This document shows positions 1 to 63,945 of a stretch of DNA of 63,945 bases, piece after piece; the stretch's first letter is position 1, and the number at the start of each line of letters is the position of its first letter. The translations under genes and the position numbers were made by a program. Where the stretch lies: the NCBI RefSeq assembly GCF_001953305.1, contig NZ_MTFE01000010.1, forward strand, positions 1,672,037-1,735,981, given 5' to 3'. Under the pieces are notes generated by a model, which did not search any database, had not been told where the DNA came from, and saw nothing but the letters and a program-made list of their open reading frames with translations. Origin of the DNA: Cnuella takakiae. Its GTDB lineage: Bacteria; Bacteroidota; Bacteroidia; Chitinophagales; Chitinophagaceae.

Positions 1-80
1 AGCCGCTACATAGTTCACTGTCAAGCCGAACTTGTTTCGGCATCCCCTTGTGTTTACAGTTGCTCCGATGAAGGCAGGAG

Positions 81-100
81 ATGCCGACATACGTCGGCAT
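81..100. repeat. Small palindrome, dispersed-repeat-like
   Basis: An 8-bp perfect inverted repeat (ATGCCGAC / GTCGGCAT) with a 4-nt loop lies downstream of the convergent gene end. No T-run follows, so it is not an obvious terminator; it looks like a short intergenic repeat. Confidence 0.4.
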
Positions 101-120
101 GACAGTTGAAAAAACATAAA

Positions 121-152
121 CTAAAAGAGCAGCCATTAGGCTGCTCTTTTAG
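121..152. terminator. Bidirectional intrinsic terminator
   Basis: A perfect 14-bp stem (CTAAAAGAGCAGCC paired with its complement) and a 4-nt ATTA loop. The stem starts with A/T-rich arms that give U-runs in both directions. It lies just beyond the stop of the minus-strand FAD-dehydrogenase gene and probably ends that transcript. Confidence 0.75.
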
Positions 153-173
153 TTTATACAAATGCATGTAATG

Positions 174-1769
174 CTACCCATTGCTTGCAATCACCATCGC
201 TATCCGTTCGCCATCCATGGCTGCACTCACAATACCGCCTGCATAACCTGCGCCTTCGCCGCAAGGGTACAAACCGGCTACCTGCGGGTGTTGCAAGGTG
301 TCTGCGTCGCGGGGTATACGCACCGGCGAGGAAGTGCGGCTTTCGGTGGCCACCACGATGGCTTCATTGGTGAGATAGCCGCGCATTTTTTTGCCAAATT
401 CCTTGAATCCGCCCTGCAAGGCTTTGTGTACAAAAGGTGGTAGCACCTGCCGCAGGTCGGCGGAGGCGATGCCGGGCAGGTAGCTGCAATCGGGTAATGA
501 TTTCGATGTGCGGTTGTGTACAAAGTCATCCATCCGTTGAGCCGGTGCTGCAAGACTGCTGCCACCTGCTACAAATGCCTTTTGCTCTACCATCATCTGG
601 AAATGTAATCCCAGCAGGTCATCACCTTTGGGTAGTTCTTTTTCCCTGATAAAAGCTTGTAGTTCTTTCAATTCAACGAGGTCTTTATAATCGGCGGTTA
701 CCACCATGCCGCTGTTGGCGTAGGGGTTGTTGCGCTTGGAAGGCGACCAGCCGTTTACCACCACTTCGCCGGGTGCTGTAGCCGCCGGGGCAATGATACC
801 GCCGGGACACATACAAAATGAGAAAACGCCTTTTTGTTCTACCTGCTGCACCAGGCTGTAGGATGCCGGCGGCAGGTGTTCGCCGCGGTCGGGTGCATGG
901 TACTGGATAGAATCAATCATGGTTTGCGGGTGCTCGATGCGCACGCCAAGGGCATAGGGCTTGAACTCAATGCCAATCTTCTTGTCGTGCAACAAGTAAA
1001 AGATATCCCGTGCCGAATGGCCCGTTGCCAGGATCACCGCTTCAGCAGCAATCTGGTCGCCATCGGCAGTAGCAACACCGGTACACACACCATTGCTGAT
1101 ATTGAAATCGGTTACCTTTTTTTCAAACTGCACCTGCCCGCCACACTCCCTGATCTTGTCGCGCATGGCTACAATGATGTGGGGCAGCTTGTTGGTACCA
1201 ATATGCGGGTGGGCTTCGTACAATATTTTTTCATCGGCGCCAAAATGCACGAGGATGGAAAGGATGCGCTGGATATCGCCCCGCTTATTGCTGCGGGTGT
1301 ACAGCTTGCCATCGCTGTAAGTGCCGGCGCCACCTTCCCCAAAGCAGTAGTTGCTTTCGGGGTTGACGATGCCTTCCTTATTCATGGCGGCCAGGTCGCG
1401 ACGGCGGCTGCGCACATCCTTGCCTCTTTCCAGTACGATGGGTTGAATGCCCAGTTCAATGAGGCGGATGGCAGCAAACAAGCCAGCCGGGCCGGCACCT
1501 ACCACAATCACTTTGCGGGCTGCCTGGTGTACATCCTGCAGTTCCAACGGCAGCAATTGGTGTGCCTGGAAAGGTTCGTCGATAAATACACGGAGGGTTA
1601 GCGTGATCCATACCTGCGAACGGCTGCGGGCATCGATCGATTTTTTGAGGATGTTATAACCGGTGATCTGTGCAGGCTTCACCGCGCAGGCTTTGGCGGC
1701 TATGTTGAGGAGGCTTGCTTCATCGGCTGCTTCTGAAGGCAGAACTCTGAGGCTGATTTGTTGTTGCAT
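174..1769 (-). CDS. FAD-dependent dehydrogenase (COG2509-like)
   Basis: A 531-residue flavoprotein. Residues about 87-100 carry the dinucleotide-binding motif VVGAGPAGLFAA, followed by the ERG of an FAD-binding Rossmann fold. An N-terminal domain of about 80 residues (SLRVLPSEAADE...) precedes it, as in the uncharacterized COG2509 family (NAD/FAD-dependent oxidoreductases related to the HI0933/GidA superfamily). GEGAGYAGGI near the C-terminus is the second FAD contact. The substrate is unknown. The gene stands alone, converging on the terminator at 121-152, and is unrelated to the mannan locus downstream. The start gives the full N-terminal domain. Family assignment is fairly sure; the reaction is not. 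Confidence 0.85.
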   Translation of the reverse strand: MQQQISLRVLPSEAADEASLLNIAAKACAVKPAQITGYNILKKSIDARSRSQVWITLTLRVFIDEPFQAHQLLPLELQDVHQAARKVIVVGAGPAGLFAAIRLIELGIQPIVLERGKDVRSRRRDLAAMNKEGIVNPESNYCFGEGGAGTYSDGKLYTRSNKRGDIQRILSILVHFGADEKILYEAHPHIGTNKLPHIIVAMRDKIRECGGQVQFEKKVTDFNISNGVCTGVATADGDQIAAEAVILATGHSARDIFYLLHDKKIGIEFKPYALGVRIEHPQTMIDSIQYHAPDRGEHLPPASYSLVQQVEQKGVFSFCMCPGGIIAPAATAPGEVVVNGWSPSKRNNPYANSGMVVTADYKDLVELKELQAFIREKELPKGDDLLGLHFQMMVEQKAFVAGGSSLAAPAQRMDDFVHNRTSKSLPDCSYLPGIASADLRQVLPPFVHKALQGGFKEFGKKMRGYLTNEAIVVATESRTSSPVRIPRDADTLQHPQVAGLYPCGEGAGYAGGIVSAAMDGERIAMVIASNG

Positions 1770-1910
1770 GAAATAGGATACTGCTTGTTGCAGTGGGCAA
1801 AGGTAGGTAAGGAAGGGCCACGGACGGTAGACGACAGACCACTAAAAGATCTTGCTTATCCTGAATAAGTGTCAAATCTAACATGTTTTTAAGACCTGTT
1901 AGGTGTGGGT

Positions 1911-1981
1911 AAAGACCACGGACGACGGACAACAGACCACGAACAGATTGATTATGTCGCCTGTCGTCCGTGGTCTTTTTT
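1911..1981. terminator. Terminator made from dispersed GACGAC repeat
   Basis: GACCACGGACGAC (1914-1926) pairs perfectly with GTCGTCCGTGGTC (1963-1975), followed by a T-run. A third related copy (CCACGGACGGTAGACGAC) lies near 1818-1835. The stem can act as a terminator for the minus-strand CE2 gene, read from the other side, and belongs to the word-like repeats found in other spacers of this locus. Confidence 0.5.
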
Positions 1982-2015
1982 GGGCATATAACTTCAGTAA
2001 TGTTTTAATACCTGC

Positions 2016-3080
2016 TCACCACTGCATCAACTGTTTTAAATAAGCCGTGAGTTCCGCAGCAATCTGCTTGTGCTCCGCAAGGTCGGGGTGGCTGTCGCAG
2101 CCATTGTGGTAGCGCTTGGAAAAGAAATAGCGGCTCACTTTTTTGTCGCCGGCAGCCTGCATATAACGCACCACGCCATCGAGGTAGTTGTGCTGGGCAG
2201 CCCTGAGTTGGTCATCGGCCATCGGGCTGGTGAGTAATACAAATGCAGCTGCAGGATATTGGGTGCGCATCGTTTTCAGAAACTGCACATAAGCGCCACA
2301 GAAGGTTGCGGAATCCTGTATGCCATCGTTTTGCCCCAGGCAAAAGGTAACTACATCGGGCGTGTACCTGCTGAAATCCCAGACAATGCTGTCGCCGCGC
2401 ATATTTACCTTATTCCATACCTGTGGCATGGTGATGGAGAGGTTGCAACAACTTCGGATCAATCCTATACCTGAAACAGCAGATAGCTGCCATTGCGCAT
2501 TAAGCGTCCTTGCCGTTGTGGGGCCATAACTCAGGTAAGCATTGTGCTGGTCGTGCCACTGGCCCTTGCCACAACCAATTGCACTGAGGTCGCTGCCGGT
2601 ACCGCAGGTGATGGAGTTGCCAAAAAACTCGATCCTGCGTGCCGGTTTTTGGGGTGGCTGGCGCAGGTTGCGGGTGATCAGTCCTGCAAATTCGAGGTAG
2701 CCGATTCCAGCTTCGGTATTCTTGGCTACCACCAGTTTGTGCCATCCTTTTGAAAGTCCTTTGGCTACCCTGATGGTATCCCTTTTACCCCTGGTTTGCA
2801 CCCGCCACATCAGGGTATCGTCCACCACCACTTGCAGGTAGTTGCGCGATTGCGCCCAGGGCACTTCATCATTTACCACTATGGCGCATTCCGGGCCTTC
2901 AAAGCTGGCCTCAAGGTACACACCCGGCTGCCAGGCCCTTGGTGTTTGTGGATTGGAAAAATCGAAGCGCCCGGTGTATTGCAAACGGCTATCACCGGCC
3001 GGGAAAAAGCGAGGTTTAAAAGTTTGTGCAAACAGCTGGCTGGTGCAAACCAGCGCCAGTAGAAAAAGGAAAGAACGCAT
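2016..3080 (-). CDS. CE2-type SGNH carbohydrate acetyl esterase
   Basis: A 354-residue secreted esterase, expected to remove O-acetyl groups from mannan or other plant glycans. Residues 1-19 are a signal peptide ending AQ. Residues about 20-140 form the N-terminal jelly-roll domain of carbohydrate esterase family 2. The C-terminal SGNH domain starts at about 148 with the nucleophile block EFFGNSITCG (Ser156), has GQND as block III, and ends with CDSHPD, giving His331. Family CE2 enzymes often use a Ser-His dyad. It lies behind the AraC gene on the same strand, 115 bp away, and is the leftmost gene of the mannan locus. Acetylated glucomannan is the natural substrate guess; acetylxylan is an alternative. 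Confidence 0.85.
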   Translation of the reverse strand: MRSFLFLLALVCTSQLFAQTFKPRFFPAGDSRLQYTGRFDFSNPQTPRAWQPGVYLEASFEGPECAIVVNDEVPWAQSRNYLQVVVDDTLMWRVQTRGKRDTIRVAKGLSKGWHKLVVAKNTEAGIGYLEFAGLITRNLRQPPQKPARRIEFFGNSITCGTGSDLSAIGCGKGQWHDQHNAYLSYGPTTARTLNAQWQLSAVSGIGLIRSCCNLSITMPQVWNKVNMRGDSIVWDFSRYTPDVVTFCLGQNDGIQDSATFCGAYVQFLKTMRTQYPAAAFVLLTSPMADDQLRAAQHNYLDGVVRYMQAAGDKKVSRYFFSKRYHNGCDSHPDLAEHKQIAAELTAYLKQLMQW

Positions 3081-3129
3081 AGCGCAATAGTAAAACGTTG
3101 AACGATGAAAAGCCCTCTAGCTTTAAGTA

Positions 3130-3195
3130 CATCTACCCGCATAGCCCTGATCTGATATCTCAATACCCCAATACCCACTACCTAATACCCAATCC
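3130..3195. repeat. AATACCC word repeats in spacer
   Basis: The spacer between the AraC and CE2 genes consists largely of imperfect copies of CAATACCC / CTAATACCC. No promoter is recognisable in it. Similar short-word arrays fill other spacers of the locus. Confidence 0.4.
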
Positions 3196-4083
3196 CTAAA
3201 TAAACACCCTCGTCCCCGCCGTACGTTGATAACTTTCCCGGAACTCCTTGGGCGTGCAGTTCTTCTTCTTTTTAAAGATGCGGTTGAAGTTGGCGATGTT
3301 GTTGAACCCGCAGTGGTAGGCTATTTCGGAGATGGTTTGGGTGGTTTCAATCAGCATGCGGCTGGCATGACCCAGGCGGATATCATTGAGCGTATCGATG
3401 AAATTATTACCCGTGCGGCTTTTGAAAAACCGGCTGAAGCCCACTTCGGTCATGCTGGCCAGTCGGGCCACTTCCCCCAGGCTCACGGGCTTGTCGAAGT
3501 TGTGGTTCATATACTCCATGGCCTTTTGCACCCGGCGGCTGTTGTGCGAAAAGATCTCGTTGCTCATGGGCGAGTCGGCCAGCAGTTTCATATTGCGCGA
3601 AATAGAAAGGTCGTGGAGGATGGACAAGAGTTCCAGCACACCGTCAAAGCCATGCTTCTGGTTCAGGTTGAGCAGGCGTGGTGCCAGGGCCTCGGTGGTT
3701 TCGGGCGAAAATAGAATGCCCCGGAGCGACTGCTCAAACATCTTGCGGATAAAGGAAAGTTGGTTGCGGCGGAGCATTTTTTCATCCAGCAGGTCGCGGT
3801 GAAACTGGATGGTCACCTCCTGGATTTGTGCCCCCTTGGCCAGGTGGTGGTTAAACCAGGCATGTTTCAGGTTGGGCCCTACCAGCACCAGTTCCATATC
3901 GCCGATCTCACCGATATGGTCGCCCACTACCCGCTGTGCACCCTTGCCATGGAAAATGGCATTGAGTTCAAACTCCTCATGGTAATGCAAGGGAAAGTCG
4001 AAACCCGTTTTGGACCGGGTAAAAACCGTGTAGCAATCACTTTGGGTAAGCGGCGTGATCTCGTGCAAAAATTGATTTTTCAT
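3196..4083 (-). CDS. AraC-family regulator with cupin sensor domain
   Basis: About 295 residues from the chosen start (MKNQFLHEI; a start 21 bases upstream is possible). The N-terminal half is a cupin-like sensor with the HYHEEFELN motif of sugar-responsive AraC proteins. The C-terminal roughly 100 residues are two helix-turn-helix units (VSLGEVARLASMTEVGFSRFFK and QTISEIAYHCGFNNIANFNRIF). It is divergent from susC with about 265 bp between, which is where its operator and the susC promoter should lie. It most likely activates the mannan genes in response to a mannan-derived oligosaccharide. The ligand is inferred from context only. Many mannan loci use hybrid two-component or ECF regulators instead. 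Confidence 0.88.
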   Translation of the reverse strand: MKNQFLHEITPLTQSDCYTVFTRSKTGFDFPLHYHEEFELNAIFHGKGAQRVVGDHIGEIGDMELVLVGPNLKHAWFNHHLAKGAQIQEVTIQFHRDLLDEKMLRRNQLSFIRKMFEQSLRGILFSPETTEALAPRLLNLNQKHGFDGVLELLSILHDLSISRNMKLLADSPMSNEIFSHNSRRVQKAMEYMNHNFDKPVSLGEVARLASMTEVGFSRFFKSRTGNNFIDTLNDIRLGHASRMLIETTQTISEIAYHCGFNNIANFNRIFKKKKNCTPKEFRESYQRTAGTRVFI

Positions 4084-4272
4084 ATTGGTGGCAATCAAAT
4101 TCAAAGTAAATGTTTACCCTTGGCTTTTGCAATGACGAGGTAAAAAAATACCTATTGGTTGCATTGTAGCATCTGTTTATTTTATTCGTAAGTAAGTGAT
4201 ACACAATGTTTGCTTCCAAAGTAAAGTTGCCGGTTTTTGAACTTTGTAGTAGATTATTGACAAAAATGGATC

Positions 4273-4323
4273 ATACTAAGTTAAAATAGTATTAGGGTAG
4301 GGGTAAGCCCGTACATAGATTTG
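4273..4323 (+). promoter_or_regulatory. Candidate operator and susC promoter
   Basis: TAGATTTG at 4316-4323 matches the Bacteroidetes -7 box TAnnTTTG, 25 bp before the susC ATG. No TTTG stands at the usual -33 distance, as expected of an activator-dependent promoter. ATACTA (4273-4278) and TAGTAT (4287-4292) form an inverted repeat centred about 45-50 bp before the predicted start of transcription, a plausible AraC-type site. This is inference from spacing. Confidence 0.45.
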
Positions 4324-4348
4324 GTACTTCTTAAACTATTGTTTCCAT

Positions 4349-7300
4349 ATGATTAGAACCGGATGTAAGCGTGCATTCATAACTGCGTTATGTGTGTGCT
4401 GCCTCCTTGCCGCCCAGGCACAGGAGCGGGTCGTCTCCGGGGTGATAGCCGATGAATCGGGCGCTCCCCTTTCCAATGCTACTGTTACGGTTAAAGGCAC
4501 CAACACCAGGGTTACCACCGATGCCAAAGGTGCGTTCCGGGTAACGGTACCCGCATCAGCCAAAGCACTCACTGTTTCTTATGTAGGCATGGCCCCGCAG
4601 GATATTTCCGTGGATGGCCGCACTACGGTTGCGGTTAACCTGAAACCGGTTGCCGGCAACATGAACGAAGTTGTGGTGGTAGGTTATGGCCGTGCACGCC
4701 GCGCCAACCTCACCTCAGCCCAAACTACTGTTTCTGCCAAAGACATTGAAAAAACCGTAAACACCACCATCGAGCAGGCGCTCCAGGGTCGTGCCGCCGG
4801 TGTTTATGTTACCCAGAACTCGGGTCAGCCCGGTGGCGGTATCTCGGTAAATATTCGTGGTATCTCTTCCCTGGGCCGCACCCAGCCCCTGTACGTGATC
4901 GACGGGGTGCAGATCCAGTCGAACGAAGACGTTTCCTTTGGTGCTTCCAGCTCTTCCAACCCGCTTGCTGGTATCAACCCCAACGACATCGAAGACCTGC
5001 AGATCCTCCAGGGTCCTTCCGCTACCGCCATTTATGGCTCTCGTGGTACCAATGGTGTGATCCTCATTACCACCAAGCGTGGCCGCGCAGGCGATTTTAA
5101 AATCAACTACGCCTACCAGTACAACCTGCAAACACCCCCTAAGGAACTGGATGTGATGAACCTCCGCCAGTATGCGCAGATGGTGAAGGAGTACCACGAC
5201 ATTGCAGGTGGCACTACCCCCGCCGAACTGCTGGATCCCACCCTGCTGGGTGAGGGTACCAACTGGCAGAAAGAATTGTTCAACAATGCCGCCATGCAAA
5301 AGCACCAGCTGAGCCTGAGCGGTGGTTCGAACAACACTACCTATTATATGTCGGGTGAATACCTGAACCAGGAAGGTGTGGCTGTTGGCTCCGGCTTCAA
5401 GCGCTATGGTTTCCGGGTAAACCTGGACAACAAGCCCCGCGAGTGGATGACCATTGGCGCCAACCTGGCTTTCAACCAAACCAACGAAAACCTGACGGCT
5501 ACCAACTATGGCGATGCCCAGAGCCCGCTGATTGCGAACGCCCTGCGCCTTACCCCGCAAATCCCCGTTAAAAACCTGAACGGCTCCTGGGGTGGCAGCG
5601 ACCCGGTGAACGGCGCCAACCAGTTTGCACCGGTAAACCCCGTGGCACTGGCCAACCTGATCACCAACAAGAACATGCGCCGCCAGTTCCTGGGTGGGCT
5701 CAACCTGGGCATCAACCTGGCCAAGGGCCTGGTGTTCCGTACGGCCTTTAATGGTAATGTGGGCAATGGTACCTCTACCTATTATACACCCACTTACTCC
5801 ATCGACCAGTGGCACTACAATACCTTGGCTTCCCTGCAGTCGGGCACCAGCACCAGCTGGTACTGGAACTGGAACCAGATGCTGGAATACACCCGCAAGT
5901 TCGGTAAGCACGACCTGGGCGTAATGGTTACCCACGAAGCACAGGAGTCGGAATTCCAGGCGCTTACTGCTGGCCGTACCGGTTTCCTCACCAACGATAT
6001 CCTGGACGTAAACGCGGGTAACCCCACTTCGGCTACCAACGGTGGCGGCACCTATCCCTGGTCGATGGAGTCTTACCTCGGCCGTGTTAACTACAACTAC
6101 GACAACCGTTATATCCTTACCGGTACGTTCCGCCGCGATGGTTCGCCCAACTTCGGCTCGGAAAACCGCTGGGGTAACTTCCCCTCCGTATCTGCTGCAT
6201 GGCGGGTAAGCCAGGAGGAGTTTTTCGACGTTCCCTTTATCTCTGAACTGAAGCTCCGTTACGAAACCGGTTTGACTGGTAATCAGGGTACGGGTTCGGG
6301 TATCTATGCCCCGCTTAATACAGGTGCAACGCCTTGGGGTACGGGCTTCCTGCCTTCCACCTTTACCAACCCCAAGCTGCAGTGGGAAGAAACCAAAACC
6401 AATAATATTGGTTTGAACCTGGGCATGTGGAACAACCGGGTGAACATCGAAGCGGACTATTATGTAAAGAATACCGACAACCTGATCCTGCAGGCAAGCC
6501 TGCCCTGGTACATGGGTACCAATGGCAGTCCCGGCTCGGTAGGTGCACCGCTGGTAAACACCGGTTCGCTGCAAACCAAGGGTTGGAACTTTACCATCAA
6601 TACCACCAATATCACCAGCAAGAATTTCCGCTGGGAAACCAACCTGAACCTGTCGCATTTCAAGAGCATCGTTACGGGCCTGAATACCGACAATGCCTTT
6701 ATCGACCGCACCTCGTGGTGGATGAACAACTGGACACAGCGTGCCGCCACCGGCCAGCAGCCCTGGTTGTTCCGCGGTTATGTAGAGGAAGGTATTTTCT
6801 CTTCGCTGGATGAGATTGCCAAGAGCGCCGTACCTGTGGACAACAGCGGCAACCGCCGCCCTGTAGATCCTTCTACCGGCATCTGGGTAGGTGATGTGAA
6901 ATACAAGGACATCGATGGTGATGGCAAGATCACCGTTGCCGATATGACTACCATTGGTAACCCCTGGCCCAAGCTCACCGGCGGTTTGACCAATACCCTG
7001 TCGTATAATGGCTTTGACCTGAGCATCCTGGTTACCGGCAACTACGGAAACGATATCTATAACTATATCGCTGCCGAAGCCAGCAACCCCAATAATATCA
7101 ACCTGAGCCGCAACCTGCTGATCAACGCCACCACCTATGCACGGGTAGCTACCGATGCCAACGGACAGGTGGGCCTGGAAAACCCCGGCACCCGCGTTCC
7201 CCGCATGTCGAGCAACCAGGTGGCCAACGACAACAACTATGGCCGCATCACCACGCGTTTCGTGGAAGATGGTTCGTACCTGCGCCTGAAGAACGTGTCG

Positions 7301-7534
7301 CTGTCGTACAACCTGCCCGCCAACATCCTGTCGCGTTCCAAGGTGATCAAAGGTTTGAAAGCTACTGTGGGTGCACAAAACCTGCTCACCCGCACCAAGT
7401 ACAGCGGTTACGATCCTGAAGTGGGTGCCTATGTAGGCCAGGGTTCGAGCTCGCAAAACCAGGCTATTGGTATCGACTTCGGCCGCTACCCGCTCACCCG
7501 TATGTACACGGCTACTGTTAGTCTGAATTTCTAA
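4349..7534 (+). CDS. SusC-like TonB-dependent outer-membrane transporter
   Basis: A 1061-residue RagA/SusC protein. It has a signal peptide (residues 1-25, ending AQAQ), a CarboxypepD_reg-like domain (about 27-105, with VSGVIADESGAPLSNATVTV), a TonB-box/plug region (about 110-230, with LQGRAAGV and PLYVIDGV) and a 22-strand barrel ending in TATVSLNF. It imports mannan oligosaccharides across the outer membrane together with the SusD lipoprotein encoded 13 bp downstream. It is the first gene of the plus-strand operon and lies opposite the AraC gene. Substrate is inferred from the GH26, GH130 and epimerase genes that follow. Long open frames on the opposite strand are codon-bias artefacts. Confidence 0.96.
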   Translation: MIRTGCKRAFITALCVCCLLAAQAQERVVSGVIADESGAPLSNATVTVKGTNTRVTTDAKGAFRVTVPASAKALTVSYVGMAPQDISVDGRTTVAVNLKPVAGNMNEVVVVGYGRARRANLTSAQTTVSAKDIEKTVNTTIEQALQGRAAGVYVTQNSGQPGGGISVNIRGISSLGRTQPLYVIDGVQIQSNEDVSFGASSSSNPLAGINPNDIEDLQILQGPSATAIYGSRGTNGVILITTKRGRAGDFKINYAYQYNLQTPPKELDVMNLRQYAQMVKEYHDIAGGTTPAELLDPTLLGEGTNWQKELFNNAAMQKHQLSLSGGSNNTTYYMSGEYLNQEGVAVGSGFKRYGFRVNLDNKPREWMTIGANLAFNQTNENLTATNYGDAQSPLIANALRLTPQIPVKNLNGSWGGSDPVNGANQFAPVNPVALANLITNKNMRRQFLGGLNLGINLAKGLVFRTAFNGNVGNGTSTYYTPTYSIDQWHYNTLASLQSGTSTSWYWNWNQMLEYTRKFGKHDLGVMVTHEAQESEFQALTAGRTGFLTNDILDVNAGNPTSATNGGGTYPWSMESYLGRVNYNYDNRYILTGTFRRDGSPNFGSENRWGNFPSVSAAWRVSQEEFFDVPFISELKLRYETGLTGNQGTGSGIYAPLNTGATPWGTGFLPSTFTNPKLQWEETKTNNIGLNLGMWNNRVNIEADYYVKNTDNLILQASLPWYMGTNGSPGSVGAPLVNTGSLQTKGWNFTINTTNITSKNFRWETNLNLSHFKSIVTGLNTDNAFIDRTSWWMNNWTQRAATGQQPWLFRGYVEEGIFSSLDEIAKSAVPVDNSGNRRPVDPSTGIWVGDVKYKDIDGDGKITVADMTTIGNPWPKLTGGLTNTLSYNGFDLSILVTGNYGNDIYNYIAAEASNPNNINLSRNLLINATTYARVATDANGQVGLENPGTRVPRMSSNQVANDNNYGRITTRFVEDGSYLRLKNVSLSYNLPANILSRSKVIKGLKATVGAQNLLTRTKYSGYDPEVGAYVGQGSSSQNQAIGIDFGRYPLTRMYTATVSLNF

Positions 7535-7547
7535 AAAAGCGCACTGT

Positions 7548-9233
7548 ATGAAAAAGATCAACCGTATATATTCCTTTATGGCGCTGGTACTGCTGATGGC
7601 ATCGGCAGCCAGTTGTAAAAAAGACTTCCTCGAGAAGCCGCCGCTGAGTTCGATAGTGGATGCCAATTTTTATAAAACCGATGACCAGGTAACGGCCGCC
7701 ACCAGCCTGCTGTACAGCCAGGTATGGTTCGACTATAACGACCAGGCCATGTACAACCTGGGCGACTTCCGGGGTGGTACCGCCTTCTCGGCCTGGAACG
7801 ACCGCGGCAACGTGTTGTTCAATACCACGGGCGATAACGGCCAGAACGGCGCCTCCTGGCGTGCGTTCTTCAACGTGGTGGCGCAGAGCAACCTGTTTTT
7901 GTACAACATGAACCGCTATGCCGGCGCGGGTGTTTCCGAGCCGGTACGGAAGCGTTCCATTGCCGAAGCCCGCTACATGCGTGCCCTGGCTTACCGCTTC
8001 CTGGTGATGAACTGGGGTCCTGTGCCTGTTATTGAAAACAACTTCGACAAGCTGTTCGACTCTACCATCACCCGCAACACCGTACCCAGCGTATGGCGCT
8101 TTATTACCCGCGAAATGCGCGCCGCGGCAGCCGACCTGCCCGAAACTGCAACGCAGGAAGGCCGCCTCACCAAGTGGTCGGCCGAGGGTATGCTGGCCCG
8201 TTTTTACCTCACCCGTTCCGGTGTGGAAGGTAGCGGTGGCCAGCGCAAGCAGGAGTTCCTGGACAGTGCCAAGTATTACGCCCAGCGGGTGATTACCCAA
8301 AGCGGCAAAAAGCTGCTGCCCAATTACAGCGACCTGTTCCGCTATCCTTACGACAACAATGCAGAATCCCTGTTTGAGCTGCAGTGGGTGTTTTCCGGAC
8401 CCAATATCTGGGGTACCCAAAACAGTATGCCCGAGTACCTGGCCTTCAGCCCTGATATTGCCTTTGGTGGATGGGGTGGCGACAAAGGCGCTACCTGGTG
8501 GATGCTGAGCCAGTATGATGGTTTTTCCACACAGGCTGATGGCACCCTCAGGGGCCGTACCCTCGACCAGCGCCTGCATGCCACTTTTATGTTGCCCGGC
8601 GCTTATTACCCCGAGATCACCAAGGTGTCGGATAAGGCCAAGCTGGTAGTGCCCTTTACCGGTACAGACGCCAATTACCTGTCGATCAAAAAATACGTGA
8701 TCGGTTCGCCTGTGGACCTGGCGGGAGTGGCATCGCAGCAGCACTATCCCAACAATACTTATATGATGCGTCTGGCCGAGATGTACCTCATTTATGCCGA
8801 AGCAGCCATGGGTAATACCGGCAGCACCAGCGATCCTATGGCCATAGATTATTTCAACCGGGTGCGTACCCGTGCCGGCCTGGCGCCCTACACCGTGGGT
8901 GGTGCCAATGGCAGCGGTCCTTTGACTTTGGAAACCGTACTGTCGGAGCGCTTCAAGGAGTTTGCCATGGAAGGCATGGCATGGTACGATATCGTGAGCC
9001 TGCACTATTACAACCCGCAGAAAGCTTACCAGTTGCTCAACGAGCAGGATCGCGGACTGTTCTTTGCCCGCCCCGACCAGATGCCCAATCCTACGCAATG
9101 GACCTTCACCAAAACCTCGTGGTACAACGAGCGCAGGGTAACCGCCAATGCAGGCAATTTCCAGCTGCCCATTCCCAACGTGGAACTGAGCCAGGCACCC
9201 AACCTGCAAAAGGCGCCGGTGGATTATCCATAA
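7548..9233 (+). CDS. SusD-like glycan-binding lipoprotein (RagB/SusD)
   Basis: A 561-residue surface lipoprotein. Its signal peptide ends in the lipobox ASC (Cys23, followed by KKDFLEKPP, typical of SusD). The RagB/SusD N-terminal region contains AEARYMRALAYRFL, and the C-terminal SusD domain contains MRLAEMYLIYAEA and the FNRVRTRAGL repeat-like segment. It forms the lid of the SusC transporter and captures mannan fragments. It starts 13 bp after susC, so the two are co-transcribed. Confidence 0.95.
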   Translation: MKKINRIYSFMALVLLMASAASCKKDFLEKPPLSSIVDANFYKTDDQVTAATSLLYSQVWFDYNDQAMYNLGDFRGGTAFSAWNDRGNVLFNTTGDNGQNGASWRAFFNVVAQSNLFLYNMNRYAGAGVSEPVRKRSIAEARYMRALAYRFLVMNWGPVPVIENNFDKLFDSTITRNTVPSVWRFITREMRAAAADLPETATQEGRLTKWSAEGMLARFYLTRSGVEGSGGQRKQEFLDSAKYYAQRVITQSGKKLLPNYSDLFRYPYDNNAESLFELQWVFSGPNIWGTQNSMPEYLAFSPDIAFGGWGGDKGATWWMLSQYDGFSTQADGTLRGRTLDQRLHATFMLPGAYYPEITKVSDKAKLVVPFTGTDANYLSIKKYVIGSPVDLAGVASQQHYPNNTYMMRLAEMYLIYAEAAMGNTGSTSDPMAIDYFNRVRTRAGLAPYTVGGANGSGPLTLETVLSERFKEFAMEGMAWYDIVSLHYYNPQKAYQLLNEQDRGLFFARPDQMPNPTQWTFTKTSWYNERRVTANAGNFQLPIPNVELSQAPNLQKAPVDYP

Positions 9234-9242
9234 TGTTTTACT

Positions 9243-9422
9243 GAACCACGGAGACAGGGAGGCAGGGAGTTGCACAGAAGAAAATGTGTTAATCCTTTAC
9301 CACAACTGTTTCCGTGGTCAGTAGCAAATTTCTTGTGATGAACCACAGAGACAGGAAGACAGGGCGTTACCCAAAGAAAAGCGGGCTCCTCCGTGTCGCA
9401 ACAGCCTCCGTGGTCTCCTCAA
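9243..9422. repeat. CCACGGAGACAGG dispersed repeats
   Basis: Two direct copies of an AACCACRGAGACAGGRAGRCAGGG unit (near 9244 and 9342) and inverted pieces (CCGTGGTC near 9313, CCTCCGTGGTCTCC near 9406) fill the spacer between susD and the next lipoprotein gene. They may form stem-loops that reduce read-through or stabilise the susCD message. Confidence 0.45.
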
Positions 9423-9462
9423 CACAGCATCCTATTTCTCTTTAAAAAGAAGCTGAATCAAA

Positions 9463-10608
9463 ATGAAAAGTCTCAATAAAGTCCTGCTGCTGCTGTTGCT
9501 CGCCATTGGCGTTGCAGGTGTTTTGCAGTCCTGTAAAAAGGATGATGATGAAGGTGGCAGACCGGTAATTAATTATGTGCGCATCACCCGCCCCGAATCG
9601 TCCGACTCGCTGTTGGTGGGCGCTGCCCAGGGCCAGCTCATTGCCGTTGTGGGTAATAACCTCAAAAACGCCGTTGCCGTTTGGTTCAACGACCAGCAGG
9701 CAATGCTTACGCCCACTTATATTACCAACACTTCCTTGCTGGTGTCGGTGCCCAGCCAGATTCCTATGGAGGTTACCAACAAGATGAAGATCTACTTCAA
9801 AAACGGCGACAGCCTGTTGCACAATTTTGAAGTACAGATTGGCGAGCCGGTGCTCAACAGCATGGTAAGCGAATATGTAAATGCTGGCAATGTTGCCACC
9901 ATCAAAGGCAACTTCTTTTATGCACCGCTGACGGTTACGTTTACCGGTGGCGCCACCGGCGAACTAGTAGCTGTGGACGACGAAGAGCTGCAGGTGCGCA
10001 TTCCTGCCAATGCACAGCCCGGCCCCATCACCGTTAAAACTAATTTCGGTGAAACAAAATCAGACTTCTGGTTCCGCGACAACCGCAACCTGCTGATTAC
10101 TTCCGATCCCTGGACCGGTTGGTGGGGACAGGATATGGTAGTGCCCGGTACCAGCCCGCTGGCTATCAGCGGCAACTTCCTGCGCATCACCAAGAACATT
10201 GGCGCATGGGCATGGACCGAGTTTGCCGGTGGTAAGGAAGATGCGCTGGCTACCAGCAAGAACATTCCCGACGACGCGGTACTGAACCCCGACAAGTACA
10301 ACATGAAGTTCGAGGTGAATACCCTGAAGCCTTACAACGGCAACCGCATCAAGTTCATGATCGGGCAGGTAAACAGCCCCGATCCCAACTGGGATGTGGA
10401 GCCTTATTTCTGGGAGCCTCCTTTCGATACCAAAGGACAGTGGCAAACCGTAGTAATTCCCTTTAATGAAGTGGTAGCTAAATACGCCACCAACTGGGGT
10501 GTTCGTCCGCAGGGTTATGGCGTGAAGATCTGGTTTCATGGCCCTGGCGCCCTGGATGCCGATATCGCTTTCGACAACCTGCGTGTAGTTCCTAAAGTGG
10601 ACAAGTAA
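9463..10608 (+). CDS. IPT-domain surface glycan-binding lipoprotein (SGBP-B-like)
   Basis: A 381-residue lipoprotein (signal peptide ending SC at Cys24, then KKDDDEGG, an acidic surface-export-like signal). Two IPT/TIG-like beta-sandwich units cover about residues 35-200. A C-terminal domain (about 200-381, aromatic-rich: DPWTGWWGQDMV, GAWAWTEFAGG, EPYFWEPPF) matches the ligand-binding module of Bacteroides surface glycan-binding protein B. It likely holds mannan at the cell surface for the GH26 lipoprotein and SusCD. It is third in the operon. Sugar specificity cannot be read from the sequence. Confidence 0.85.
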   Translation: MKSLNKVLLLLLLAIGVAGVLQSCKKDDDEGGRPVINYVRITRPESSDSLLVGAAQGQLIAVVGNNLKNAVAVWFNDQQAMLTPTYITNTSLLVSVPSQIPMEVTNKMKIYFKNGDSLLHNFEVQIGEPVLNSMVSEYVNAGNVATIKGNFFYAPLTVTFTGGATGELVAVDDEELQVRIPANAQPGPITVKTNFGETKSDFWFRDNRNLLITSDPWTGWWGQDMVVPGTSPLAISGNFLRITKNIGAWAWTEFAGGKEDALATSKNIPDDAVLNPDKYNMKFEVNTLKPYNGNRIKFMIGQVNSPDPNWDVEPYFWEPPFDTKGQWQTVVIPFNEVVAKYATNWGVRPQGYGVKIWFHGPGALDADIAFDNLRVVPKVDK

Positions 10609-10637
10609 ACAATCTCCCAAGCAATCAAACCAACCAA

Positions 10638-12206
10638 ATGTTCCGACTAACGAATACCAGGCTGTTTGCCTTTACTTTTCTCTTGCTTGCCATGGTGGGA
10701 TTTACCGCCTGCGACAAGGATGATGAAACTTCCGACGACGGCAGGGTGCAACTGCTTTCCTTTGGCCCCACGGGTGCCAAACACGGCGATACCCTCCGCT
10801 TTTTTGGTAACAACCTAAACCTGGTCACCGAAGTGACTTTTACCGGCAATAATGCTGTGGTAAAACAAACCGAGTTCAAGCAGCAAACCGCCCAAGAGAT
10901 CTTACTGGTGGTGCCACAAGCGGCCGAGCAGGGTGTGGTAACCCTCAAAAGCGCCCAAGGTGATGTGGTGTCCAAAACACAGTTCAACCTGAATGTAACC
11001 ACACAGGTTACCGGCGTTACCGCCGAGGCCCGCCCCGGTACCGATATCACGCTTTCGGGCAGCTACCTCAACTGGGTCAAAAGCATCAGTTTTGCCAAAG
11101 GCAAAGTGGTGACCTCCTTTGTAAGCAAAGCCTTTGATAAACTGGTGGTAAAAGTGCCTGCCGATGCAGAAACAGGGCCGCTGGTTATTGCCTATTCCGG
11201 CACCGATTCGGCCGAATTTGAAACGGCCGATACCGTACGGGTGATTTTGCCGGTAGCTACAGGCTTTGCACCCAGCCCGGTTAAGCACGCCGACAACCTT
11301 ACCATCAACGGTACCGATCTCGACCTGACAGAAAAAGTAGGGTTTACCGGTGTGGCTACACCCATCACCGAGTTTGTAAGTAAAACGGCAACCCAACTGG
11401 TGGTGAAAGTGCCTGCGGGTGCCCAAAAGGGAAAAGTAACCCTGATGCCTGCATCGGGTGTGGCCTCTGTTTCGGCCATGGACATGGAAGTGCTGCTTCC
11501 GGCCATTACCGGCTTTGCGCCCAGCCCTGTTGATCCCAACACCAACCTCACCATCAATGGCACCAACCTCGACCTGGTGACTTCCGTAACCTTCCAGAAC
11601 GCTGCGCCGGTAACGGCTTTTGTAAGCCAGTCTGCAAGCCGCCTGGTGGTGCGGGTGCCCAATGGCGTGTTGCGTGGTAAAGTGGTACTGGGTGTGCGCA
11701 ACTCCAGCCTTACGGTGGAGTCGGGCGATGTGCTGGAAATTACCGGCGCCGTACCCCCTCCCACACTGGCATTCCCCATCTATACCGATGCTGTAACCGC
11801 CAATTGGACGGGCAACAGCGGCTGGATAGGCGGCGGCTGGGGTGGCAACAAAAACTACGACAACACCACGCCGGTACGCGAAGGCAGCAAATCGGTAAAG
11901 ATTGATTATGTAGGCGGCTATGGCTCACCGGTTCAACTGGGTGGCACCAATATCAGCCTGGCGCAGTACCGCAACTTCAAGTTGTCGGTGTTTGGCGCGC
12001 CGGGCAGCGGTGGCAAAACCATTACCGTTGGTATCAATGGCACCAATGGTAAATTCAACATCACCGTGGTGGAAGGTAAGTGGACCGATTACAGCGTGCC
12101 GCTCACTACACTCACCAGCGATGCTGCGCTTAAAGAAATATGGGTGCAGGAGTTTAGCGGCACCGGTGGCTTCTCCGTATATGTAGATGCCCTGGGTCTG
12201 GACTAA
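10638..12206 (+). CDS. Multi-IPT surface glycan-binding lipoprotein
   Basis: A 522-residue lipoprotein (signal peptide to about residue 24, then CDKDDE). About four consecutive IPT/TIG repeats cover roughly residues 36-370. Units three and four share GFAPSPV..NLTINGT.LDL and VVKVPAG/VVRVPNG, which shows tandem duplication. The last 150 residues form a different beta-rich domain with W and Y residues (ANWTGNSGWIGGGW, VREGSKSVKIDYVGGY) that resembles a carbohydrate-binding jelly roll. The repeats probably act as a stalk that extends the binding head away from the membrane. The spacing to the previous gene is 29 bp, so it belongs to the same operon. Confidence 0.82.
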   Translation: MFRLTNTRLFAFTFLLLAMVGFTACDKDDETSDDGRVQLLSFGPTGAKHGDTLRFFGNNLNLVTEVTFTGNNAVVKQTEFKQQTAQEILLVVPQAAEQGVVTLKSAQGDVVSKTQFNLNVTTQVTGVTAEARPGTDITLSGSYLNWVKSISFAKGKVVTSFVSKAFDKLVVKVPADAETGPLVIAYSGTDSAEFETADTVRVILPVATGFAPSPVKHADNLTINGTDLDLTEKVGFTGVATPITEFVSKTATQLVVKVPAGAQKGKVTLMPASGVASVSAMDMEVLLPAITGFAPSPVDPNTNLTINGTNLDLVTSVTFQNAAPVTAFVSQSASRLVVRVPNGVLRGKVVLGVRNSSLTVESGDVLEITGAVPPPTLAFPIYTDAVTANWTGNSGWIGGGWGGNKNYDNTTPVREGSKSVKIDYVGGYGSPVQLGGTNISLAQYRNFKLSVFGAPGSGGKTITVGINGTNGKFNITVVEGKWTDYSVPLTTLTSDAALKEIWVQEFSGTGGFSVYVDALGLD

Positions 12207-12236
12207 CGTCATCGCCTTTCTCTTTTTTTGATTGAT

Positions 12237-12297
12237 ACCTCCTGTTCCGGGTACGCTGGTGCTTTTTTGTAAATGCGCCGGGGCAGGAGGTTTTTTT
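12237..12297 (+). terminator. Intrinsic terminator within mannan operon
   Basis: ACCTCCTG (12237-12244) pairs with CAGGAGGT (12284-12291), followed by seven Ts. It lies after the second binding-lipoprotein gene and before the GH26 gene, so it may lower expression of the enzyme genes relative to susCD and the binding proteins. Confidence 0.6.
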
Positions 12298-12305
12298 ATG
12301 GGCAT

Positions 12306-12362
12306 ATGGGACGATAGACTATGGACCATGGTCCATCGTCCATCGTCCATGGTCCATCGTCT
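12306..12362. repeat. ATGGTCCATCGTC tandem/palindromic repeats
   Basis: The spacer before the GH26 gene holds overlapping copies of GTCCATCGT and the palindrome GGACCATGGTCC, twice. It has no repeat-spacer order like a CRISPR and is another of the word-repeat spacers of this locus. Confidence 0.5.
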
Positions 12363-12391
12363 CTTCCTCCCACACTAAAGCTCCATCTTAC

Positions 12392-13636
12392 ATGAAATGC
12401 TCTTTCCACTGGTCGACGCAGGCTGTTGCCGTGCTTGGCCTTTTGCTGGCAACAGCATGCAGTAAAAGCACCAGCAATGTTGGTAGTGGTGGTACTACGC
12501 CGCCGCCTGTTACCCCGCCAACCACGCAGGTGCCAACGCTGGCAACCATCAAGGGCGGGCTGGCCGACAAGGGTGCAAGTGATGAAACGGCCGCCCTATT
12601 TTACAACCTCCAGAAAGTGGCCAAAACAGGCGTGCTCTTTGGCCACCAGGATGCTACCAAAAGGGGCGTGGATGCTGCCGGCAGCCAGTGGGCCAACGAG
12701 CAGCACCTGGCGCCGGTAAGCCGCGAGAAGGCCGATGTGAAAACCGTTACCGGAGCCTATCCTGCCGTGTACGGCCACGACTTCCTGCATATTGCCAATT
12801 TTGAAGACGGCGCCTGGTTCGACTATGAAAAAGAAACCGCCAGGCAACTCACCATCGATGCCTACAACAGGGGCGGCGTAAACACCTACGCCTGGCATTA
12901 TGCCAACCCCGTGTCCAAGGGTAACTTTTATTGGAGCCAGTCGCAGGTGGAAGCCGTGAGCAAGATCTTACCGGGCGGCAGCCACAACGAAGTGTTCAGG
13001 CAATCGCTGAAAGAAGTAGCCCTTTTTGCCAAAAGCCTGGTAGGTGCCGATGGCAAGCTGGTACCCGTGATCTTCCGGCCTTTCCACGAGTTTGACGGCG
13101 ATTGGTTTTGGTGGGGTAAGCCACATTGCACTGCGGAGCAGTACAAGCAGCTGTACCAGTTTACCGTTACTTACCTGCGCGATAGCCTGGGCGTGCACAA
13201 CTTCCTGTATGCCTGGAGCCCGGACCGCAACTTCAGTTCGGAAGGCGAGTACCTGGAGCGCTATCCCGGCGATGCTTATGTGGACCTGGTGGGCATGGAT
13301 AACTACTGGGACCTGCGTGCCGGCAGTGCGCCTGCGCTGGCCGGGTTTAAACTCAGGATCGTCACCGATTTTGCGCAAAAGAAAAACAAGCTGGCAGCCC
13401 TCACCGAAACCGGTCTCGACAATCTTACCCAGGCTGATTGGTATACCAACCAACTGTTGAAGGTGCTGCAGTACCAGCAGATGCCGGTATCCTATGTACT
13501 GGTTTGGGCCAATACAAAAGACCATTACTGGACGCCGTATAAAGGGCATCCTGCAGAAAATGATTTCAAAACTTTTAAGCAAAACAGCTATATAGTTTTC
13601 GGCGACGAAATGCCGAAAATGTACGTGGTCCAATAA
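12392..13636 (+). CDS. GH26 endo-beta-1,4-mannanase, lipoprotein
   Basis: A 414-residue mannanase. Residues 1-22 are a lipoprotein signal (lipobox TAC, Cys23), followed by a Ser/Thr/Pro linker to about residue 48. The (beta/alpha)8 GH26 domain has the acid/base motif FRPFHEFDGDWFWWG with Glu233 and the nucleophile motif ALTETGLD with Glu339. Family GH26 cleaves internal beta-1,4-mannosidic bonds by a retaining mechanism. As a lipoprotein it probably sits on the outer-membrane surface, although an exclusive surface signal is not proven, and makes the first cuts. A second GH26 at 18256 lacks the lipobox. Confidence 0.93.
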   Translation: MKCSFHWSTQAVAVLGLLLATACSKSTSNVGSGGTTPPPVTPPTTQVPTLATIKGGLADKGASDETAALFYNLQKVAKTGVLFGHQDATKRGVDAAGSQWANEQHLAPVSREKADVKTVTGAYPAVYGHDFLHIANFEDGAWFDYEKETARQLTIDAYNRGGVNTYAWHYANPVSKGNFYWSQSQVEAVSKILPGGSHNEVFRQSLKEVALFAKSLVGADGKLVPVIFRPFHEFDGDWFWWGKPHCTAEQYKQLYQFTVTYLRDSLGVHNFLYAWSPDRNFSSEGEYLERYPGDAYVDLVGMDNYWDLRAGSAPALAGFKLRIVTDFAQKKNKLAALTETGLDNLTQADWYTNQLLKVLQYQQMPVSYVLVWANTKDHYWTPYKGHPAENDFKTFKQNSYIVFGDEMPKMYVVQ

Positions 13637-13775
13637 AGAGTGGCAGCAGCAGCAGATACCGTGGTCAGGCACAAACCATCAACAGCATGTTCCTGCTTTT
13701 TGATTGCCTGAATGCTTACCGTTATCTTCCTGTCTGAACCCCTTTATTCAACCTGCGTATTGCCAAGATTAATTC

Positions 13776-15605
13776 ATGAACCTGCAGTTGATTGACCTTT
13801 CCTTCGTTGTTTCCTACCTGGTGCTGATGGTGCTGATTGGGTGGTATTACCGCAAAAAGGCCCGTCTGAACAAGGAAGCTTACCTGCTGGGTGGCAAGAA
13901 GCTGCCCTGGTATATGCTGGGATTAAGCGATGCCTCTGATATGTTTGATATATCGGGTACCATGTGGATGGTGTCGCTCTGTTTTGTGTACGGATTGAAA
14001 AGCATCTGGATACCCTGGCTCTGGCCGGTGTTCAACCAGGTAGTGAATATGATGTTCCTGGCCAAATGGCTGCGCCGTTCCAATGCCGATACCGGCGCCG
14101 AGTGGCTGGCTACCCGTTTTGGGCTGGAAGGTAAAGGGGTTAGGGCATCGCATAATATCACGGTAGCCTTTGCGCTCATTGGTTGCCTGGGTTTCCTGGC
14201 TTATGGCTTTGTGGGGTTGGGTAAGTTTATTGAGATATTTGTGCCCTGGAGCATCGTGCAGCCCCATCTGCCCTTTGCCGTGGCACCCGAATATGTGGCG
14301 CACTGCTATGGTATTGTGTTTACGCTTTTTGCCATGTTCTATTCCATTCTTGGCGGCATGCATTCCATAGTGCTGGGCGATTTTATCAAGTACTGCATCA
14401 TGACCGTGGGGTGTATTGCCATTGCCGTTATTGCCATGCTGGCCTTGCAAGGAAAAAGTTTGCGGGTACCTGCCGGCTGGACCGATCCTTTCTTCGGCTG
14501 GAACCTTGGGCTCAACTGGAGCGGCATGGTAGCCGATGCGAACAAGAAGATTGCCGAAGATGGATTTAGTCCTTTTGGTGCTTTTTTTATGATGATGTTG
14601 TTCAAGGGTGTCTTTGCCGCATCGGCAGGTGCGCCACCCAATTATGATATGCAAAAAATGTTGTCCACCCGCTCGCCTAGAGAGGCCAGCATGATGACGG
14701 GTTTTGTGTCCATTGTGCTGCTGCCCATACGCTATTGTATGATCATCGGGCTTACCGTGCTGGCGCTGCTCTATTTCCCGCAGCTCAACCTGTCCAATGG
14801 TGCGGGCGGTACCGACTTTGAGCGCATCCTGCCGGGTGCCATCAATAACTTTTTGCCGGTGGGCATCCTGGGCCTGGTGCTCACGGGTTTGCTGGGTGCT
14901 TTCATGGGTACTTTTTCGGGTACCCTCAACGCTGCGCAGGCCTATATCGTCAATGATATTTACCTCAAATACATCAACCCGCAGGCTTCCACCCGCAAGG
15001 TGATGACCATGAACTATACGGTAGGTGTGGTGGTGGTAGCACTGGGCGTGGTGCTGGGCTTTTTTGCCAAAGATGTCAACAGCATCCTGCAGTGGATCGT
15101 TGGTGCGCTGTATGGGGGTTATATCGCCGCCAATATGCTGAAGTGGTACTGGTGGCGCTTTAATGCCAATGGGTATTTATGGGGTATGGCGGCCGGTATA
15201 GCCGCTGCACTGGTATTTCCTTTTTTGTTTGATGGCATACTGCCGTTGTATGTATGGCCCTTGTTGTTCCTGATTTCGGTTGTGGGTTGTGTTGCCGGCA
15301 CCTATGCTGCACCGCCTACCGATGAAGCGGTGCTCAACAAATTTTATATAACAGTAAAGCCCTGGGGCTTCTGGCAGCCTGTGCTGCAAAAGGTGCAGGC
15401 TGAGCATCCCGGTTTTTTGCCCAACAAAGGCTTTGGGTTGGATATGTTCAACGTGGCACTTGGCATCATTGCGCAACTCTGTCTTACCCTGCTGCCCATG
15501 TACCTGGTATTGTCCATGCACCTGCCTTTGCTGCTGGTCATTGCCTTGCTGGCAATCATCCTGCTGGTGTTGAAACGTACCTGGTGGAACCGGCTGGAGG
15601 ACTAA
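13776..15605 (+). CDS. Sodium:solute symporter (SSF family)
   Basis: A 609-residue inner-membrane transporter with about 14 hydrophobic segments, beginning LQLIDLSFVVSYLVLMVLIGWYY; the signature is spread over the first 200 residues (SDASDMFDISGTMWM, GVRASHNITVAFALIG). SSF proteins couple sugar or other solute uptake to Na+. Placed between the mannanase and the mannosylglucose phosphorylase, it is expected to bring mannobiose or short manno-oligosaccharides into the cytoplasm. Mannan loci of other Bacteroidota have cation symporters in the same slot. Exact substrate is inferred. Confidence 0.88.
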   Translation: MNLQLIDLSFVVSYLVLMVLIGWYYRKKARLNKEAYLLGGKKLPWYMLGLSDASDMFDISGTMWMVSLCFVYGLKSIWIPWLWPVFNQVVNMMFLAKWLRRSNADTGAEWLATRFGLEGKGVRASHNITVAFALIGCLGFLAYGFVGLGKFIEIFVPWSIVQPHLPFAVAPEYVAHCYGIVFTLFAMFYSILGGMHSIVLGDFIKYCIMTVGCIAIAVIAMLALQGKSLRVPAGWTDPFFGWNLGLNWSGMVADANKKIAEDGFSPFGAFFMMMLFKGVFAASAGAPPNYDMQKMLSTRSPREASMMTGFVSIVLLPIRYCMIIGLTVLALLYFPQLNLSNGAGGTDFERILPGAINNFLPVGILGLVLTGLLGAFMGTFSGTLNAAQAYIVNDIYLKYINPQASTRKVMTMNYTVGVVVVALGVVLGFFAKDVNSILQWIVGALYGGYIAANMLKWYWWRFNANGYLWGMAAGIAAALVFPFLFDGILPLYVWPLLFLISVVGCVAGTYAAPPTDEAVLNKFYITVKPWGFWQPVLQKVQAEHPGFLPNKGFGLDMFNVALGIIAQLCLTLLPMYLVLSMHLPLLLVIALLAIILLVLKRTWWNRLED

Positions 15606-15714
15606 GGCTTGGAACAAATACCCATTGACAAATGCTGTTTTTTTATCCTTTTAAAAACGGAATTAAAAGGTTAGGTAAAAGGAAACAATTGCTTTTTCAT
15701 TCCAACAATAAAAC

Positions 15715-15735
15715 GGGGCTGCACCGTGCAGCCCC
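15715..15735 (+). promoter_or_regulatory. GC-rich hairpin before GH130 gene
   Basis: GGGGCTGCA and TGCAGCCCC form a 9-bp perfect stem with a 3-nt loop, 14 bp before the chosen GH130 start. No T-run follows. It may stabilise the downstream mRNA after processing or hinder ribosomes. Function unproven. Confidence 0.4.
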
Positions 15736-15748
15736 ATCATTACACATC

Positions 15749-16954
15749 ATGCATTACCTGTTCCAAGAAAGACTGGAGGCTTTGCAACAGGCACACAAGA
15801 CCTTGCTTGCCCGTACCAACAAAAAGCAACCGCTGGGAAACGGCATCGTTGACCGCTATCTGTACCCTGTGCTTACGGCTGCCCATACACCCCTGTTCTG
15901 GCGCTACGACCTGAACCCCGCCACCAACCCGCACCTGATGGAGCGCTTTGGCATCAACGCAGTTTTCAATGCAGGCGCCATTAAGTTCAATGGTAAATAT
16001 GTGCTGGTGGCAAGGGTGGAAGGTGCGGATCGCAAGTCTTTTTTTGCCGTTGCGGAAAGTGAGCATGGCGTTGATGGATTCCGCTTTTGGGACCATCCTA
16101 TCACCATGCCCGAAACAAATGAGCCCGATACCAATGTGTATGACATGCGCCTGACGCAACACGAAGACGGCTGGATCTATGGGCTGTTTTGCACGGAGCG
16201 GCGCGACCCTTCGGCACCTGATGGCGACCAGAGCGCCGCCATTGCGCAATGCGGTATTGCCCGCACCAAAGACCTTGTACAATGGGAGCGCCTGCCCGAC
16301 CTGGTGACCCGCTCAGCACAACAGCGCAACGTGGTGCTGCATCCCGAATTTGTGGAAGGTAAATATGCCTTTTACACCCGTCCACAGGATTCTTTTATTG
16401 AAGCAGGCAAAGGCGGCGGGATTGGCTTTGGATTGAGTGCGCAAATAAATGGTGCTGTTATCGACGATGAAGTGGTGATTGACCACAAGCAGTACCACAC
16501 CGTGTACGAGGCCAAGAACGGCCAGGGACCAGCGCCCATCAAAACATCCAAAGGCTGGCTGCACCTGGCCCATGGGGTGCGTGCCTGTGCCGCGGGCCTG
16601 CGTTATGTGCTGTACCTCTTTTTAACCGACCTGGACGACCTGACCAAAGTGACCCACAAACCCGCCGGATATTTCCTGGCGCCGGAAGGGGAGGAGCGGG
16701 TTGGCGATGTGTCGAACGTGGTGTTTTGCAATGGCTGGATCAAGGATGACAACGGTGATGTATTTATCTACTATGCTTCTTCCGATACACGGATGCATGT
16801 GGCTACAACTACAATTGACAAGCTGCTGGATTATGTAATCCATACGCCGGAAGATGGCTTGCGCTCCGCCACATCGGTGCAAAGGCTCAATGAGCTGATT
16901 GATCGGAACAAAGCTTTTATAACTACAGGTAAATTGCAAGGTGCCCTGCTATAA
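15749..16954 (+). CDS. GH130 4-O-beta-D-mannosyl-D-glucose phosphorylase
   Basis: 401 residues from [10 protein letters not shown]; a longer frame from 15632 adds 39 non-conserved residues, and the internal start matches the usual length of family GH130. The enzyme phosphorolyses Man-beta-1,4-Glc to mannose 1-phosphate and glucose in the cytoplasm. The hallmark is [17 protein letters not shown] with the general-acid Asp132, close to Asp131 of the Bacteroides fragilis enzyme. [20 protein letters not shown] and [20 protein letters not shown] are typical of subfamily GH130_1. No signal peptide. The 2-epimerase supplying its substrate is encoded 4 bp downstream. Confidence 0.94.
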
Positions 16955-16958
16955 GCAA

Positions 16959-18191
16959 ATGAAGATGGACCAGGAACTCGCTGCAAGCTTAATGCAATAC
17001 CACGGAGAACTGGCTTCCGAACTGGAAGCCATCCTGCAGTTCTGGATGCAACATTGTGTAGACGAACGAAAGGGTGGCTTTATTGGTAAGCTGGGTCATG
17101 ATAATACGATAGATCCGGAAGCACCCAAGGGTGCGGTACTCAACTGCCGTATCCTGAGGACCTTTGCTGCGGCAGCAAGGCAAAGCGGTAACCATGCCTA
17201 TCGATCCATTGCCGATCGTGCATTTGCTTACTTAGACCGGCACTTTGTTGATCCTGAATTTGGTGGGGTGTACTGGACGGTAACTGCTGATGGCAAACCG
17301 CTGGATACCAAGAAGCAGATCTATGCCCTTGCCTTTGCGGTGTATGCATTCAGTGAATATTACAAGCTAACAGGGGAAGATCGAGCCAGGCAGTTAGCCA
17401 TTGGTCAGTATCGTGCCATTGAGCAGTATAGTTTTGATGCACAATACGGCGGCTACCTCGAAGCGCTGGACCGTAAATGGCAACCGCTTGCCGACCTGCG
17501 TCTGAGTGAAAAAGACGCAAACGAAAAGAAAAGTATGAATACCCACCTCCATGTGCTGGAAGGGTATACCAATCTGTACCGCGTATGGCCCGATGCTGGT
17601 TTGCGCAAACAAATTATTGCATTGATCCGCATTTTCCTTGACCACATCATGCACCCGCAAACCCATCACTTGGTTTTGTTTTTCAGCGAGCAATGGCAAT
17701 CCCGTTCCTCCGCTGTTTCCTTCGGGCATGATATAGAAGCTGCCTGGCTGGTGCAGGAAGCCGCCGAAACAGTCGGCGAGGAGGCATTGCTTGCCGAAGT
17801 GCGGCATCGCTGCCTGCTGGTAGCTGATGCTGCAGCCCTTGGGCTCGATGGAGATGGCGGGCTGTGGTATGAAAAAAACGGCGCGCACTGGGTAAGAGAA
17901 AAACACTGGTGGCCGCAGGCTGAAGCGATGGTAGGTTTTTTCAATGCCTGGCAAGAGTCGGGACACATTGTTCACTTACAACGATCATTAGCTGTATGGG
18001 CATTTGTAAAAGCGCATATCCTTGACCGTGAAAAAGGTGAATGGGCGTGGGGGGTACGGCAGGACTATAGCCTGATGGATAGCGAAGACAAAGCTGGCCT
18101 GTGGAAATGTCCTTACCACAATGGAAGGGCCTGCCTGGAGCTGATGCAACGCATTGGAAAAATAGACCACCTTAATCATCAGCATTACTAA
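16959..18191 (+). CDS. Mannobiose/cellobiose 2-epimerase (AGE family)
   Basis: About 410 residues from MKMDQELAAS, 4 bp after the GH130 stop; an earlier ATG at 16941 overlaps that gene. It is an (alpha/alpha)6-barrel epimerase of the N-acylglucosamine 2-epimerase family. Conserved elements are NTHLHVLEGYTNLYRVWPD, SFGHDIEAAWLVQEAAE, EKHWWPQAEAMVGFFNAWQ and KAGLWKCPYHNGRACLEL, which include the catalytic histidines of cellobiose 2-epimerases. Beside GH130 its role is to turn beta-1,4-mannobiose into Man-Glc, the substrate of the phosphorylase. Cytoplasmic; no signal peptide. Confidence 0.93.
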   Translation: MKMDQELAASLMQYHGELASELEAILQFWMQHCVDERKGGFIGKLGHDNTIDPEAPKGAVLNCRILRTFAAAARQSGNHAYRSIADRAFAYLDRHFVDPEFGGVYWTVTADGKPLDTKKQIYALAFAVYAFSEYYKLTGEDRARQLAIGQYRAIEQYSFDAQYGGYLEALDRKWQPLADLRLSEKDANEKKSMNTHLHVLEGYTNLYRVWPDAGLRKQIIALIRIFLDHIMHPQTHHLVLFFSEQWQSRSSAVSFGHDIEAAWLVQEAAETVGEEALLAEVRHRCLLVADAAALGLDGDGGLWYEKNGAHWVREKHWWPQAEAMVGFFNAWQESGHIVHLQRSLAVWAFVKAHILDREKGEWAWGVRQDYSLMDSEDKAGLWKCPYHNGRACLELMQRIGKIDHLNHQHY

Positions 18192-18255
18192 AACAAACGC
18201 CAAACGCCAAACTCATAACGCCAAATCCTGAACCATAAACTTCAAACCAAGAAAC

Positions 18256-19362
18256 ATGTATCGTTACACATTACTACTATTATGCACCTTCCTGCTTGCT
18301 GTTGCTCATGGACAGCCTGTTGATAAACGGGCAACGCCTGAAACAAAAGCACTCTTCCGCAACCTGATGCGGCTTTCGGAAAACCATACTCTTTTTGGAC
18401 ACCAGCACGCCACTGAGTACGGCCGTGGATGGGCTGGTGATGCGGACCGGTCGGATGTAAAATCGGTTACCGGTTCGCACCCGGCGATAATTGGTGTAGA
18501 CCTGAGTGGCTTTTCCGGGCACGCTGCTGATGTTGTTGCTAAAAACAAAGCCGACCTGAAAAAGAATGTGGAAGACACGTACAATAGGGGCGGGGTAACT
18601 ACCATTGCCTGGCATTTCAATAACCCGGTATCGGCAGGTGGCTTCTACTGGAAAGACTCTGTTTCCAAACCTGCAGTTAAATACCTCATCCCCGGTGGTG
18701 CGGCACATGAACAATACAAGGGTATACTGAAAGGTATTGCCGATTGGGCCAACAGCACCAGGGGTAAAGATGGTAAACAGGTGCCGATGATCTTCAGGCC
18801 TTACCACGAGTTTGACGGTGGCTGGTTTTGGTGGGGTGCGCCGCATTGTACCCGCGAGGAGTTTGTATCGCTGTGGCGTTTTACGGTAGGCTACCTGCGC
18901 GACAGCCTCGGTGTACACAACTTGCTGTATGCATTCTCTCCTGACAACAGGTTTAATACTGAAGCTGAGTTCCTGGATCGTTATCCCGGTGATGAATGGG
19001 TGGATATGGTAGGTATGGATAACTATGGCGATATGGGTCGTGATGGCTACCGCCTGGATGTTGCATCGCGCAAACTGAAGATCGTTTCAGACTACGCCCA
19101 ACGCAAAGGCAAGCTGGCTGCATTTACCGAAACAGGATTGGAATCTATTCCCAACACCAATTGGTGGAATGATGTATTGTTGAAAGTGATGCGTGCAGAT
19201 GGCAAACGTTTGTCGTACGTGTTGGTGTGGCGCAACGACCGCACCAGCCCCACACATTATTATGCACCCGTGCCGGGTCATCCAAGCGTGCCAGACTTCA
19301 TGAAGTTTTACAACGATCCCTATACTTTGTTTGAAAAGGATTTAAAAGGCATTTATAAATAG
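18256..19362 (+). CDS. GH26 endo-beta-1,4-mannanase, periplasmic type
   Basis: A 368-residue GH26 enzyme with a normal signal peptide (MYRYTLLLLCTFLLAVAHGQ) and no lipobox, so probably periplasmic. Acid/base motif FRPYHEFDGGWFWWG with Glu185; nucleophile motif AAFTETGLES with Glu292. It is clearly paralogous to the lipoprotein GH26 at 12392 (shared NRGGV..AWH, YLRDSLGVHN, RYPGD, VDMVGMDNY). By analogy to Bacteroides ovatus, a surface GH26 cuts polymer and the periplasmic one releases mannobiose. That division of labour is inferred from the signals. Confidence 0.92.
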   Translation: MYRYTLLLLCTFLLAVAHGQPVDKRATPETKALFRNLMRLSENHTLFGHQHATEYGRGWAGDADRSDVKSVTGSHPAIIGVDLSGFSGHAADVVAKNKADLKKNVEDTYNRGGVTTIAWHFNNPVSAGGFYWKDSVSKPAVKYLIPGGAAHEQYKGILKGIADWANSTRGKDGKQVPMIFRPYHEFDGGWFWWGAPHCTREEFVSLWRFTVGYLRDSLGVHNLLYAFSPDNRFNTEAEFLDRYPGDEWVDMVGMDNYGDMGRDGYRLDVASRKLKIVSDYAQRKGKLAAFTETGLESIPNTNWWNDVLLKVMRADGKRLSYVLVWRNDRTSPTHYYAPVPGHPSVPDFMKFYNDPYTLFEKDLKGIYK

Positions 19363-19611
19363 TGCCTATTATGCCAGTTATAAGATGGCTGTGGAAAAGC
19401 TACAAGCTATTAGCTGCAAGCTTAAAGGCTTCCATGTTCACGACTTATGTAACAATGGAGTTGGTATCGTTATAAAATAAAAAAAGAAAGTATCCCAGGT
19501 TGTTCTTTACGCATCTCTGCGATTGCCCGGCGCTCTTTGCAATACTTAATTTCGACAACCAATTTCTCGCTCATTAACTATCTTCCAGCATTCCAATAAA
19601 CCGCTTTCCAC

Positions 19612-20286
19612 ATGAAACAAATCTTCCGGTCATTTATCCTGTTGCTGCTTGCTGCCAGTACCCAGTTTTTTGTATGGCAAAAGAAAACCCGCATCCTCTT
19701 TTTTGGCGACTCCATAACACAGGCGGGTGTGCAGCCGGGTGGCTATATCACCCGTATGGGCGAAATGCTCAAAGCGCGTAACCTGTCGGACCAATACGAA
19801 CTGGTAGGCGCAGGTATCGGCGGTAATAAGATTTACGATCTCTACTTGCGTGCCGATGAGGATGTGCTGGCAAAGAGCCCCGATGTGGTAGTAATATGGG
19901 TAGGTGTAAATGATGTGTGGCATAAAGCTTCGTCGGGTACCGGTACCGATGCTGATAAGTTTGAACGCTTTTATACTGCATTGATTAAAAAGCTACATGC
20001 AAAAGGTATCAAGGTGCACCTGGCTACGCCGGCTGCCATTGGTGAGCATACCGATTATAGTAACCAGCAGGACGGCGACCTGAATCATTATGCCAATATC
20101 ATTCGCCGTTTGGCCCAGCAAAATGGTTGCGGGTTGATCGATCTGCGCAAGGCATTCCTGGATTACAACCAAAAGAACAATCCGCAAAACCTGGAGAAGG
20201 GCATCCTCACCACCGACAGGGTGCACCTGAATGAGAAAGGCAATACGCTTGTGGCCGAGCAAATGGTAGGCGCACTGGTTCGCTAA
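19612..20286 (+). CDS. SGNH/GDSL-family esterase
   Basis: A 224-residue SGNH hydrolase. Block I is ILFFGDSITQAG (Ser34 region), block II is the glycine in GIGGNK, block III is GVNDVW and block V is DRVHLNEKG with the catalytic Asp-x-x-His. The N-terminus is hydrophobic (FRSFILLLLAAST) but lacks a clear cleavage site, so it is exported or membrane-anchored. It is the last gene of the mannan locus, 249 bp behind the GH26 gene. A second deacetylase for acetyl-mannan is the likely role. It differs from the CE2 enzyme at 2016, as it has no N-terminal jelly roll. Confidence 0.8.
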   Translation: MKQIFRSFILLLLAASTQFFVWQKKTRILFFGDSITQAGVQPGGYITRMGEMLKARNLSDQYELVGAGIGGNKIYDLYLRADEDVLAKSPDVVVIWVGVNDVWHKASSGTGTDADKFERFYTALIKKLHAKGIKVHLATPAAIGEHTDYSNQQDGDLNHYANIIRRLAQQNGCGLIDLRKAFLDYNQKNNPQNLEKGILTTDRVHLNEKGNTLVAEQMVGALVR

Positions 20287-20304
20287 TTAATTTGTAACCT
20301 GTTT

Positions 20305-20332
20305 ATAAGCCGGAGGATTTCCTCCGGCTTAT
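20305..20332 (+). terminator. Intrinsic terminator ending the mannan locus
   Basis: A 12-bp perfect stem (ATAAGCCGGAGG / CCTCCGGCTTAT) with a 4-nt ATTT loop, 18 bp after the GDSL esterase stop. Its A/T flanks allow termination in either direction. Confidence 0.75.
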
Positions 20333-20681
20333 TTATTTCAGTGGGGTTGTGGAAAACCTCGGTAAGGACCATTATAACCTTTGGCAAGTTGTTGGCTGAG
20401 GGTGTTGCTGAAGATGCAGGTTTGCTGGCAATACTTATATCAATAGCGCTTTAGACTTTAAAAGAACAAATGATAATAATTGTCCTACTGTACTGGCTAT
20501 AAGTCTTTTGCCTTCTCTTGTTGCATCGGTTTTGTTTATCTATTGCTACAAAAACATATAACCTTTTACGTGTGGACTTATTGGAAATTACTTATCGTGC
20601 TAAGATGGCAGATAGATTCGGTGAATAACTTGTGGAAAACCCGGAATAAGATCGGATATTTGCGCTCCCAAAAGCGAAACA
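20333..20681. other. Gene-free spacer with two DnaA-box-like sites
   Basis: About 350 bp with no credible gene. TGTGGAAAA (reverse of TTTTCCACA, one base from the DnaA box TTATCCACA) occurs at 20348-20356 and 20631-20639; another copy lies at 19390-19398. The spacer leads into the GTG-started nucleotidase gene. Nothing else is recognised. Confidence 0.35.
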
Positions 20682-21431
20682 GTGATCTTTTCAAAATATA
20701 TAAACCTGCTCCTGCTGCTCACCCTAAGCCTGGCATCCTGCCACAGGGCAATGCATCCGGCCAAGCTGGCTTATCATGATTACAAGATAGATGCAGCTGC
20801 GCCACGCGATAGCGCAATGATGCGCATGCTGCTGCCTTACCGCGACTCGGTAGACAAAAGCATGAATGAAGTGTTGGGCATTGCTGCCGCTACACTGGAG
20901 AAGAAACAACCTTCCGGATCGCTGGGCAATTTCATGGCCGATGCGGTGCTGGATATGGCGGCAAAACAGTTCAAAATGCCTGTTGATTTTGCCATCATCA
21001 ACTATGGTGGCATCCGTAGCCTGCAACTGGCGAAGGGGGAAGTGACACGCGGGAAAGTATTTGAGCTGATGCCCTTCGATAACCTGCTGGTGCTGCAAAA
21101 GTTGAGCGGCGACCAGGTGCAGCAGTTGTTTGATTATCTCGCCGCAAGAGGTGGCTGGCCCATTGCAGGTGCCAGTTTTGTGATCAAAAACAAACAGGCA
21201 ACCGATGTACTGGTTGGCGGCAAACCACTGGACAAAAACAAAACTTATACGCTTGCCAACTCCGATTATGTAGCCAATGGTGGTGATGATGCTTCTTTCC
21301 TGAAGCCCATTCCGCAGATCAATAGTGGTTACCTGATCAGGGATGCTTTGCTAACATATATCCGCAACCTGCAACAGCAGGGAAAACCTATTGCTGAAAT
21401 CACCGAAAACCGCATCCGCAATGCAGAATAG
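20682..21431 (+). CDS. 5'-nucleotidase C-terminal-domain lipoprotein
   Basis: 249 residues starting at GTG; this start is chosen because it gives MIFSKYINLLLLLTLSLASC, a perfect lipoprotein signal (Cys20). The rest is the C-terminal substrate-binding domain of the UshA family: LGNFMADAVLDMA, FAIINYGGIRS, LMPFDNLLVLQKLSGDQVQQLFDYLA and YTLANSDYVANGGDD (adenine-stacking region). It lacks the metal-binding domain, which the overlapping next gene supplies. The two proteins probably form a complex or act in sequence on extracytoplasmic nucleotides. Confidence 0.88.
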   Translation: MIFSKYINLLLLLTLSLASCHRAMHPAKLAYHDYKIDAAAPRDSAMMRMLLPYRDSVDKSMNEVLGIAAATLEKKQPSGSLGNFMADAVLDMAAKQFKMPVDFAIINYGGIRSLQLAKGEVTRGKVFELMPFDNLLVLQKLSGDQVQQLFDYLAARGGWPIAGASFVIKNKQATDVLVGGKPLDKNKTYTLANSDYVANGGDDASFLKPIPQINSGYLIRDALLTYIRNLQQQGKPIAEITENRIRNAE

Positions 21432-22359
21432 AAGAACATTCATCAGGCAGTCGGCACTGGCCGCTGGTTCACTATTGCTGGGTGCGCAAGCCGGTGCGGC
21501 CGAACTGCTGGTAGATGCACGCAGCCGTCAGCTGACCATCCTGCATACCAACGATACGCATAGCCGCATTGATCCTTTTCCAATGGATGGCAGCCGCAAC
21601 GAAGGGCAGGGTGGGGTAGCAGCCCGTGCAGCAATGATCAATCAGATCAGGAGTGAAGCGGAACATGTGTTGTTGCTAGATGCCGGAGATATTTTCCAGG
21701 GCACACCTTATTTCAATATTTATAAAGGCGAGCCTGAAGTAAAGGCGATGGCCCGCATGGGTTATGATGCCTGCACCATTGGTAACCACGACTTTGATGG
21801 TGGTGTGGACAATCTTGCCCTGCAGATGAAACAACATGGCGGTTTCAGTACCATCGTCAGCAATTACGATTTTGCTGGTACTGCCATGGAGTCAGTTGCA
21901 GTTCCTTACCGCATCATCAAAAAAGGAGGATTGAAGGTGGGCATCCTTGGCGTGGGTATTGAGCTGGATGGATTGGTGCCTGCCAATTTGTACGGCACTA
22001 CCAGGTACCTCGACCCCATTCAGAAGGCCAATGAAGTGGCCGGTATTTTGCATGCAAAGGGATGCGATCTGGTGATTTGCCTGTCACATCTTGGTTATAA
22101 ATATGCAGGCAATAAAGTGAGCGATCAGCAACTGGCACGTGAAACCGAAAATATTAACCTGATTATTAGCGGACATACGCACACATTTCTGGATAAACCT
22201 GATGTGTTGCAAAATAAAAAGGGGCAGGATGTTGTTGTCAACCAGGTAGGATGGGCAGGATTGCAACTGGGCAGGTTGGATTATGATTTTAACCGGCAAA
22301 AAGGGCAAAGGTTGATAAGTGCAAACCCATTAACAGTTACGAAAAAAACGCACGAATAA
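21421..22359 (+). CDS. 5'-nucleotidase metallophosphatase domain, Tat-exported
   Basis: About 312 residues from MQNRRTFIRQS; the frame is open 10 codons further upstream, but this start opens a twin-arginine signal (NRRTFIRQSALAAGSLLLGAQAGA). The metallophosphoesterase motifs are LTILHTNDTHSR (D-x-H), LDAGDIFQG (G-D), TIGNHDFDGG (G-N-H-D), CLSHLG and IISGHTHTF (G-H-T-H). It is the catalytic domain of a UshA-type nucleotidase without its C-terminal half. It overlaps the preceding gene by 11 bp (translational coupling), so the classical single protein is split, with the domain order reversed. Confidence 0.9.
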   Translation: MQNRRTFIRQSALAAGSLLLGAQAGAAELLVDARSRQLTILHTNDTHSRIDPFPMDGSRNEGQGGVAARAAMINQIRSEAEHVLLLDAGDIFQGTPYFNIYKGEPEVKAMARMGYDACTIGNHDFDGGVDNLALQMKQHGGFSTIVSNYDFAGTAMESVAVPYRIIKKGGLKVGILGVGIELDGLVPANLYGTTRYLDPIQKANEVAGILHAKGCDLVICLSHLGYKYAGNKVSDQQLARETENINLIISGHTHTFLDKPDVLQNKKGQDVVVNQVGWAGLQLGRLDYDFNRQKGQRLISANPLTVTKKTHE

Positions 22360-22417
22360 AAATTTTTTTTTCGTTGGATGTTTTAGATATTCGTCTTCCT
22401 GTCCCAGCAAAATTTAT

Positions 22418-22438
22418 TTATACACCAATTGTGTATAA
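22418..22438. promoter_or_regulatory. Inverted pair of DnaA boxes before dnaA
   Basis: TTATACAC (22418-22425) and GTGTATAA (22431-22438) are a perfect 8-bp inverted repeat with a 5-nt spacer. The right half read backwards, TTATACACA, matches the DnaA-box consensus TTATNCACA. It lies 50 bp before the dnaA ATG and may allow autoregulation. Confidence 0.55.
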
Positions 22439-22487
22439 GTCATCGCAAGTACAAGATTCATAAGCTTTTATAAACTGTATCAACTTC

Positions 22488-23921
22488 ATGGAGAAGAATG
22501 CCGAACATGTTTGGTCGAACTGCCTGTCTATTATCAAAGACATTGTGGAATGGCAGCATTTCAAAACATGGTTCGAACCCATCAAACCCGTGCTGCTGAA
22601 AGAGAACGTGCTGGTGATACAGGTGCCAAGTCAATTCTTTTTTGAATACCTTGAAGAGCACTATGTAAACCTGCTGGCTAAAACCCTGAAGCGAGAACTG
22701 GGCAAAGATGCCCGTTTGGAATACCGCATCATGGTGGACGGTGGCAACAATTACAACAAGCCCGTTACTGTAGATACTGCGTCGCATGGTTACAAATCTT
22801 TTTCCAACAACGAAATGGACTTCCCGCTGGTGATCAACACACCGGTAAAGAATCCTTTCGTGATTCCTGGATTGAAGAAGATGCAGATTGATCCGCAGCT
22901 CAATCCCATTTATACTTTTGATTCTTATATCGAAGGTGATTGCAACCGTGTAGCACGTCGTGCCGGTAAAACGGTTGCGGAGAAGCCTGGTGCCAACTCT
23001 TTCAACCCGCTGGTAATTTATGGTGGTGTTGGTTTGGGTAAAACGCACCTGGCGCAAGCCATCGGTAATGAAGTAAAAAGGCTTACGCCCAACAAAGTGG
23101 TATTGTATGTGAGCTCAGAGAAGTTCATCAATCAGTTTGTGGACCACAGCCGCAACAATGCCATCAACGATTTCATCCACTTCTACCAGATGATCGATGT
23201 GCTGATCATTGATGATGTGCAGTTCTTTAACCGCGCCGAGAAATCGCAGGATGCATTCTTTGCCATCTTCAACCACCTGCACCAGAGTGGTAAGCAGTTG
23301 GTACTTACTTCCGACAAATCGCCCAAGGACCTGGAAGGTGTGCAGGAGCGTTTGCTGAGCCGCTTCCGTTGGGGTTTGAGTGCCGATATCCAGATGCCCG
23401 ATTACGAAACCCGTATCGAGATACTGGAGCGCAAGATGAAGAACGACGGCCTGGAAATGCCGAAGGAAGTAGTGAAGTATATTGCTTACAACATCAACAG
23501 CAATATCCGCGAGTTGGAAGGTGCTTTGATTTCGCTGCTGGCACAATCATCGCTCAACCGCCGGGAGATTGATCTGGAACTGGCCAAGAAAGTACTGCGC
23601 AACTTTGTGAAGTCTTCCAGCAAAGAAATTACCATCGATACCATCCAGCGCATGGTGTGCGAATACTTTGATGTGCCTTACGATAAGCTGCTGCAAAAAA
23701 CACGCAAACGCGAAATTGTACAGGCCCGCCAGATCACCATGTACCTGGCTAAAGCATTTACCAAGAACTCGCTTAAAACCATTGGTGAACATTTTGGTGG
23801 CCGCGATCATACTACGGTAATCCACAGTTGCCAAACGGTAAAAGACCTGATGGATACCGATGGTGTATTCCGCGATAATGTGATGGAGTTACAGCAGAAG
23901 GTGCAACTGGCATCTTTGTAA
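22488..23921 (+). CDS. dnaA: Chromosomal replication initiator DnaA
   Basis: A 477-residue DnaA. Domain I (1-85) starts HVWSNCLSIIKDIV; domain II is a short linker. The AAA+ domain III has Walker A GGVGLGKTHLAQA (Lys185), Walker B VLIIDDVQFF and the sensor/arginine-finger segment LLSRFRWGLSADI. Domain IV (about 390-470) carries the DNA-binding signature GGRDHTTVIHSC. It binds DnaA boxes and opens the origin. It is monocistronic, with a strong terminator downstream. The flanking genes are not the usual dnaN or recF, as is common in Bacteroidota. Confidence 0.98.
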   Translation: MEKNAEHVWSNCLSIIKDIVEWQHFKTWFEPIKPVLLKENVLVIQVPSQFFFEYLEEHYVNLLAKTLKRELGKDARLEYRIMVDGGNNYNKPVTVDTASHGYKSFSNNEMDFPLVINTPVKNPFVIPGLKKMQIDPQLNPIYTFDSYIEGDCNRVARRAGKTVAEKPGANSFNPLVIYGGVGLGKTHLAQAIGNEVKRLTPNKVVLYVSSEKFINQFVDHSRNNAINDFIHFYQMIDVLIIDDVQFFNRAEKSQDAFFAIFNHLHQSGKQLVLTSDKSPKDLEGVQERLLSRFRWGLSADIQMPDYETRIEILERKMKNDGLEMPKEVVKYIAYNINSNIRELEGALISLLAQSSLNRREIDLELAKKVLRNFVKSSSKEITIDTIQRMVCEYFDVPYDKLLQKTRKREIVQARQITMYLAKAFTKNSLKTIGEHFGGRDHTTVIHSCQTVKDLMDTDGVFRDNVMELQQKVQLASL

Positions 23922-23951
23922 GAAAGCAGGTTTTAGAAAAACCAAATATTC

Positions 23952-24012
23952 AAAGGGTTTCAGAAGTTGGTAGCAGCGTGGCTGTTGCCAAATTCTGAAA
24001 CCCTTTTCTTTT
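23952..24012 (+). terminator. dnaA terminator
   Basis: AAAGGGTTTCAGAA (23952-23965) pairs perfectly with TTCTGAAACCCTTT (23993-24006), followed by T-rich sequence. The 27-nt loop is long. It lies about 30 bp after the dnaA stop. Confidence 0.75.
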
Positions 24013-24207
24013 AAAGAAATTTTTATAAAATCTACCTGTAGACTTTTGTGGTGTTGCTGGTACAGGGCGCAAAGGAGTGCAGCCGCAGCGTAATGAGAGA
24101 ATGCAACATTACTCGTGTGTAACCAGGGCTAAATGTAAGGGAGCTTATAATTTATTATTGCAACGTTTAAATTTTTTGAAACAAACGAAAACATTGCAAA
24201 CTCCGCT

Positions 24208-24456
24208 CTACCACCACAACTCGGAAATATCAATCTGTTCGAGGTATGGATTGAGGATGTCTTCGCCATCGGAAGCATAAACACGCAGCACGTCTTTGCG
24301 GCGGGTGGTAAATTCCACTTCCACATAAAACTGCTCCACTGCATAAAGATGCATGCTGCGGGGGCCTTCGCTGCGATGACCAACAAGGGCATCGCCCCGC
24401 ATGGCAATTTTTATTTGCTCCGAAGTATCCAGGGCGTTGAAAGCTACAGGCGTCAT
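24208..24456 (-). CDS. Small conserved-looking hypothetical protein
   Basis: An 82-residue soluble protein, MTPVAFNALDTSEQ..., with a beta-rich central part (QFYVEVEFTTRRKDVLRVYASDGEDILNPYL) and a C-terminal ISELWW. It has no signal peptide or membrane segment. Composition and the compact frame suggest a real gene, and I believe similar short proteins occur in related genomes, but I cannot name a family. It stands alone between dnaA and the glycosidase gene. Confidence 0.55.
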   Translation of the reverse strand: MTPVAFNALDTSEQIKIAMRGDALVGHRSEGPRSMHLYAVEQFYVEVEFTTRRKDVLRVYASDGEDILNPYLEQIDISELWW

Positions 24457-24546
24457 AGGTGGGTATTGTAGCTTTAAGATAGCATAAATCGCACCCGTTT
24501 GTACCCGCTATTTCACGGTACTTTGTGCTGGTAAAATCGGGTGGTT

Positions 24547-26535
24547 TTACTGCTTCCTGGCATTGCGCAACAGGTATCCACCCAACCCGCCGGCAAGGAG
24601 TGCCAGCAGCAAGAGACCTGCCACCTGATATTTGGGTCTTTGATAAAAGGGAGGTGTGATAACTACCTTTTCGTATTCCTTATACTTTGTTTTTTCGTCC
24701 CTGGGTCCTTTGTAAACCAGTTTCAATCCCCAGTCCTGTCCGTCGGGCAGTGGCGGCAGTTTGATTAGGCCTGTTTTTCCAGAAACCAGTATGCCATCAC
24801 CCAGCAGTTGCCAACTGCCTTTGCGGGGATCAAACCATTGTGCATTGTACACGGCATCAAGCCGGGCGCCCCTGATCTCTGCCTGAGGGCAGCCTTGCTC
24901 AAAGTAGAGTAGGAAAATATGCTGGTCGGGTGTGCGGCTGCAATAGGCCCATCCTTCATAGGCAAGGAGGTTATAGTTCTTGTTGGGCGTCACCAGGTCG
25001 GCATTGGGTTCAAGGTCCTGGTAGCGGCGGCCAATTGATAAGGCAAAGGTTTTGAGGTGCCGCATTTCCGCTCCTGATCGCCATTTGAATGCTTCCCACA
25101 TCTTGGTGGGTGCTTCGGGCTCTACATCACCGCCCCATATGCCTTCGGCGCCATAGCAATGCCCTGCCAGTCCACCTGAAAGAAAGCTGCCATAGGCGCA
25201 GGACCGTACATAGGCATTATCTTTTTCCGTGCCGCCATCGGCACCGCGGGTATAGTTTACACCGATACCGGCTCCACGGGCATCTTTATAGCCAGCATAG
25301 TAGGGTTCGCCGTTGAGTGCCGGCTTAGGATGTTTTTGGTAAAAGATTTCGGTTAAATACCAGTAATAGGTGTGCTCCCTCCGGTTGCCAATCTGGTGGA
25401 GCGTAACCCAGGAATCCTCGCCCCAATTTTCAAGGGTGGAAGGGTTTGCGTTAGCCGAAAGAAGGTTTTCAAACGGCAAGGGCCCATAGGTTTTTTCCAC
25501 GTATTTGATGGCGGTCACATAGTCGGCAGGACTTACGGTTGCCGAAATAATATCGAGGTGCACGGGGCTTAGTACCGTGTTGTAGGCACCATAGCGTGCG
25601 TAGAAATATTGCAGGTAGCGGGCATAGGAGTGGGGCCATCCGTAATATTGGTACCATAGCAGGCTGGCATCGCGCCTGGAGGCTTCCAGGAAGGGAACAA
25701 AGCCATGCTCGTTGAGGTAGGCGATCTTACGGTCAAGGAAGTGGAAATAGGCCGGGTTGATGCGGTCCATATCGGGAAAATAGTTTTCATACCCCGGCAC
25801 CCTGCCCGGAAAGAGAAAAGGCCTGCCGCCTTCATTATCCATATTCTTGGCGCTGTTCTTTCCAAATTCCACCCATGCGGAACGAACGGTGGTGCGTGCC
25901 GAGTCGTACATCCGCAGGTGGTAGGAGCTGTCGTCTGTTTTCCAATTGGGATAAGCTGCAATCACATTGATCCAGTTATACCCTTGTGCCTTGCGCAGGC
26001 GCACATAATCTTTAAAACCTGCATTGGGACCCATGGGGCGTGGTTGTTCATCATCATACCAGCGAAAGCGGCTGGCACCCATCGAAAACCATGTGTCGCC
26101 AACGGCAAAGAAAGGCGTACCATCAGCATGGATGAGTGCATGGCCATTAGGAGATGCACGCAGAAAGCCGCGGCGCAAAGTGTTGGCCGCTAATTCTGCT
26201 TCGCTCCAGGTGGTAGCAGTAAAGTCACCCTTTTTTCCGTTCAGGCCGGCATCTGCAGGCTGCGAGCCACTGGTCCAGCTGTACTTGCCGGGCTGCATGG
26301 CCACCAGCCTTACCTTAAACGTATCGCCGCCATCCCAAAAGCCATACACCCTTTTGTTGAAGCCTGGTCCTTTGAGATCTATCCAAACGGTGGCATCGGT
26401 ATAAGCATTGGCGTAATTGTTTTGGGCCACAAAACGCAGTTCCTGCAACTCCCACACATGTACCGGAGGTGTTGAATGGGCGGAGTGGGCAAAAAAGGCA
26501 AGCAGGGCAGAAAGGATGATGCGAAAAAATTTCAT
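24547..26535 (-). CDS. DUF5060/apiosidase-like (DUF4038) glycoside hydrolase, membrane-anchored
   Basis: About 662 residues from MKFFRIILSALLAFF (an upstream ATG adds 10 residues without a signal). Signal peptide to about residue 22. Residues about 25-105 are a DUF5060 beta-sandwich (VHVWELQELRF...PGKYSWTSGS). A (beta/alpha)8 domain (about 115-510) of the DUF4038/GH140 type follows, with HADGTPFFAVGDTWFSMG and NWINVIAAYPNW. A C-terminal beta domain is next. The last 30 residues are one hydrophobic helix (VAGLLLLALLAGGLGGYLLR) followed by basic residues, an unusual inner-membrane anchor for an exported glycosidase. GH140 members remove apiose-containing side chains; the substrate here is unknown. 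Confidence 0.78.
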   Translation of the reverse strand: MKFFRIILSALLAFFAHSAHSTPPVHVWELQELRFVAQNNYANAYTDATVWIDLKGPGFNKRVYGFWDGGDTFKVRLVAMQPGKYSWTSGSQPADAGLNGKKGDFTATTWSEAELAANTLRRGFLRASPNGHALIHADGTPFFAVGDTWFSMGASRFRWYDDEQPRPMGPNAGFKDYVRLRKAQGYNWINVIAAYPNWKTDDSSYHLRMYDSARTTVRSAWVEFGKNSAKNMDNEGGRPFLFPGRVPGYENYFPDMDRINPAYFHFLDRKIAYLNEHGFVPFLEASRRDASLLWYQYYGWPHSYARYLQYFYARYGAYNTVLSPVHLDIISATVSPADYVTAIKYVEKTYGPLPFENLLSANANPSTLENWGEDSWVTLHQIGNRREHTYYWYLTEIFYQKHPKPALNGEPYYAGYKDARGAGIGVNYTRGADGGTEKDNAYVRSCAYGSFLSGGLAGHCYGAEGIWGGDVEPEAPTKMWEAFKWRSGAEMRHLKTFALSIGRRYQDLEPNADLVTPNKNYNLLAYEGWAYCSRTPDQHIFLLYFEQGCPQAEIRGARLDAVYNAQWFDPRKGSWQLLGDGILVSGKTGLIKLPPLPDGQDWGLKLVYKGPRDEKTKYKEYEKVVITPPFYQRPKYQVAGLLLLALLAGGLGGYLLRNARKQ

Positions 26536-26736
26536 CGTTGCAGGCTGTTGTTCCAAAAAAGGCAATCAGCGGCAGATTAGCAATAGGCTAATTGAATTGG
26601 CTCTGAAATAAAGGTTCAGCCTTGAAAAAATCTGGACCCCATGCTGCTGTCGGTTGCACTTCTTTTGGCTTCCGCTTCAGGCTCAAAGCTTTGGTGTAAA
26701 GCAGCAAAACTTTTTAGCAGAAAAAACATTTTTTAA

Positions 26737-26771
26737 TTTTTGGAATATTGGGATGCATCTCCCTATTTTTG
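26737..26771 (+). promoter_or_regulatory. Promoter of tRNA-Ser
   Basis: TATTTTTG at 26764-26771 fits the -7 box TAnnTTTG, and TTTTTGG at 26737-26743 lies 20 bp upstream as the -33 box. Transcription would start about 35 bp before the tRNA. Confidence 0.65.
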
Positions 26772-26811
26772 CAGCCCTTGCAGCACGGGTTTGTCCCTGA
26801 CGCACAGGAAA

Positions 26812-26900
26812 GGTGAGGTGGATGAGTGGCTGAAATCAGTAGTTTGCTAAACTGCCGTACGGGTTAAACTGTACCGCGGGTTCGAATCCCGCCCTCACCG
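26812..26900 (+). tRNA. tRNA-Ser (anticodon GCU)
   Basis: Acceptor stem GGTGAGG/CCTCACC with discriminator G, anticodon stem GTAGT/ACTGC around loop TTGCTAA (anticodon GCT, reads AGC/AGU), a long variable arm as in class II tRNAs, and T-arm CGGGTTCGAATCCCG. CCA is not encoded. Confidence 0.95.
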
Positions 26901-26903
26901 CAG

Positions 26904-26934
26904 AAAGAGGAACGCTAGTCGTTCCTCTTTTTTT
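26904..26934 (+). terminator. tRNA-Ser terminator
   Basis: An 11-bp stem (AAAGAGGAACG / CGTTCCTCTTT) with a 5-nt loop, directly followed by a run of Ts, 4 bp after the tRNA. Confidence 0.85.
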
Positions 26935-27197
26935 ATGCCTACTTGTCCCGCAAAAAAAGACGCTGTTTTGCTTGCCGAAGTTTTAGAATCCGAAAGATTT
27001 TGCTGCATCAAAACTGCTGCCGGTTTACTGCCAGTTTTAAACCCATGTCATTTCAAATGGTCTGTTGAAAAATACGTTTACGCTTGACCGAAATAATTGT
27101 TTTTAAAAAATCCTGTAATAGCTGTTTGTTCCGGATGCGTTTATTGAACTGATGGTTACCTGCTATTGTAAGCTAATTTTAATTCAAATCCAGACCC

Positions 27198-28271
27198 ATG
27201 AAATGTATCCTTTTAATGCTGGCTTCTTTGCTGCTGCTAGGATGTAAAAAGGACCTGGCTGCGCCTATTGCGCAGCCAGGTGATTCTCTTTACTTTCCGC
27301 CACCAGGCAATACCTGGGCGCAAATATCCCCGGCATCCTTGGGTTGGAACGAAGCGGCCCTCCCTGCGTTGTATGATTTGCTGGAACAAAAGCAAACCAA
27401 GGCCTTTCTGATCCTTTACAACGGCCACATTGTACTGGAGCGGTACTTTGGCCGTTTCACCGCCGACAGTAGCTGGTATTGGGCGTCGGCAGGTAAAACG
27501 CTGACGGCTGCCCTGGTAGGTATTGCGCAGCACCAGGGTAAGCTCGATATCGGCAACCGGACATCCCAGTACCTGGATCAGGGGTGGACATCGCTGCCTT
27601 TGGCAAAGGAAAACAACATCACCATTCGGCACCAGCTTACCATGACTACCGGCCTGGACGACGCTACCGGCGATGCCGACTGCACCCAGCCAGCCTGCCT
27701 GCAGTTCAAAGCCGATGCGGGCACCCGCTGGGCCTACCACAATGCACCCTATACCCTGTTGGATAAAGTACTGGAACAGGCTACCGGCACCACCTTCAAC
27801 AGCTATTTCCGCCAGCAGGTTGGCAGCCGGATTGGAATGGACGGCACTTGGGTAAGGGTGGGGTACAATAATGTTTTATTCAGTACTGCCCGTAGTATGG
27901 CACGCTTTGGTATCCTGATGCTGCATAAGGGTAAGTGGCAAGACCAAACAGTACTGCCTGACGCAGCTTACCAAAACAGCCAAATCAGCAGTTCGCAGCC
28001 GCTGAATCCGTCATACGGGTATCTTACCTGGCTTAATGGCAAGGACCGGCATATGCTGCCTACCTTACAGTTTGTGTTTAGTGGATCGCTGGTGCCCAAT
28101 GCCCCCGCGGACCTTTTTGCCGCTTTGGGTAAGAACGACCAGAAGCTTTACGTGGTGCCCTCCAAAAAGCTGGTGGTAGTACGCATGGGTGAAAGTGCCG
28201 GCAATGTGCGGATGGCTGTTTCCAGTTTCGACAACGAGTTGTGGGGGGCCTTGAACCAGGTGATCCGCTAA
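27198..28271 (+). CDS. Serine hydrolase, class C beta-lactamase-like lipoprotein
   Basis: A 357-residue lipoprotein (signal MKCILLMLASLLLLGC, Cys16). The beta-lactamase/penicillin-binding fold is shown by WASAGKTL with the SxxK pair Ser97-Lys100 and WAYHNAPY with YxN (Tyr180, Asn182). The third motif near the C-terminus is not clear. Members of this broad family are esterases, D-aminopeptidases or carboxypeptidases more often than drug-degrading enzymes, so no resistance role should be assumed. It lies between two tRNA genes and has its own spacer of about 260 bp. Confidence 0.85.
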   Translation: MKCILLMLASLLLLGCKKDLAAPIAQPGDSLYFPPPGNTWAQISPASLGWNEAALPALYDLLEQKQTKAFLILYNGHIVLERYFGRFTADSSWYWASAGKTLTAALVGIAQHQGKLDIGNRTSQYLDQGWTSLPLAKENNITIRHQLTMTTGLDDATGDADCTQPACLQFKADAGTRWAYHNAPYTLLDKVLEQATGTTFNSYFRQQVGSRIGMDGTWVRVGYNNVLFSTARSMARFGILMLHKGKWQDQTVLPDAAYQNSQISSSQPLNPSYGYLTWLNGKDRHMLPTLQFVFSGSLVPNAPADLFAALGKNDQKLYVVPSKKLVVVRMGESAGNVRMAVSSFDNELWGALNQVIR

Positions 28272-28287
28272 AGGATTGGAATATTGT

Positions 28288-28318
28288 TTTGCAGGTAATA
28301 ATGAAAAGCCTACATTTG
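28288..28318 (+). promoter_or_regulatory. Promoter of tRNA-Pro
   Basis: TTTG (28288-28291) and TACATTTG (28311-28318) are separated by 19 bp, a textbook Bacteroidetes -33/-7 pair, 22 bp upstream of the tRNA. Confidence 0.7.
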
Positions 28319-28340
28319 CCACCCCGCAGCCCGCGGGACC

Positions 28341-28414
28341 CGGGAAGTAGCGCAGGCCGGTAGCGCACCTGGTTTGGGACCAGGGGGTCGCAGGTTCGAA
28401 TCCTGTCTTCCCGA
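28341..28414 (+). tRNA. tRNA-Pro (anticodon UGG), integration target
   Basis: Acceptor stem CGGGAAG/CTTCCCG with discriminator A, anticodon stem CCTGG/CCAGG around TTTGGGA (anticodon TGG) and T-arm GCAGGTTCGAATCCTGT. CCA is not encoded. The last 12 bases belong to a 13-bp sequence repeated at 55146-55158, so an element has integrated here without damaging the gene. Confidence 0.95.
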
Positions 28415-28415
28415 C
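28403..28415 (+). repeat. Attachment site, left (attL of element 1)
   Basis: CTGTCTTCCCGAC, covering the 3' end of tRNA-Pro and one base beyond. The same 13 bases recur in direct orientation at 55146-55158. Confidence 0.85.
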
Positions 28416-28429
28416 AACTTAGAATAGCA

Positions 28430-28452
28430 AACCCGCTCTAGTAGCGGGTTTT
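28430..28452 (+). terminator. Terminator after tRNA-Pro
   Basis: An 8-bp stem AACCCGCT/AGCGGGTT with a 5-nt loop and short T-run. It lies just inside the element, so the element supplies the terminator of the reconstituted tRNA gene. Confidence 0.65.
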
Positions 28453-28471
28453 GTCGTTTTTGGTGATGAAT

Positions 28472-28495
28472 GGTAGCAAAAAGGGTAGCAATTTT
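28472..28495 (+). repeat. Left subterminal repeat, integrase arm-type site
   Basis: Two GGTAGCAA copies 11-12 bp apart (GGTAGCAAAAA then GGTAGCAATTTT). The same double motif occurs at 55008-55032 near the right end. Paired sites of this kind usually bind the N-terminal domain of the integrase or its directionality factor. Confidence 0.65.
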
Positions 28496-28543
28496 ATCTA
28501 TTATTCAGTTTTAAAATCAGGATTCTATTTTTGATGTCTCGTT

Positions 28544-30988
28544 CTAAGCAGGTAGTAATACGTAGAAAATAGCACCTTCATCTAGTTGTGATTCTGCCCA
28601 GATAAAGCCATTGTGATTTTCAACTACTTTCCGTGCAATGGACAGTCCTATCCCAGTTCCTGAATATTCTTCTTTTCCATGTAGGCGCTGAAACATTTTA
28701 AATATCTTATCGGCATATTCTTGTTTAAAACCTATTCCATTGTCTTTTATTTCAATCAGGTGAAACTTTTGATCTTTTTGTTCGGGCAACACTTTATCTG
28801 CAACATCATAGCCAAATACTACTCTAGAAGAGATTAAAATAACAGGTGTCTGTTTAGGTTTGCTATACTTTAATGCGTTGCTTAAAATATTTTGTAGTAG
28901 TTGTTGTAATTGACGCTTGTAGCCTTTGATTGTTGGAAGTTGTCCTACTTCTATCTCCGCATTCTGTTCTTCAATAATTAGCTCTAAATCACTTAATACA
29001 ATATTTACTTTAACGTTTAAGTTCACCTCCTCTTTTTCCATTGGCTTTTCACTGACTTTGGAGAACTCTAGTAAATCATCCACTAAAAGGCCCATACGAT
29101 GTGCTGCATTTTCAACACGATCAAATAGGTACTGCTCTTTCTCTGATAGCCGATTCCTAAGAGTTAATTTTAAGCGATTTGTAAACGTTAGCACTTTACG
29201 GATTGGCTCTTTCATGTCATGTGATGCAGCATGAGCAAACTCTTCCAAATTGCTATTAGACCTGGACAGTTCTAAATTTGATTGCATTAGGGCCTTATTA
29301 GCAAGTGCTAGTTCTAGGGTGCGCTTCTCTACCTTAAGTTCTAGCAGTTCCGCAGCTTTGCGCTCTTCTGTGATATCCATTAAGGTACCGATGATCAAAG
29401 GTTCGCTGTCGGGCTGGACAAAATGTCCATTTAACCGAACCCAACGTATATTTTGGTCCGTCTGGATGATTCTTGCTTCATAAAATAGCACACCAGTTTG
29501 TTTGGCTATTTCCAATGCTTTTTGGCGAATCGGTTGATCTTCCGGATTTACTGCATCAATAAAGGTCTGATATGGCCACTGTTTTGTAGGATCTAATCCT
29601 AAAATATCTGCACTTCTTGGTGAGTGAATAATAGTATGTTTCTTTACATTTATTTCAAAAGTTCCTAAACGGGCAATTTCTATAGCGGCATTTGCCCGTG
29701 CCTCACTTTCTTTTAGAGCTTCCGTAGCTATTATTTGCTCGTGGATTTCAATTCCTACACCTATATAACCCATAAACTCTCCGGTAGGTAAGTATCTAGG
29801 TGTTCCCTTAAATAAGTGCCAACGGTACTGCCCATCGTGTCTTTTCAAACGCACTGCAGGTAGGGTGTATGGTTCCTTATTTTGGAAAGCAGGAACATAT
29901 CTTTCGAATATACCTTGTACGTCCTCTGGATGTACAATTCCATCCCAGGCCCGGCCTAAGGCCTCTTCATAGCCCTGACCAGTATAGGTAAGCCAAGTCT
30001 TGTTGAAATAACTCATTCTTGCTTCCGCATCTGGTTCTACCATGTAGACAATCATTGGTGAGTTGTCGGCCAAACTACGGAACCTTAACTCGCCTTCCTC
30101 TACCTTATGGCGAGTTAATACCTGTTCTGTAACGTCTACGGCAACCACAATAATTCCTGATATGGTGCCATCTAAGTCGCGAAAAGGTTCATACACGAAA
30201 TTCAAAAAGCGGGTTTCAATTTCGCCTTTACGGGGCAGTTGCACAGGCTGTTCACTGGCATTAATGGTTTCTCCTTTTACTAGCACCCTATTAAGGAGAT
30301 CTTCTAAACCTTGGTTACGAGCTTCCGGAAGCCCTTCAAAAATGGGTTTGTTCAACAGTTCTGCCTCTTCTCGACCCCAAATTTCAAAAATGCGATTGTT
30401 GGCAATCTCCACAACGAAAGAAGGGCCTTTTAGAATACACATGGCCACAGGAGATTGCAAGATCGTAGCGCGAAGATTGCGCTCACTTTGTTCCACTTTA
30501 TGAGCGGCCAACACTTTTTCTGTTGTTTCTATAACAGCACAAAACAATCCGTTGATGGTTCCTGATTCATCCACAATTGGACTGTAGGAAAATGTGAAAT
30601 AAGATTCCTCAATAAAGCCTCTTCGGTCGATTAAAAGCAGCTGGTCTTCTGCCCATGTTGACTGACCATTAAATACTGCATCCACTAGCGGAGATAGATC
30701 GTCCCAAATTTCAGCCCAACCTTCCCGCCCCGATTTTCCCAAGAGGTCAGGATGTTTACCCCCCGCAATGGTCCGGTAGCCATCATTGTAAAAGGTTGTA
30801 AGCTCCTTACCCCACCATACAAACATGGGGAACTTGGAATTAAGCAACAAATTGATTGAAGTGCGGAGACTTTGGGGCCATGTATCGGGAGTACCTACTG
30901 CTGTATTGCTCCAGTCTTTAGTTCTCATCAGTTCGCCAATCTCACCTCCATTTTTCAAAAAAGGAAGCGAGCTCACTTTATTAACCAT
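28544..30988 (-). CDS. Multi-PAS sensor histidine kinase
   Basis: About 814 residues from MVNKVSSLPFLKNGG; a frame starting 102 bases earlier has no conserved extension. No membrane segment is seen, so it is a soluble sensor. About four PAS units come first: LRTSINLLLNSKFPMFVWWG at the start, then ATILQSPVAMCILKGPSFVV, RSLADNSPMIVYMVEPDAEA and IEIARLGTFEINVKKH. A HisKA domain with SHDMKEPIRKV (phospho-His) follows, then HATPase_c with N-box ILSNALKYS, DNGIGF and GTGIGLSIARKVVENH. No response regulator gene is adjacent. It is a clear paralogue of the kinase at 47613, within the same element. Confidence 0.9.
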   Translation of the reverse strand: MVNKVSSLPFLKNGGEIGELMRTKDWSNTAVGTPDTWPQSLRTSINLLLNSKFPMFVWWGKELTTFYNDGYRTIAGGKHPDLLGKSGREGWAEIWDDLSPLVDAVFNGQSTWAEDQLLLIDRRGFIEESYFTFSYSPIVDESGTINGLFCAVIETTEKVLAAHKVEQSERNLRATILQSPVAMCILKGPSFVVEIANNRIFEIWGREEAELLNKPIFEGLPEARNQGLEDLLNRVLVKGETINASEQPVQLPRKGEIETRFLNFVYEPFRDLDGTISGIIVVAVDVTEQVLTRHKVEEGELRFRSLADNSPMIVYMVEPDAEARMSYFNKTWLTYTGQGYEEALGRAWDGIVHPEDVQGIFERYVPAFQNKEPYTLPAVRLKRHDGQYRWHLFKGTPRYLPTGEFMGYIGVGIEIHEQIIATEALKESEARANAAIEIARLGTFEINVKKHTIIHSPRSADILGLDPTKQWPYQTFIDAVNPEDQPIRQKALEIAKQTGVLFYEARIIQTDQNIRWVRLNGHFVQPDSEPLIIGTLMDITEERKAAELLELKVEKRTLELALANKALMQSNLELSRSNSNLEEFAHAASHDMKEPIRKVLTFTNRLKLTLRNRLSEKEQYLFDRVENAAHRMGLLVDDLLEFSKVSEKPMEKEEVNLNVKVNIVLSDLELIIEEQNAEIEVGQLPTIKGYKRQLQQLLQNILSNALKYSKPKQTPVILISSRVVFGYDVADKVLPEQKDQKFHLIEIKDNGIGFKQEYADKIFKMFQRLHGKEEYSGTGIGLSIARKVVENHNGFIWAESQLDEGAIFYVLLPA

Positions 30989-31259
30989 AATGTATTGTAA
31001 GTCAAAGTTTGGTTCCAAAAGTAAGTAGGCTACCCTATTAAAACAGTTGGTTGGAAAATGAAAAAAGCGTTTCATAAACCGCCAAGGCATCTAATCAAGT
31101 TCATTGAAATAGATTTTGCCTTCATTGCGGCGGGTCAAGTATGGTTTATAGGGTTTACAGCAAATTGAAATAACTCCTTATAACTGGTGTCAGGCCGAAA
31201 ATATAAGGCATTTAATAGATAAATGATGGTCTATAGCTCTTTAATGAAAGGTTAACACC

Positions 31260-31547
31260 TCAACTGTTTAGTATAGCCACCCTTTTGGATTCGTATTCGC
31301 TAGGGTGCAGCAAATGCCGACGCCCTTCCAGTTCATTTAACTTGTCTTCTTTCTGTTGCGCCAGCAGCTGCGCATCGGTTATCCCCAGGGAGCGCGAATG
31401 AATGGCCGCAATTGCTGTCAACTTTTCCAAACTGGTTTGCATTCCCTTTATGCCATCAGTAATGGCTTTGCGGATGATGAAATAAAGAACGAGGGCAACA
31501 ACAAGATTGCCAGCCAGCAAGGCGGCAAGTAGTAAGGTTTGATCCAT
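31260..31547 (-). CDS. Small membrane protein with SHOCT-like tail
   Basis: 95 residues from MDQTLLLAALL. One N-terminal transmembrane helix (LLAALLAGNLVVALVLYFII), a charged helical middle, and a C-terminal 30 residues (DKLNELEGRRHLLHPSEYESKRVAIL) that resemble the SHOCT oligomerization motif. Function unknown. It stands alone between the kinase gene and a plus-strand gene. Confidence 0.6.
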   Translation of the reverse strand: MDQTLLLAALLAGNLVVALVLYFIIRKAITDGIKGMQTSLEKLTAIAAIHSRSLGITDAQLLAQQKEDKLNELEGRRHLLHPSEYESKRVAILNS

Positions 31548-31649
31548 GTCGATGGTTTTGGTTCGGTGTGGCAATATAAAGCCTTTACCTAGGTAATTTA
31601 ATATCGTTTCCTTTGCATTTTCCAGCTAGCCATATTCTAACTTCATCAA

Positions 31650-31997
31650 ATGCGCTTCCATCTTACCATCCCCCACGGCATCTACACTTTCCGCTTTGAT
31701 GTGGAAGCAGCGGGTAAGGATAAGCATTTTGAGCAGTGGCGCCTGGTTGCAGGTGATAGGGTTGTGGTGCTCCAGAGCAACCGGCCAATGCTCCAGGCAA
31801 GGGGACTTAAAAAAAAGCCGGTTACTTGGAAGGTTGTTGAGGGAGAGGTCAAAGATGAGAAAGCGCTGGCGAAGGTGTGCAAGGCTATTGAGGACCATCT
31901 GGCGGGGCCACCTCCACCACCTCAACCTGCATCCCCATTTCCTGATTTGCCGGCGCGAATGCTGCTGAAACAACCCAACCCCAGAAAACAGGGCTAA
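31650..31997 (+). CDS. Small hypothetical protein
   Basis: 115 residues. A beta-rich first half (FHLTIPHGIYTFRFDVE...WRLVAGDRVVVLQSNRPMLQARGL) is followed by VTWKVVEGEV, a short helix (KALAKVCKAIEDHL) and a proline-rich tail. I believe similar small proteins recur in Bacteroidota mobile DNA, but know no function. Open frames on the other strand here look like shadows. Confidence 0.6.
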   Translation: MRFHLTIPHGIYTFRFDVEAAGKDKHFEQWRLVAGDRVVVLQSNRPMLQARGLKKKPVTWKVVEGEVKDEKALAKVCKAIEDHLAGPPPPPQPASPFPDLPARMLLKQPNPRKQG

Positions 31998-32121
31998 ACA
32001 GCGACCTTTCGGCAAAAGGAAGTAGTGGTTGTAGATTATTGGGTCCTTGCTGGAGCGGGAGATTGAAGGCGGTGGTGTAAAAGTATAAAGAATAAACTAT
32101 TGTAAAGGGTGAAAATGTCAC

Positions 32122-32703
32122 CTATGAATCCGGCGAAAAAATCATGTCATAATTGTCAAGGAGGAAGTGCCCAAACATATTTGCGACAACTTTAGGCTTA
32201 GTCTGCTTACGGTTCATCAATAAATAAACTGCGTTTTTGGTATCACGCATATGGATGAAGTATGCAGGAGAAAATAAGTTGACCATTGCATAATCGTAAA
32301 TAGCAAATCGCACTCTCTTGTACCGGTCAATAAACTTCCTTTTTTCTTTAGGAGAAGAAAAAGCTTTACCTGATAATATTGTCTCATCGAACTTTCTCGG
32401 CACTGCGTAAAATGATAGATTGGCAGCAGGGTTCCTTTTCCAATAATCAAGCATTGCGTAAAGGCAGGTGGTTATGACCTTAAAAGCGTCATCGTCATTA
32501 TAAATTTTGTCAAACCTGTTTTTGGCATTGCGCTCATCCATTCCACAGTACTTTACCGCTGTAACACCAAAACTGAATGTTTCGAATGTTACCATGTAAC
32601 GCCTGTGCACTGCAGGGAAACTGTACTGGGTGATTAAAATGGGATTAGGGACAAGTGTAGGTTTAGCACCAAGGTACCTTAAGGGGTATGGCTTATCGAA
32701 CAT
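32122..32703 (-). CDS. Hypothetical protein, coupled with upstream gene
   Basis: 193 residues, not recognised. No signal peptide. Mixed alpha/beta composition with basic stretches (SSPKEKRKFIDRYKRVRFAIYDYAMVNLF). Its ATG overlaps the stop of the preceding minus-strand gene by one base (TAATG), so the two are translationally coupled and probably work together. It lies in an AT-rich stretch of element 1. Confidence 0.6.
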   Translation of the reverse strand: MFDKPYPLRYLGAKPTLVPNPILITQYSFPAVHRRYMVTFETFSFGVTAVKYCGMDERNAKNRFDKIYNDDDAFKVITTCLYAMLDYWKRNPAANLSFYAVPRKFDETILSGKAFSSPKEKRKFIDRYKRVRFAIYDYAMVNLFSPAYFIHMRDTKNAVYLLMNRKQTKPKVVANMFGHFLLDNYDMIFSPDS

Positions 32704-32933
32704 TAGCCGATGCTAAAAAACTGGTAAACGTTATTACGTTCGCTCATTTGCTGAGAAGGAGAAAGTACTTCAAAATCGAATACTACTTTGCTTTTTGACT
32801 GACCTGGGGCATTAACAGCAAGGCGACGCCCAATAGGCAGAGCGTTGGATGCATTCAACCTATTACGCATGCGAATGCTTTTGGCCGGAGCCATTGCAAC
32901 TGAAGCGGCTGCATTTTTAGCGTAGGTTTTCAT
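32703..32933 (-). CDS. Small basic hypothetical protein
   Basis: About 76 residues from MKTYAKNAAASVAMAP; a longer frame from 33005 (MFVNQNALTF) is also possible. It is rich in Ala, Arg and Lys at the N-terminus (SIRMRNRLNASNALPIGRRLAVNAP) and may bind nucleic acid. It is the first gene of a two-gene unit with the 193-residue protein. No family recognised. Confidence 0.5.
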   Translation of the reverse strand: MKTYAKNAAASVAMAPAKSIRMRNRLNASNALPIGRRLAVNAPGQSKSKVVFDFEVLSPSQQMSERNNVYQFFSIG

Positions 32934-33331
32934 TGTATTCCGTTTTGATTCCGATTGCTTTACACTTGTACTGACAAAAGTCAAAGCATTTTGATTCACA
33001 AACATAATATCAAAAATGATACAATATGCAACAATTAGTAACAATTCACGACATTTTCACACCACGCAAAGGCAATGTACGCACGGAAGAATTATGATTA
33101 TCAATGACTTCGGGCCATAGCTAGGAAATGCGGGTAAAATGGAGGCTCGGGACAAGGACATGAACTCCGCCCACAATGGGTATATTGACGCCCAGTTTTG
33201 ATTGCCGGAGATCTTCACGAATTGAACCTGTGCCAGCTGGGATGGTGTGGCTTGGCTAAAGCAAAAGGGCAAATGCCTCTTTATTTTCTCCAGAAACGGA
33301 AAACTCATATCTTATAATAAAAATTTCAAAC

Positions 33332-33589
33332 ATGAAGGATTATTATGTTGCACAGGTCCAGGTGATTATTGATGGAAAGGAAAGTGTTACTATCCCCATT
33401 TCTGGACAAGGATTTAATCCTAATATGGTTAAAAGTTCAGCAGAAAGAAAAGCAAGGGAAACTTACGAAGGAAACACGTTTGCGTCTGTGATTCTAAGTA
33501 AGGAGGATTATGACCTGGAAGAGTTTAAGCAAATCACTGGTGGCAACCCTCCATGGCTAGGAGGCGATCGGCTTCAACCTGGGAAATAA
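33332..33589 (+). CDS. Small hypothetical protein
   Basis: 85 residues (MKDYYVAQVQVIIDGKESVTIPISGQGFN...). It has an N-terminal beta hairpin, a lysine-rich helix (MVKSSAERKARETY) and a C-terminal GGNPPWLGGDRL. Cytoplasmic by sequence. No family recognised. It is followed 40 bp later by the small exported frame at 33630. Confidence 0.55.
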   Translation: MKDYYVAQVQVIIDGKESVTIPISGQGFNPNMVKSSAERKARETYEGNTFASVILSKEDYDLEEFKQITGGNPPWLGGDRLQPGK

Positions 33590-33629
33590 TACTTTTACTC
33601 ATTCAAATCTCTATAATTATAAAAACCAT

Positions 33630-33788
33630 ATAAATAAGCTGCTTTGCCTCTTTGCCGCTGGACTCCTGTTCTTGTATCCTACCGAATCGCATGCCCAAAA
33701 GAAAAGGTCCTACAAACCCAAAACTGTGAGTGTCAAATCGTACACCACCAAGAAGGGCAAGAGGGTCCGTGCTCACAAAAGATCATAG
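33630..33788 (+). CDS. Small secreted basic peptide without an ATG start
   Basis: A 52-codon frame whose translation (?)NKLLCLFAAGLLFLYPTESHAQ reads as a complete signal peptide, followed by a very basic tail (KKRSYKPKTV, SVKSYTTKKGKRVRAHKRS). The codon where Met is expected is ATA, and no ATG, GTG or TTG is well placed upstream. Either a single base change has silenced a once real gene, or an unusual start is used. The tail resembles the KSYTKKDGT-type C-termini of other small exported proteins. Confidence 0.45.
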   Translation: MNKLLCLFAAGLLFLYPTESHAQKKRSYKPKTVSVKSYTTKKGKRVRAHKRS

Positions 33789-33841
33789 TTCATTCTTTCG
33801 CCTGTACAGGTAGTGATAAGAAGAGAACTGGCATAACAGAT

Positions 33842-33865
33842 AGGGGGCAAAAGCCCCCTTTGTCT
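33842..33865 (+). terminator. Intrinsic terminator
   Basis: AGGGGGC / GCCCCCT stem with an AAAA loop followed by TTTGTCTT, about 55 bp after the small secreted frame. Confidence 0.65.
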
Positions 33866-33977
33866 TATCCAAAGCGGTGCTAAAAGCTATCAAATATTAA
33901 AACTTCTTAATACCTTTTACGAAAGTTGCCCATCCGGCCAGTGAAAACCTTCATTTACAAACATCAAAACCAACTGT

Positions 33978-35039
33978 ATGTTTAGAAGGGAGTTTTTGGC
34001 CAAACTAGCAGCCTACATCACTGGCACTGTAGGTATCATCGTGAACTACGATGCACTAGAAGTAATCATCACCAAATTCAGTGAGCGCCTGCATGATAAT
34101 TTCTTACCAGAAAAGAACCAGGAGCTTATCAGGCAAATCTTCAGGATTCTTCCCTACCAAACCACCATTGTACCTGCAAGTAGCAATCCCCGCATTGAAG
34201 AACAGCTCAAAAAGATAAGCAGGGAAACGCCTATTAGAGAAGACGCGGACTTGCTCGACTACTTCTCCACCGCCACCCTCCGCGCCTCAGAAGCCTTCTG
34301 CCCTATATTTCTTAACCAAGAAAAGGCAGACATGAAGGATTGCAGGTTTGGGTACCGTCAGTGGGATAAGGTATTGAATGCGAGCACCACCAACAACATA
34401 TTGGCACTCGGATCACCCACTTCAAACTATGCCATCAGAACGGCTATGTTCTATGACAACATCCCGGATAAGAAGCTTTGCTTTAGAATGGATCCGGAAG
34501 CACCAACATATGTAACTACACCCTACCAGTTTGCATTGGATGAAGCTGAAATAATGCGCTTTGGCAATCCTGGTGACCGTCTCTACCATGCAAAAGGTAA
34601 GGAAGGGCAAAAGGGAGAGCAAATACCTAACTGGGGCTTGAAAACAGGTGAAGAGCAGTTGATACTTCCCAAAGTGAACCCTGCAGATGGACTTTTGCTG
34701 GAAGATTTCTTGGTGATTTCCATGATGCCCAACACTTTTCATCCGGATAACGTTGATAGGAATATTGCCGTGATTTGCATTGGAGGCACACACAGCTTAG
34801 GCACAATAGCTACCAAAAACCTCCTGCAAAGCGAGAGTTGCCTGCAAGCATTAAAAGACCGGCTGGAATCAATGGACTCTCCTCCTTACTGGCAGGCTGT
34901 ATTTAGAATTGAGCTGGAACCCTTTACAGAAAAGTTTAGTAAAATGAGCCTAATGGACGCTCAGAAAGTAGGTATTGAAGACAAAACTAAGCTTGTTGAT
35001 TGGGCCACGAAGCTCTATGATCAACGTAGCAGGAATTAA
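33978..35039 (+). CDS. Unrecognised protein, possible Rossmann-like sensor
   Basis: 353 residues. The N-terminal 25 (FRREFLAKLAAYITGTVGIIV) are weakly hydrophobic and may be an anchor or a helix. Two motif blocks stand out: NILALGSPTSNYAIR (residues about 138-152), and MPNTFHPD...IAVICIGGTHSLGTIATKNLL (about 253-285), where a strand ends in a Gly-rich turn. In some bacterial proteins a G-G-P-x-x-N block and a PNPFNP...AGCHGFGT block occur in the same order, and this may be a distant member. Function unknown. It is a single gene in the AT-rich cargo part of element 1. Confidence 0.6.
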   Translation: MFRREFLAKLAAYITGTVGIIVNYDALEVIITKFSERLHDNFLPEKNQELIRQIFRILPYQTTIVPASSNPRIEEQLKKISRETPIREDADLLDYFSTATLRASEAFCPIFLNQEKADMKDCRFGYRQWDKVLNASTTNNILALGSPTSNYAIRTAMFYDNIPDKKLCFRMDPEAPTYVTTPYQFALDEAEIMRFGNPGDRLYHAKGKEGQKGEQIPNWGLKTGEEQLILPKVNPADGLLLEDFLVISMMPNTFHPDNVDRNIAVICIGGTHSLGTIATKNLLQSESCLQALKDRLESMDSPPYWQAVFRIELEPFTEKFSKMSLMDAQKVGIEDKTKLVDWATKLYDQRSRN

Positions 35040-35092
35040 AACGGGTTAAAAGCCTTTTTTGAATCCTTTTCCATTATCTCTATACTATCCAA

Positions 35093-35311
35093 CTATACAA
35101 CCCTGGTTTTTATTTCGCCATTTTTCTTTTCGTACTTGGCAAAGTATTCTGTCAAAGCAGTTTCTATAACATCTTTGATTTTTAGCCGGTCCCAATAAGC
35201 AACATTTTTGGTTTTCTCTAATAATTCTGTTTTGATAATAAAGGTGGCACGCTCTTCACCTTCTTTTGTACCTTTTTGAGTAGATTTCTTTGTAGAGTCT
35301 TGATTTGCCAT
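35093..35311 (-). CDS. Small ribbon-helix-helix-like DNA-binding protein
   Basis: 72 residues. A charged flexible N-terminus (STKKSTQKGTKEGEE) is followed by RATFIIKTELLEKTKNVAYWDRLKIKDVIETALTEYF, which reads as a beta strand and two helices of an RHH (CopG/ParG-like) fold. Likely a transcriptional or segregation factor. It lies beside the internal integrase gene on the same strand, 105 bp away. Confidence 0.6.
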   Translation of the reverse strand: MANQDSTKKSTQKGTKEGEERATFIIKTELLEKTKNVAYWDRLKIKDVIETALTEYFAKYEKKNGEIKTRVV

Positions 35312-35354
35312 GGTTTAAAAGTATACAAGAAGCGGCAAATTGAGTAATATATGT

Positions 35355-35365
35355 TTACAAATATT
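35355..35365 (+). repeat. TTACAAATATT repeat, copy 1
   Basis: TTACAAATATT followed by ATTG; a direct copy lies at 37056-37066. The two flank the internal integrase and the Cys-cluster gene. AT-rich and short, so only a weak candidate for nested-element ends. Confidence 0.3.
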
Positions 35366-35415
35366 ATTGTTAATAATTAATTGGGTTTATTTATTTTGAG
35401 CTGTTTGGGGTTACA

Positions 35416-36483
35416 CTAATCGATTATTCTTCCAATTTCCTCATCTACCCTCTTATTTGTCAGGTGGTAATATACCCTTGTATGTTTTGTATCGGTATGA
35501 CCTAGAATGGCAGCAGTGAGCTCTATGCTCACTCCAGCCTCTGCCAGCATCATGCCGGCACTATGGCGGGAAGTATGGCAGGGAATATTTTGTTCAATAC
35601 CACAATCCTGTGCAATTTTTTTAAGCAATAGGTTGTATGGCCTATTTTGAACACGTAAGGGTTGCCATTGAACGGCCTCAAATAGCTGCTTGATCTTACC
35701 GCGAATCGGTAAGCTGACCATGTTTCTTGTTTTGACGAGTTCTTTTACAAGGCGATCATCAATGATATTCTTGTTTTTGTCAAAGGAAATCATATCGGAG
35801 TGTCTTAGCCCCGTATAGCAGCCAATAAGAAACCAAAGAGTGGCAATTCTCCGGTTAGGACTTGCAATAGCAGCATATTGCTCTAAAGCAATTATTTGTT
35901 TTTTCGTTAGGTAGGCTCTATTTGGATCCTTATATGCTGGTTTTTCCTTGTAATGCTTAACCTCATTGCGCTTGATTATATCATCATCGATAGCTTTATT
36001 GAGAATCAATGATATTGTTTTGAAATAATTCCAAATTGTATTGTTGTTCAACTTTTCAGTTATCAATTTAATATGTAGGTTTTCGCACCATTGTTTATCA
36101 ATATCTTCTATATCTAGTTCTGGATACCATGATTCTAACACTCGAAGCTTGCTTAGATATTGGTTGATGGTTGTTTCTTTTTTAGTGCCTTTTATTGACC
36201 AAAGACTGATACAGTGCCAAGCGTATTTGTAGAAGCTTGTTAGGGTGTCCTCATCTACTGGTATATCCTGCAAACGCTTTACTTCCCCTAATTTCTTGCT
36301 CAAAATTTTATTTAAATGGCGAGCTTGTGGATGATTTACAACCTTACCATTTGTAAACTGATCGGCTCGAACCTTTATCCTTGTTGATTTAAATTTTCTG
36401 ACATTCCCGTTGGTTACCCTAATAGTTACTGTTAGTCGGTCTTTGCTATCCAATCTCCCTTTAAGTATGCACTTGATAACCAT
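35416..36483 (-). CDS. Tyrosine recombinase (internal integrase)
   Basis: About 355 residues from MVIKCILKGRLDSKDR (a frame 36 bases longer is possible). An N-terminal arm-binding-like domain and SAM-like core-binding domain precede the catalytic domain. The full set of active-site residues is visible: CYTGLRHSD (Arg I), HTSRHSAG (His/Arg II) and LGHTDTKHTRVYY (His and Tyr nucleophile). It is distinct from the integrases at 53608 and 55410. It may belong to a smaller element nested in element 1, or act on invertible DNA nearby. Confidence 0.88.
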   Translation of the reverse strand: MVIKCILKGRLDSKDRLTVTIRVTNGNVRKFKSTRIKVRADQFTNGKVVNHPQARHLNKILSKKLGEVKRLQDIPVDEDTLTSFYKYAWHCISLWSIKGTKKETTINQYLSKLRVLESWYPELDIEDIDKQWCENLHIKLITEKLNNNTIWNYFKTISLILNKAIDDDIIKRNEVKHYKEKPAYKDPNRAYLTKKQIIALEQYAAIASPNRRIATLWFLIGCYTGLRHSDMISFDKNKNIIDDRLVKELVKTRNMVSLPIRGKIKQLFEAVQWQPLRVQNRPYNLLLKKIAQDCGIEQNIPCHTSRHSAGMMLAEAGVSIELTAAILGHTDTKHTRVYYHLTNKRVDEEIGRIID

Positions 36484-36529
36484 TTGCAGAGGTTTTATCG
36501 TGTTAAGATTGTAAAACAAGTAGTGTTAT

Positions 36530-37009
36530 TTATTGCAGTCGAAATCTTTCAATAGGCTTCAAAAGGTCTGCTGTAATCCCCACTTTTATGTCCTCTGGCC
36601 CCGAGTAACACCCAAACTGATCACCATTGAAAAGATAAGCTTTTGCCAAGCCACTACATCCTTTACCTATTTGAGAACACTCCAGTTTCTTTATACACCG
36701 GCTACATACTGGATGCATGCTTTCGTATAGCCTGTAATCCCTTAGAGCGATAAACCGATAGCCTGCTGCTTGGCATTTCAGTAAATGATTAACATGCGAG
36801 TTCCTCGTTAACTTGGTCACTATCACGTATGTAGGAATAGGATCATTGAAAGAATAAGCTAGTACAGCTTCTCCATGTTGCCCCATGAACCACTCTTTCT
36901 CCCTTTTTTGGATATTGGAAAACTGGTAAGAATTTAAAGCCCAGGCTGTTCCAGCTGCTTGAGTGAAAGCTTCTGGAAATTCTATGTCAATCTGTTTTTT
37001 AATAGGCAT
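36530..37009 (-). CDS. Hypothetical protein with four-cysteine cluster
   Basis: About 159 residues from MPIKKQIDIEF. The middle reads WFMGQHGEAVLAYSF...YVIVTKLTRNSHVNHLLKCQAAGYRFIAL, a pattern that could fit a small nuclease fold, but this is uncertain. Four cysteines in HPVCSRCIKKLECSQIGKGC probably bind a metal. It lies 46 bp upstream of the internal integrase gene and probably shares its transcript. Confidence 0.55.
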   Translation of the reverse strand: MPIKKQIDIEFPEAFTQAAGTAWALNSYQFSNIQKREKEWFMGQHGEAVLAYSFNDPIPTYVIVTKLTRNSHVNHLLKCQAAGYRFIALRDYRLYESMHPVCSRCIKKLECSQIGKGCSGLAKAYLFNGDQFGCYSGPEDIKVGITADLLKPIERFRLQ

Positions 37010-37533
37010 AACAAACGGTTTTATTTGAATCAAATGTAATAACTGTAAACATTTATTACAAATATTTTTGTGTTTATTTTTCGATCTATTGCTGAGCTAG
37101 TTTAAATAGTATTAGAAGTGCCTGTATTCAAGTTGCCTATTACTTACGATAATAGAAACTCATGTGACTTAATGAATCTTATTGACTAACGCTCCTCATA
37201 TTACAATACACCTTCATATGGTTTGCTGGCCTAGAATTTCCAAAAATTGCTGTCGGTTATACTGGTTTATGTTCTGACCTCAAGGTGAAACAGTTTATTT
37301 CATACTTTAGCTTTCTTTCCTTCCCCTAAGCAATTCATTTCCAATCCTTTAAAATGCTAAAGTTTATCTGATTAGGCCAAATTCGGGGCCTGTTAAACGT
37401 ATGTATAAATAATGTAATTGCTTCTTGAAATACAGTCTAGAACGTTGTTGGCATGTGCACCTGGCTTGCCAACCTACTAAGGCTTAAGATTTTTTATAAG
37501 AACCTATAACAACCTAATACAAAACCAAAACAC
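37010..37533. other. AT-rich spacer, 524 bp
   Basis: No gene is seen. It contains the second TTACAAATATT copy (37056-37066) and the upstream regions of the two divergent genes at its ends. No strong promoter or terminator was recognised. Confidence 0.5.
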
Positions 37534-40146
37534 ATGAAACGACAATTACTCTTGTCTGTGCTATCGGCTGTTGCCGCAATTAATCTTTACGGGCAAAACA
37601 CAACGCCTTACTGGAGTCTTGCTGGGAATTCAAACGGTGTTGGCACTGCCAAGTTGGGAACTACCAACTCCATTCCACTAACTCTCATCACAAACAACGT
37701 AGAGCGAATGCGCATTGATCCTACTACCGGCAGAATAGCGGTGGGTGCCAGCTTTTTGAGAGGAAAGCTAACCTTGGTCAATAATGGAAGTACTCCTTCT
37801 GCAGTATGGGTGAATAATGGAACACCGCTATTTACAGGCTTTGCAGAAGCCACGGGAGGTAATGGAGATTACATCATCAACATGGCATCAGACGCTAGGA
37901 CCACTAGAGCTAACTACATGGCCAAAAGAGCAAGAGGAACACTTGCAAACCCCTTAGCCGTCATTGATAACGACTTTATTACTTCAATACAAGCATCTGG
38001 TTACGACGGCACCCAATTCCAGAACCCTGCAACCATCGATTTTTTTGTTGATGGCACCCCGTCAGCCGGGAATGTGCCTGTTCGAATATCTATGTCAACT
38101 GGCGCCAATCTAACTACAAGAAAAGAGCGTCTTAAGATTGGAAATAGCGGAAACATTGATTTCAACAGTGGACAACTGTATGTTGATCAAGCAAACGGCA
38201 ATGTTGGTATTGGAACTTACCAAAGTGCAGGTAAACTTACCATTCACAACAATGGCTCTTTGCCTTCAGCTCCATGGCTGGCAGATGGAACCATGTTTAC
38301 AGGCTTTGCAGAAGATAAAATAGGTGGCGCAGACTTCATAGTTAACATGGCTACCAACACACCTGATTCGCGACCAGTGTTTATGGGTAAACGATCACGT
38401 GGAACACTGGGAGCACCCCTTCCGGTAGTAGATAAGGATAAGTTGTTTGGCATCCTGCCAGCTGCGTTCGATGGGAAATCATTTCAAGTTCCTGCTTCCA
38501 TAGATTTTATTGCAGATGGAGCTCCAACTGCTGGTAGTGTGCCTACCCGAATTGCATTTTTTACAGGTGCGAATGGTGCCACAAGAAAAGAAAGATTCAG
38601 TATTGGAAGTAATGGTAGTCTGAATTTCAATAGCAACCAATTGTTAGTAAGCGAAACCGCAACCGAAAGAATTGTGCGCCTCAATAACGGGCAGGTTGTG
38701 CTTTCAACTGGTATATCATCACCTGCAGGAACGATGAATCTAAACAGTTCCAAGTTGTACATCAATATGGACCAGTATGAAAAGGAAGCAGAAAAGCCAA
38801 TACCACCTGATGCACTAGTAGCTGTAGGCGGCAACATGTTTCTAACCGGTGGTGTTCATTCTGAAAACGGATCGTTGATTATGGACAATGGTAGTATCGA
38901 TTTGACAGGGAGTTTAAGTATTAAATATGGAGGAATTATTGCCAACTCTGGAGATGGCTCAGGTAATAGAGGTAAAACAATGATTCAGGGTGGAGAAGTG
39001 GAAATTACTGGGGAAGATTCTTACATCAACCTTCCTGGACCTTATGGAGGAATTTCCGTAAGAGGCACTTATCCAATTTTCGCCAAAGGAATTTATAACG
39101 GTAGAGGCTGGGAATTCGAAAGTAGGGGACTTCATGCTGAAGGAAATACCGAAGGTGTTTATGGAAGAAGCTATGGTTATTCATACTTAGATATTTATAG
39201 CGCTAGGAGATCTTCTGGGGTTTATGGTTTTAATGAAACTATTGGTGTTGGTGTAAGAGGGACTAGCAATAACGGTTTAGGCGTGCTAGGATCTTCAAAG
39301 TTTTCACATGGTATTTTTGGAACTACCGAAAGCGACACTGCTTTTGCAGGGTATTTCTCTGGTAAAGTCTTTAGCAGCAATGGCTATTTCAGCGCCTCCG
39401 ATAAAAACTTGAAAAAGAACATCAAGAATCTTCCTGAGGGCCTTGACATTATCAATAAACTAGAGCCAAAATCTTACGAGTTCCGAAACGATGGCGCAAT
39501 GGCGCAGATGAATTTACCAAAAGGAAAGCATTTTGGGCTATTGGCACAGGATGTAGAAAAAGTGCTGCCAACTTTGGTGCACACTTCTGAATTTGACCCT
39601 ATGTTCACCCTTGCACCTGCAAGCTATGATTCTACAGGAAAGAATGCAGTATTGCCGCCAGTAACAGGATCCCAAGAGAAAATTGCCTACAAAGCCATCA
39701 ATTATACTGAATTGATTCCGGTGCTAGTTAAGGGGATGCAGGAGCAGCAAAGCCAAATTGAAGAGCAAGGAAAGCAAACGGAAAACCTTATGAGACAGGT
39801 AGCAGAACAGCAAAAACAAATTGAGGACTTAAAAGCTATTGTAAATAAGCTTTCTGGAATTAGCACAACTTCTGCAAGCCTGAGCAGTGCAAAACTCGGT
39901 AATCCGATTCCTAACCCTTCTAAAAGCTCAACTGTCATTTCCTACAATGTGCCAGAAGGTAGCAGATCGGTTTTTTTGCTAGTCACAGACATGAAAGGAG
40001 CTTTAATAAAACAAGTAAAGCTAAATGCAAAGGGTAGTAGTCAAATAAATTTAAATACTACAGCATTGGCAGCGGGTACTTATACCTACAACTTAATTGT
40101 TGATGGTACAAAACAAGAATCGAAGCAATTGATCATAACACGGTAA
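37534..40146 (+). CDS. Large surface protein: tail-fibre-like repeats, S74 chaperone and T9SS domain
   Basis: 870 residues with a signal peptide (MKRQLLLSVLSAVAAINLYGQ). Residues about 80-220 and 233-372 are two copies of a roughly 140-residue repeat (FTGFAE..., RKER, LYV). Glycine-rich fibre-like sequence with YGR and GVYG turns follows. At about residue 619, SASDKNLKKNIKNLPEGLDIINKLEPKSYEF starts an S74 intramolecular chaperone (as in phage tail spikes), followed by a Gln-rich coiled coil (about 730-775). The last 80 residues (GNPIPNPSKSSTVISY...AAGTYTYNLIVDG) are a type A T9SS sorting domain. It is thus probably a trimeric fibre exported by the host's type IX system and displayed on the cell. 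Confidence 0.85.
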   Translation: MKRQLLLSVLSAVAAINLYGQNTTPYWSLAGNSNGVGTAKLGTTNSIPLTLITNNVERMRIDPTTGRIAVGASFLRGKLTLVNNGSTPSAVWVNNGTPLFTGFAEATGGNGDYIINMASDARTTRANYMAKRARGTLANPLAVIDNDFITSIQASGYDGTQFQNPATIDFFVDGTPSAGNVPVRISMSTGANLTTRKERLKIGNSGNIDFNSGQLYVDQANGNVGIGTYQSAGKLTIHNNGSLPSAPWLADGTMFTGFAEDKIGGADFIVNMATNTPDSRPVFMGKRSRGTLGAPLPVVDKDKLFGILPAAFDGKSFQVPASIDFIADGAPTAGSVPTRIAFFTGANGATRKERFSIGSNGSLNFNSNQLLVSETATERIVRLNNGQVVLSTGISSPAGTMNLNSSKLYINMDQYEKEAEKPIPPDALVAVGGNMFLTGGVHSENGSLIMDNGSIDLTGSLSIKYGGIIANSGDGSGNRGKTMIQGGEVEITGEDSYINLPGPYGGISVRGTYPIFAKGIYNGRGWEFESRGLHAEGNTEGVYGRSYGYSYLDIYSARRSSGVYGFNETIGVGVRGTSNNGLGVLGSSKFSHGIFGTTESDTAFAGYFSGKVFSSNGYFSASDKNLKKNIKNLPEGLDIINKLEPKSYEFRNDGAMAQMNLPKGKHFGLLAQDVEKVLPTLVHTSEFDPMFTLAPASYDSTGKNAVLPPVTGSQEKIAYKAINYTELIPVLVKGMQEQQSQIEEQGKQTENLMRQVAEQQKQIEDLKAIVNKLSGISTTSASLSSAKLGNPIPNPSKSSTVISYNVPEGSRSVFLLVTDMKGALIKQVKLNAKGSSQINLNTTALAAGTYTYNLIVDGTKQESKQLIITR

Positions 40147-40261
40147 TTGGAAGCTTTATTTTCAATGCCTGTATGATCTCTTCGTGTAATTCATAGAAAA
40201 GGTTGTCAAGGAAGCTATTTACTATTAGCCTTCAAATGACCATCTTAATTATATGGGTGTG

Positions 40262-40293
40262 ACAAACCGGCAGCTAGTTAGCTGCCGGTTTGT
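40262..40293. terminator. Bidirectional terminator between convergent genes
   Basis: A 15-bp perfect stem (ACAAACCGGCAGCTA and complement) with a minimal loop. It lies between the convergent S74/T9SS and tail-like genes and can stop both transcripts. Confidence 0.75.
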
Positions 40294-40302
40294 ATTTAAG
40301 GT

Positions 40303-42981
40303 TTACCTTCTTTCCAAATACCTGAACTCATGAGGGCCGGTAAAGGTTTTGGGGTGTGCATTGTCGGATATTTCATGTAATACCACCTGGCCGGAGCAAT
40401 CAGTGAAATTCATGTCGTAATGCAGTAACATGAATGTTTTGCCTTTGGTCTGCGCTGTGATATCCGTTATTTGCCATTGGTGAATGCAATCCCCTGGCGC
40501 TGGCAGGTTCAATCCGTCCGTATCCCCTTCAAAAAGACACAATACCCGGCGCTTCGCATACCATACCGCCATAGCCTGCCACCAGCCAAATGGCTGCTTG
40601 AAGCCAGGGTAAGCCGGGTGAGTGAACTTTCCTGCAAGCAGATATTTGCCGGTGCCGTCTTTCCTCAATAGAGCCCCTTTAAACAGCTTTCTCGGGCTGT
40701 CTGATACATAGACCTGCTGTTCGTGTTTTGACTGGTATTTACCACCCTGAAAAACCCTATTATACTGCCCTGAGTATTCAGCATAACCGCCGTTTATGTA
40801 TGGATCGTAGGTGAAGCGAAGGTTTTGGTAAAACACATCGGTGTTATCCTGCGAGAAATCAGGGCGAACATTCAAGGTGTGCAAGGTGAGGTACACCAAG
40901 CCTCCAACCGGGGAGGCCGGGGCTTTCCAGGTAAGGGTAGCCCAATCAGGATCAGTATAGTCAACGAATGTTTGTGCTGTAGCGCTTTGGCTGCCCCAGT
41001 TATCACCAGCCTGTACCCATGTTTCTTTATCGTTTACCCGACCTAACCACCAGAAAGTGCCATCATTGCCGGCAAGCCTTACCGTCATAACGAATACAGA
41101 TTGCCCGTAGTTGCTGCCGGTTTGTTTCAGCTTGTAGTCGATACTTGCTGTGAACCGGTCTTTTGCTTCTATCGGGATGGGGTTGCTTTCAATGTGGTTG
41201 CTATTGGGCACCTGATTGGTTTGTGGGGTAAACACTAGGTAGCGCTCTTTTTCGTACCCTTCAAAGAATACCCGCTTAATATAGGCTTGTGAGGTGATGG
41301 TATTGGGTGAATGGGCAAACCCAGCTTTCATTGTCCAATCCTCTACCTGGTATGCTTTCCAATCCTGCCCACCCATGGGGATGATCATTGCACCCCGGCT
41401 GAAATTGATGTTATCAACCAATTCTTTGTGGAATTCATAATTGAACACCTCTTTTACTTCCCGGTGCGGCCGGTTGTAGATAACGTTTTGCTGTTCGTTA
41501 ATCCAGCTTACTTTTTCATCAAACCCCAAGAGCTTTACCGGCTCTATCATTTCCGGGTTAGGGGTAAGGATACTGGGAATAAGGGCACCGGCGCTGTCAA
41601 ACTTCCAAACCTTGTATGTGCCACCTTGAAGTTCGTCGGGCCTTACAATCCACCATTTGCCGCCATTGAACTGCAAGAATGCATCTTCACCCAATATTCT
41701 TTGCAACACTTCATAGCAGGAAATAGAAGTGCCCACTTCATCTTCAAAGGTTTTTGCATCCAAATAGGTGGTTGCATACATGGGTAGGCCGGGGTTGTTT
41801 TCTTCCCACAGGTTGTGCACCAGGTTTATTCCCAACTCCAACCCGGTCTTTTGCAGTGCCCAGGCCACATACTGAATGAGAGTAAAAGTGCCTTTTGGGT
41901 TCTTGCCTGCTTTGTCCGTCAGGGGCACATCTTTCAGTAAGCCTAAACCATCGGTTGCTACCAGCTGTACCTCATTAGGGTAAGGCAGAAAGGGCTCCAT
42001 TGCATCAGAAAAGGTGAGGAAGCCCTGGAAGGTTGGCACCTGCACGTTGTTGGTGTAGTGTACCACATACCACCGGTTATCTTCTCCCTCTCCAAAATTG
42101 GACAGGTTCACTTCTTCGGATCCGAGAAACCGAATGATTGCCTCTTTCGCCCTAATGGGTGTAAATGGGCTTTCTTCATTGTCAACAATGGAAACCGAAA
42201 AGGCATTGCCTGCTCCATCCAAAGGAATGATCTTGTCAACTGCTGTCGGGTTCTTCTCTGATGTATCGATAATGTCAACGGTTTGCAGTGTTTCCTCAAA
42301 GTTTCTCCATTGAAGGCGATAAATAAGCCGTTCTGGGGCATTTGGGCTGGTAGGCGGTACAATGTTGCCAAACTCGGATGCAACCGCTTCTATGCGGTAT
42401 CTATGGCCCTCCTGGATGATAAAGGTGAATGTATTGGGAATGGCAGGGTAGCTGGACACGTTGCTGGTGGCTTTATAAAGCACGGTCTCAGTGGTTAGAT
42501 CGGTTACTGCCAACCAGTAAAAACCAGGCAGGCCTTCAAAGATGGGCTGCTGTACGGTTATTGTTGAACCTGCTGGCGCATCCATGGTGCCGGCTTCGCT
42601 GATATAGCTTTCAAGTTTTCGCACACCATCAACATCAAGGAACAGGTTACTATCAACAAAGGGCTGCGGTTGGTCCTTGTTTACCCATTCAATAGCCGGG
42701 ATGCTGGCCGGCAGCGGCTGGGCAACGGCACATTGGCTACTGTTAGGCACAATGCTTTGCACCGCATAGGGGTAGTTTGTCCGGGGGAAGATGATTACCA
42801 GATCAGCACCCAGGCAAAACCGGGTCACTTCCTTGTTTTCAACATAGTTGCCATCTGTCCGGGGAAAGATAGCCGGGATGGGTTGGCCATCTTGTGCACG
42901 GGGCTTGATCTTTCGGGTGGTTTCGTCGTATTCAACAAGGATAGTACGGCCTGCTGTTTCAAACTGGAATAATAGTTTCAT
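40303..42981 (-). CDS. Large phage tail-tip/baseplate-like protein
   Basis: 892 residues without a signal peptide. The middle segment (VSIVDNEESPFTPIRAKEAIIRFLG...NRWYVVHYTNNVQVPTFQGFLTFSDAMEPFLPYPNEVQLVATDGLGLLKDVPL) has the pattern of the large tail-tip proteins of Bacteroidota prophages, where P-F-x-P-I...DG-L-G-L-L-K-D recurs. The C-terminal half is beta-rich. It is the last gene of the minus-strand operon, yet no other tail, capsid or portal gene is present. It could be a relic, or a piece used to modify a helper phage. Confidence 0.65.
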   Translation of the reverse strand: MKLLFQFETAGRTILVEYDETTRKIKPRAQDGQPIPAIFPRTDGNYVENKEVTRFCLGADLVIIFPRTNYPYAVQSIVPNSSQCAVAQPLPASIPAIEWVNKDQPQPFVDSNLFLDVDGVRKLESYISEAGTMDAPAGSTITVQQPIFEGLPGFYWLAVTDLTTETVLYKATSNVSSYPAIPNTFTFIIQEGHRYRIEAVASEFGNIVPPTSPNAPERLIYRLQWRNFEETLQTVDIIDTSEKNPTAVDKIIPLDGAGNAFSVSIVDNEESPFTPIRAKEAIIRFLGSEEVNLSNFGEGEDNRWYVVHYTNNVQVPTFQGFLTFSDAMEPFLPYPNEVQLVATDGLGLLKDVPLTDKAGKNPKGTFTLIQYVAWALQKTGLELGINLVHNLWEENNPGLPMYATTYLDAKTFEDEVGTSISCYEVLQRILGEDAFLQFNGGKWWIVRPDELQGGTYKVWKFDSAGALIPSILTPNPEMIEPVKLLGFDEKVSWINEQQNVIYNRPHREVKEVFNYEFHKELVDNINFSRGAMIIPMGGQDWKAYQVEDWTMKAGFAHSPNTITSQAYIKRVFFEGYEKERYLVFTPQTNQVPNSNHIESNPIPIEAKDRFTASIDYKLKQTGSNYGQSVFVMTVRLAGNDGTFWWLGRVNDKETWVQAGDNWGSQSATAQTFVDYTDPDWATLTWKAPASPVGGLVYLTLHTLNVRPDFSQDNTDVFYQNLRFTYDPYINGGYAEYSGQYNRVFQGGKYQSKHEQQVYVSDSPRKLFKGALLRKDGTGKYLLAGKFTHPAYPGFKQPFGWWQAMAVWYAKRRVLCLFEGDTDGLNLPAPGDCIHQWQITDITAQTKGKTFMLLHYDMNFTDCSGQVVLHEISDNAHPKTFTGPHEFRYLERR

Positions 42982-43015
42982 TTTAGCTTGTTTTATTGTT
43001 TTGTGAGGGTTTGGA

Positions 43016-43279
43016 TTAAAGCGTTGTTTGGTGCGTAGGTTTTACATTCACGAAGACGATGTGTTTTCCCTGGTTGTTGTCGTGGAACTCCTGGAATTCC
43101 TGCCTTGTTATCGGGTTGCTTGTTGTTGCGGGTTCATCAGGCCAACGACAGTATACTTCATCATCACAATTCCAGAAGTAAACCTTCTCTGGCCTTAGTT
43201 CATTGATACTAAGCTTGCCTGTTTGCAGGTCTTTAAGCGCTTGGAGTTTTTCTTTTCTAGATACTGGTCGACTTTTCAT
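43016..43279 (-). CDS. Small hypothetical protein, paralogue A
   Basis: 87 residues. Pattern: basic start, KLQALKDLQTGKLSINELRPEKVYFWNCDDEVYCRWPDEP...ITRQEFQEFHDNNQGKHIVFV. It shares this layout with its neighbour at 43299 (R/K-EKL..L..G...I..L.P.K.Y.W.C.D..Y..WP..P). The pair probably arose by tandem duplication. Function unknown; part of the minus-strand phage-like operon. Confidence 0.65.
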   Translation of the reverse strand: MKSRPVSRKEKLQALKDLQTGKLSINELRPEKVYFWNCDDEVYCRWPDEPATTSNPITRQEFQEFHDNNQGKHIVFVNVKPTHQTTL

Positions 43280-43298
43280 ATTGGTACTTTTTGATTGA

Positions 43299-43526
43299 TT
43301 ACTTGATTATAAAATGCATCCCGGGGTTTTCATCACAATACCTGTTGAAAGCCTCTTCGCTCATGGGTTCTGACTGTTGCTGTGGCTTACCTGGCCAAAG
43401 GGTGTACATACCGTCTTCGCACATCCACTGGTATTTCTTTGTTGGCTGCAGGTCTGTGATGCTCTTCTTGCCCTCTATGAGTGCGCGGAGTGTTTCAATC
43501 TTTTGTTTTCTATTATTTGCTTTCAT
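43299..43526 (-). CDS. Small hypothetical protein, paralogue B
   Basis: 75 residues, KIETLRALIEGKKSITDLQPTKKYQWMCEDGMYTLWPGKP...MSEEAFNRYCDENPGMHFII. Clear paralogue of the 43016 product (same order of helix, YxW-C-D, W-P, and C-terminal helix and strand). The genes are 19 bp apart. Function unknown. Confidence 0.65.
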   Translation of the reverse strand: MKANNRKQKIETLRALIEGKKSITDLQPTKKYQWMCEDGMYTLWPGKPQQQSEPMSEEAFNRYCDENPGMHFIIK

Positions 43527-43532
43527 AAGCTT

Positions 43533-43829
43533 TTAGTTGTTGGATCCTTTTACAATCCGGTTATACAATTCATCCAACTGTTCATCGGTTAGCCTTTCTA
43601 GATCGATCTCGTTGGATATGCTTTGCATTTTGGGCATCACATAAGGCAGTAGGTCGGTGTAAGCCTTAACCTTATCGCGGCCTTCCAGCTTTTCGAATTC
43701 TTCTGCGATGACTGGAAAGTTCTTTTCCAGGAAGTCGCTCATCAATTCCCGGATCTTGCTTGTTGCTTTGTTGGCGGAACCTTTGGGCCTGCCCTCCGGA
43801 TTTCCTGATTTTCCTTTTTCAAAAGGCAT
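43533..43829 (-). CDS. DUF5681 protein, small-terminase-like
   Basis: 98 residues. The start MPFEKGKSGNPEGRPKGSANKAT is the signature of DUF5681, a domain common in phage and satellite DNA-packaging regions. It is followed by a long helical region (SKIRELMSDFLEKNFPVIAEEFEKLEG...YTDLLPYVMPK). By position and size it could be a small terminase subunit or a related DNA-binding adaptor. No large terminase gene is nearby. Domain recognition is good; the packaging role is inference. Confidence 0.7.
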   Translation of the reverse strand: MPFEKGKSGNPEGRPKGSANKATSKIRELMSDFLEKNFPVIAEEFEKLEGRDKVKAYTDLLPYVMPKMQSISNEIDLERLTDEQLDELYNRIVKGSNN

Positions 43830-43831
43830 GG

Positions 43832-44332
43832 TTACTGTTTTTTGTTGTTGTTTACAATTGATGGAACGTTTTGGTATTGTGGCACCTCAAAGCCTGCAGC
43901 CTCCCATTGAGCGAGGAAGTCGGGAAAGGTTTTGCAGATCCAGTAAAAGCCGCCGGCAGATATGATGCGCTGTTGCTCCTTCTTTTGGGCTTCCCTCTGC
44001 CGGTCTGCACCTATTTTAATCTCGATGGATAGGGAACGACCCTTGTAGGTGCCGCGGATATCGGCTATTCCTTTCCGGGTGTTTCCTTTGGTCCATTTAA
44101 CCTGTCCATTCATCACCCGGGGCATGCCCATTGTGTTGGTGCGGGAAGCTTCGCCATGGGGCAGGAAGTTGATAAAATCTTCTATTGCTGTTGTGAGCCC
44201 GTTGGAGGTTGTATCGTTGTATGGCTTTGTCTTGAGTGCATAGCCTCCGGATAGATCAAAGAAGCCGGGGGATTTGGCCTTGATGTGCTCCAGCTTCATC
44301 CGGCGGAGTAGTTGTTTCCAGTTGGGGTACAT
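43832..44332 (-). CDS. VRR-NUC-type nuclease
   Basis: 166 residues. The C-terminal half KGIADIRGTYKGRSLSIEIKIGADRQREAQKKEQQRIISAGGFYWICKTF fits a VRR-NUC/PD-(D/E)xK nuclease: the Asp of ADI, the E-x-K of IEIK, and the Gln-rich helix (KEQQRI). Phage-encoded members resolve or trim branched DNA. It ends 2 bp before the DUF5681 gene and begins 4 bp after the primase-like gene, so it is part of the replication and packaging operon. Confidence 0.75.
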   Translation of the reverse strand: MYPNWKQLLRRMKLEHIKAKSPGFFDLSGGYALKTKPYNDTTSNGLTTAIEDFINFLPHGEASRTNTMGMPRVMNGQVKWTKGNTRKGIADIRGTYKGRSLSIEIKIGADRQREAQKKEQQRIISAGGFYWICKTFPDFLAQWEAAGFEVPQYQNVPSIVNNNKKQ

Positions 44333-44336
44333 GGTT

Positions 44337-45419
44337 TTACTGTTTTACTTCTGTATTGTAATCCCACATTACCGGGTAACCAGCATCTGTAAGTGCTACA
44401 CCTGCCGTTTGATCCCTGATTAAAAGCAGGTCGGCTAAATCCTGATCCTGCAGGTTTTCTCCTAACCGTTTTTCTAGCAGGTCGGACACCCGGAACCGGC
44501 CAGGTATAGCCTCCCTAATGCGGTCCACCCTGTCACACCATTCCTGGTAGCAGGTTTTGCCGGTTTTCTTGTTGAATATGCCATGATCGGGAAAGAAGGT
44601 AACCGAGCGTCCTTTTAGTGCCTGGTAGGTTTCGTATTCACGCCACCGGCAACCGCTGGCACCACCTGTTGCAAGCCATACGCAGCCGGGCATGTAAACG
44701 CTTGCTATAATGGCCGTCTTTTCACTTTCCGTGATGCACACCCGTTGCTCATTTGTGCTTTCAGCAAGCAAATGCTGCCCAAAAAAGACCTGCTGCAGGT
44801 TTAGGGCTTTGGTGCTTCCGTCAATGTATTTGCCGTAAATAAGGGAGCATGGCCGCTCTGTTGTGATGGTGTCAAAGGATCGGGTAAACCGGTTGTATTG
44901 CTCTACTGTGGCGCCTTCCTTTACCCGTTTGCCGGTTGCCTGGTTGTGTAGCATGATTTTGATTTGCCGCACGTTGCCGGCTGTATCAATTTGGGGGAAT
45001 ACCGCGGCGCCTTTCCAGTGCCGGGAAGTGCCTATCAGGTATTCCTCGCAAAGCTTGCCGGCTATCCTGCCACCAAATAGTGAGGTGAGGAAGTGGTGAA
45101 AGTTGTTTTGCTCATAATTGCGGAGTGATTGGTATAGGTAATGCCCTGGCAGAAAGTCCACCGGCTGTACCGGTTCGGGTGCCTGCGCTGATCGCTGCTG
45201 CCAGGCTTGCGGCCGGTCGTTTCCTGTTTCCTTCTTCCATTCGGACCATTTGTATTCGTAACCGCAACCTCCTTCCCGGTCGCATCTGCCTATGTGGTCT
45301 GGCAGGTATTCTTTTGTTTCGGAATCAACTACCCGGACGAACCTTTTCCGGCCACATTGTGGGCAGTTGTGCTTTTTGCTGGTTTTGTCAAGGCTATAGC
45401 GGTAAGTGAGGGTACTCAT
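44337..45419 (-). CDS. Primase-like zinc-binding/Toprim protein (DUF6371-like)
   Basis: About 360 residues from MSTLTYRYSLDK. The N-terminus has a zinc ribbon (HNCPQCGRKRF ... GRCDREGGCGY). A middle region (FFGQHLLAES..RVCITESEKTAIIASVYMPGCVWLATGGASGC) and SVTFFPDHG form a Toprim-like fold with the acidic ESEKTA and FPDH sites. Similar proteins in Bacteroidota mobile DNA are called DUF6371. It likely primes replication of element 1, together with the RepA-like ATPase upstream. The repeat array at 45467-45571 lies between the two genes. Confidence 0.72.
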   Translation of the reverse strand: MSTLTYRYSLDKTSKKHNCPQCGRKRFVRVVDSETKEYLPDHIGRCDREGGCGYEYKWSEWKKETGNDRPQAWQQRSAQAPEPVQPVDFLPGHYLYQSLRNYEQNNFHHFLTSLFGGRIAGKLCEEYLIGTSRHWKGAAVFPQIDTAGNVRQIKIMLHNQATGKRVKEGATVEQYNRFTRSFDTITTERPCSLIYGKYIDGSTKALNLQQVFFGQHLLAESTNEQRVCITESEKTAIIASVYMPGCVWLATGGASGCRWREYETYQALKGRSVTFFPDHGIFNKKTGKTCYQEWCDRVDRIREAIPGRFRVSDLLEKRLGENLQDQDLADLLLIRDQTAGVALTDAGYPVMWDYNTEVKQ

Positions 45420-45466
45420 TTGGGGGAGTGTCAAGATGAATAAAGAGTGTGTAGGTGGGGGTATTA

Positions 45467-45571
45467 GTATCAGGTATCAGGTATCACCCTATATATAGGG
45501 TGTGATACCAATCGATACCATTCCTCAAGTATTAAATAATACCTTTTGATACCTAGTTGATACCTAATACC
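45467..45571. repeat. Iteron and palindrome array, candidate origin of element 1
   Basis: Three GTATCA copies (45467, 45474, 45481) run into a perfect 18-bp palindrome (CACCCTATA and its complement, 45485-45502), followed by TGATAC or CGATAC at 45503, 45513, 45547 and 45558 and partial copies ending at 45570. The left units are the reverse complement of the right ones. It lies just downstream of the RepA-like ATPase gene and before the primase-like gene, the classical place for a replication origin. Confidence 0.65.
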
Positions 45572-45573
45572 TG

Positions 45574-46701
45574 TCAGGCTGCTTGCCTATAAAACCCGTC
45601 CGGGTGGACATCGATTAGCCCGGCTGATTTCATCTCCTTGACTTTGGTTTTTGCTGTTTGTGCAGCATAGCCTCCCGTCTCGGTAATTGCCTTGCACAAA
45701 TCCGAATAGCAAAGGGCTTTGGGGGGAGCCAGCACCTTTAGGGCCAACAGTTCAAGTTTTGCCTGACTGTTGTTTTTGCGGGTTGCTCCGGTCCCGGCTA
45801 CAGCTGATGCATCAGTAGTTATAAACATCCCGGCATCATCGCACCATCTGTAGGCGCTGGTAATTGGTGCACTGTTGCGGTTCTTACCGTTTTCAAATTC
45901 GGTGGTAATGATGCGGGTGGCCTCATCCACCTTTTTTGCCAGTAGTACGCATTCAGACTCCCGGCACACTTCGGATCCCAGGTGCCCGCGGGGTTTGCTT
46001 GCATTTATACCGGGGTTTGGGTGCAGGGTGGTGATGATCGATACTTGGTGCTTTACGGTCATCTCTCGCAGCCAAATGCGGCACTCAATAGCTTGTGCTA
46101 AATCATTGACATCTTCCACCAGGTCGCCCGCACCATCTATGATCACAATACCATATTGGTTTTCCTGCAGCATCTGCTCAATTATCTTCTTACGTTCTGC
46201 TGCCCGGCTAATGGATCGAAGGCCAACCAGCATAACACGGTCGATGATAGTTCCTGGGGCAATGCTTGCCCGTTTACACATCCGGTAAAAGCTATTCCAT
46301 ACATCTGTTGTCGTGCGTTCGTTGTCAACGAATAGCAGGCGCCCACACAATAAGGAAACAGCAAAGCCTAATGTATCAGCCTCAGGATTCAGGATGTTCG
46401 CTGCGATGCTTTCCCCGATACTGCTTTTACCAACCCCAGGGAGGGCAATAATAGAAAGAAGGTTTTGGTAAGTAAGTACTGGAGTACCGCTGAGGGTAAG
46501 GAGTGCAGGCACCTCTGGAGGCTTATTATCCCACGTAGGAATAAATACATTCTTCCAGAAACTAGGCAGCTCATTATCCGTCTGCAAAACTTCATTCTGA
46601 ATATCTGAGGTTGTAAGCGTTGGCGCTTTGTTATAGCGAGCTAAAGGTGTATCTTGTTCCGGGTTTTGAATTGTATTTGACCCGCTATTCTGTTTAGCCA
46701 T
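45574..46701 (-). CDS. RepA-like AAA/RecA-fold ATPase
   Basis: 375 residues. RecA-type ATPase with Walker A ALPGVGKSSIGE, Walker B YGIVIIDGAGDL and the following HQVSIITTLHPNPG strand of DnaB/RepA-type hexameric helicases. The C-terminal roughly 90 residues (LELLALKVLAPPKALCYSDLCKAITETGG...KVKEMKSAGLIDV) look like a winged helix that may bind the iterons. It is thus the likely replicative helicase or initiator of element 1. It lies 4 bp after the HTH gene and before the repeat array. Confidence 0.8.
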   Translation of the reverse strand: MAKQNSGSNTIQNPEQDTPLARYNKAPTLTTSDIQNEVLQTDNELPSFWKNVFIPTWDNKPPEVPALLTLSGTPVLTYQNLLSIIALPGVGKSSIGESIAANILNPEADTLGFAVSLLCGRLLFVDNERTTTDVWNSFYRMCKRASIAPGTIIDRVMLVGLRSISRAAERKKIIEQMLQENQYGIVIIDGAGDLVEDVNDLAQAIECRIWLREMTVKHQVSIITTLHPNPGINASKPRGHLGSEVCRESECVLLAKKVDEATRIITTEFENGKNRNSAPITSAYRWCDDAGMFITTDASAVAGTGATRKNNSQAKLELLALKVLAPPKALCYSDLCKAITETGGYAAQTAKTKVKEMKSAGLIDVHPDGFYRQAA

Positions 46702-46705
46702 GGAA

Positions 46706-46987
46706 TCAGCGGGTTTTTTTATTGTTAGACTCTAAGGCTTCAACTATCCTGGGCCAGTTATAACGAACACTGCCTCCAAGCTTAAAGAATGGGATCTTGC
46801 CGCGCTTCTCATAGAGCCTCACTGTAGGCTCCGAGACAGCCAGGCGCTTGCACAATTCTTCTCTTGTAATAATTTCTGCCGGCTGTGGGGTTGATTGGGG
46901 TTGCTGTGCCTGCAGCATGTTGTTGATGGCCGCGGCTATCTCCTCAAGGCTGTAGCTTGAAAGGAGCAATTTGTTTGTTCCTTCCAT
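46706..46987 (-). CDS. Helix-turn-helix protein (excisionase/AlpA-like)
   Basis: 93 residues. ITREELCKRLAVSEPTVRLYEKRGKIPFFKLGGSVRYNWPRIVEALE is a MerR/excisionase-type winged HTH ending the protein. The N-terminal helix (SSYSLEEIAAAINNMLQAQQ) may dimerize. It is the second gene of the minus-strand operon and could act as excisionase or activator for element 1. Confidence 0.8.
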   Translation of the reverse strand: MEGTNKLLLSSYSLEEIAAAINNMLQAQQPQSTPQPAEIITREELCKRLAVSEPTVRLYEKRGKIPFFKLGGSVRYNWPRIVEALESNNKKTR

Positions 46988-46990
46988 AGC

Positions 46991-47176
46991 TTAGGAGTTT
47001 GTGGTTTGGTTGTTGAGGAATGCCTGAATCTCTTCCGGCTTGTAGCGTGTTTGCCTTCCGGCCTTGTGCCCTTTCAAGGTGCCGGCTTTTTTCCATCTGT
47101 TGAGGGTTGAAACAGATACACGGAGGTAGCTCGCTGCCTCCTTTTTTGTGAGCAGGGTTGCGTTTGCCTGTGACAT
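46991..47176 (-). CDS. Helix-turn-helix protein (excisionase family)
   Basis: 61 residues, almost only an excisionase-type HTH: LLTKKEAASYLRVSVSTLNRWKKAGTLKGHKAGRQTRYKPEEIQAFLN. It is the first gene of the operon, 3 bp before the next HTH gene. Two such proteins in succession are usual at the control end of satellites and integrative elements. Confidence 0.82.
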   Translation of the reverse strand: MSQANATLLTKKEAASYLRVSVSTLNRWKKAGTLKGHKAGRQTRYKPEEIQAFLNNQTTNS

Positions 47177-47612
47177 GAAGCATAACAGTTAAAAGATTAA
47201 CCGCTAGGCAGCATAATTCATAATGAAAAAGCGCCTGGTAAAAGGCGTGATTGCAACAAGTGCAATGAAGGCGAATGTGTGGGGGCGAATGTGGCGGTAG
47301 TAGTAAGCGGTATCAACCATCGGCTGACAGGGTAAAAGTAGCACAATAGTTCAATAACAAGCATAAGGGTGTAAAAAAATTTATAGCATTTCCCTTTTTT
47401 ATGAACTCCTGAAATTCAGGGTGCACCTTTTTTACGGTTTCCGAAAAGTCATCCAGCCTTCTTTTTTATGGAATGTAATAATTTCCCAAGCCGCCTTTTT
47501 TTCGGCGTCGGAAAATTCAACTTTACTCTTTTTTCTGTACGGGTTTATTCAGTATTGGGAAAACTGCCGCATGCATCATAATGACTCTAAGGTTGAACTC
47601 AGGAATTGCTAA
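47177..47612. other. Control region upstream of the replication operon
   Basis: 436 bp without a gene. It holds the promoter region of the minus-strand operon, two GGCGAATGTG copies near 47270-47295, and T-rich stretches with GCCGCC/GGCG inverted pieces (near 47491-47508) just after the stop of the second histidine kinase gene. No clear operator could be defined. Confidence 0.45.
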
Positions 47613-49619
47613 TTAAGCTGGCAAGTAAATTTTGAATGCAGACCCTACCCCTGGCTGACTTTCTACCTCGATTAAGCCATCATGATTTTCCACCACTTTT
47701 TTGACAATAGATAGACCAACTCCTGTTCCACTGTATTCGGCTTTGCCATGTAGGCGGGTAAACATCTGAAATATTTTTTCACTGTATTCTGACGCAAAGC
47801 CAATTCCGTTGTCTTTAACAGCAATAAGATGATAGGCTTTGCTGTCCTTCTCCACTTCTTCAGCCAGTATTTCAATGATCGGCAGTTCATCAACCTTACT
47901 GTATTTGATGGCGTTGCTGATTAAGTTTTGAAGTAGCTGTTGCAGTTGTCTTCTGTACCCAATCACCACTGGCAGCTTTCCAACAATGATTTTCGCTCCT
48001 TTCTCTTCAATGTCTAAATCCAGATCCTCCAGTACCCGCTGCACTTTTTCGTTCAAATCAACTTTTTCCCTTTCGTGAGGCCGCTGACTAACGTGGGAAT
48101 AGAGAAGCAAATCATCAATCAGGTTTCCCATGCGCTGGGTAGCATTTTCAACTCGGCTAAACGTTCGAACCTCGTTTTCGTTTAATCGGGAGGCCAGCTG
48201 CTCCCGTAGCTGCTGGGTAAAGAAATGAATCTTTCGGACGGGTTCTTTCAGGTCATGCGAAGCGGCATGTGCAAATTCTTCCAGATTTTGGTTGGAACGT
48301 TTTAATTCCTTATTCGTCTTCGCTAATTCAGCTGTTCTTTCCGCTACCACTTCTTCAATCTTTTGGTGGGCTAATACCTGCTCCGTTACGTCGATGGCAA
48401 CGGCCAAAATGCCCGATATTTGGCCATCACCTTCCCGCAAAGGCGTATATGAGAAATTAATATAAACGTCTTGTACGATTCCTTCCCTGGGCAAGGTTAC
48501 TTTTAGTTCTTTGGCTGAGAAGGGTACACCTGTCTGCATAACGGTGGTCATCAGTTCTTCATAACCTTGGCTTTTTGCTTCAGGAATGCCTATAAACAAG
48601 GGCTTGTTCATGACATCTTCAGCCTTTTTGCCCCAGAATTCGAACATGCTGTCGTTGGCCACTTCAATGACAAAATCAGCACCTCTGAAGATACACATAG
48701 CGAAGGGTGCTTGTATGATGGTATTGCGGAGATTCTGAGCACTGAGCTTTAGTGCCGCCTCAGCTTTCTTTTGCTCTGTAACATCTCGAAACAGCAGCAT
48801 CACTCGTCTGCTTTCTTTACCAGCTAAGGGATAAACAAAAACATCAAACCAGCGGTTCATAGCCTCTGAACCTTCTTCAAAACGAATGGATTGTCCCGTA
48901 CGTGCAACATCACCATACAGTTTAAACCAATGAGGCTCCAGATTAGGAATCAGTTCACGTGCGGTTTTGCCCAAGGCGTTTTGCAATCCGGTTTGTTGTT
49001 CAAAGACAGCATTAATTTCAATGAAGCGATAATCAACAGGATTGTTGTTTTCGTCAAAGATCATTTCAATGAGACAGTAACCTTGATCCATAGATTGAAA
49101 AAGGCTGCGGTACTTGGCTTCGCTTTCAATTATTTTTTTATGAGCTTGTTGAAGTGCCTGGTGTTCTTCCTCCCTTCGTTCCGACTTTAAGAGGTCTGTA
49201 ATGTTTTCTGCGGTATGAACAATGTAGATAACCTCACCTTCAGCGGAGAAAACCGGCTTATTCACTGCGCTCCAGTAGGTTTCCGCTAACTGGCCATCCG
49301 AATCGGTGACATCATAACGCTGAATGGGCAACTGGTGCGGTTCTTTTTGTAGCCGCACAAGATCAAAAGAGGCGCTAACATCATTGCCTCCAGTATCGGC
49401 AGGATTTGCTGAGTTTGGCGGAAAGGCTTCAAACATGCCTTTGCCAATAAGCTGTTCTTTTGTTCTACCGGTTTGAACAAGGTATTCAGGAGTCGTCGCC
49501 AAAATGGTATAGCGTGGCGCATCGGTTTGTAACAGAATACAACTGCCCGGCAGTGCTTCAAAAAGATTGGTGTAATAGGGCTCAGGTATCTGGAACTCGG
49601 TTGAAGGCTCTTGTATCAT
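47613..49619 (-). CDS. PAS sensor histidine kinase, paralogue of 28544
   Basis: 668 residues, soluble. Three PAS units: FEALPGSCILLQTDAPRY, LFQSMDQGYCLIEMIFDEN and NTIIQAPFAMCIFRGADFVIEVAN. HisKA follows with SHDLKEPVRKIHFF (phospho-His), and HATPase_c with NLISNAIKYS, KDNGIGFASEYSEKIF and GTGVGLSIVKKVVENH. The C-terminal half is nearly the same as that of the kinase at 28544 (KRSNQNLEEFAHAASHD, LQQLLQN). No regulator gene is next to it. Both kinases lie in element 1, so an internal duplication is likely. Confidence 0.92.
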   Translation of the reverse strand: MIQEPSTEFQIPEPYYTNLFEALPGSCILLQTDAPRYTILATTPEYLVQTGRTKEQLIGKGMFEAFPPNSANPADTGGNDVSASFDLVRLQKEPHQLPIQRYDVTDSDGQLAETYWSAVNKPVFSAEGEVIYIVHTAENITDLLKSERREEEHQALQQAHKKIIESEAKYRSLFQSMDQGYCLIEMIFDENNNPVDYRFIEINAVFEQQTGLQNALGKTARELIPNLEPHWFKLYGDVARTGQSIRFEEGSEAMNRWFDVFVYPLAGKESRRVMLLFRDVTEQKKAEAALKLSAQNLRNTIIQAPFAMCIFRGADFVIEVANDSMFEFWGKKAEDVMNKPLFIGIPEAKSQGYEELMTTVMQTGVPFSAKELKVTLPREGIVQDVYINFSYTPLREGDGQISGILAVAIDVTEQVLAHQKIEEVVAERTAELAKTNKELKRSNQNLEEFAHAASHDLKEPVRKIHFFTQQLREQLASRLNENEVRTFSRVENATQRMGNLIDDLLLYSHVSQRPHEREKVDLNEKVQRVLEDLDLDIEEKGAKIIVGKLPVVIGYRRQLQQLLQNLISNAIKYSKVDELPIIEILAEEVEKDSKAYHLIAVKDNGIGFASEYSEKIFQMFTRLHGKAEYSGTGVGLSIVKKVVENHDGLIEVESQPGVGSAFKIYLPA

Positions 49620-49895
49620 ATTGCAAGAATTGAAGATAGGAATTATGGATTATGTAACTGCATTCACCACATAGGTTTTCCGGAAGCTAAGGATTACGTA
49701 AAGAACTAGTTATACAAAGGGTAACAAGCCCGCCGTTAACATTGAATTTGTGAAAAACTGGCTCATGTGCTAAATTCAACAGCAAATAATATTGCAACAC
49801 TCAAGCAAAAGTGAAGCGATATCTTTCCATATGTCATTCCTTCACAAATGCTTCTCACGTTGGCTGCAAGCGACACAAGACATCAATAAGTCAAT

Positions 49896-50390
49896 ATGAA
49901 AAGGCTAAGAACTGCTATTTTTTATGTATCCTTTGTTTGTATTACTGCTGCTTGCTCTGCTTCCCGAAAAAGCAGTAGTGAAGTAACAAAGCCATTCGCA
50001 ACGGCATCGAGAGACTTATATGACACCATTGCTCACATGGACAGCTTGTTATTTGACGCATTCAACAACCGAGATCTTGACAAACAAAAAGCAATATTCG
50101 CTACCGACCTTGAGTTTTATCATGACAATGGAGGTTTAACAAACTACGATCAGTTAGTTGATAATACTCGTCGGCTTTTTGACCAAAACAACGGGCTAAG
50201 AAGAACGCTTGTACCCGGAAGTCTTGAGGTATATCCTATCAAAGACTATGGAGCTATTGAAATAGGTATGCATAGGTATTGTCACCCTGAAAATGGAAAG
50301 GACGATTGCGGAACATTCAAATTCGTTCATATCTGGCAGAAAAGACCCGATGGTTGGAAACTAACAAGAGTAATCAGCTATGGACATTGA
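49896..50390 (+). CDS. NTF2-like (DUF4440) lipoprotein
   Basis: 164 residues. Lipoprotein signal (MKRLRTAIFYVSFVCITAAC, Cys20). The rest is a cone-shaped SnoaL/DUF4440-type domain: LLFDAFNNRDLDKQKAIFATDLEFYHDNGG ... FKFVHIWQKRPDGWKLTRVISYGH. Such domains bind small ligands or act as hydrolases or isomerases; no active site can be assigned here. A single gene in the AT-rich cargo part. Confidence 0.78.
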   Translation: MKRLRTAIFYVSFVCITAACSASRKSSSEVTKPFATASRDLYDTIAHMDSLLFDAFNNRDLDKQKAIFATDLEFYHDNGGLTNYDQLVDNTRRLFDQNNGLRRTLVPGSLEVYPIKDYGAIEIGMHRYCHPENGKDDCGTFKFVHIWQKRPDGWKLTRVISYGH

Positions 50391-51062
50391 GCTTACTGAA
50401 GTTTGTTTGCGATTAGAGACCTGTCAGCAGTTAATCGTGCATTGGCAATATGGCGGAGGGCCAATTAAATAATCGGCTGCAAAGGGTCAGGAGTGGATAT
50501 AGTTGGCACCAGTCAGCCTTTGTCCACCAATTATCTGCTATTTGCACCAGCATTTTAAACACTGCAACCATGTTTACTTGGCGTGGTTTATAGCTTTACA
50601 GGTTCAGTTCAATTTTTTGCTGGGTTCATTTTCCCATCTTTTCGTTGGTTTTCATTTTTACAACCTGCAAATCAAAATTTCTCCTATTATTAGCCATTTT
50701 GTAAATCCATAAGTTCGATATACCTGCTCTACCAAAGTCATATTGTTTGTCTTAGTAATCTGGGTGATATTGCCCCCCTTGTAGCATCATTCCTAAAGTT
50801 GGGGTGCATCATAGTTTACAAAAAGGATTGAATGTGTGTATAGGAATAGAAGAAACTAGTTTGTACTTTGAACATTCATAAATACCTGGCTTTCTCAATA
50901 TCACCTATTTACTGCTACAGGTAAAATGCATCATAAGCCCGGGATGCTTCAAGTTAGTGTCTGAAACTTAGGCTTTCCCAGTTAAAATAAGGTATTGCTC
51001 CAATGCAGATTTAAATGTGCAGTCTGCTTATAGGTTAAGGTTGTACTTAAAACAGAAAGATT
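50391..51062. other. Gene-free AT-rich stretch, 672 bp
   Basis: No credible coding frame. It holds one copy of the recurrent TTTTTACAACCTGCAAAT word (50655-50672). Similar words occur before the DUF4468 gene and before the gene at 52666. No terminator or RNA gene recognised. Confidence 0.5.
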
Positions 51063-51599
51063 ATGAGTAACAGAATGCTTATTCTAATCGTTGTGGCTAA
51101 TGGCCTAATAGGAACTGCTGACGCACAAAAAGGGGATAAAAGCATTGCCGCTGGTTTACTGGTTGGACTACCCGAGAATGATGTTATTTACGAGGATAAC
51201 CGCGACTGGGACTATGGTGTGGGATTAGAAGGGGTTGGGCAATTAAACTTTACGGATAGAAGTGCTGCTCTTCTTCAAATCCAACTCACCCGCTTTTCTG
51301 GATATAGCTACAACTTTCTTGATCCAAATGGGCCTACCAGGGCCCCTACTTCTGCCTTAAGCTTATCTTTAAAGGCAGGGTACCGCTATCAATTTACCAA
51401 ATCCGGTTTTTTTGCAAATTTATTGGCAGGTGTTGAAACTAATGGTTTGTATAGCTCTGCTGCATTGGGAATAGGTAAAAGGATTACAGTGAAGGAGATT
51501 TACTTTCTTGATGTTGGAATTGATTATTCAGGTGGTTTTGTAAGGCGGTACAACATAAAAGCCGTATTCAGCATTGTAAGAAGATCGAAAATTGATTAA
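51063..51599 (+). CDS. Outer-membrane beta-barrel-like hypothetical protein
   Basis: 178 residues with a signal peptide (MSNRMLILIVVANGLIGTADAQ). Alternating strand pattern with aromatic residues (LLQIQLTRFSGYSYNF, LSLSLKAGYRYQFTKSGFFANLLAGVETNG, IYFLDVGIDYSGGFVRRYNIKAVFSIV) suggests a small eight-stranded outer-membrane barrel. The final residue is not the usual aromatic, so certainty is moderate. Confidence 0.6.
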   Translation: MSNRMLILIVVANGLIGTADAQKGDKSIAAGLLVGLPENDVIYEDNRDWDYGVGLEGVGQLNFTDRSAALLQIQLTRFSGYSYNFLDPNGPTRAPTSALSLSLKAGYRYQFTKSGFFANLLAGVETNGLYSSAALGIGKRITVKEIYFLDVGIDYSGGFVRRYNIKAVFSIVRRSKID

Positions 51600-51791
51600 A
51601 CTCCGATTGATGTCAATAATTAGTGCCCCTTCTTATTATTTTTGGTAAATGGGCACGCTCACCGTTTTGCCGCTGTTTTTCCTCTTTATGGCCTGCAAAT
51701 AGGTTTAGGAATATTGATAATGGGGTTCACTCACAATCTAGGTGCTCTTACAGGTTTGCAATATGTTTGCGCAGAATTTTCAATCCACCCC

Positions 51792-52337
51792 ATGAAAAAA
51801 GCACTACTAGCAACCTTTTCCCTTGCTACTATGACCGCCGGCGCCCAAGACTTAACTTTACCACAGAAGATTGGCATACCCTTAAAGGATGGCGCCGTAG
51901 TTTATGAATTGGTAGATACCATCAAAGCCAGTCAGGAAAAGATTTACACAGCACTTAAGGCGGCAACTACCGAACTCTTTTCAGTTTCTGGTGCCTATAT
52001 CATTTCCGCCAGCCCTTCAGAGGCCACCATATTGGGGAAAAGCAGCCTGCCAATTGCCACTAAATTGCCTTTAACAACAGTAAAAGGGAGTTTAGTCTTT
52101 AACTATGCGCTCCAGGCAAAAGAGGGTAAATACCGCATCTTGCTTACTGCATGGGAGGGCGCTAATGCTGTTTATGCCCAAAAGGGTACGCCGATACTTG
52201 AGGTTTATACTACAGGCTTAGGTTCGTCTCCAAAGTATAGAGAGCGCTATTTGACCAGCTTCCATGAAGCGGTGCAGGCTGCAATGCTCAATTTTAGTGC
52301 GAACATAAAAAAACAGCTTACATCGCTGGAATGGTAA
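51792..52337 (+). CDS. Exported DUF4468-like protein
   Basis: 181 residues from MKKALLATFSLATMTAGAQ; the frame is open 50 codons further upstream, but this start provides the signal peptide. The mature part (VVYELVDTIKASQEKIYTALKAATTELF...ILGKSSLPIATK...GSLVFNYALQAKEGKYRILLTAWE) fits the DUF4468 TBP-like fold found in many exported Bacteroidota proteins. Function unknown. Confidence 0.7.
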   Translation: MKKALLATFSLATMTAGAQDLTLPQKIGIPLKDGAVVYELVDTIKASQEKIYTALKAATTELFSVSGAYIISASPSEATILGKSSLPIATKLPLTTVKGSLVFNYALQAKEGKYRILLTAWEGANAVYAQKGTPILEVYTTGLGSSPKYRERYLTSFHEAVQAAMLNFSANIKKQLTSLEW

Positions 52338-52362
52338 CTGATCATAAGAAATATTGTTTAGC

Positions 52363-52388
52363 CCCGAGCCTACTGCTCGGGTCTTTTC
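52363..52388 (+). terminator. Intrinsic terminator
   Basis: CCCGAGC/GCTCGGG 7-bp stem, 5-nt loop and TCTTTTC tail, about 25 bp after the DUF4468 gene. Confidence 0.75.
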
Positions 52389-52665
52389 TATTTTACAACT
52401 AGCTTGCAAGACCCTGGCTAAACTGCTCTCTTTTGCCCTTCGCTTCTGGAAGCACAGCACAAGCATGTGACCCTTAGTTTTCGGCAATTTTTTCTTTTTA
52501 CGGCCTGCAAATCGGAATTGCGACCCCTTTTTTTGGGCACGGAAAATTCGGATTTAGTAAACTAGGGAAAGAATGAATGTTTTTGAATGATCAATCTTTT
52601 GCAGATATTCATTACCTGGGAGTAGTTTTCTCCTCATTAAGCAACCAGACGTTTACTTATTTCTT
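52389..52665. repeat. Spacer with recurrent CGGCCTGCAAAT word
   Basis: No gene. TTTTTACGGCCTGCAAAT at 52495-52512, also present in variants at 50655 (TTTTTACAACCTGCAAAT) and 51685 (TTTATGGCCTGCAAAT). Three copies within 2 kb suggest a small mobile or regulatory repeat. Confidence 0.35.
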
Positions 52666-52950
52666 ATGGAGTTCTATACATTAGAGGATGCTCAGTATTT
52701 GCAAGAATACTACTCGGGAAAAGTCATCGGCAAAGCAATTGAGCCTTCAATGCCCGACTGCCTTATTAAATATATTGACCTTAAAAAAGAACCATTTACT
52801 GAAAATATGTATCAGGTTGTGGCTTTTGGTGAGGTCGGAAAAGGAAACATCATTCCCAGGCGGTCTATCCATCTAATGGCATTTAACTTGGGCTTGCCTG
52901 ATCCCATGTCTGTATTAAAAAATCGTGATCAGCACTTGAATAACACTTGA
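52666..52950 (+). CDS. Small hypothetical protein
   Basis: 94 residues, MEFYTLEDAQYLQEYYSGKVIGKAIEPSM..., alpha/beta, no signal or membrane segment, no family recognised. It overlaps the left palindrome of the control region that precedes the next gene. Confidence 0.5.
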   Translation: MEFYTLEDAQYLQEYYSGKVIGKAIEPSMPDCLIKYIDLKKEPFTENMYQVVAFGEVGKGNIIPRRSIHLMAFNLGLPDPMSVLKNRDQHLNNT

Positions 52951-53009
52951 TTAATCAAGATAAACCCGGCGCGGTGGCCGGGCATTTGATTTCTATTTGA
53001 TTAGTCAAA
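52946..53009. promoter_or_regulatory. Two matching palindromes before 53055
   Basis: CTTGATTAATCAAG (52946-52959) is a perfect 14-bp palindrome. TTTGATTAGTCAAA (52996-53009) is a near-perfect one with the same core TTGATTARTCAA, 50 bp further. Between them CCCGGC/GCCGGG can form a short stem. It looks like a double operator and terminator in front of the HNH-like gene. Confidence 0.55.
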
Positions 53010-53054
53010 TCAAGTTGCCTTTAGTAAAAAACTGAAGGTTAATTTTAGAATACT

Positions 53055-53597
53055 ATGACCCAATACCAAATCATGAAATCATTTGCCCAAACTTATTGGG
53101 CTGCGCTTCCTCATTATTGGAAAGCTGAGCAGTCATTAGATAGGTCTTATTCGGCAATTAGATTTAGGTCTGAGTTTTTCCAAGCTTTAAAATGGCTGAT
53201 AAAGCATTCAGGAACCTTAGTTCCACCGAGGGCAAGCAACGAAGCGTTAGATATTGCAAGTAGTTGTGGTATCGATTTGTTTGCACTTCATTGGAATAAC
53301 CAGTGTACTGCAGAAAAACGGATAACAGGCCAGCGGGGTCGTAAAGTGTTTGTGCATGAACATGAATTGCCTGTAAGCGTGATGTATGCCAAAATCTTAA
53401 AAGCATCTTCGGAGATCGAAATACTAAATATTCTAATGCACCAAAAGGTTGCTTGGATTACAAAAGATGAAGACAAAAGGTTACATAAAACAGAAAGAAC
53501 AATGCTTTCCTATTCAGATGCGGGGATTGCTATTCAAAAGAATCCATATGGTGACAAGTGGATGGATCGAGATTGGGTAATTTTAAGTAAGGTGTAA
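53055..53597 (+). CDS. Hypothetical protein with HNH-like EHxxP motif
   Basis: 180 residues. VFVHEHELPVSVMYAKILKASSEIEILNILMHQKVAWITKDEDKRL contains an H-E-H-E-L-P motif followed by helices and WITKDEDKRL, a pattern seen in HNH-like nucleases. The N-terminal part (SYSAIRFRSEFFQALKWLI) is helical. A nuclease role is therefore possible but not shown. It is convergent with the integrase, 10 bp apart, and preceded by two palindromes. Confidence 0.55.
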   Translation: MTQYQIMKSFAQTYWAALPHYWKAEQSLDRSYSAIRFRSEFFQALKWLIKHSGTLVPPRASNEALDIASSCGIDLFALHWNNQCTAEKRITGQRGRKVFVHEHELPVSVMYAKILKASSEIEILNILMHQKVAWITKDEDKRLHKTERTMLSYSDAGIAIQKNPYGDKWMDRDWVILSKV

Positions 53598-53607
53598 CAT
53601 AACCAGT

Positions 53608-54975
53608 TCAAACCGCTTCAAGGGGGGCAGCAGGTGCCGCTCCCCAAGCTTTGGCCATTACCGCTTTTTTACGTTCTCCAGCCACATCGACATAGCGTTT
53701 AAATGACTTGTATGTGGTGTGGCCCGTGATCGCCATTACTTCCTGTGAAGCCATACCCTTTTCAAGTGATAGGGTCGCAAAGGTCCGGCGGCCTGAATGT
53801 ATGGTCACCAAGTCATGCTTCTTTAACACTTCAGATACCTTTTTTACTCCATACTCCCGCACCCGCTCGATGGGTGTATCGATCCCTGCCAGCTGGCAAA
53901 GCTCCTTTAGGTATAGGTTTGTCTTTTGGCCGCTGATGATGGGCAGGGGCTTTAATCGTTCCTTGTATTTATCCAGTACTGCAGCGGAGTATTGGTTTAA
54001 AGGTATGTCCAGCTTTTGCCCGGTTTTTACCGCGGTCTTCTTTATGCTGCCATCTTTCCGGATGTGGGCCCGTTTAAGGTCTGCCAGGTCGGAGTAACGG
54101 AGCCCGGTTGTGCAGGAAAAGCAAAACACATCCCGCACTTGCTCCAGTCGTTTGTTTTCGGACAGATCCAGCTCCCAAAGGCACAAAAACTCGCTTTCAG
54201 TAAGTGCAATCACTTCATAATCGCTATCCTTCCGGCTTACCTTGTAATCCCTGTAGTCCTGCCTTACCGGTATCTTATAAATGGTACGGGCATAGTTGAG
54301 CAGGGTTTTAAGGGTGCTCATTTGCTTTGCGCTGGTGGTGTTATTCATCGGATCCACCGCGGCGCCCTTTTCATCTATCCTTTCGCTGACCAGAAATGCA
54401 TGGAAGGAGCGGAGGGTGGGCACATCCAAACCCTCAAAGGTTACCCGCTGCCGGGTGTTGCGCTCAAAGAAGGCAAGATGGGCAGCCAGGCCGGTGTAAA
54501 CCTTAATGGTGCCCTCTTTGTGGGTAGTTGTTACATCCTTTGCAAACTGCCGGATAAAATCAACAACATAGGTTTTAGGCTGTTCTTTGGCAGCCAGGGG
54601 CCGCTCTGTAGCTTTTAGGGTATCAACTACCATCTTTGCAGTAAATGTGGCTTTATCCAGTCTGAAACGGGCTTCTACATCGGCAACTTTGCGCTTTGCT
54701 TCTTCCAGCTTGCTGTTTAGTTCTTCTACCTCGCCGGCCATTAGGATCAGTTCCGCGGCAACATCGGGTGCAGCCTTCTTGGATGCTTTCTTGTCAAGGT
54801 AAACGGCCAGCTGCTTGTTTGCATCCCAGTTCAGGGGCAGCAGCTTTACGCCCGGCACTCCATAATATTTGCGCTCGCCTTTAACCTGATAGATGAGGTG
54901 CACCGGGCAGGTGCCGTCTTGGTTGGGTTTATCGGTACGGAGCCAAAAGCGGATGGTTGTTTTATCCTTAGCCAT
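53608..54975 (-). CDS. Tyrosine integrase of element 1
   Basis: 455 residues. An arm-binding N-terminal domain (IRFWLRTDKPNQDGTCPVHLIYQ), a coiled segment (ELNSKLEEAKRKVADVEARF), a core-binding domain and a catalytic domain. Active-site residues: CTTGLRYSDL (Arg I), IHSGRRTFATL (His-x-x-Arg), ITGHTTYKSFKRYV (His, Tyr). It starts about 170 bp from the right attachment site, with arm-type repeats between, and is expected to join the element to the tRNA-Pro end. Confidence 0.93.
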   Translation of the reverse strand: MAKDKTTIRFWLRTDKPNQDGTCPVHLIYQVKGERKYYGVPGVKLLPLNWDANKQLAVYLDKKASKKAAPDVAAELILMAGEVEELNSKLEEAKRKVADVEARFRLDKATFTAKMVVDTLKATERPLAAKEQPKTYVVDFIRQFAKDVTTTHKEGTIKVYTGLAAHLAFFERNTRQRVTFEGLDVPTLRSFHAFLVSERIDEKGAAVDPMNNTTSAKQMSTLKTLLNYARTIYKIPVRQDYRDYKVSRKDSDYEVIALTESEFLCLWELDLSENKRLEQVRDVFCFSCTTGLRYSDLADLKRAHIRKDGSIKKTAVKTGQKLDIPLNQYSAAVLDKYKERLKPLPIISGQKTNLYLKELCQLAGIDTPIERVREYGVKKVSEVLKKHDLVTIHSGRRTFATLSLEKGMASQEVMAITGHTTYKSFKRYVDVAGERKKAVMAKAWGAAPAAPLEAV

Positions 54976-55007
54976 GAGAAAAGAATTGCTACCTTCTAAA
55001 GTTAATA

Positions 55008-55032
55008 GGTAGCAAAAAAGGTAGCAAATTTT
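55008..55032 (+). repeat. Right subterminal repeat, integrase arm-type site
   Basis: Two GGTAGCAA copies 12 bp apart, same orientation and almost the same sequence as 28472-28495. An inverted GCTACC copy at 54988-54993 lies before it. It sits directly upstream of the integrase start. Confidence 0.65.
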
Positions 55033-55145
55033 GGTATCACTATTTTTCGCCAGTTTTCCTTTTATAATACCCTTGCCTTTATAATCATGCAGTTTCGGCA
55101 GTATAAGTGTTGTTTAGAGAAAGGCAAAAAAAGAAGGTTCTAGGG

Positions 55146-55158
55146 CTGTCTTCCCGAC
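55146..55158 (+). repeat. Attachment site between elements 1 and 2
   Basis: CTGTCTTCCCGAC, identical to the tRNA-Pro 3' end at 28403-28415. It is the right end of element 1 and probably also the left end of element 2. Confidence 0.85.
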
Positions 55159-55182
55159 GGAGACAAAAGTCAAAACACACTT

Positions 55183-55217
55183 AAAGCCCGCAAAATCAAT
55201 GATTTGCGGGCTTTTTT
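55183..55217 (+). terminator. Strong terminator next to the attachment site
   Basis: A 12-bp stem (AAAGCCCGCAAA/TTTGCGGGCTTT) with an 8-nt loop and T-run, 25 bp inside element 2. After integration alone it would end the tRNA-Pro transcript, as the hairpin at 28430 does for element 1. Confidence 0.8.
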
Positions 55218-55238
55218 GTGCACATCACAAATCAAAAT

Positions 55239-55358
55239 AACTCACCGGAAATCAAATTTCTGGTGAGTTATTGGTGAGTCGAAAAGCCTGTTTTATCCCT
55301 TCTTAGCTTTGATAATCAAGGTATAAGAAACAGGCCCGGCCGCCCCGTCCGACTCACC
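55239..55358. repeat. ACTCACC repeats, arm-type sites of element 2
   Basis: AACTCACC (55239-55246) and GGTGAGTT (55262-55269) form an inverted pair. GGTGAGT recurs at 55273-55279, and ACTCACC again at 55352-55358. Four copies between the attachment site and the integrase gene are typical of integrase arm-binding sites. Confidence 0.65.
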
Positions 55359-55409
55359 AATAGCTCACTGGCGAAAGAACTGATTTTCAAACAGTTAAAG
55401 ATTTGCAGG

Positions 55410-56639
55410 ATGAGAACCAACAATTTACCCCGTGTGCAGTTCCTTGCACGGGCCTCGAAAGCGACCCCTAGTGAGGTTTCCCTTTATGTCCGTATCGCTG
55501 TCGGCAAGAGCCGGCTGGAGATTGCCCTGCGCAGGCGGGTGCCGGCAGAAGCGTGGGATCAGAGGAACGGTGCCGTGAAAAACAACAGGAAGCTGATGCA
55601 GGAGCTGAATCCTTACCTCCAGGATGTCCGCTATCGCATCATGGAAGGTGTGCGGGAACTGCACCTGGAGAAGAAGAAAGTGACGGCAAAGGCTATCAAA
55701 AACAGGTTCCTGGGCATCGATGAGCGTGATTATACCCTTTGCTGGCTCATGACCTACCACAACGAAAACATGAAGGCGGTGCTGGCCCCGGGCACCCTGA
55801 AGAATTACTTTACAACCGAGCGCTACCTGAAGTTGTTTCTGGAGCAAAAGCACCGGAGGAAAGACATTGAGCTTTCCGAGCTAAACTACCAGTTCATTAC
55901 CGAGTTCGAGATCTTTCTGCGTAAAACCGGTCCGCTGATGGAGAACAACCCGCTGACCAATAACGGGATCATGAAACACATGGAGCGGTTCCGGAAGATA
56001 GTAACCATGGCAGCCAAAATGGAATGGATCCCGAAAGATCCTTTTCAGCAGTACTCCTTGAAATTTCAAAAGGTAGATAAGGCGTTCCTTACCCCATCTG
56101 AACTGGACCTGGTTGAAACAGCCGTCCTGCCTGTAGCAAAGCTTAATCTTGCCCGTGACCTCTTTGTGTTCAGCTGTTACACCGGTCTTTCCTATGCCGA
56201 CCTGATGGGCCTGTCGCCCGCACATATTTGCATTGGGATGGATGGCGGTTATTGGATCAAAACCTCCCGGCTGAAAACAGATACCGCGGTGAATGTGCCG
56301 CTGCTTCCGCAGGCCATGGCGCTGATGAATAAGTATAGGGAAGATCTCAGGGCTGGAGTGCGCAATAGGGTATTTCCCCCACTTTCCAATCAGAAGGTAA
56401 ATGCCTACCTGAAGGAGATTGCCGCCTGCTGCGGCATTCATAAGCCTTTCTCCTTTCATACCGCCCGCCATACTTTTGCCACCACGGTGACGCTTTCCAA
56501 CGGTGTTCCCATTGAAACAGTGAGCAAGATGCTGGGGCATACCAAGTTGTCAACCACCCAGATCTATGCACGGGTACTGGAACGGAAAGTAGGGGAGGAC
56601 ATGAAAGCATTAAGCAAGCGGCTAGGCAGGGGACAGTAG
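55410..56639 (+). CDS. Tyrosine integrase of element 2 (IntDOT-like)
   Basis: 409 residues with the N-terminal arm-binding, core-binding and catalytic domains of Bacteroidota integrases. The box I sequence is CYTGLSYADL, with Ser261 in place of the first catalytic arginine, as in IntDOT of CTnDOT. The remaining residues are present: SFHTARHTFATT (His-x-x-Arg) and LGHTKLSTTQIYARV (His, Tyr). It should use the same tRNA-Pro core as the integrase of element 1, although the two proteins are only distantly alike. Confidence 0.92.
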   Translation: MRTNNLPRVQFLARASKATPSEVSLYVRIAVGKSRLEIALRRRVPAEAWDQRNGAVKNNRKLMQELNPYLQDVRYRIMEGVRELHLEKKKVTAKAIKNRFLGIDERDYTLCWLMTYHNENMKAVLAPGTLKNYFTTERYLKLFLEQKHRRKDIELSELNYQFITEFEIFLRKTGPLMENNPLTNNGIMKHMERFRKIVTMAAKMEWIPKDPFQQYSLKFQKVDKAFLTPSELDLVETAVLPVAKLNLARDLFVFSCYTGLSYADLMGLSPAHICIGMDGGYWIKTSRLKTDTAVNVPLLPQAMALMNKYREDLRAGVRNRVFPPLSNQKVNAYLKEIAACCGIHKPFSFHTARHTFATTVTLSNGVPIETVSKMLGHTKLSTTQIYARVLERKVGEDMKALSKRLGRGQ

Positions 56640-56689
56640 ATGAAAAAGGCTCAATTAATTACAGTAGACTGTAATGCATACTGCAAATA

Positions 56690-56720
56690 ATTTACAATTT
56701 ACAATTTGTAAAATGTAAAT
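56690..56720. promoter_or_regulatory. Inverted-repeat operator before toxin-antitoxin pair
   Basis: ATTTACAATTTAC (56690-56702) and GTAAAATGTAAAT (56708-56720) form a 13-bp inverted repeat with one mismatch and a 5-nt spacer. It ends 20 bp before the start of the winged-helix gene and probably serves autoregulation. Confidence 0.6.
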
Positions 56721-56740
56721 TTCCATTGTACTTTTACAGC

Positions 56741-57262
56741 ATGGAACGCAATAATGGCATGCGGCCCCAAGATGTAGTAATCCTGCTGAAGATCCTGCTC
56801 TGGCAGGGGAGGAAGTGGCTAAAAAAAGACTTGGCGGCGGAGCTTTACCTTAGTCCAGCAGAAGTTGGCCACTCACTAAACCGCTCACAGCTTGCTGGAT
56901 TGGTTGATCCTACACAAAAGAAGCTTATGAAAAAAGCTTTTGCAGAATTCCTGTTACATGGATTTGCTTACGTTTTTCCTGTAAAGCCAGGGAGCATGGC
57001 TATAGGTATTCCAACAGCTTACAGTGCGCCTGTACTGAATCAATATGTAGTTAGCTCCGAAACTATTGTCTGGCCCCACCCGGAAGGTAGAATGAAAGGC
57101 CAGTCGGTTTCCCCTCTATACAAAGGCGCTATTCAGGCAAGCCTGAAAGATAAAGCGCTTTATGATCTGCTTTGCCTTTGCGATGTGCTTAGGGTTGGAC
57201 GGGTTCGGGAAAAACAAAAGGCCAAAGAGCTTTTGGAAAGCCAAATTTCTCAGGATGTTTAA
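56741..57262 (+). CDS. Winged-helix antitoxin-like protein (AbiEi-type)
   Basis: About 173 residues from MERNNGMRPQDVV (an ATG 15 bases upstream lies nearer the operator). The N-terminal winged helix reads DVVILLKILLWQGRKWLKKDLAAELYLSPAEVGHSLNRS. The rest is a small alpha/beta domain. It is followed 9 bp later by a nucleotidyltransferase, the usual order of AbiE-like or MenAT-like systems, so it is likely the antitoxin and repressor. Family naming is by context and fold. Confidence 0.68.
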   Translation: MERNNGMRPQDVVILLKILLWQGRKWLKKDLAAELYLSPAEVGHSLNRSQLAGLVDPTQKKLMKKAFAEFLLHGFAYVFPVKPGSMAIGIPTAYSAPVLNQYVVSSETIVWPHPEGRMKGQSVSPLYKGAIQASLKDKALYDLLCLCDVLRVGRVREKQKAKELLESQISQDV

Positions 57263-57271
57263 TCAAGTTTT

Positions 57272-57961
57272 ATGGATTCAAGCTACCAGCAGAATGTAAC
57301 CCGGATCAGGGCCGTGGCAAATGCTATGAAGCCGCTGGAGCAAAAAGTGGTATTTGTAGGTGGTGCAACGGTTGCCTTATACACCAACCCTGAAGCATCC
57401 ATAGAGGTGCGCCCAACAGACGATGTAGACGTGGTAATAGAACTGGCTACCTATGGCAGTTATGCAAGGCTTGAAGAACGGTTGCGAGCAATCGGCTTTG
57501 TCAACGATCAGGAGTCAAAGGTTATATGTCGTTATAAGATCAGGGGCATTACTGTAGACATCATGCCAACAGATCCTGCAGTGATTGGCTTTAGCAACCG
57601 TTGGTACGGGGAAGGTTTCGAGCAGGCTGTTCTATATCCGATCACAGAAAGGGAAAGCATTTATATCTTTCCGCTAGAATATCTCATTGCTACCAAGCTG
57701 GAAGCTTTTTTGTCGCGGGGTAACATGGATTTTTTATTTAGCCATGACTTCGAGGACTTAGTGTACCTGCTGGAGCATGCCCGGGGCCTGGAAGAAAAAT
57801 TAAAGGATACAACAGGTGGAATGAAAGCTTATATGAAAGCAACATTGAAGGTGCTTTCCAGTCATTCAGATTTTGAAGAAGGGTTGTATGCCCATCTCTC
57901 TCCTGCACACGCCCAATACCACGCAGACCGTATTCAGAAATTGATTGCCGCACTCATCTAA
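57272..57961 (+). CDS. Nucleotidyltransferase, AbiEii/MenT-like toxin
   Basis: 229 residues. DNA polymerase beta-type nucleotidyltransferase: VVFVGGATVALY (Gly30-Gly31) then EVRPTDDVDVVIEL (Asp51, Asp53), a further metal-ligand candidate in ITVDIMPTD, and the family block FPLEYLIATKLEAFLSRGNMDFLFSHDFEDLVYLL. Related toxins modify tRNA or other targets with nucleotides and stop growth. Paired with the preceding winged-helix gene. It could stabilise element 2 or defend against phages. Confidence 0.78.
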   Translation: MDSSYQQNVTRIRAVANAMKPLEQKVVFVGGATVALYTNPEASIEVRPTDDVDVVIELATYGSYARLEERLRAIGFVNDQESKVICRYKIRGITVDIMPTDPAVIGFSNRWYGEGFEQAVLYPITERESIYIFPLEYLIATKLEAFLSRGNMDFLFSHDFEDLVYLLEHARGLEEKLKDTTGGMKAYMKATLKVLSSHSDFEEGLYAHLSPAHAQYHADRIQKLIAALI

Positions 57962-58187
57962 AGGAACTGATTCTAAGCCGGTAAACACTTCCGGATGTGT
58001 CATGGAAAGAAGAGCTGGAGTAACTTTTAAGCGGCTATGATACGGCTTATAAAGACCTGCTTTTCAGTATTCGTGTTCTGCTGTTATCTTGTCCTTCGAC
58101 AGCCTGATTGGACTTTTGCCCGCCCAGATCTGAAGGAAATGGACGAGTCTTAAAGGACATTACCATTTAAAAGGCACTTGTGCCGCT

Positions 58188-58863
58188 TTATTTTATTTGC
58201 TTACAACCTTTGAACCTGCTACAAGTTATTGCTGGTGCTGGTAAAGCTTTTTGTCTCAGGTTGAGTCCATATTTGGTACTTCTTCCCCCACCTTCACCCA
58301 AATAAGCAAGTGCACCCATTTCCAGCAGTGCCTGCAGGTCCCTTGTGGCGGTTGCCTTGGAAACTTTGGTCACCGAGCCGTACTTGCCGGCGTTCATGCC
58401 GCCTTAAAAGCCTTTCGGCCCTCCCCCCAAGCATTCGACGAATCACCTTCATCTGCCGTTCGCCCAGCTTGTCTTTATAACAAAGGAAAAACTTTGCTTC
58501 CCGAAGGGTGAATTCCAGTTATTCCTCTGCGTCTGTTTGCGCTGCAAGTACCGTTTATATAAAATAGGTAATCCATGGGGTGATCTTATATAGCGCTATG
58601 CCTGCGACAAAGCCTCATAATAAGTGTTCTTATTCCTCTCTTTGATTTGGGAAAGGCTTAGCAGCACCGGCCTGCCAATTCCTTATGATCATGCGGGTCT
58701 CTTCCGGCAGTGCCCACACCATACCAGTCCGTTTTCCTGTCTTTCGGCCAGAAGAAAAGATCATCTGCCACCTCCTGGAGGGTATAGGTAAATTGAGGCC
58801 AATCCTGTCGCTGTCAGTTATAGGTTGCCATGAGCCGATTAGCAATATTATTCGGCTCAAATA
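58188..58863 (-). pseudogene. Decayed Fic-family gene
   Basis: The C-terminal part is clear: GSVTKVSKATATRDLQALLEMGALAYLGEGGGRSTKYGL (58188-58397), the winged helix that ends DUF4172/Fic proteins. Near 58863-58640 another frame gives QRQDWPQFTYTLQEVADDLF, similar to the DUF4172 start. Between them frames are broken by stops and frameshifts, and the catalytic HPFxxGNG motif is not found. The stretch is thus a remnant of a full-length Fic gene. Confidence 0.6.
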
Positions 58864-59598
58864 CATGGAAAAATCTGAGCCGAATGGCTTGGCTATTCGG
58901 CTCAGATCTGGTTTACAAACCCATCTTTTTGCAATAGGTAAAATGGAGCATACAATAGTCGTATCACAACTTATTTTAGTGCTGATTGCATCGAACTACC
59001 TATTCCAATAGATCTAACTATATGAGTGGGGAAACCAGCAATTTCACATGCAGCGGCTTGTCTGTTAATGCGCTATTTATTGTTGTTGTGCATAGATCCT
59101 CACTAAAGAATATTGCCTTATTTCTTATCCGTTTTAAACTCATTCCGGCCATTTTTGATATTAAATTGAACTCAGGAAAGCGGCAGGGCAGATGATGTAA
59201 TAGGGTTTAATATCTTTTGCTCCCATCCACCTGATCCTGCCGGTTACAATTATTGCAGTTCTGATGATGCAGACTGGGTAAGCGTATTGATTTTGGCCTC
59301 AAAGTCAGAAATTTTAAAAAGAACTTTTCATGTTTTACCTGCAAATGCAATGAAACCGTGCCATCTAAATGACTATTCCTTTATAGGGTTGTAGGTAGCT
59401 GGTTGCTATAGCATTTTTCCGGGCATTCACATGCTGTTACTGGTCATATCGGCGGACAGCTATTACAAAGATGTGCAGGAGAAACATAAAAAGAATTTGG
59501 TTCTATGTATAGGCAATTGGGGTGGAACGAAATTGCCATGGTCCGCTACGATTGTTGCCGCTTAAATTTTTAATATTTTCCCATTAAACGTGCAGGCA
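58864..59598. other. Gene-poor stretch, probably degenerate
   Basis: About 735 bp. Only short, unconvincing frames are seen; none has a recognisable domain. It probably contains further decayed sequence upstream of the primase gene. Confidence 0.45.
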
Positions 59599-60534
59599 AT
59601 GAAACAAGGATTAAGGTGTGTGGATGCGCGGAATATTGACCTGGTATCGTACCTGGAAACGCTCGGATTTTCCCCGCAAAAAGTCCGGGGACAGGACTAC
59701 TGGTATTGCTCACCCCTTAGGAATGAAAAAACTCCATCATTTAAGGTGGACAGAAATAAAAACCTGTGGTATGATCATGGAATTGGAAAAGGAGGTAACC
59801 TGGTAGATTTTGGGGTGCTGTTTTACGGCTGTTCCATTCGGGAGCTGCTGCAAAAGCTGTCAGGGAATGGAACACTGCTTTTTTCTTTTCACCCGCCTGT
59901 TTCTCCTGAAAAAGCAGCTCTGGAGGGGGATCAGGGCAGGTTGCAGATCACGACGGTACAGCCTTTATCAAACCCCCACCTTTTTCATTACCTGGACCTG
60001 CGCGGCATCGGGCATGCGCTGGCAAAACAGTACTTGGAGGAAGTCACCTTTGCCTTGAACGGCAGGTCCTATACTTCTCTTGGATTCCAAAATAATAGAG
60101 GTGGATTTGAACTCCGGAGCAGGTATTTCAAAGGCAGCAGTGCACCCAAGGATGTAACATTTTTCGACCATAAGGGTGATGCCGTCTGTGTTTTTGAAGG
60201 GTGTTTTTCCTTTCTTTCTTACCTAAGTTTAATGGAGAATCAAGGAGCGGCAACTGGTGTTCCACAGCCGGAAAAGGGGGTAAACTATCTTGTTTTAAAC
60301 TCCCTTTCTTTCCTGGAAAAGAGCCGCGGCTTGATGGAGCGCTACCCGTCCGTCCACCTTTACCTGGACTGCGATGCAGCGGGGTTAAATGCTACGCAGC
60401 AGGCGCTCCAGTGGTCCCCAAAGTATAAAGACAAAAGCGCCTTTTATAAGGGGTACAAGGACCTGAACGACTTTTTGGTTCATCAGCTTAAGACCGGAAA
60501 AACCCAAGGCAGACGCAGGGGGCTCCATCTTTGA
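59599..60534 (+). CDS. CHC2/Toprim primase of element 2
   Basis: About 311 residues from MKQGLRCVDARN. The N-terminal zinc-finger region (DYWYCSPLRNEKTPSFKVDRNKNLWYDHGIGKGGNLVDF) is of the CHC2 type of mobilizable elements. A C-terminal Toprim domain follows, with VCVFEGCFSFLSYLSL (Glu) and VHLYLDCDAAG (Asp-x-Asp). It probably primes replication of the transferred strand or of an excised circle. It precedes mobC and the relaxase gene. Confidence 0.88.
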   Translation: MKQGLRCVDARNIDLVSYLETLGFSPQKVRGQDYWYCSPLRNEKTPSFKVDRNKNLWYDHGIGKGGNLVDFGVLFYGCSIRELLQKLSGNGTLLFSFHPPVSPEKAALEGDQGRLQITTVQPLSNPHLFHYLDLRGIGHALAKQYLEEVTFALNGRSYTSLGFQNNRGGFELRSRYFKGSSAPKDVTFFDHKGDAVCVFEGCFSFLSYLSLMENQGAATGVPQPEKGVNYLVLNSLSFLEKSRGLMERYPSVHLYLDCDAAGLNATQQALQWSPKYKDKSAFYKGYKDLNDFLVHQLKTGKTQGRRRGLHL

Positions 60535-60553
60535 ATTTAGGGAGCCAGCTATG

Positions 60554-60615
60554 TTTTGGCCGGGCCAAAACTTCAACCACAATTCTGGTCTGGTCTCATA
60601 CATTGTATTCTGGTC
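60554..60615 (+). other. Candidate oriT upstream of mobC
   Basis: TTTTGGCC/GGCCAAAA (60554-60570) is a perfect 8-bp inverted repeat with one central base, followed by two direct copies of ATTCTGGTC (60582 and 60607, 25 bp apart). An inverted repeat with direct repeats just before the mobilization genes is the usual form of an origin of transfer. Nick site not identified. Confidence 0.5.
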
Positions 60616-60691
60616 GGCGGGTGAAAAGAAAAATGTTCAGGTATTGTAAGAGGCTAAAGCCACAAAGGAAGGGGTGAAAACAGGAGGGGGA

Positions 60692-61060
60692 ATGGAAAGG
60701 AGAAGCAACAGGGGAGGGCGGCCCCGCAAGGAAGTACGGCTGGACCAGAAACTCACGGTCATGTGTACGCTGCCGGACCGGAAGGTCATTGAAGCCAGGG
60801 CAGGAGCCGCAAGGCTTACCGTTTCCGAATATTTAAGGAAGGTTGGGCTGGCTCAAAAGGTGAGTAAAAACGAAAAGGTATTGCCAGGGGAAGTGCTGGC
60901 ATTTGCCGCTACCCTTAACCACCTGGCAGCCACCCTGGATGGGATTGCAAGAAAGCGCAGTGGCCCAGATGAGCTCGATGCCCTGCAACGTGCAGAGCTC
61001 CATTTTTTTTCGGGGCAGTTCAAACAACTGGCAAAAGAAATTAAATATTACATCCGATGA
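60692..61060 (+). CDS. mobC: Relaxosome accessory protein MobC
   Basis: About 122 residues from MERRSNRGGRPRKEV (a GTG 18 bases upstream is possible). A basic start with GGRPRKEVRLDQKLTVMCTLPDRKVIEARAGAARLTVSEYLRKVGL forms an RHH-like DNA-binding domain, followed by EVLAFAATLNHLAATLDGIARK and helices as in the MobC family. It binds oriT and helps the relaxase. It overlaps the relaxase gene by 4 bp. Confidence 0.85.
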   Translation: MERRSNRGGRPRKEVRLDQKLTVMCTLPDRKVIEARAGAARLTVSEYLRKVGLAQKVSKNEKVLPGEVLAFAATLNHLAATLDGIARKRSGPDELDALQRAELHFFSGQFKQLAKEIKYYIR

Positions 61061-62040
61061 TCGGCAAGGTAAAGACCGGTGAATCCTTCCGGGGCTGCTT
61101 GATGTACTGCCTCCATGATAAGGAGCTGAATGGTGGAGGCCCTGTAGTACAGGACCGGGCGGAGGTGCTCCTGTACAACCGTTGTTTTGGTTCGGACAAA
61201 GAGTTAATCCAGCAGTTCAGTGAGGTGCGGCTGCTCAACCAAAAGCTTGCAAAGCCGGTGCTACACCTTACGCTGAGCCTTGCCCCCGGAGAGCAGCTGC
61301 CAAAGGATAAGTGGATGGAGCTGGCAGCAGGGTGTGCACAGGAGCTGGGATTCCAGCACAACCAGTACCTGGCCGTTTTGCACAAGGACACCGGGCATCA
61401 GCACCTGCACCTGGTTGTGAATCGAGTTGGTTTTGATAAAAGGACCCTTTCAGATAGCAAAAGCTACAAAAAGGTAGCGGCGTTTTGCCGCAAAGTAGAA
61501 ACCCGTTTTGGCTTGCGGCAAGTGCACTCTCCCAACAGGTTCCTGCCAAAAGAACAACAGGTCCAAAGGTTGGATAGCCGAAAGGAGGGACTACGGATGC
61601 ATGTGGAGCAGGTGCTTGGGGGCTGCAGGACGCTTGCCTTGTTTGAAGAGCGGATGAAGGGTCTGGGCTACCAGGTTCTGCGGGGGCGTGGTATAGCATT
61701 TCTGGATGGCATGGGAGTAAGGACAAAAGGAAGTGAAATAGGTTACCCGCTTAACCGGGTTGAACAGCTTCTGGCACAGCAGGAGGTAAAACAAGAGCAG
61801 AGCAAATCCACATCATCAAATGAAGTTAGTGCAGGAAAATGTGCAGGTGACGAAAGGAAGAACGAGGCTGGAGCTCAGGTGGTTCAGCCTGCAATAGGAG
61901 GGCGGCACCAGGAGCAGCACTCTTCCCATAAAGCCTTGGAGCAGATGCTAAGGCCTGAGCAGGGAGGGAAAGGGGAGGCAGCTGACCCCAACCATCTGAA
62001 AAAGAAAAGGGTTAAGCAAAGGAAGCATACGCGTTTATGA
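61057..62040 (+). CDS. Relaxase/mobilization nuclease
   Basis: 327 residues. N-terminal relaxase domain with a candidate catalytic Tyr17 (GCLMYCLHDK), a strand KPVLHLTLSLAPGE, and the metal-binding histidine motif HKDTGHQHLHLVVNRV (His109-His118). The C-terminal quarter is charged and low-complexity. This corresponds to the MobB-type relaxases of Bacteroides mobilizable transposons. It nicks oriT and leads the strand into a recipient. No coupling-protein gene follows. Confidence 0.9.
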   Translation: MIGKVKTGESFRGCLMYCLHDKELNGGGPVVQDRAEVLLYNRCFGSDKELIQQFSEVRLLNQKLAKPVLHLTLSLAPGEQLPKDKWMELAAGCAQELGFQHNQYLAVLHKDTGHQHLHLVVNRVGFDKRTLSDSKSYKKVAAFCRKVETRFGLRQVHSPNRFLPKEQQVQRLDSRKEGLRMHVEQVLGGCRTLALFEERMKGLGYQVLRGRGIAFLDGMGVRTKGSEIGYPLNRVEQLLAQQEVKQEQSKSTSSNEVSAGKCAGDERKNEAGAQVVQPAIGGRHQEQHSSHKALEQMLRPEQGGKGEAADPNHLKKKRVKQRKHTRL

Positions 62041-62078
62041 AGTAACAACAGGTGGATTCATCTTGAAAAAAGTAGGCA

Positions 62079-62480
62079 ATGGAACAGGACATTTTAGAAA
62101 AAGTGCTGAAGGAAATATTGCAGGAACTGAAGCAGCAAAATGAAGGCATGGCAGAGCTTAACCAAAAAGTGGAACAGCAAACCCAAAAAGTTCAAAAATT
62201 AGAGGATATGGTCTCTCAACGAACAATGCCTTCCTTGCATATTTCATCTGAACAGGCGTCAGAGATAAGGGAGGCACTTGTGGAACACTTCAAATCCATT
62301 CAGGAGGAAATTGCCCGGCGGCCCTCCACAGCTTTCATTCATAAATATTACTCGGTGCTGCCGGTTTCGTTCCGCGTGGAGCATTTTCCAATGGTGGTCA
62401 ACACAACCATGAAGTGGATATTGGCCACCATCAGTTTGTTTTTCGTTATGTGGCTGATCGTGCACATGGTAGACAGGTAG
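62079..62480 (+). CDS. Small coiled-coil membrane protein
   Basis: 133 residues. An N-terminal coiled coil (LEKVLKEILQELKQQNEGMAELNQKVEQQ...) and one C-terminal transmembrane helix (MKWILATISLFFVMWLIVHMV). It lies 38 bp after the relaxase gene and may belong to the same transcript. Proteins of this form follow relaxase genes in several Bacteroidota elements; role unknown. Confidence 0.65.
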   Translation: MEQDILEKVLKEILQELKQQNEGMAELNQKVEQQTQKVQKLEDMVSQRTMPSLHISSEQASEIREALVEHFKSIQEEIARRPSTAFIHKYYSVLPVSFRVEHFPMVVNTTMKWILATISLFFVMWLIVHMVDR

Positions 62481-62665
62481 GTAAGTGGATAAAGTATTCA
62501 GGTCTTTTGCCTGCTCTCTATAGGAATCTGGATTAGGTTCCTATTACTTGGTCTCGTTAACAGATTCCTTATAAAAATTTAAGGCGGATCGGGTAGTCGT
62601 ACTTTTATCTTTGAAGGTAGTTCTTGAAGGCTTTTGATTGTTGTGGAAAAGAAAAACAGTGAGAT

Positions 62666-62980
62666 ATGGAAGCAAGGAGTAAGCATTTGCAACAGGCTAC
62701 TGTAGAGCGGAACAGTCCTGCACAATACCAACTGGTCACCCGGGCTGACCTTGAACAGTTCCGAAATGAGTTGCTGAAGGAGATCAGGTACCTGCTTAGC
62801 CAGAAGCCCAATGGTTTGCAGAAACCCTGGCTAAGGTCACACGAAGTGCGCAGGATGTTACAAATTTCACCGGGCACCCTGCAGCATTTGCGGGATACGG
62901 GGCAAATACCATTTACAAAGCTTGGCGGTATTATTTATTATGAGCATGCAGCTATTAAAGCTAAGATGGAAAAGCTTTAA
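62666..62980 (+). CDS. Helix-turn-helix protein (excisionase-like)
   Basis: 104 residues. A coiled N-terminal half (RADLEQFRNELLKEIRYLLSQ) and a C-terminal MerR/excisionase HTH: LRSHEVRRMLQISPGTLQHLRDTGQIPFTKLGGIIYYEHAAIKAKME. Likely a directionality factor or regulator of element 2. It precedes the repeat-rich region. Confidence 0.8.
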   Translation: MEARSKHLQQATVERNSPAQYQLVTRADLEQFRNELLKEIRYLLSQKPNGLQKPWLRSHEVRRMLQISPGTLQHLRDTGQIPFTKLGGIIYYEHAAIKAKMEKL

Positions 62981-63180
62981 TTAGTTTACACTATTAAATA
63001 TGCATCAAAAATCCTGCACATGAAAGAGTTAGGGAAAAGAAACAAAAGTAGGGTTTTGATGATTGAAATGGAAAGAGGATAATTGGAAATGTTTTGCAAA
63101 GGGGAGATAAAAGGTGAAATGATATGAAAGCTCTGAAAAATAGATCTTTTATATATTTTGTATCGGAAAATGACCGGGTA

Positions 63181-63283
63181 ACCTTTTAGTTGCTTTTAGT
63201 AGTTTTTTAGCTGCTTTTAGTCTCTGTTTCAATAGTTTAGAAAGTAAAGAGCTGCTTTTAGTATGGTTTATCCTGCTTTTAGT
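63181..63283 (+). repeat. TGCTTTTAGT iterons in helical phase
   Basis: Exact TGCTTTTAGT copies at 63191, 63212, 63253 and 63274 (spacings 21, 41 and 21 bp, close to two or four helical turns). Partial copies occur at 63182 (CCTTTTAGT) and 63201. The spacing suggests several copies of one protein bound on the same face of the DNA. Confidence 0.65.
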
Positions 63284-63335
63284 AGCTCTTTTTTTGTTGT
63301 TAGTTTGGTTACTATTTTATTTCAGCGGGACTTCA

Positions 63336-63419
63336 TGGTTACTAACCGTAAAAAATGATACGCAACGATACGCATTGATACGGTATGATACAGTGATCTG
63401 ACCACTGAGTTAGTAACCA
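63336..63419. repeat. Tandem 10-bp GATACGCA repeats inside an inverted repeat
   Basis: Four head-to-tail 10-bp units (TGATACGCAA, CGATACGCAT, TGATACGGTA, TGATACAGTG; 63356-63395) are flanked by TGGTTACTAAC (63336-63346) and its exact complement GTTAGTAACCA (63409-63419). It lies 16 bp before the HTH gene at 63435. Candidate origin or operator of element 2. Confidence 0.65.
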
Positions 63420-63434
63420 AACATCATAGAAACC

Positions 63435-63665
63435 ATGAGCAGCAACATGAAGATTTTGAAGACTTGCGAGTATTGCAAGCAGGAGTTGATTGCCCGCAAA
63501 ACCACTTCAAAAACTTGTTCTGACGATTGCGCCAAGCGGTTATACAAGCTCAAACAGAGAAACAATAAGATTCAGCAAGCTGAAATAAAAGAGGAAATTA
63601 AACGTAAGCCGAAGGCGTTTGTAACAGAGGAGGATGTAAGTACCCCTTTTCACAGACAGTTTTAG
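63435..63665 (+). pseudogene. Truncated zinc-finger/HTH protein
   Basis: The first 65 or so residues (KTCEYCKQELIARKTTSKTCSDDCAKRLYKLKQRNNKI...KAFVTEEDVST) are the start of a two-part protein known from Bacteroidota elements: a four-Cys zinc knuckle followed by an HTH. Here the HTH breaks off after EDVST and the frame ends with PFHRQF, which probably comes from the inserted IS. Normal members are about 110-130 residues. Confidence 0.7.
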
Positions 63666-63883
63666 GTTGGAGTTATTTCAGTTTGTAGTGTTTTGGCCTT
63701 CCATTCTTCAGGGGTCAGGTTGTTCAAGGCTTCATGTGGTCTTCTGCAGTTATATTCTTCCATCCATTCGGTTGTGAGTTGTTTCACCTGGTACAGATCA
63801 AAGAACAGATATGCATCCAGCACTGCTTCCCTATACACTCTGTTGAAGCGCTCAATATAGCCATTCTGCATAGGCTTACCGGT
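63645..63883 (-). mobile_element. IS3-family remnant
   Basis: A 3' piece of an IS3-type insertion sequence: the end of its transposase gene plus a short non-coding end, about 240 bp. The left junction cuts the HTH gene; the right junction is near 63883, where the transposase stops matching its family. Confidence 0.55.
63662..63883 (-). pseudogene. IS3-family transposase (OrfB), C-terminal fragment
   Basis: GKPMQNGYIERFNRVYREAVLDAYLFF...WMEEYNCRRPHEALNNLTPEEWK is the end of an IS3/IS150 rve integrase core, including the last catalytic Glu (YIERFN). Upstream the frame no longer fits the family (HSLCNTT instead of the usual residues before GKP) and meets a stop at 63902-63904. The first two acidic catalytic residues are missing, so the fragment is inactive. 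Confidence 0.85.
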
Positions 63884-63945
63884 AGTATTACATAAACTGT
63901 GTCACCGGGCTGGTCTGTTACGTTGCTGCAAGGTCATGATTTTTC

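What the first reader, a model, noticed from the sequence alone, without database searches (positions are those of the whole stretch)
40303..47176. Element 1 core resembles a phage satellite in a Bacteroidota host
Two HTH regulators, a RepA-like ATPase, an origin-like array, a primase-like protein, a VRR-NUC nuclease, a DUF5681 small-terminase-like protein and one tail-tip-like protein form a single operon, with an integrase at the element end. Capsid, portal and large terminase are missing. Known satellites (PICI, PLE) have regulator, primase/rep and a packaging adaptor in this order and borrow the rest from a helper phage. This layout, with a large tail protein of its own, appears unusual.
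Basis: inference. Interest (0 to 1): 0.75.

Follow-up and report, generated by a model that had tools for sequence, protein, structure and literature searches.

The report
Phage satellites carrying one virion part
The stretch is the core of what looks like a small parasite of bacterial viruses, one of a family in Bacteroidota in which members carry a packaging adaptor and one exchangeable piece of the virus particle (tail hub, tail ruler, baseplate protein or shell protein) and presumably take the rest from a helper virus.

Summary
The reported genes are real; the satellite reading is supported and extends to a family. The operon (two HTH, RepA-like ATPase, iteron/palindrome origin, DUF6371 primase-like, nuclease-like, DUF5681, two small 'sm' proteins, tail protein) shows no recognised relaxase, capsid, portal or large terminase. 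DUF5681 relatives often sit directly before the large terminase in phage contigs; the tail protein's relatives follow the tape measure in siphophages. The integrase at 53608-54975 fits the element: a 13-bp repeat of the tRNA-Pro 3' end lies beside it, as in the closest relative. Islands in other genera keep DUF5681-sm followed by one virion gene, but the gene differs: tail hub (window, G943), tape measure (G968), DUF6046 baseplate protein (G458), HK97-type capsid protein (G464, G569, contig L245). Six related islands are closed by tRNA or tmRNA repeats at 7.8-15.4 kb. Two sister islands with near-identical integrases carry hub or tape measure in the same place. With 583 phage ORFs as queries, only DUF5681 and the tail protein were hit in the window element. 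Excision, helper and packaging are untested. SaPIbov5 Ccm is the nearest precedent; extending the single-part strategy to tails appears new.

The parts
28341..28415 (+). tRNA-Pro(TGG); its 3' end (28403-28415) is the left attachment repeat and outer left limit of the element
   Evidence: ARAGORN, Rfam; 13-bp repeat with 55146-55158
40303..42981 (-). 892-aa tail protein (relative of siphophage tail hub or tip proteins, with about 200 extra N-terminal residues): the 'slot' gene
43016..43279 (-). sm protein copy 2 (87 aa), small protein of unknown function shared by related islands
   Evidence: 39% identical to copy 1; family
43299..43526 (-). sm protein copy 1 (75 aa)
43533..43829 (-). DUF5681 protein, probable small-terminase-type packaging adaptor
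   Evidence: Pfam 2e-7; relatives precede the large terminase in many phage contigs
43832..44332 (-). VRR-NUC-like nuclease
   Evidence: PHROGs nuclease hits; 36-49% relatives in G943, G968, G410, G320 islands
44337..45434 (-). Zn-ribbon + DUF6371 protein, primase-like
45435..45573 (.). probable replication origin: GGTATCA/TGATACC iterons around palindrome 45485-45502
45574..46701 (-). RepA-like ATPase
   Evidence: Walker A visible in the sequence; 44-50% relatives in G409, G490, L099, G464
46706..46987 (-). HTH_17 / excisionase-type regulator
46991..47176 (-). HTH_17 / excisionase-type regulator
53608..54975 (-). tyrosine integrase of this element (IntR)
   Evidence: Pfam; 55% to the integrase of G409, 44% of G464, 42% of G420 islands, which also carry related RepA
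55146..55158 (.). right attachment repeat CTGTCTTCCCGAC

Best explanation
A phage satellite. IntR moves the element in and out of the tRNA-Pro gene (inferred from the repeats). RepA and the DUF6371 protein replicate it from the iteron/palindrome origin (inferred). The DUF5681 protein acts as the element's own small terminase and points a siphophage helper's large terminase at satellite DNA (inferred from its place in phages). The tail protein is made as a substitute subunit that enters the helper's tail tip, so that particles assembled around satellite DNA carry the satellite's hub (inferred). The sm proteins probably act with the adaptor (guess from gene order). Related islands do the same with another single part: a tape measure, a DUF6046 baseplate protein, or a capsid protein in the manner of SaPIbov5 Ccm. 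Shown: gene content, gene order, attachment repeats, homology of the single virion gene to siphophages, and no other virion gene or relaxase recognised by the searches run. Not shown: excision, replication, helper, packaging, incorporation.
For: Attachment repeats at tRNA-Pro in the window and in G409. Islands closed by repeats in G569 (8.3 kb), G464 (9.2), G458 (7.8), G373 (10.8) and G281 (8.1). DUF5681-sm-virion gene order in 7 of 7 islands with both genes and readable sequence beyond them: window, G943, G968, G464, G569, G458, L245; leaving out the window and L245, which was fetched by capsid similarity, 5 of 5. Capsid identity of G464/G569 by Pfam 1e-21/8e-24 and PHROGs; tape measure in G968 and G409; DUF6046 in G458. 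Of 66 IMG/VR loci with DUF5681 relatives (several near-identical), 32 are followed at once by an ORF of 350 aa or more, and 8 of 10 of these given to Pfam hit terminase models, two of the eight below the curated cut-off. With 583 ORFs of 28 phage-type loci as queries, only DUF5681 and the tail protein are hit in the 26.7-kb window element. In the 24 phage-type loci the RepA, DUF6371, nuclease and sm queries had no hit at 1e-3, while the virion genes did. G943 and G968 share integrase and nuclease-DUF5681-sm block but carry hub or tape measure. Three satellite hubs sit in three places of the phage tree. No PF03432 relaxase at any DUF6371 place in 32 genomes.
Against: No helper identified; the own genome has no second copy of the tail gene. 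No particle, excision or induction data. At 26.7 kb the window element is much larger than its relatives, and 28.4-40 kb plus 47.6-53.6 kb hold host-type genes and a second integrase, so its true limits are uncertain. DUF5681 has no recognisable TerS fold (model pLDDT 72, best PDB match E 9.0), and in 34 of 66 loci no ORF of 350 aa follows it (a few end with the contig). The tail model is poor (pLDDT 48). G1014 has sm genes but no recognised adaptor or virion gene, and in 24 of the 30 other DUF6371 stretches read I recognised neither (only some of their ORFs went to profile libraries). sm87 has weak BLAST matches inside phage tape measure ORFs (5e-4 in L147; 0.009 in 11b), which I take as chance.
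Confidence: 0.7

Rival explanations
1. A satellite whose single virion gene is a weapon, not a part: a look-alike subunit that poisons assembly of the tail or capsid, cutting phage release and protecting the cell population, as Tai and Tab do by other proteins.
For: Tai is reported as prevalent in PICIs, and evolved phages suggested an interaction with tail protein J; Tab acts on the tape measure (section heading). The slot changes target from island to island, as a defence locus might.
Against: Slot proteins are long relatives of functional subunits, not short inhibitors; the order DUF5681-sm-slot ties the gene to packaging; SaPIbov5 Ccm shows that a capsid homologue can be built into the particle.
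Confidence: 0.2
2. A decayed prophage that kept a replication module, a small terminase and one tail gene.
For: Tail and DUF5681 genes are of phage kind; the window element is long and mixed.
Against: Six relatives are repeat-bounded islands of 7.8-15.4 kb, and islands in several genera keep the order with different single virion genes; the replication module is not found in the phage loci searched.
Confidence: 0.04
3. An integrative mobilizable element of the NBU/Tn4555 kind that picked up phage genes.
For: DUF6371 beside an ATPase, with an integrase nearby, occurs in Bacteroides plasmids that carry annotated mobilization proteins and in unannotated gut contigs with relaxase-like ORFs (my reading).
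Against: No PF03432 relaxase at any DUF6371 place among 32 genomes (some islands lie at contig ends); the PF03432 match inside the window lies in the neighbouring element at 61057-62040. MobV is not excluded by profile (rang nowhere), only by BLAST with three mobilization queries.
Confidence: 0.06

Closest known systems
cos-type SaPI SaPIbov5 with Ccm (PICI), PMC8569155
   Same: One capsid-protein homologue carried by the island; Ccm fills the pentamers of the particle and changes its shape and size (abstract and passages). The capsid-carrying islands G464, G569 and L245 resemble this.
   Different: No sequence relation was tested; here the single virion gene is in other islands a tail hub, tape measure or baseplate protein, in the same place of the same kind of operon.
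cf-PICI
   Same: Island makes part of the virion itself.
   Different: cf-PICIs encode the components for capsid formation and packaging with both terminase subunits (introduction passage of PMC10690885); here one virion gene and no recognised large terminase.
PICI and PICMI satellites
   Same: Integrase, excisionase-type HTH, own replication genes and origin, sizes near 10 kb.
   Different: PICMIs lack identifiable packaging genes (passage). Replication genes here are of the Bacteroidota ATPase + DUF6371 kind.
NBU/Tn4555-type mobilizable elements (names recalled) and Bacteroides plasmids with DUF6371
   Same: ATPase-DUF6371 pair next to excisionase and integrase.
   Different: They carry a mobilization protein where these islands carry nuclease, adaptor, sm and virion gene.
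Tai and Tab tail-assembly blockers
   Same: Act at tail assembly; Tai is prevalent in PICIs.
   Different: Inhibitor proteins, not relatives of tail subunits as far as read.
Charybdis elements (PMC12324425)
   Same: Small elements with tail-like genes; the authors suggest satellites that provide tail elements themselves (abstract and passages).
   Different: Marine elements of about 4.6 kb, one clade in archaea, without recognised replication, terminase or other hallmark genes.

Membership tests
Phage satellite (general) | Own integrase and attachment repeats | tested here: met
   13-bp tRNA-Pro repeat beside IntR; repeats of 14-57 bp at tRNA genes in five other islands and 15 bp at tmRNA in one
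Phage satellite (general) | Own replication genes and origin | tested here: met
   by gene content and iteron/palindrome array; activity untested
Phage satellite (general) | Lacks a complete set of virion genes | tested here: met
   only tail and DUF5681 hit with 583 phage ORF queries
Phage satellite (general) | Packaged by a helper phage | not testable with these tools
   no particle or induction data
PICI | Small terminase of its own | tested here: inconclusive
   DUF5681 holds the TerS place in many phage contigs; no fold match
PICI | PICI-type gene set (alpA, rep, pri and known PICI homologues) | not tested
   no PICI protein set was compared; replication genes belong to Bacteroidota families
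cf-PICI | Full head module with both terminase subunits | tested here: not met
Integrative mobilizable element | Relaxase or oriT | tested here: inconclusive
   no PF03432 in the element and no BLAST hit to three mobilization proteins in 30 relatives; MobV profile and oriT not settled
Decayed prophage | Relatives with the full structural set around the same replication genes | tested here: not met
   24 phage-type loci give no hit to RepA, DUF6371, nuclease or sm; relatives are compact islands

The most novel reading that the evidence does not exclude
A family of Bacteroidota satellites built on one plan (integrase, HTH, ATPase, origin, primase, small terminase, sm) with an exchangeable slot for one virion gene. 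Each lineage brands or reshapes helper particles at a different point, whether shell, tail length, tail hub or baseplate, and islands switch between these by exchanging the slot gene, perhaps to follow or escape helper resistance.
Probability: 0.5. Interest if true: 0.9.

Novelty: new variant of a known kind. Interest (0 to 1): 0.8.

Why it matters
In the passages I read, most named satellite families are described from Firmicutes and Gammaproteobacteria, with marine and Streptomyces cases besides, and the strategies act mostly on the capsid and on packaging. If these islands are satellites, Bacteroidota have a family of their own, and the single-part strategy known from Ccm extends to tail length and tail tip, the parts that decide how a particle attaches and injects. 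The G943/G968 pair carries different slot genes behind the same adaptor block, so the role of the slot can be tested directly. My ten literature searches (open-licence PMC papers only) showed no report of it.

Tried and rejected
IntL (35416-36519) as the element's integrase: rejected, because islands with the closest RepA carry IntR relatives and the tRNA repeat is beside IntR. The S74 protein 37534-40146 as a tail fibre: rejected, it has a type IX secretion sorting domain. Viral-contig scans with the tail, RepA or G281 tail as single queries, or with the RepA alignment, found nothing. phrog_33803 over 345 class genomes gave 5 genomes, mostly weak. The MobV profile search rang nowhere and proves nothing. 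PDB profile searches with tail and RepA alignments gave no useful hit. The tail model is low confidence (pLDDT 48); its PDB matches to CBM4-like domains (E 3e-6) are only a hint of a sugar-binding domain; its BFVD matches (best 1.3e-28, an uncharacterised phage protein; phi12:1 structural protein 2.8e-19) agree with the sequence result. The DUF5681 model has no PDB match better than E 9. An empty site could not be shown: RepA was not found in the other genus genomes searched, but element 2 lies on the right and the flanks are not collinear in the genus. No second repeat was found for G943 or G968 within the stretches held, so their limits were set by eye. Of the 17 sm places, four weak ones (E 0.004-0.006) were not examined and the G405 hit was set aside by eye, as no integrase, RepA or DUF5681 relative lies in the 19.9 kb around it.
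Full report
1. The observation. The window is G000:C1:1672037-1735981 of a 5.70-Mb genome in 10 contigs. Its family also holds G409, whose contig C4 has the same length (695,508 bases) as JAHBTK010000004.1, a 'Chitinophagaceae bacterium', so the family is probably Chitinophagaceae. The ORFs described lie in one direction between 47176 and 40303. Pfam and PHROGs support two HTH_17 regulators, a zinc-ribbon DUF6371 protein, DUF5681 and a nuclease-like protein. The RepA-like ATPase has weak profile support but clear relatives. The 892-aa protein has no Pfam hit but matches proteins of Flavobacterium phage 11b and Cellulophaga phi39:1. No capsid, portal or large terminase was recognised among the window ORFs given to profiles or by BLAST with phage ORFs.

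2. What the tail protein is. In 11b its relative follows the presumed tape measure gene (that label is my reading, supported by a BLAST hit). In all six IMG/VR contigs found with a three-sequence profile the relative lies 3' of a tape measure-like gene, directly behind it in four and after some small ORFs in two (the label is my reading of length and order, backed by BLAST among five of the six). About 200 N-terminal residues of the window protein have no significant relative in the loci held.

3. What DUF5681 is. A viral-contig scan gave 66 loci, several near-identical. In 32 of 66 an ORF of at least 350 aa starts within -120 to +200 bases of its end. Ten of those 32 were given to Pfam: eight hit terminase large-subunit models, two of them below the curated cut-off, and two hit nothing. 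The scan used peptides that include the N-terminal motif, which biases it. In 34 of 66 no such ORF follows; many of these are near-identical contigs with small genes behind it, a few end. So a small-terminase role is likely, not proven.

4. Limits of the element. A 13-bp copy of the tRNA-Pro(TGG) 3' end (28403-28415) lies at 55146-55158, beside the integrase IntR. The closest relative, G409, has an IntR relative (55%) at the far end of an island that starts at the 3' end of tRNA-Pro(CGG), with a 14-bp repeat. The outer limits would give 26.7 kb. Inside lie host-type genes (two histidine kinases, an S74/type IX secretion protein, a DUF4440 protein with an 86% second copy elsewhere in the genome) and IntL, so later insertions or cargo are likely and the inner limits are open.

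5. Relatives by replication genes. DUF6371 was found in 31 of 294 genomes of the family, own genome included, at 35 places. I read 30 of the 34 other places. A clear adaptor or virion gene was seen in six (L067, L068, L069, L078, L080, L091); L089 and L090 carry the nuclease; L074, L081 and L086 have only weak terminase-small-subunit matches (0.0017-0.056); in the others I recognised neither. None of the 25 PF03432 relaxase matches in 32 genomes lies at a DUF6371 place, though some islands are cut by contig ends. By contrast Bacteroides plasmids with DUF6371 carry annotated mobilization proteins, and unannotated gut contigs carry relaxase-like ORFs (my reading).

6. Relatives by the sm protein. 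The two small ORFs are paralogues (39%). A profile of four sm sequences hit, among the loci held at that time, only those loci and weakly (0.014) the small ORF beside the TerS of G409. A search of 394 family genomes gave 14 at E <= 0.01, and I read seven more stretches. G943: integrase, HTH, RepA, BT4734-type primase, nuclease, DUF5681, three sm ORFs (two weak), tail hub. G968: near-identical integrase region, a different ATPase, DUF6371, nuclease, DUF5681, sm, tape measure. G464 and G569: DUF5681, sm, HK97-type capsid protein (Pfam 1e-21, 8e-24). G458, found earlier: DUF5681, sm, DUF6046 baseplate protein. L245, a 5.2-kb IMG/VR contig fetched by capsid similarity: DUF5681, sm, a 108-aa ORF, capsid protein. 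In G420 one contig ends just behind sm and another begins in it; G1014 has sm but no recognised adaptor or virion gene; the G405 hit does not lie in an island as far as I can see. So 7 of 7 islands with DUF5681, sm and readable sequence beyond have one recognised virion gene in that place; without the window and L245, which was picked by its capsid gene, 5 of 5.

7. Controls. Using 583 ORFs from 28 phage-type loci as BLAST queries at 1e-4, the whole window element shows two hits: DUF5681 and the tail protein. G943 and G968 likewise show DUF5681 and the slot gene; G464 DUF5681, sm (through L245, itself probably an island) and capsid; G569 sm (through L245) and capsid; G281 a DUF5681-like protein and tail; G409 the tape measure; G458 DUF5681; G373 two phage-like proteins. 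In 24 phage-type loci the virion genes have relatives, while RepA, DUF6371, nuclease and sm queries have none at 1e-3; sm was found in L245 by other searches, and sm87 has weak matches inside tape measure ORFs of L147 (5e-4) and 11b (0.009). Contigs fetched by the capsid proteins also carry tape measure relatives in 5 of 11 cases (L239, L241-L244; L241 and L242 look alike), and one (L246) a 51% relative of the G281 tail, so the single genes point to related siphophages. The set of phage loci was chosen by similarity to tail, DUF5681 and capsid, which favours hits to those.

8. Exchange. G943 and G968 share 97.4% identity over 2.9 kb from the tRNA-Leu through the integrase, and 85% over 2.0 kb across nuclease-DUF5681-sm. 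Between these blocks the ATPase and primase genes differ, and behind them hub and tape measure take each other's place. Short homology resumes around the slot: a 57-bp stretch lies behind the hub in G943 but before the tape measure in G968, and a 164-bp stretch behind the hub matches the last part of the tape measure gene and what follows. So two cassettes differ, the replication genes and the slot, and the slot borders are not perfectly clean. Three satellite hubs (window, G943, G281) fall in three separate places of the phage tree, so capture happened more than once.

9. Origin. Between the ATPase and the primase gene the window has five GGTATCA words around CACCCTATATATAGGGTG (0 of 500 mononucleotide shuffles reach the count). 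G409, G464, G490, G384 and G535 show short repeated words around a similar TATATA-centred palindrome at the same place (2, 16, 0, 10 and 0 of 500 shuffles; in G384 the commonest words are ATATATA and AAAAAAA). G458, G943, G968 and G569 show repeats without the palindrome (3, 0, 0, 0 of 500), and G321 neither clearly (59 of 500).

10. Mechanism. Most likely a helper-dependent satellite that redirects packaging with its own adaptor and supplies one substitute virion subunit. For capsid proteins this works like SaPIbov5 Ccm (PMC8569155, abstract and passages). For hub and tape measure I saw no described case; Tai and Tab show that tails are a point of attack (PMC11364771: abstract and one section; PMC10884400: abstract and section headings). 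Also seen in passages: PMC11389934, PMC10803314, PMC10690885, and abstract plus passages of PMC12324425.

11. Verdict. Satellite: likely. Substitute part rather than weapon: favoured, not settled. A specialist would find the one-part slot surprising, and it is directly testable.

Noticed in passing
55410-62040: Neighbouring element 2: tyrosine integrase 55410-56639, CHC2/Toprim primase-like 59590-60534, MobA/VirD2-type relaxase 61057-62040; probably an integrative mobilizable element beside attR.
   Followed up: partly
35093-37033: Second integrase (35416-36519) with a small 72-aa ORF and a 167-aa gene; DNA like the region 34895-35272 occurs at two other places of the genome: likely a separate insertion.
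   Followed up: partly
37534-40146: 870-aa protein with S74 (endosialidase chaperone) domain and type IX secretion sorting domain: a host-type secreted protein, not a phage fibre.
   Followed up: partly
L138 (G588:C4:62500-81000) and L141 (G585): tRNA-Pro looks like a hot spot in the genus: about 16 kb with integrase-like and restriction-type ORFs between a tRNA-Pro and a partial copy in G588, and several partial tRNA-Pro copies in a row in G585.
   Followed up: partly
L012 7417-15475 (G281): 8.1-kb island at the tmRNA gene of a genome of another family: different replication-type protein (no family hit), DUF5681-like protein and hub gene, no sm found.
   Followed up: partly
L091 4294-15077 (G373): Island bounded by 57-bp tRNA-Asn repeats with DUF6371, a P4-type primase-like ATPase (my reading), a serine recombinase-like ORF and a 696-aa relative of a phage protein from a different phage type (L152).
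   Followed up: partly
L099 (CAMAZP010000063.1): 5.2-kb contig whose two ends encode the same peptide (possible circle) with RepA 44%, two DUF5681 proteins and a serine recombinase-like ORF.
   Followed up: no
L028-L030, L032: GenBank 'UNVERIFIED: Bacteriophage sp.' records from human faeces with DUF6371 look in part like mobilizable elements rather than phages (unannotated; my reading).
   Followed up: no
45485-45502: TATATA-centred palindrome kept between ATPase and primase genes in several islands while the flanking iteron words change from island to island: possible specificity code of RepA.
   Followed up: partly
L245 1934-2146: A 70-aa ORF resembling the start of a tape measure protein (my reading) lies before DUF5681 in the capsid-carrying contig: possible remnant of an earlier slot gene.
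   Followed up: no
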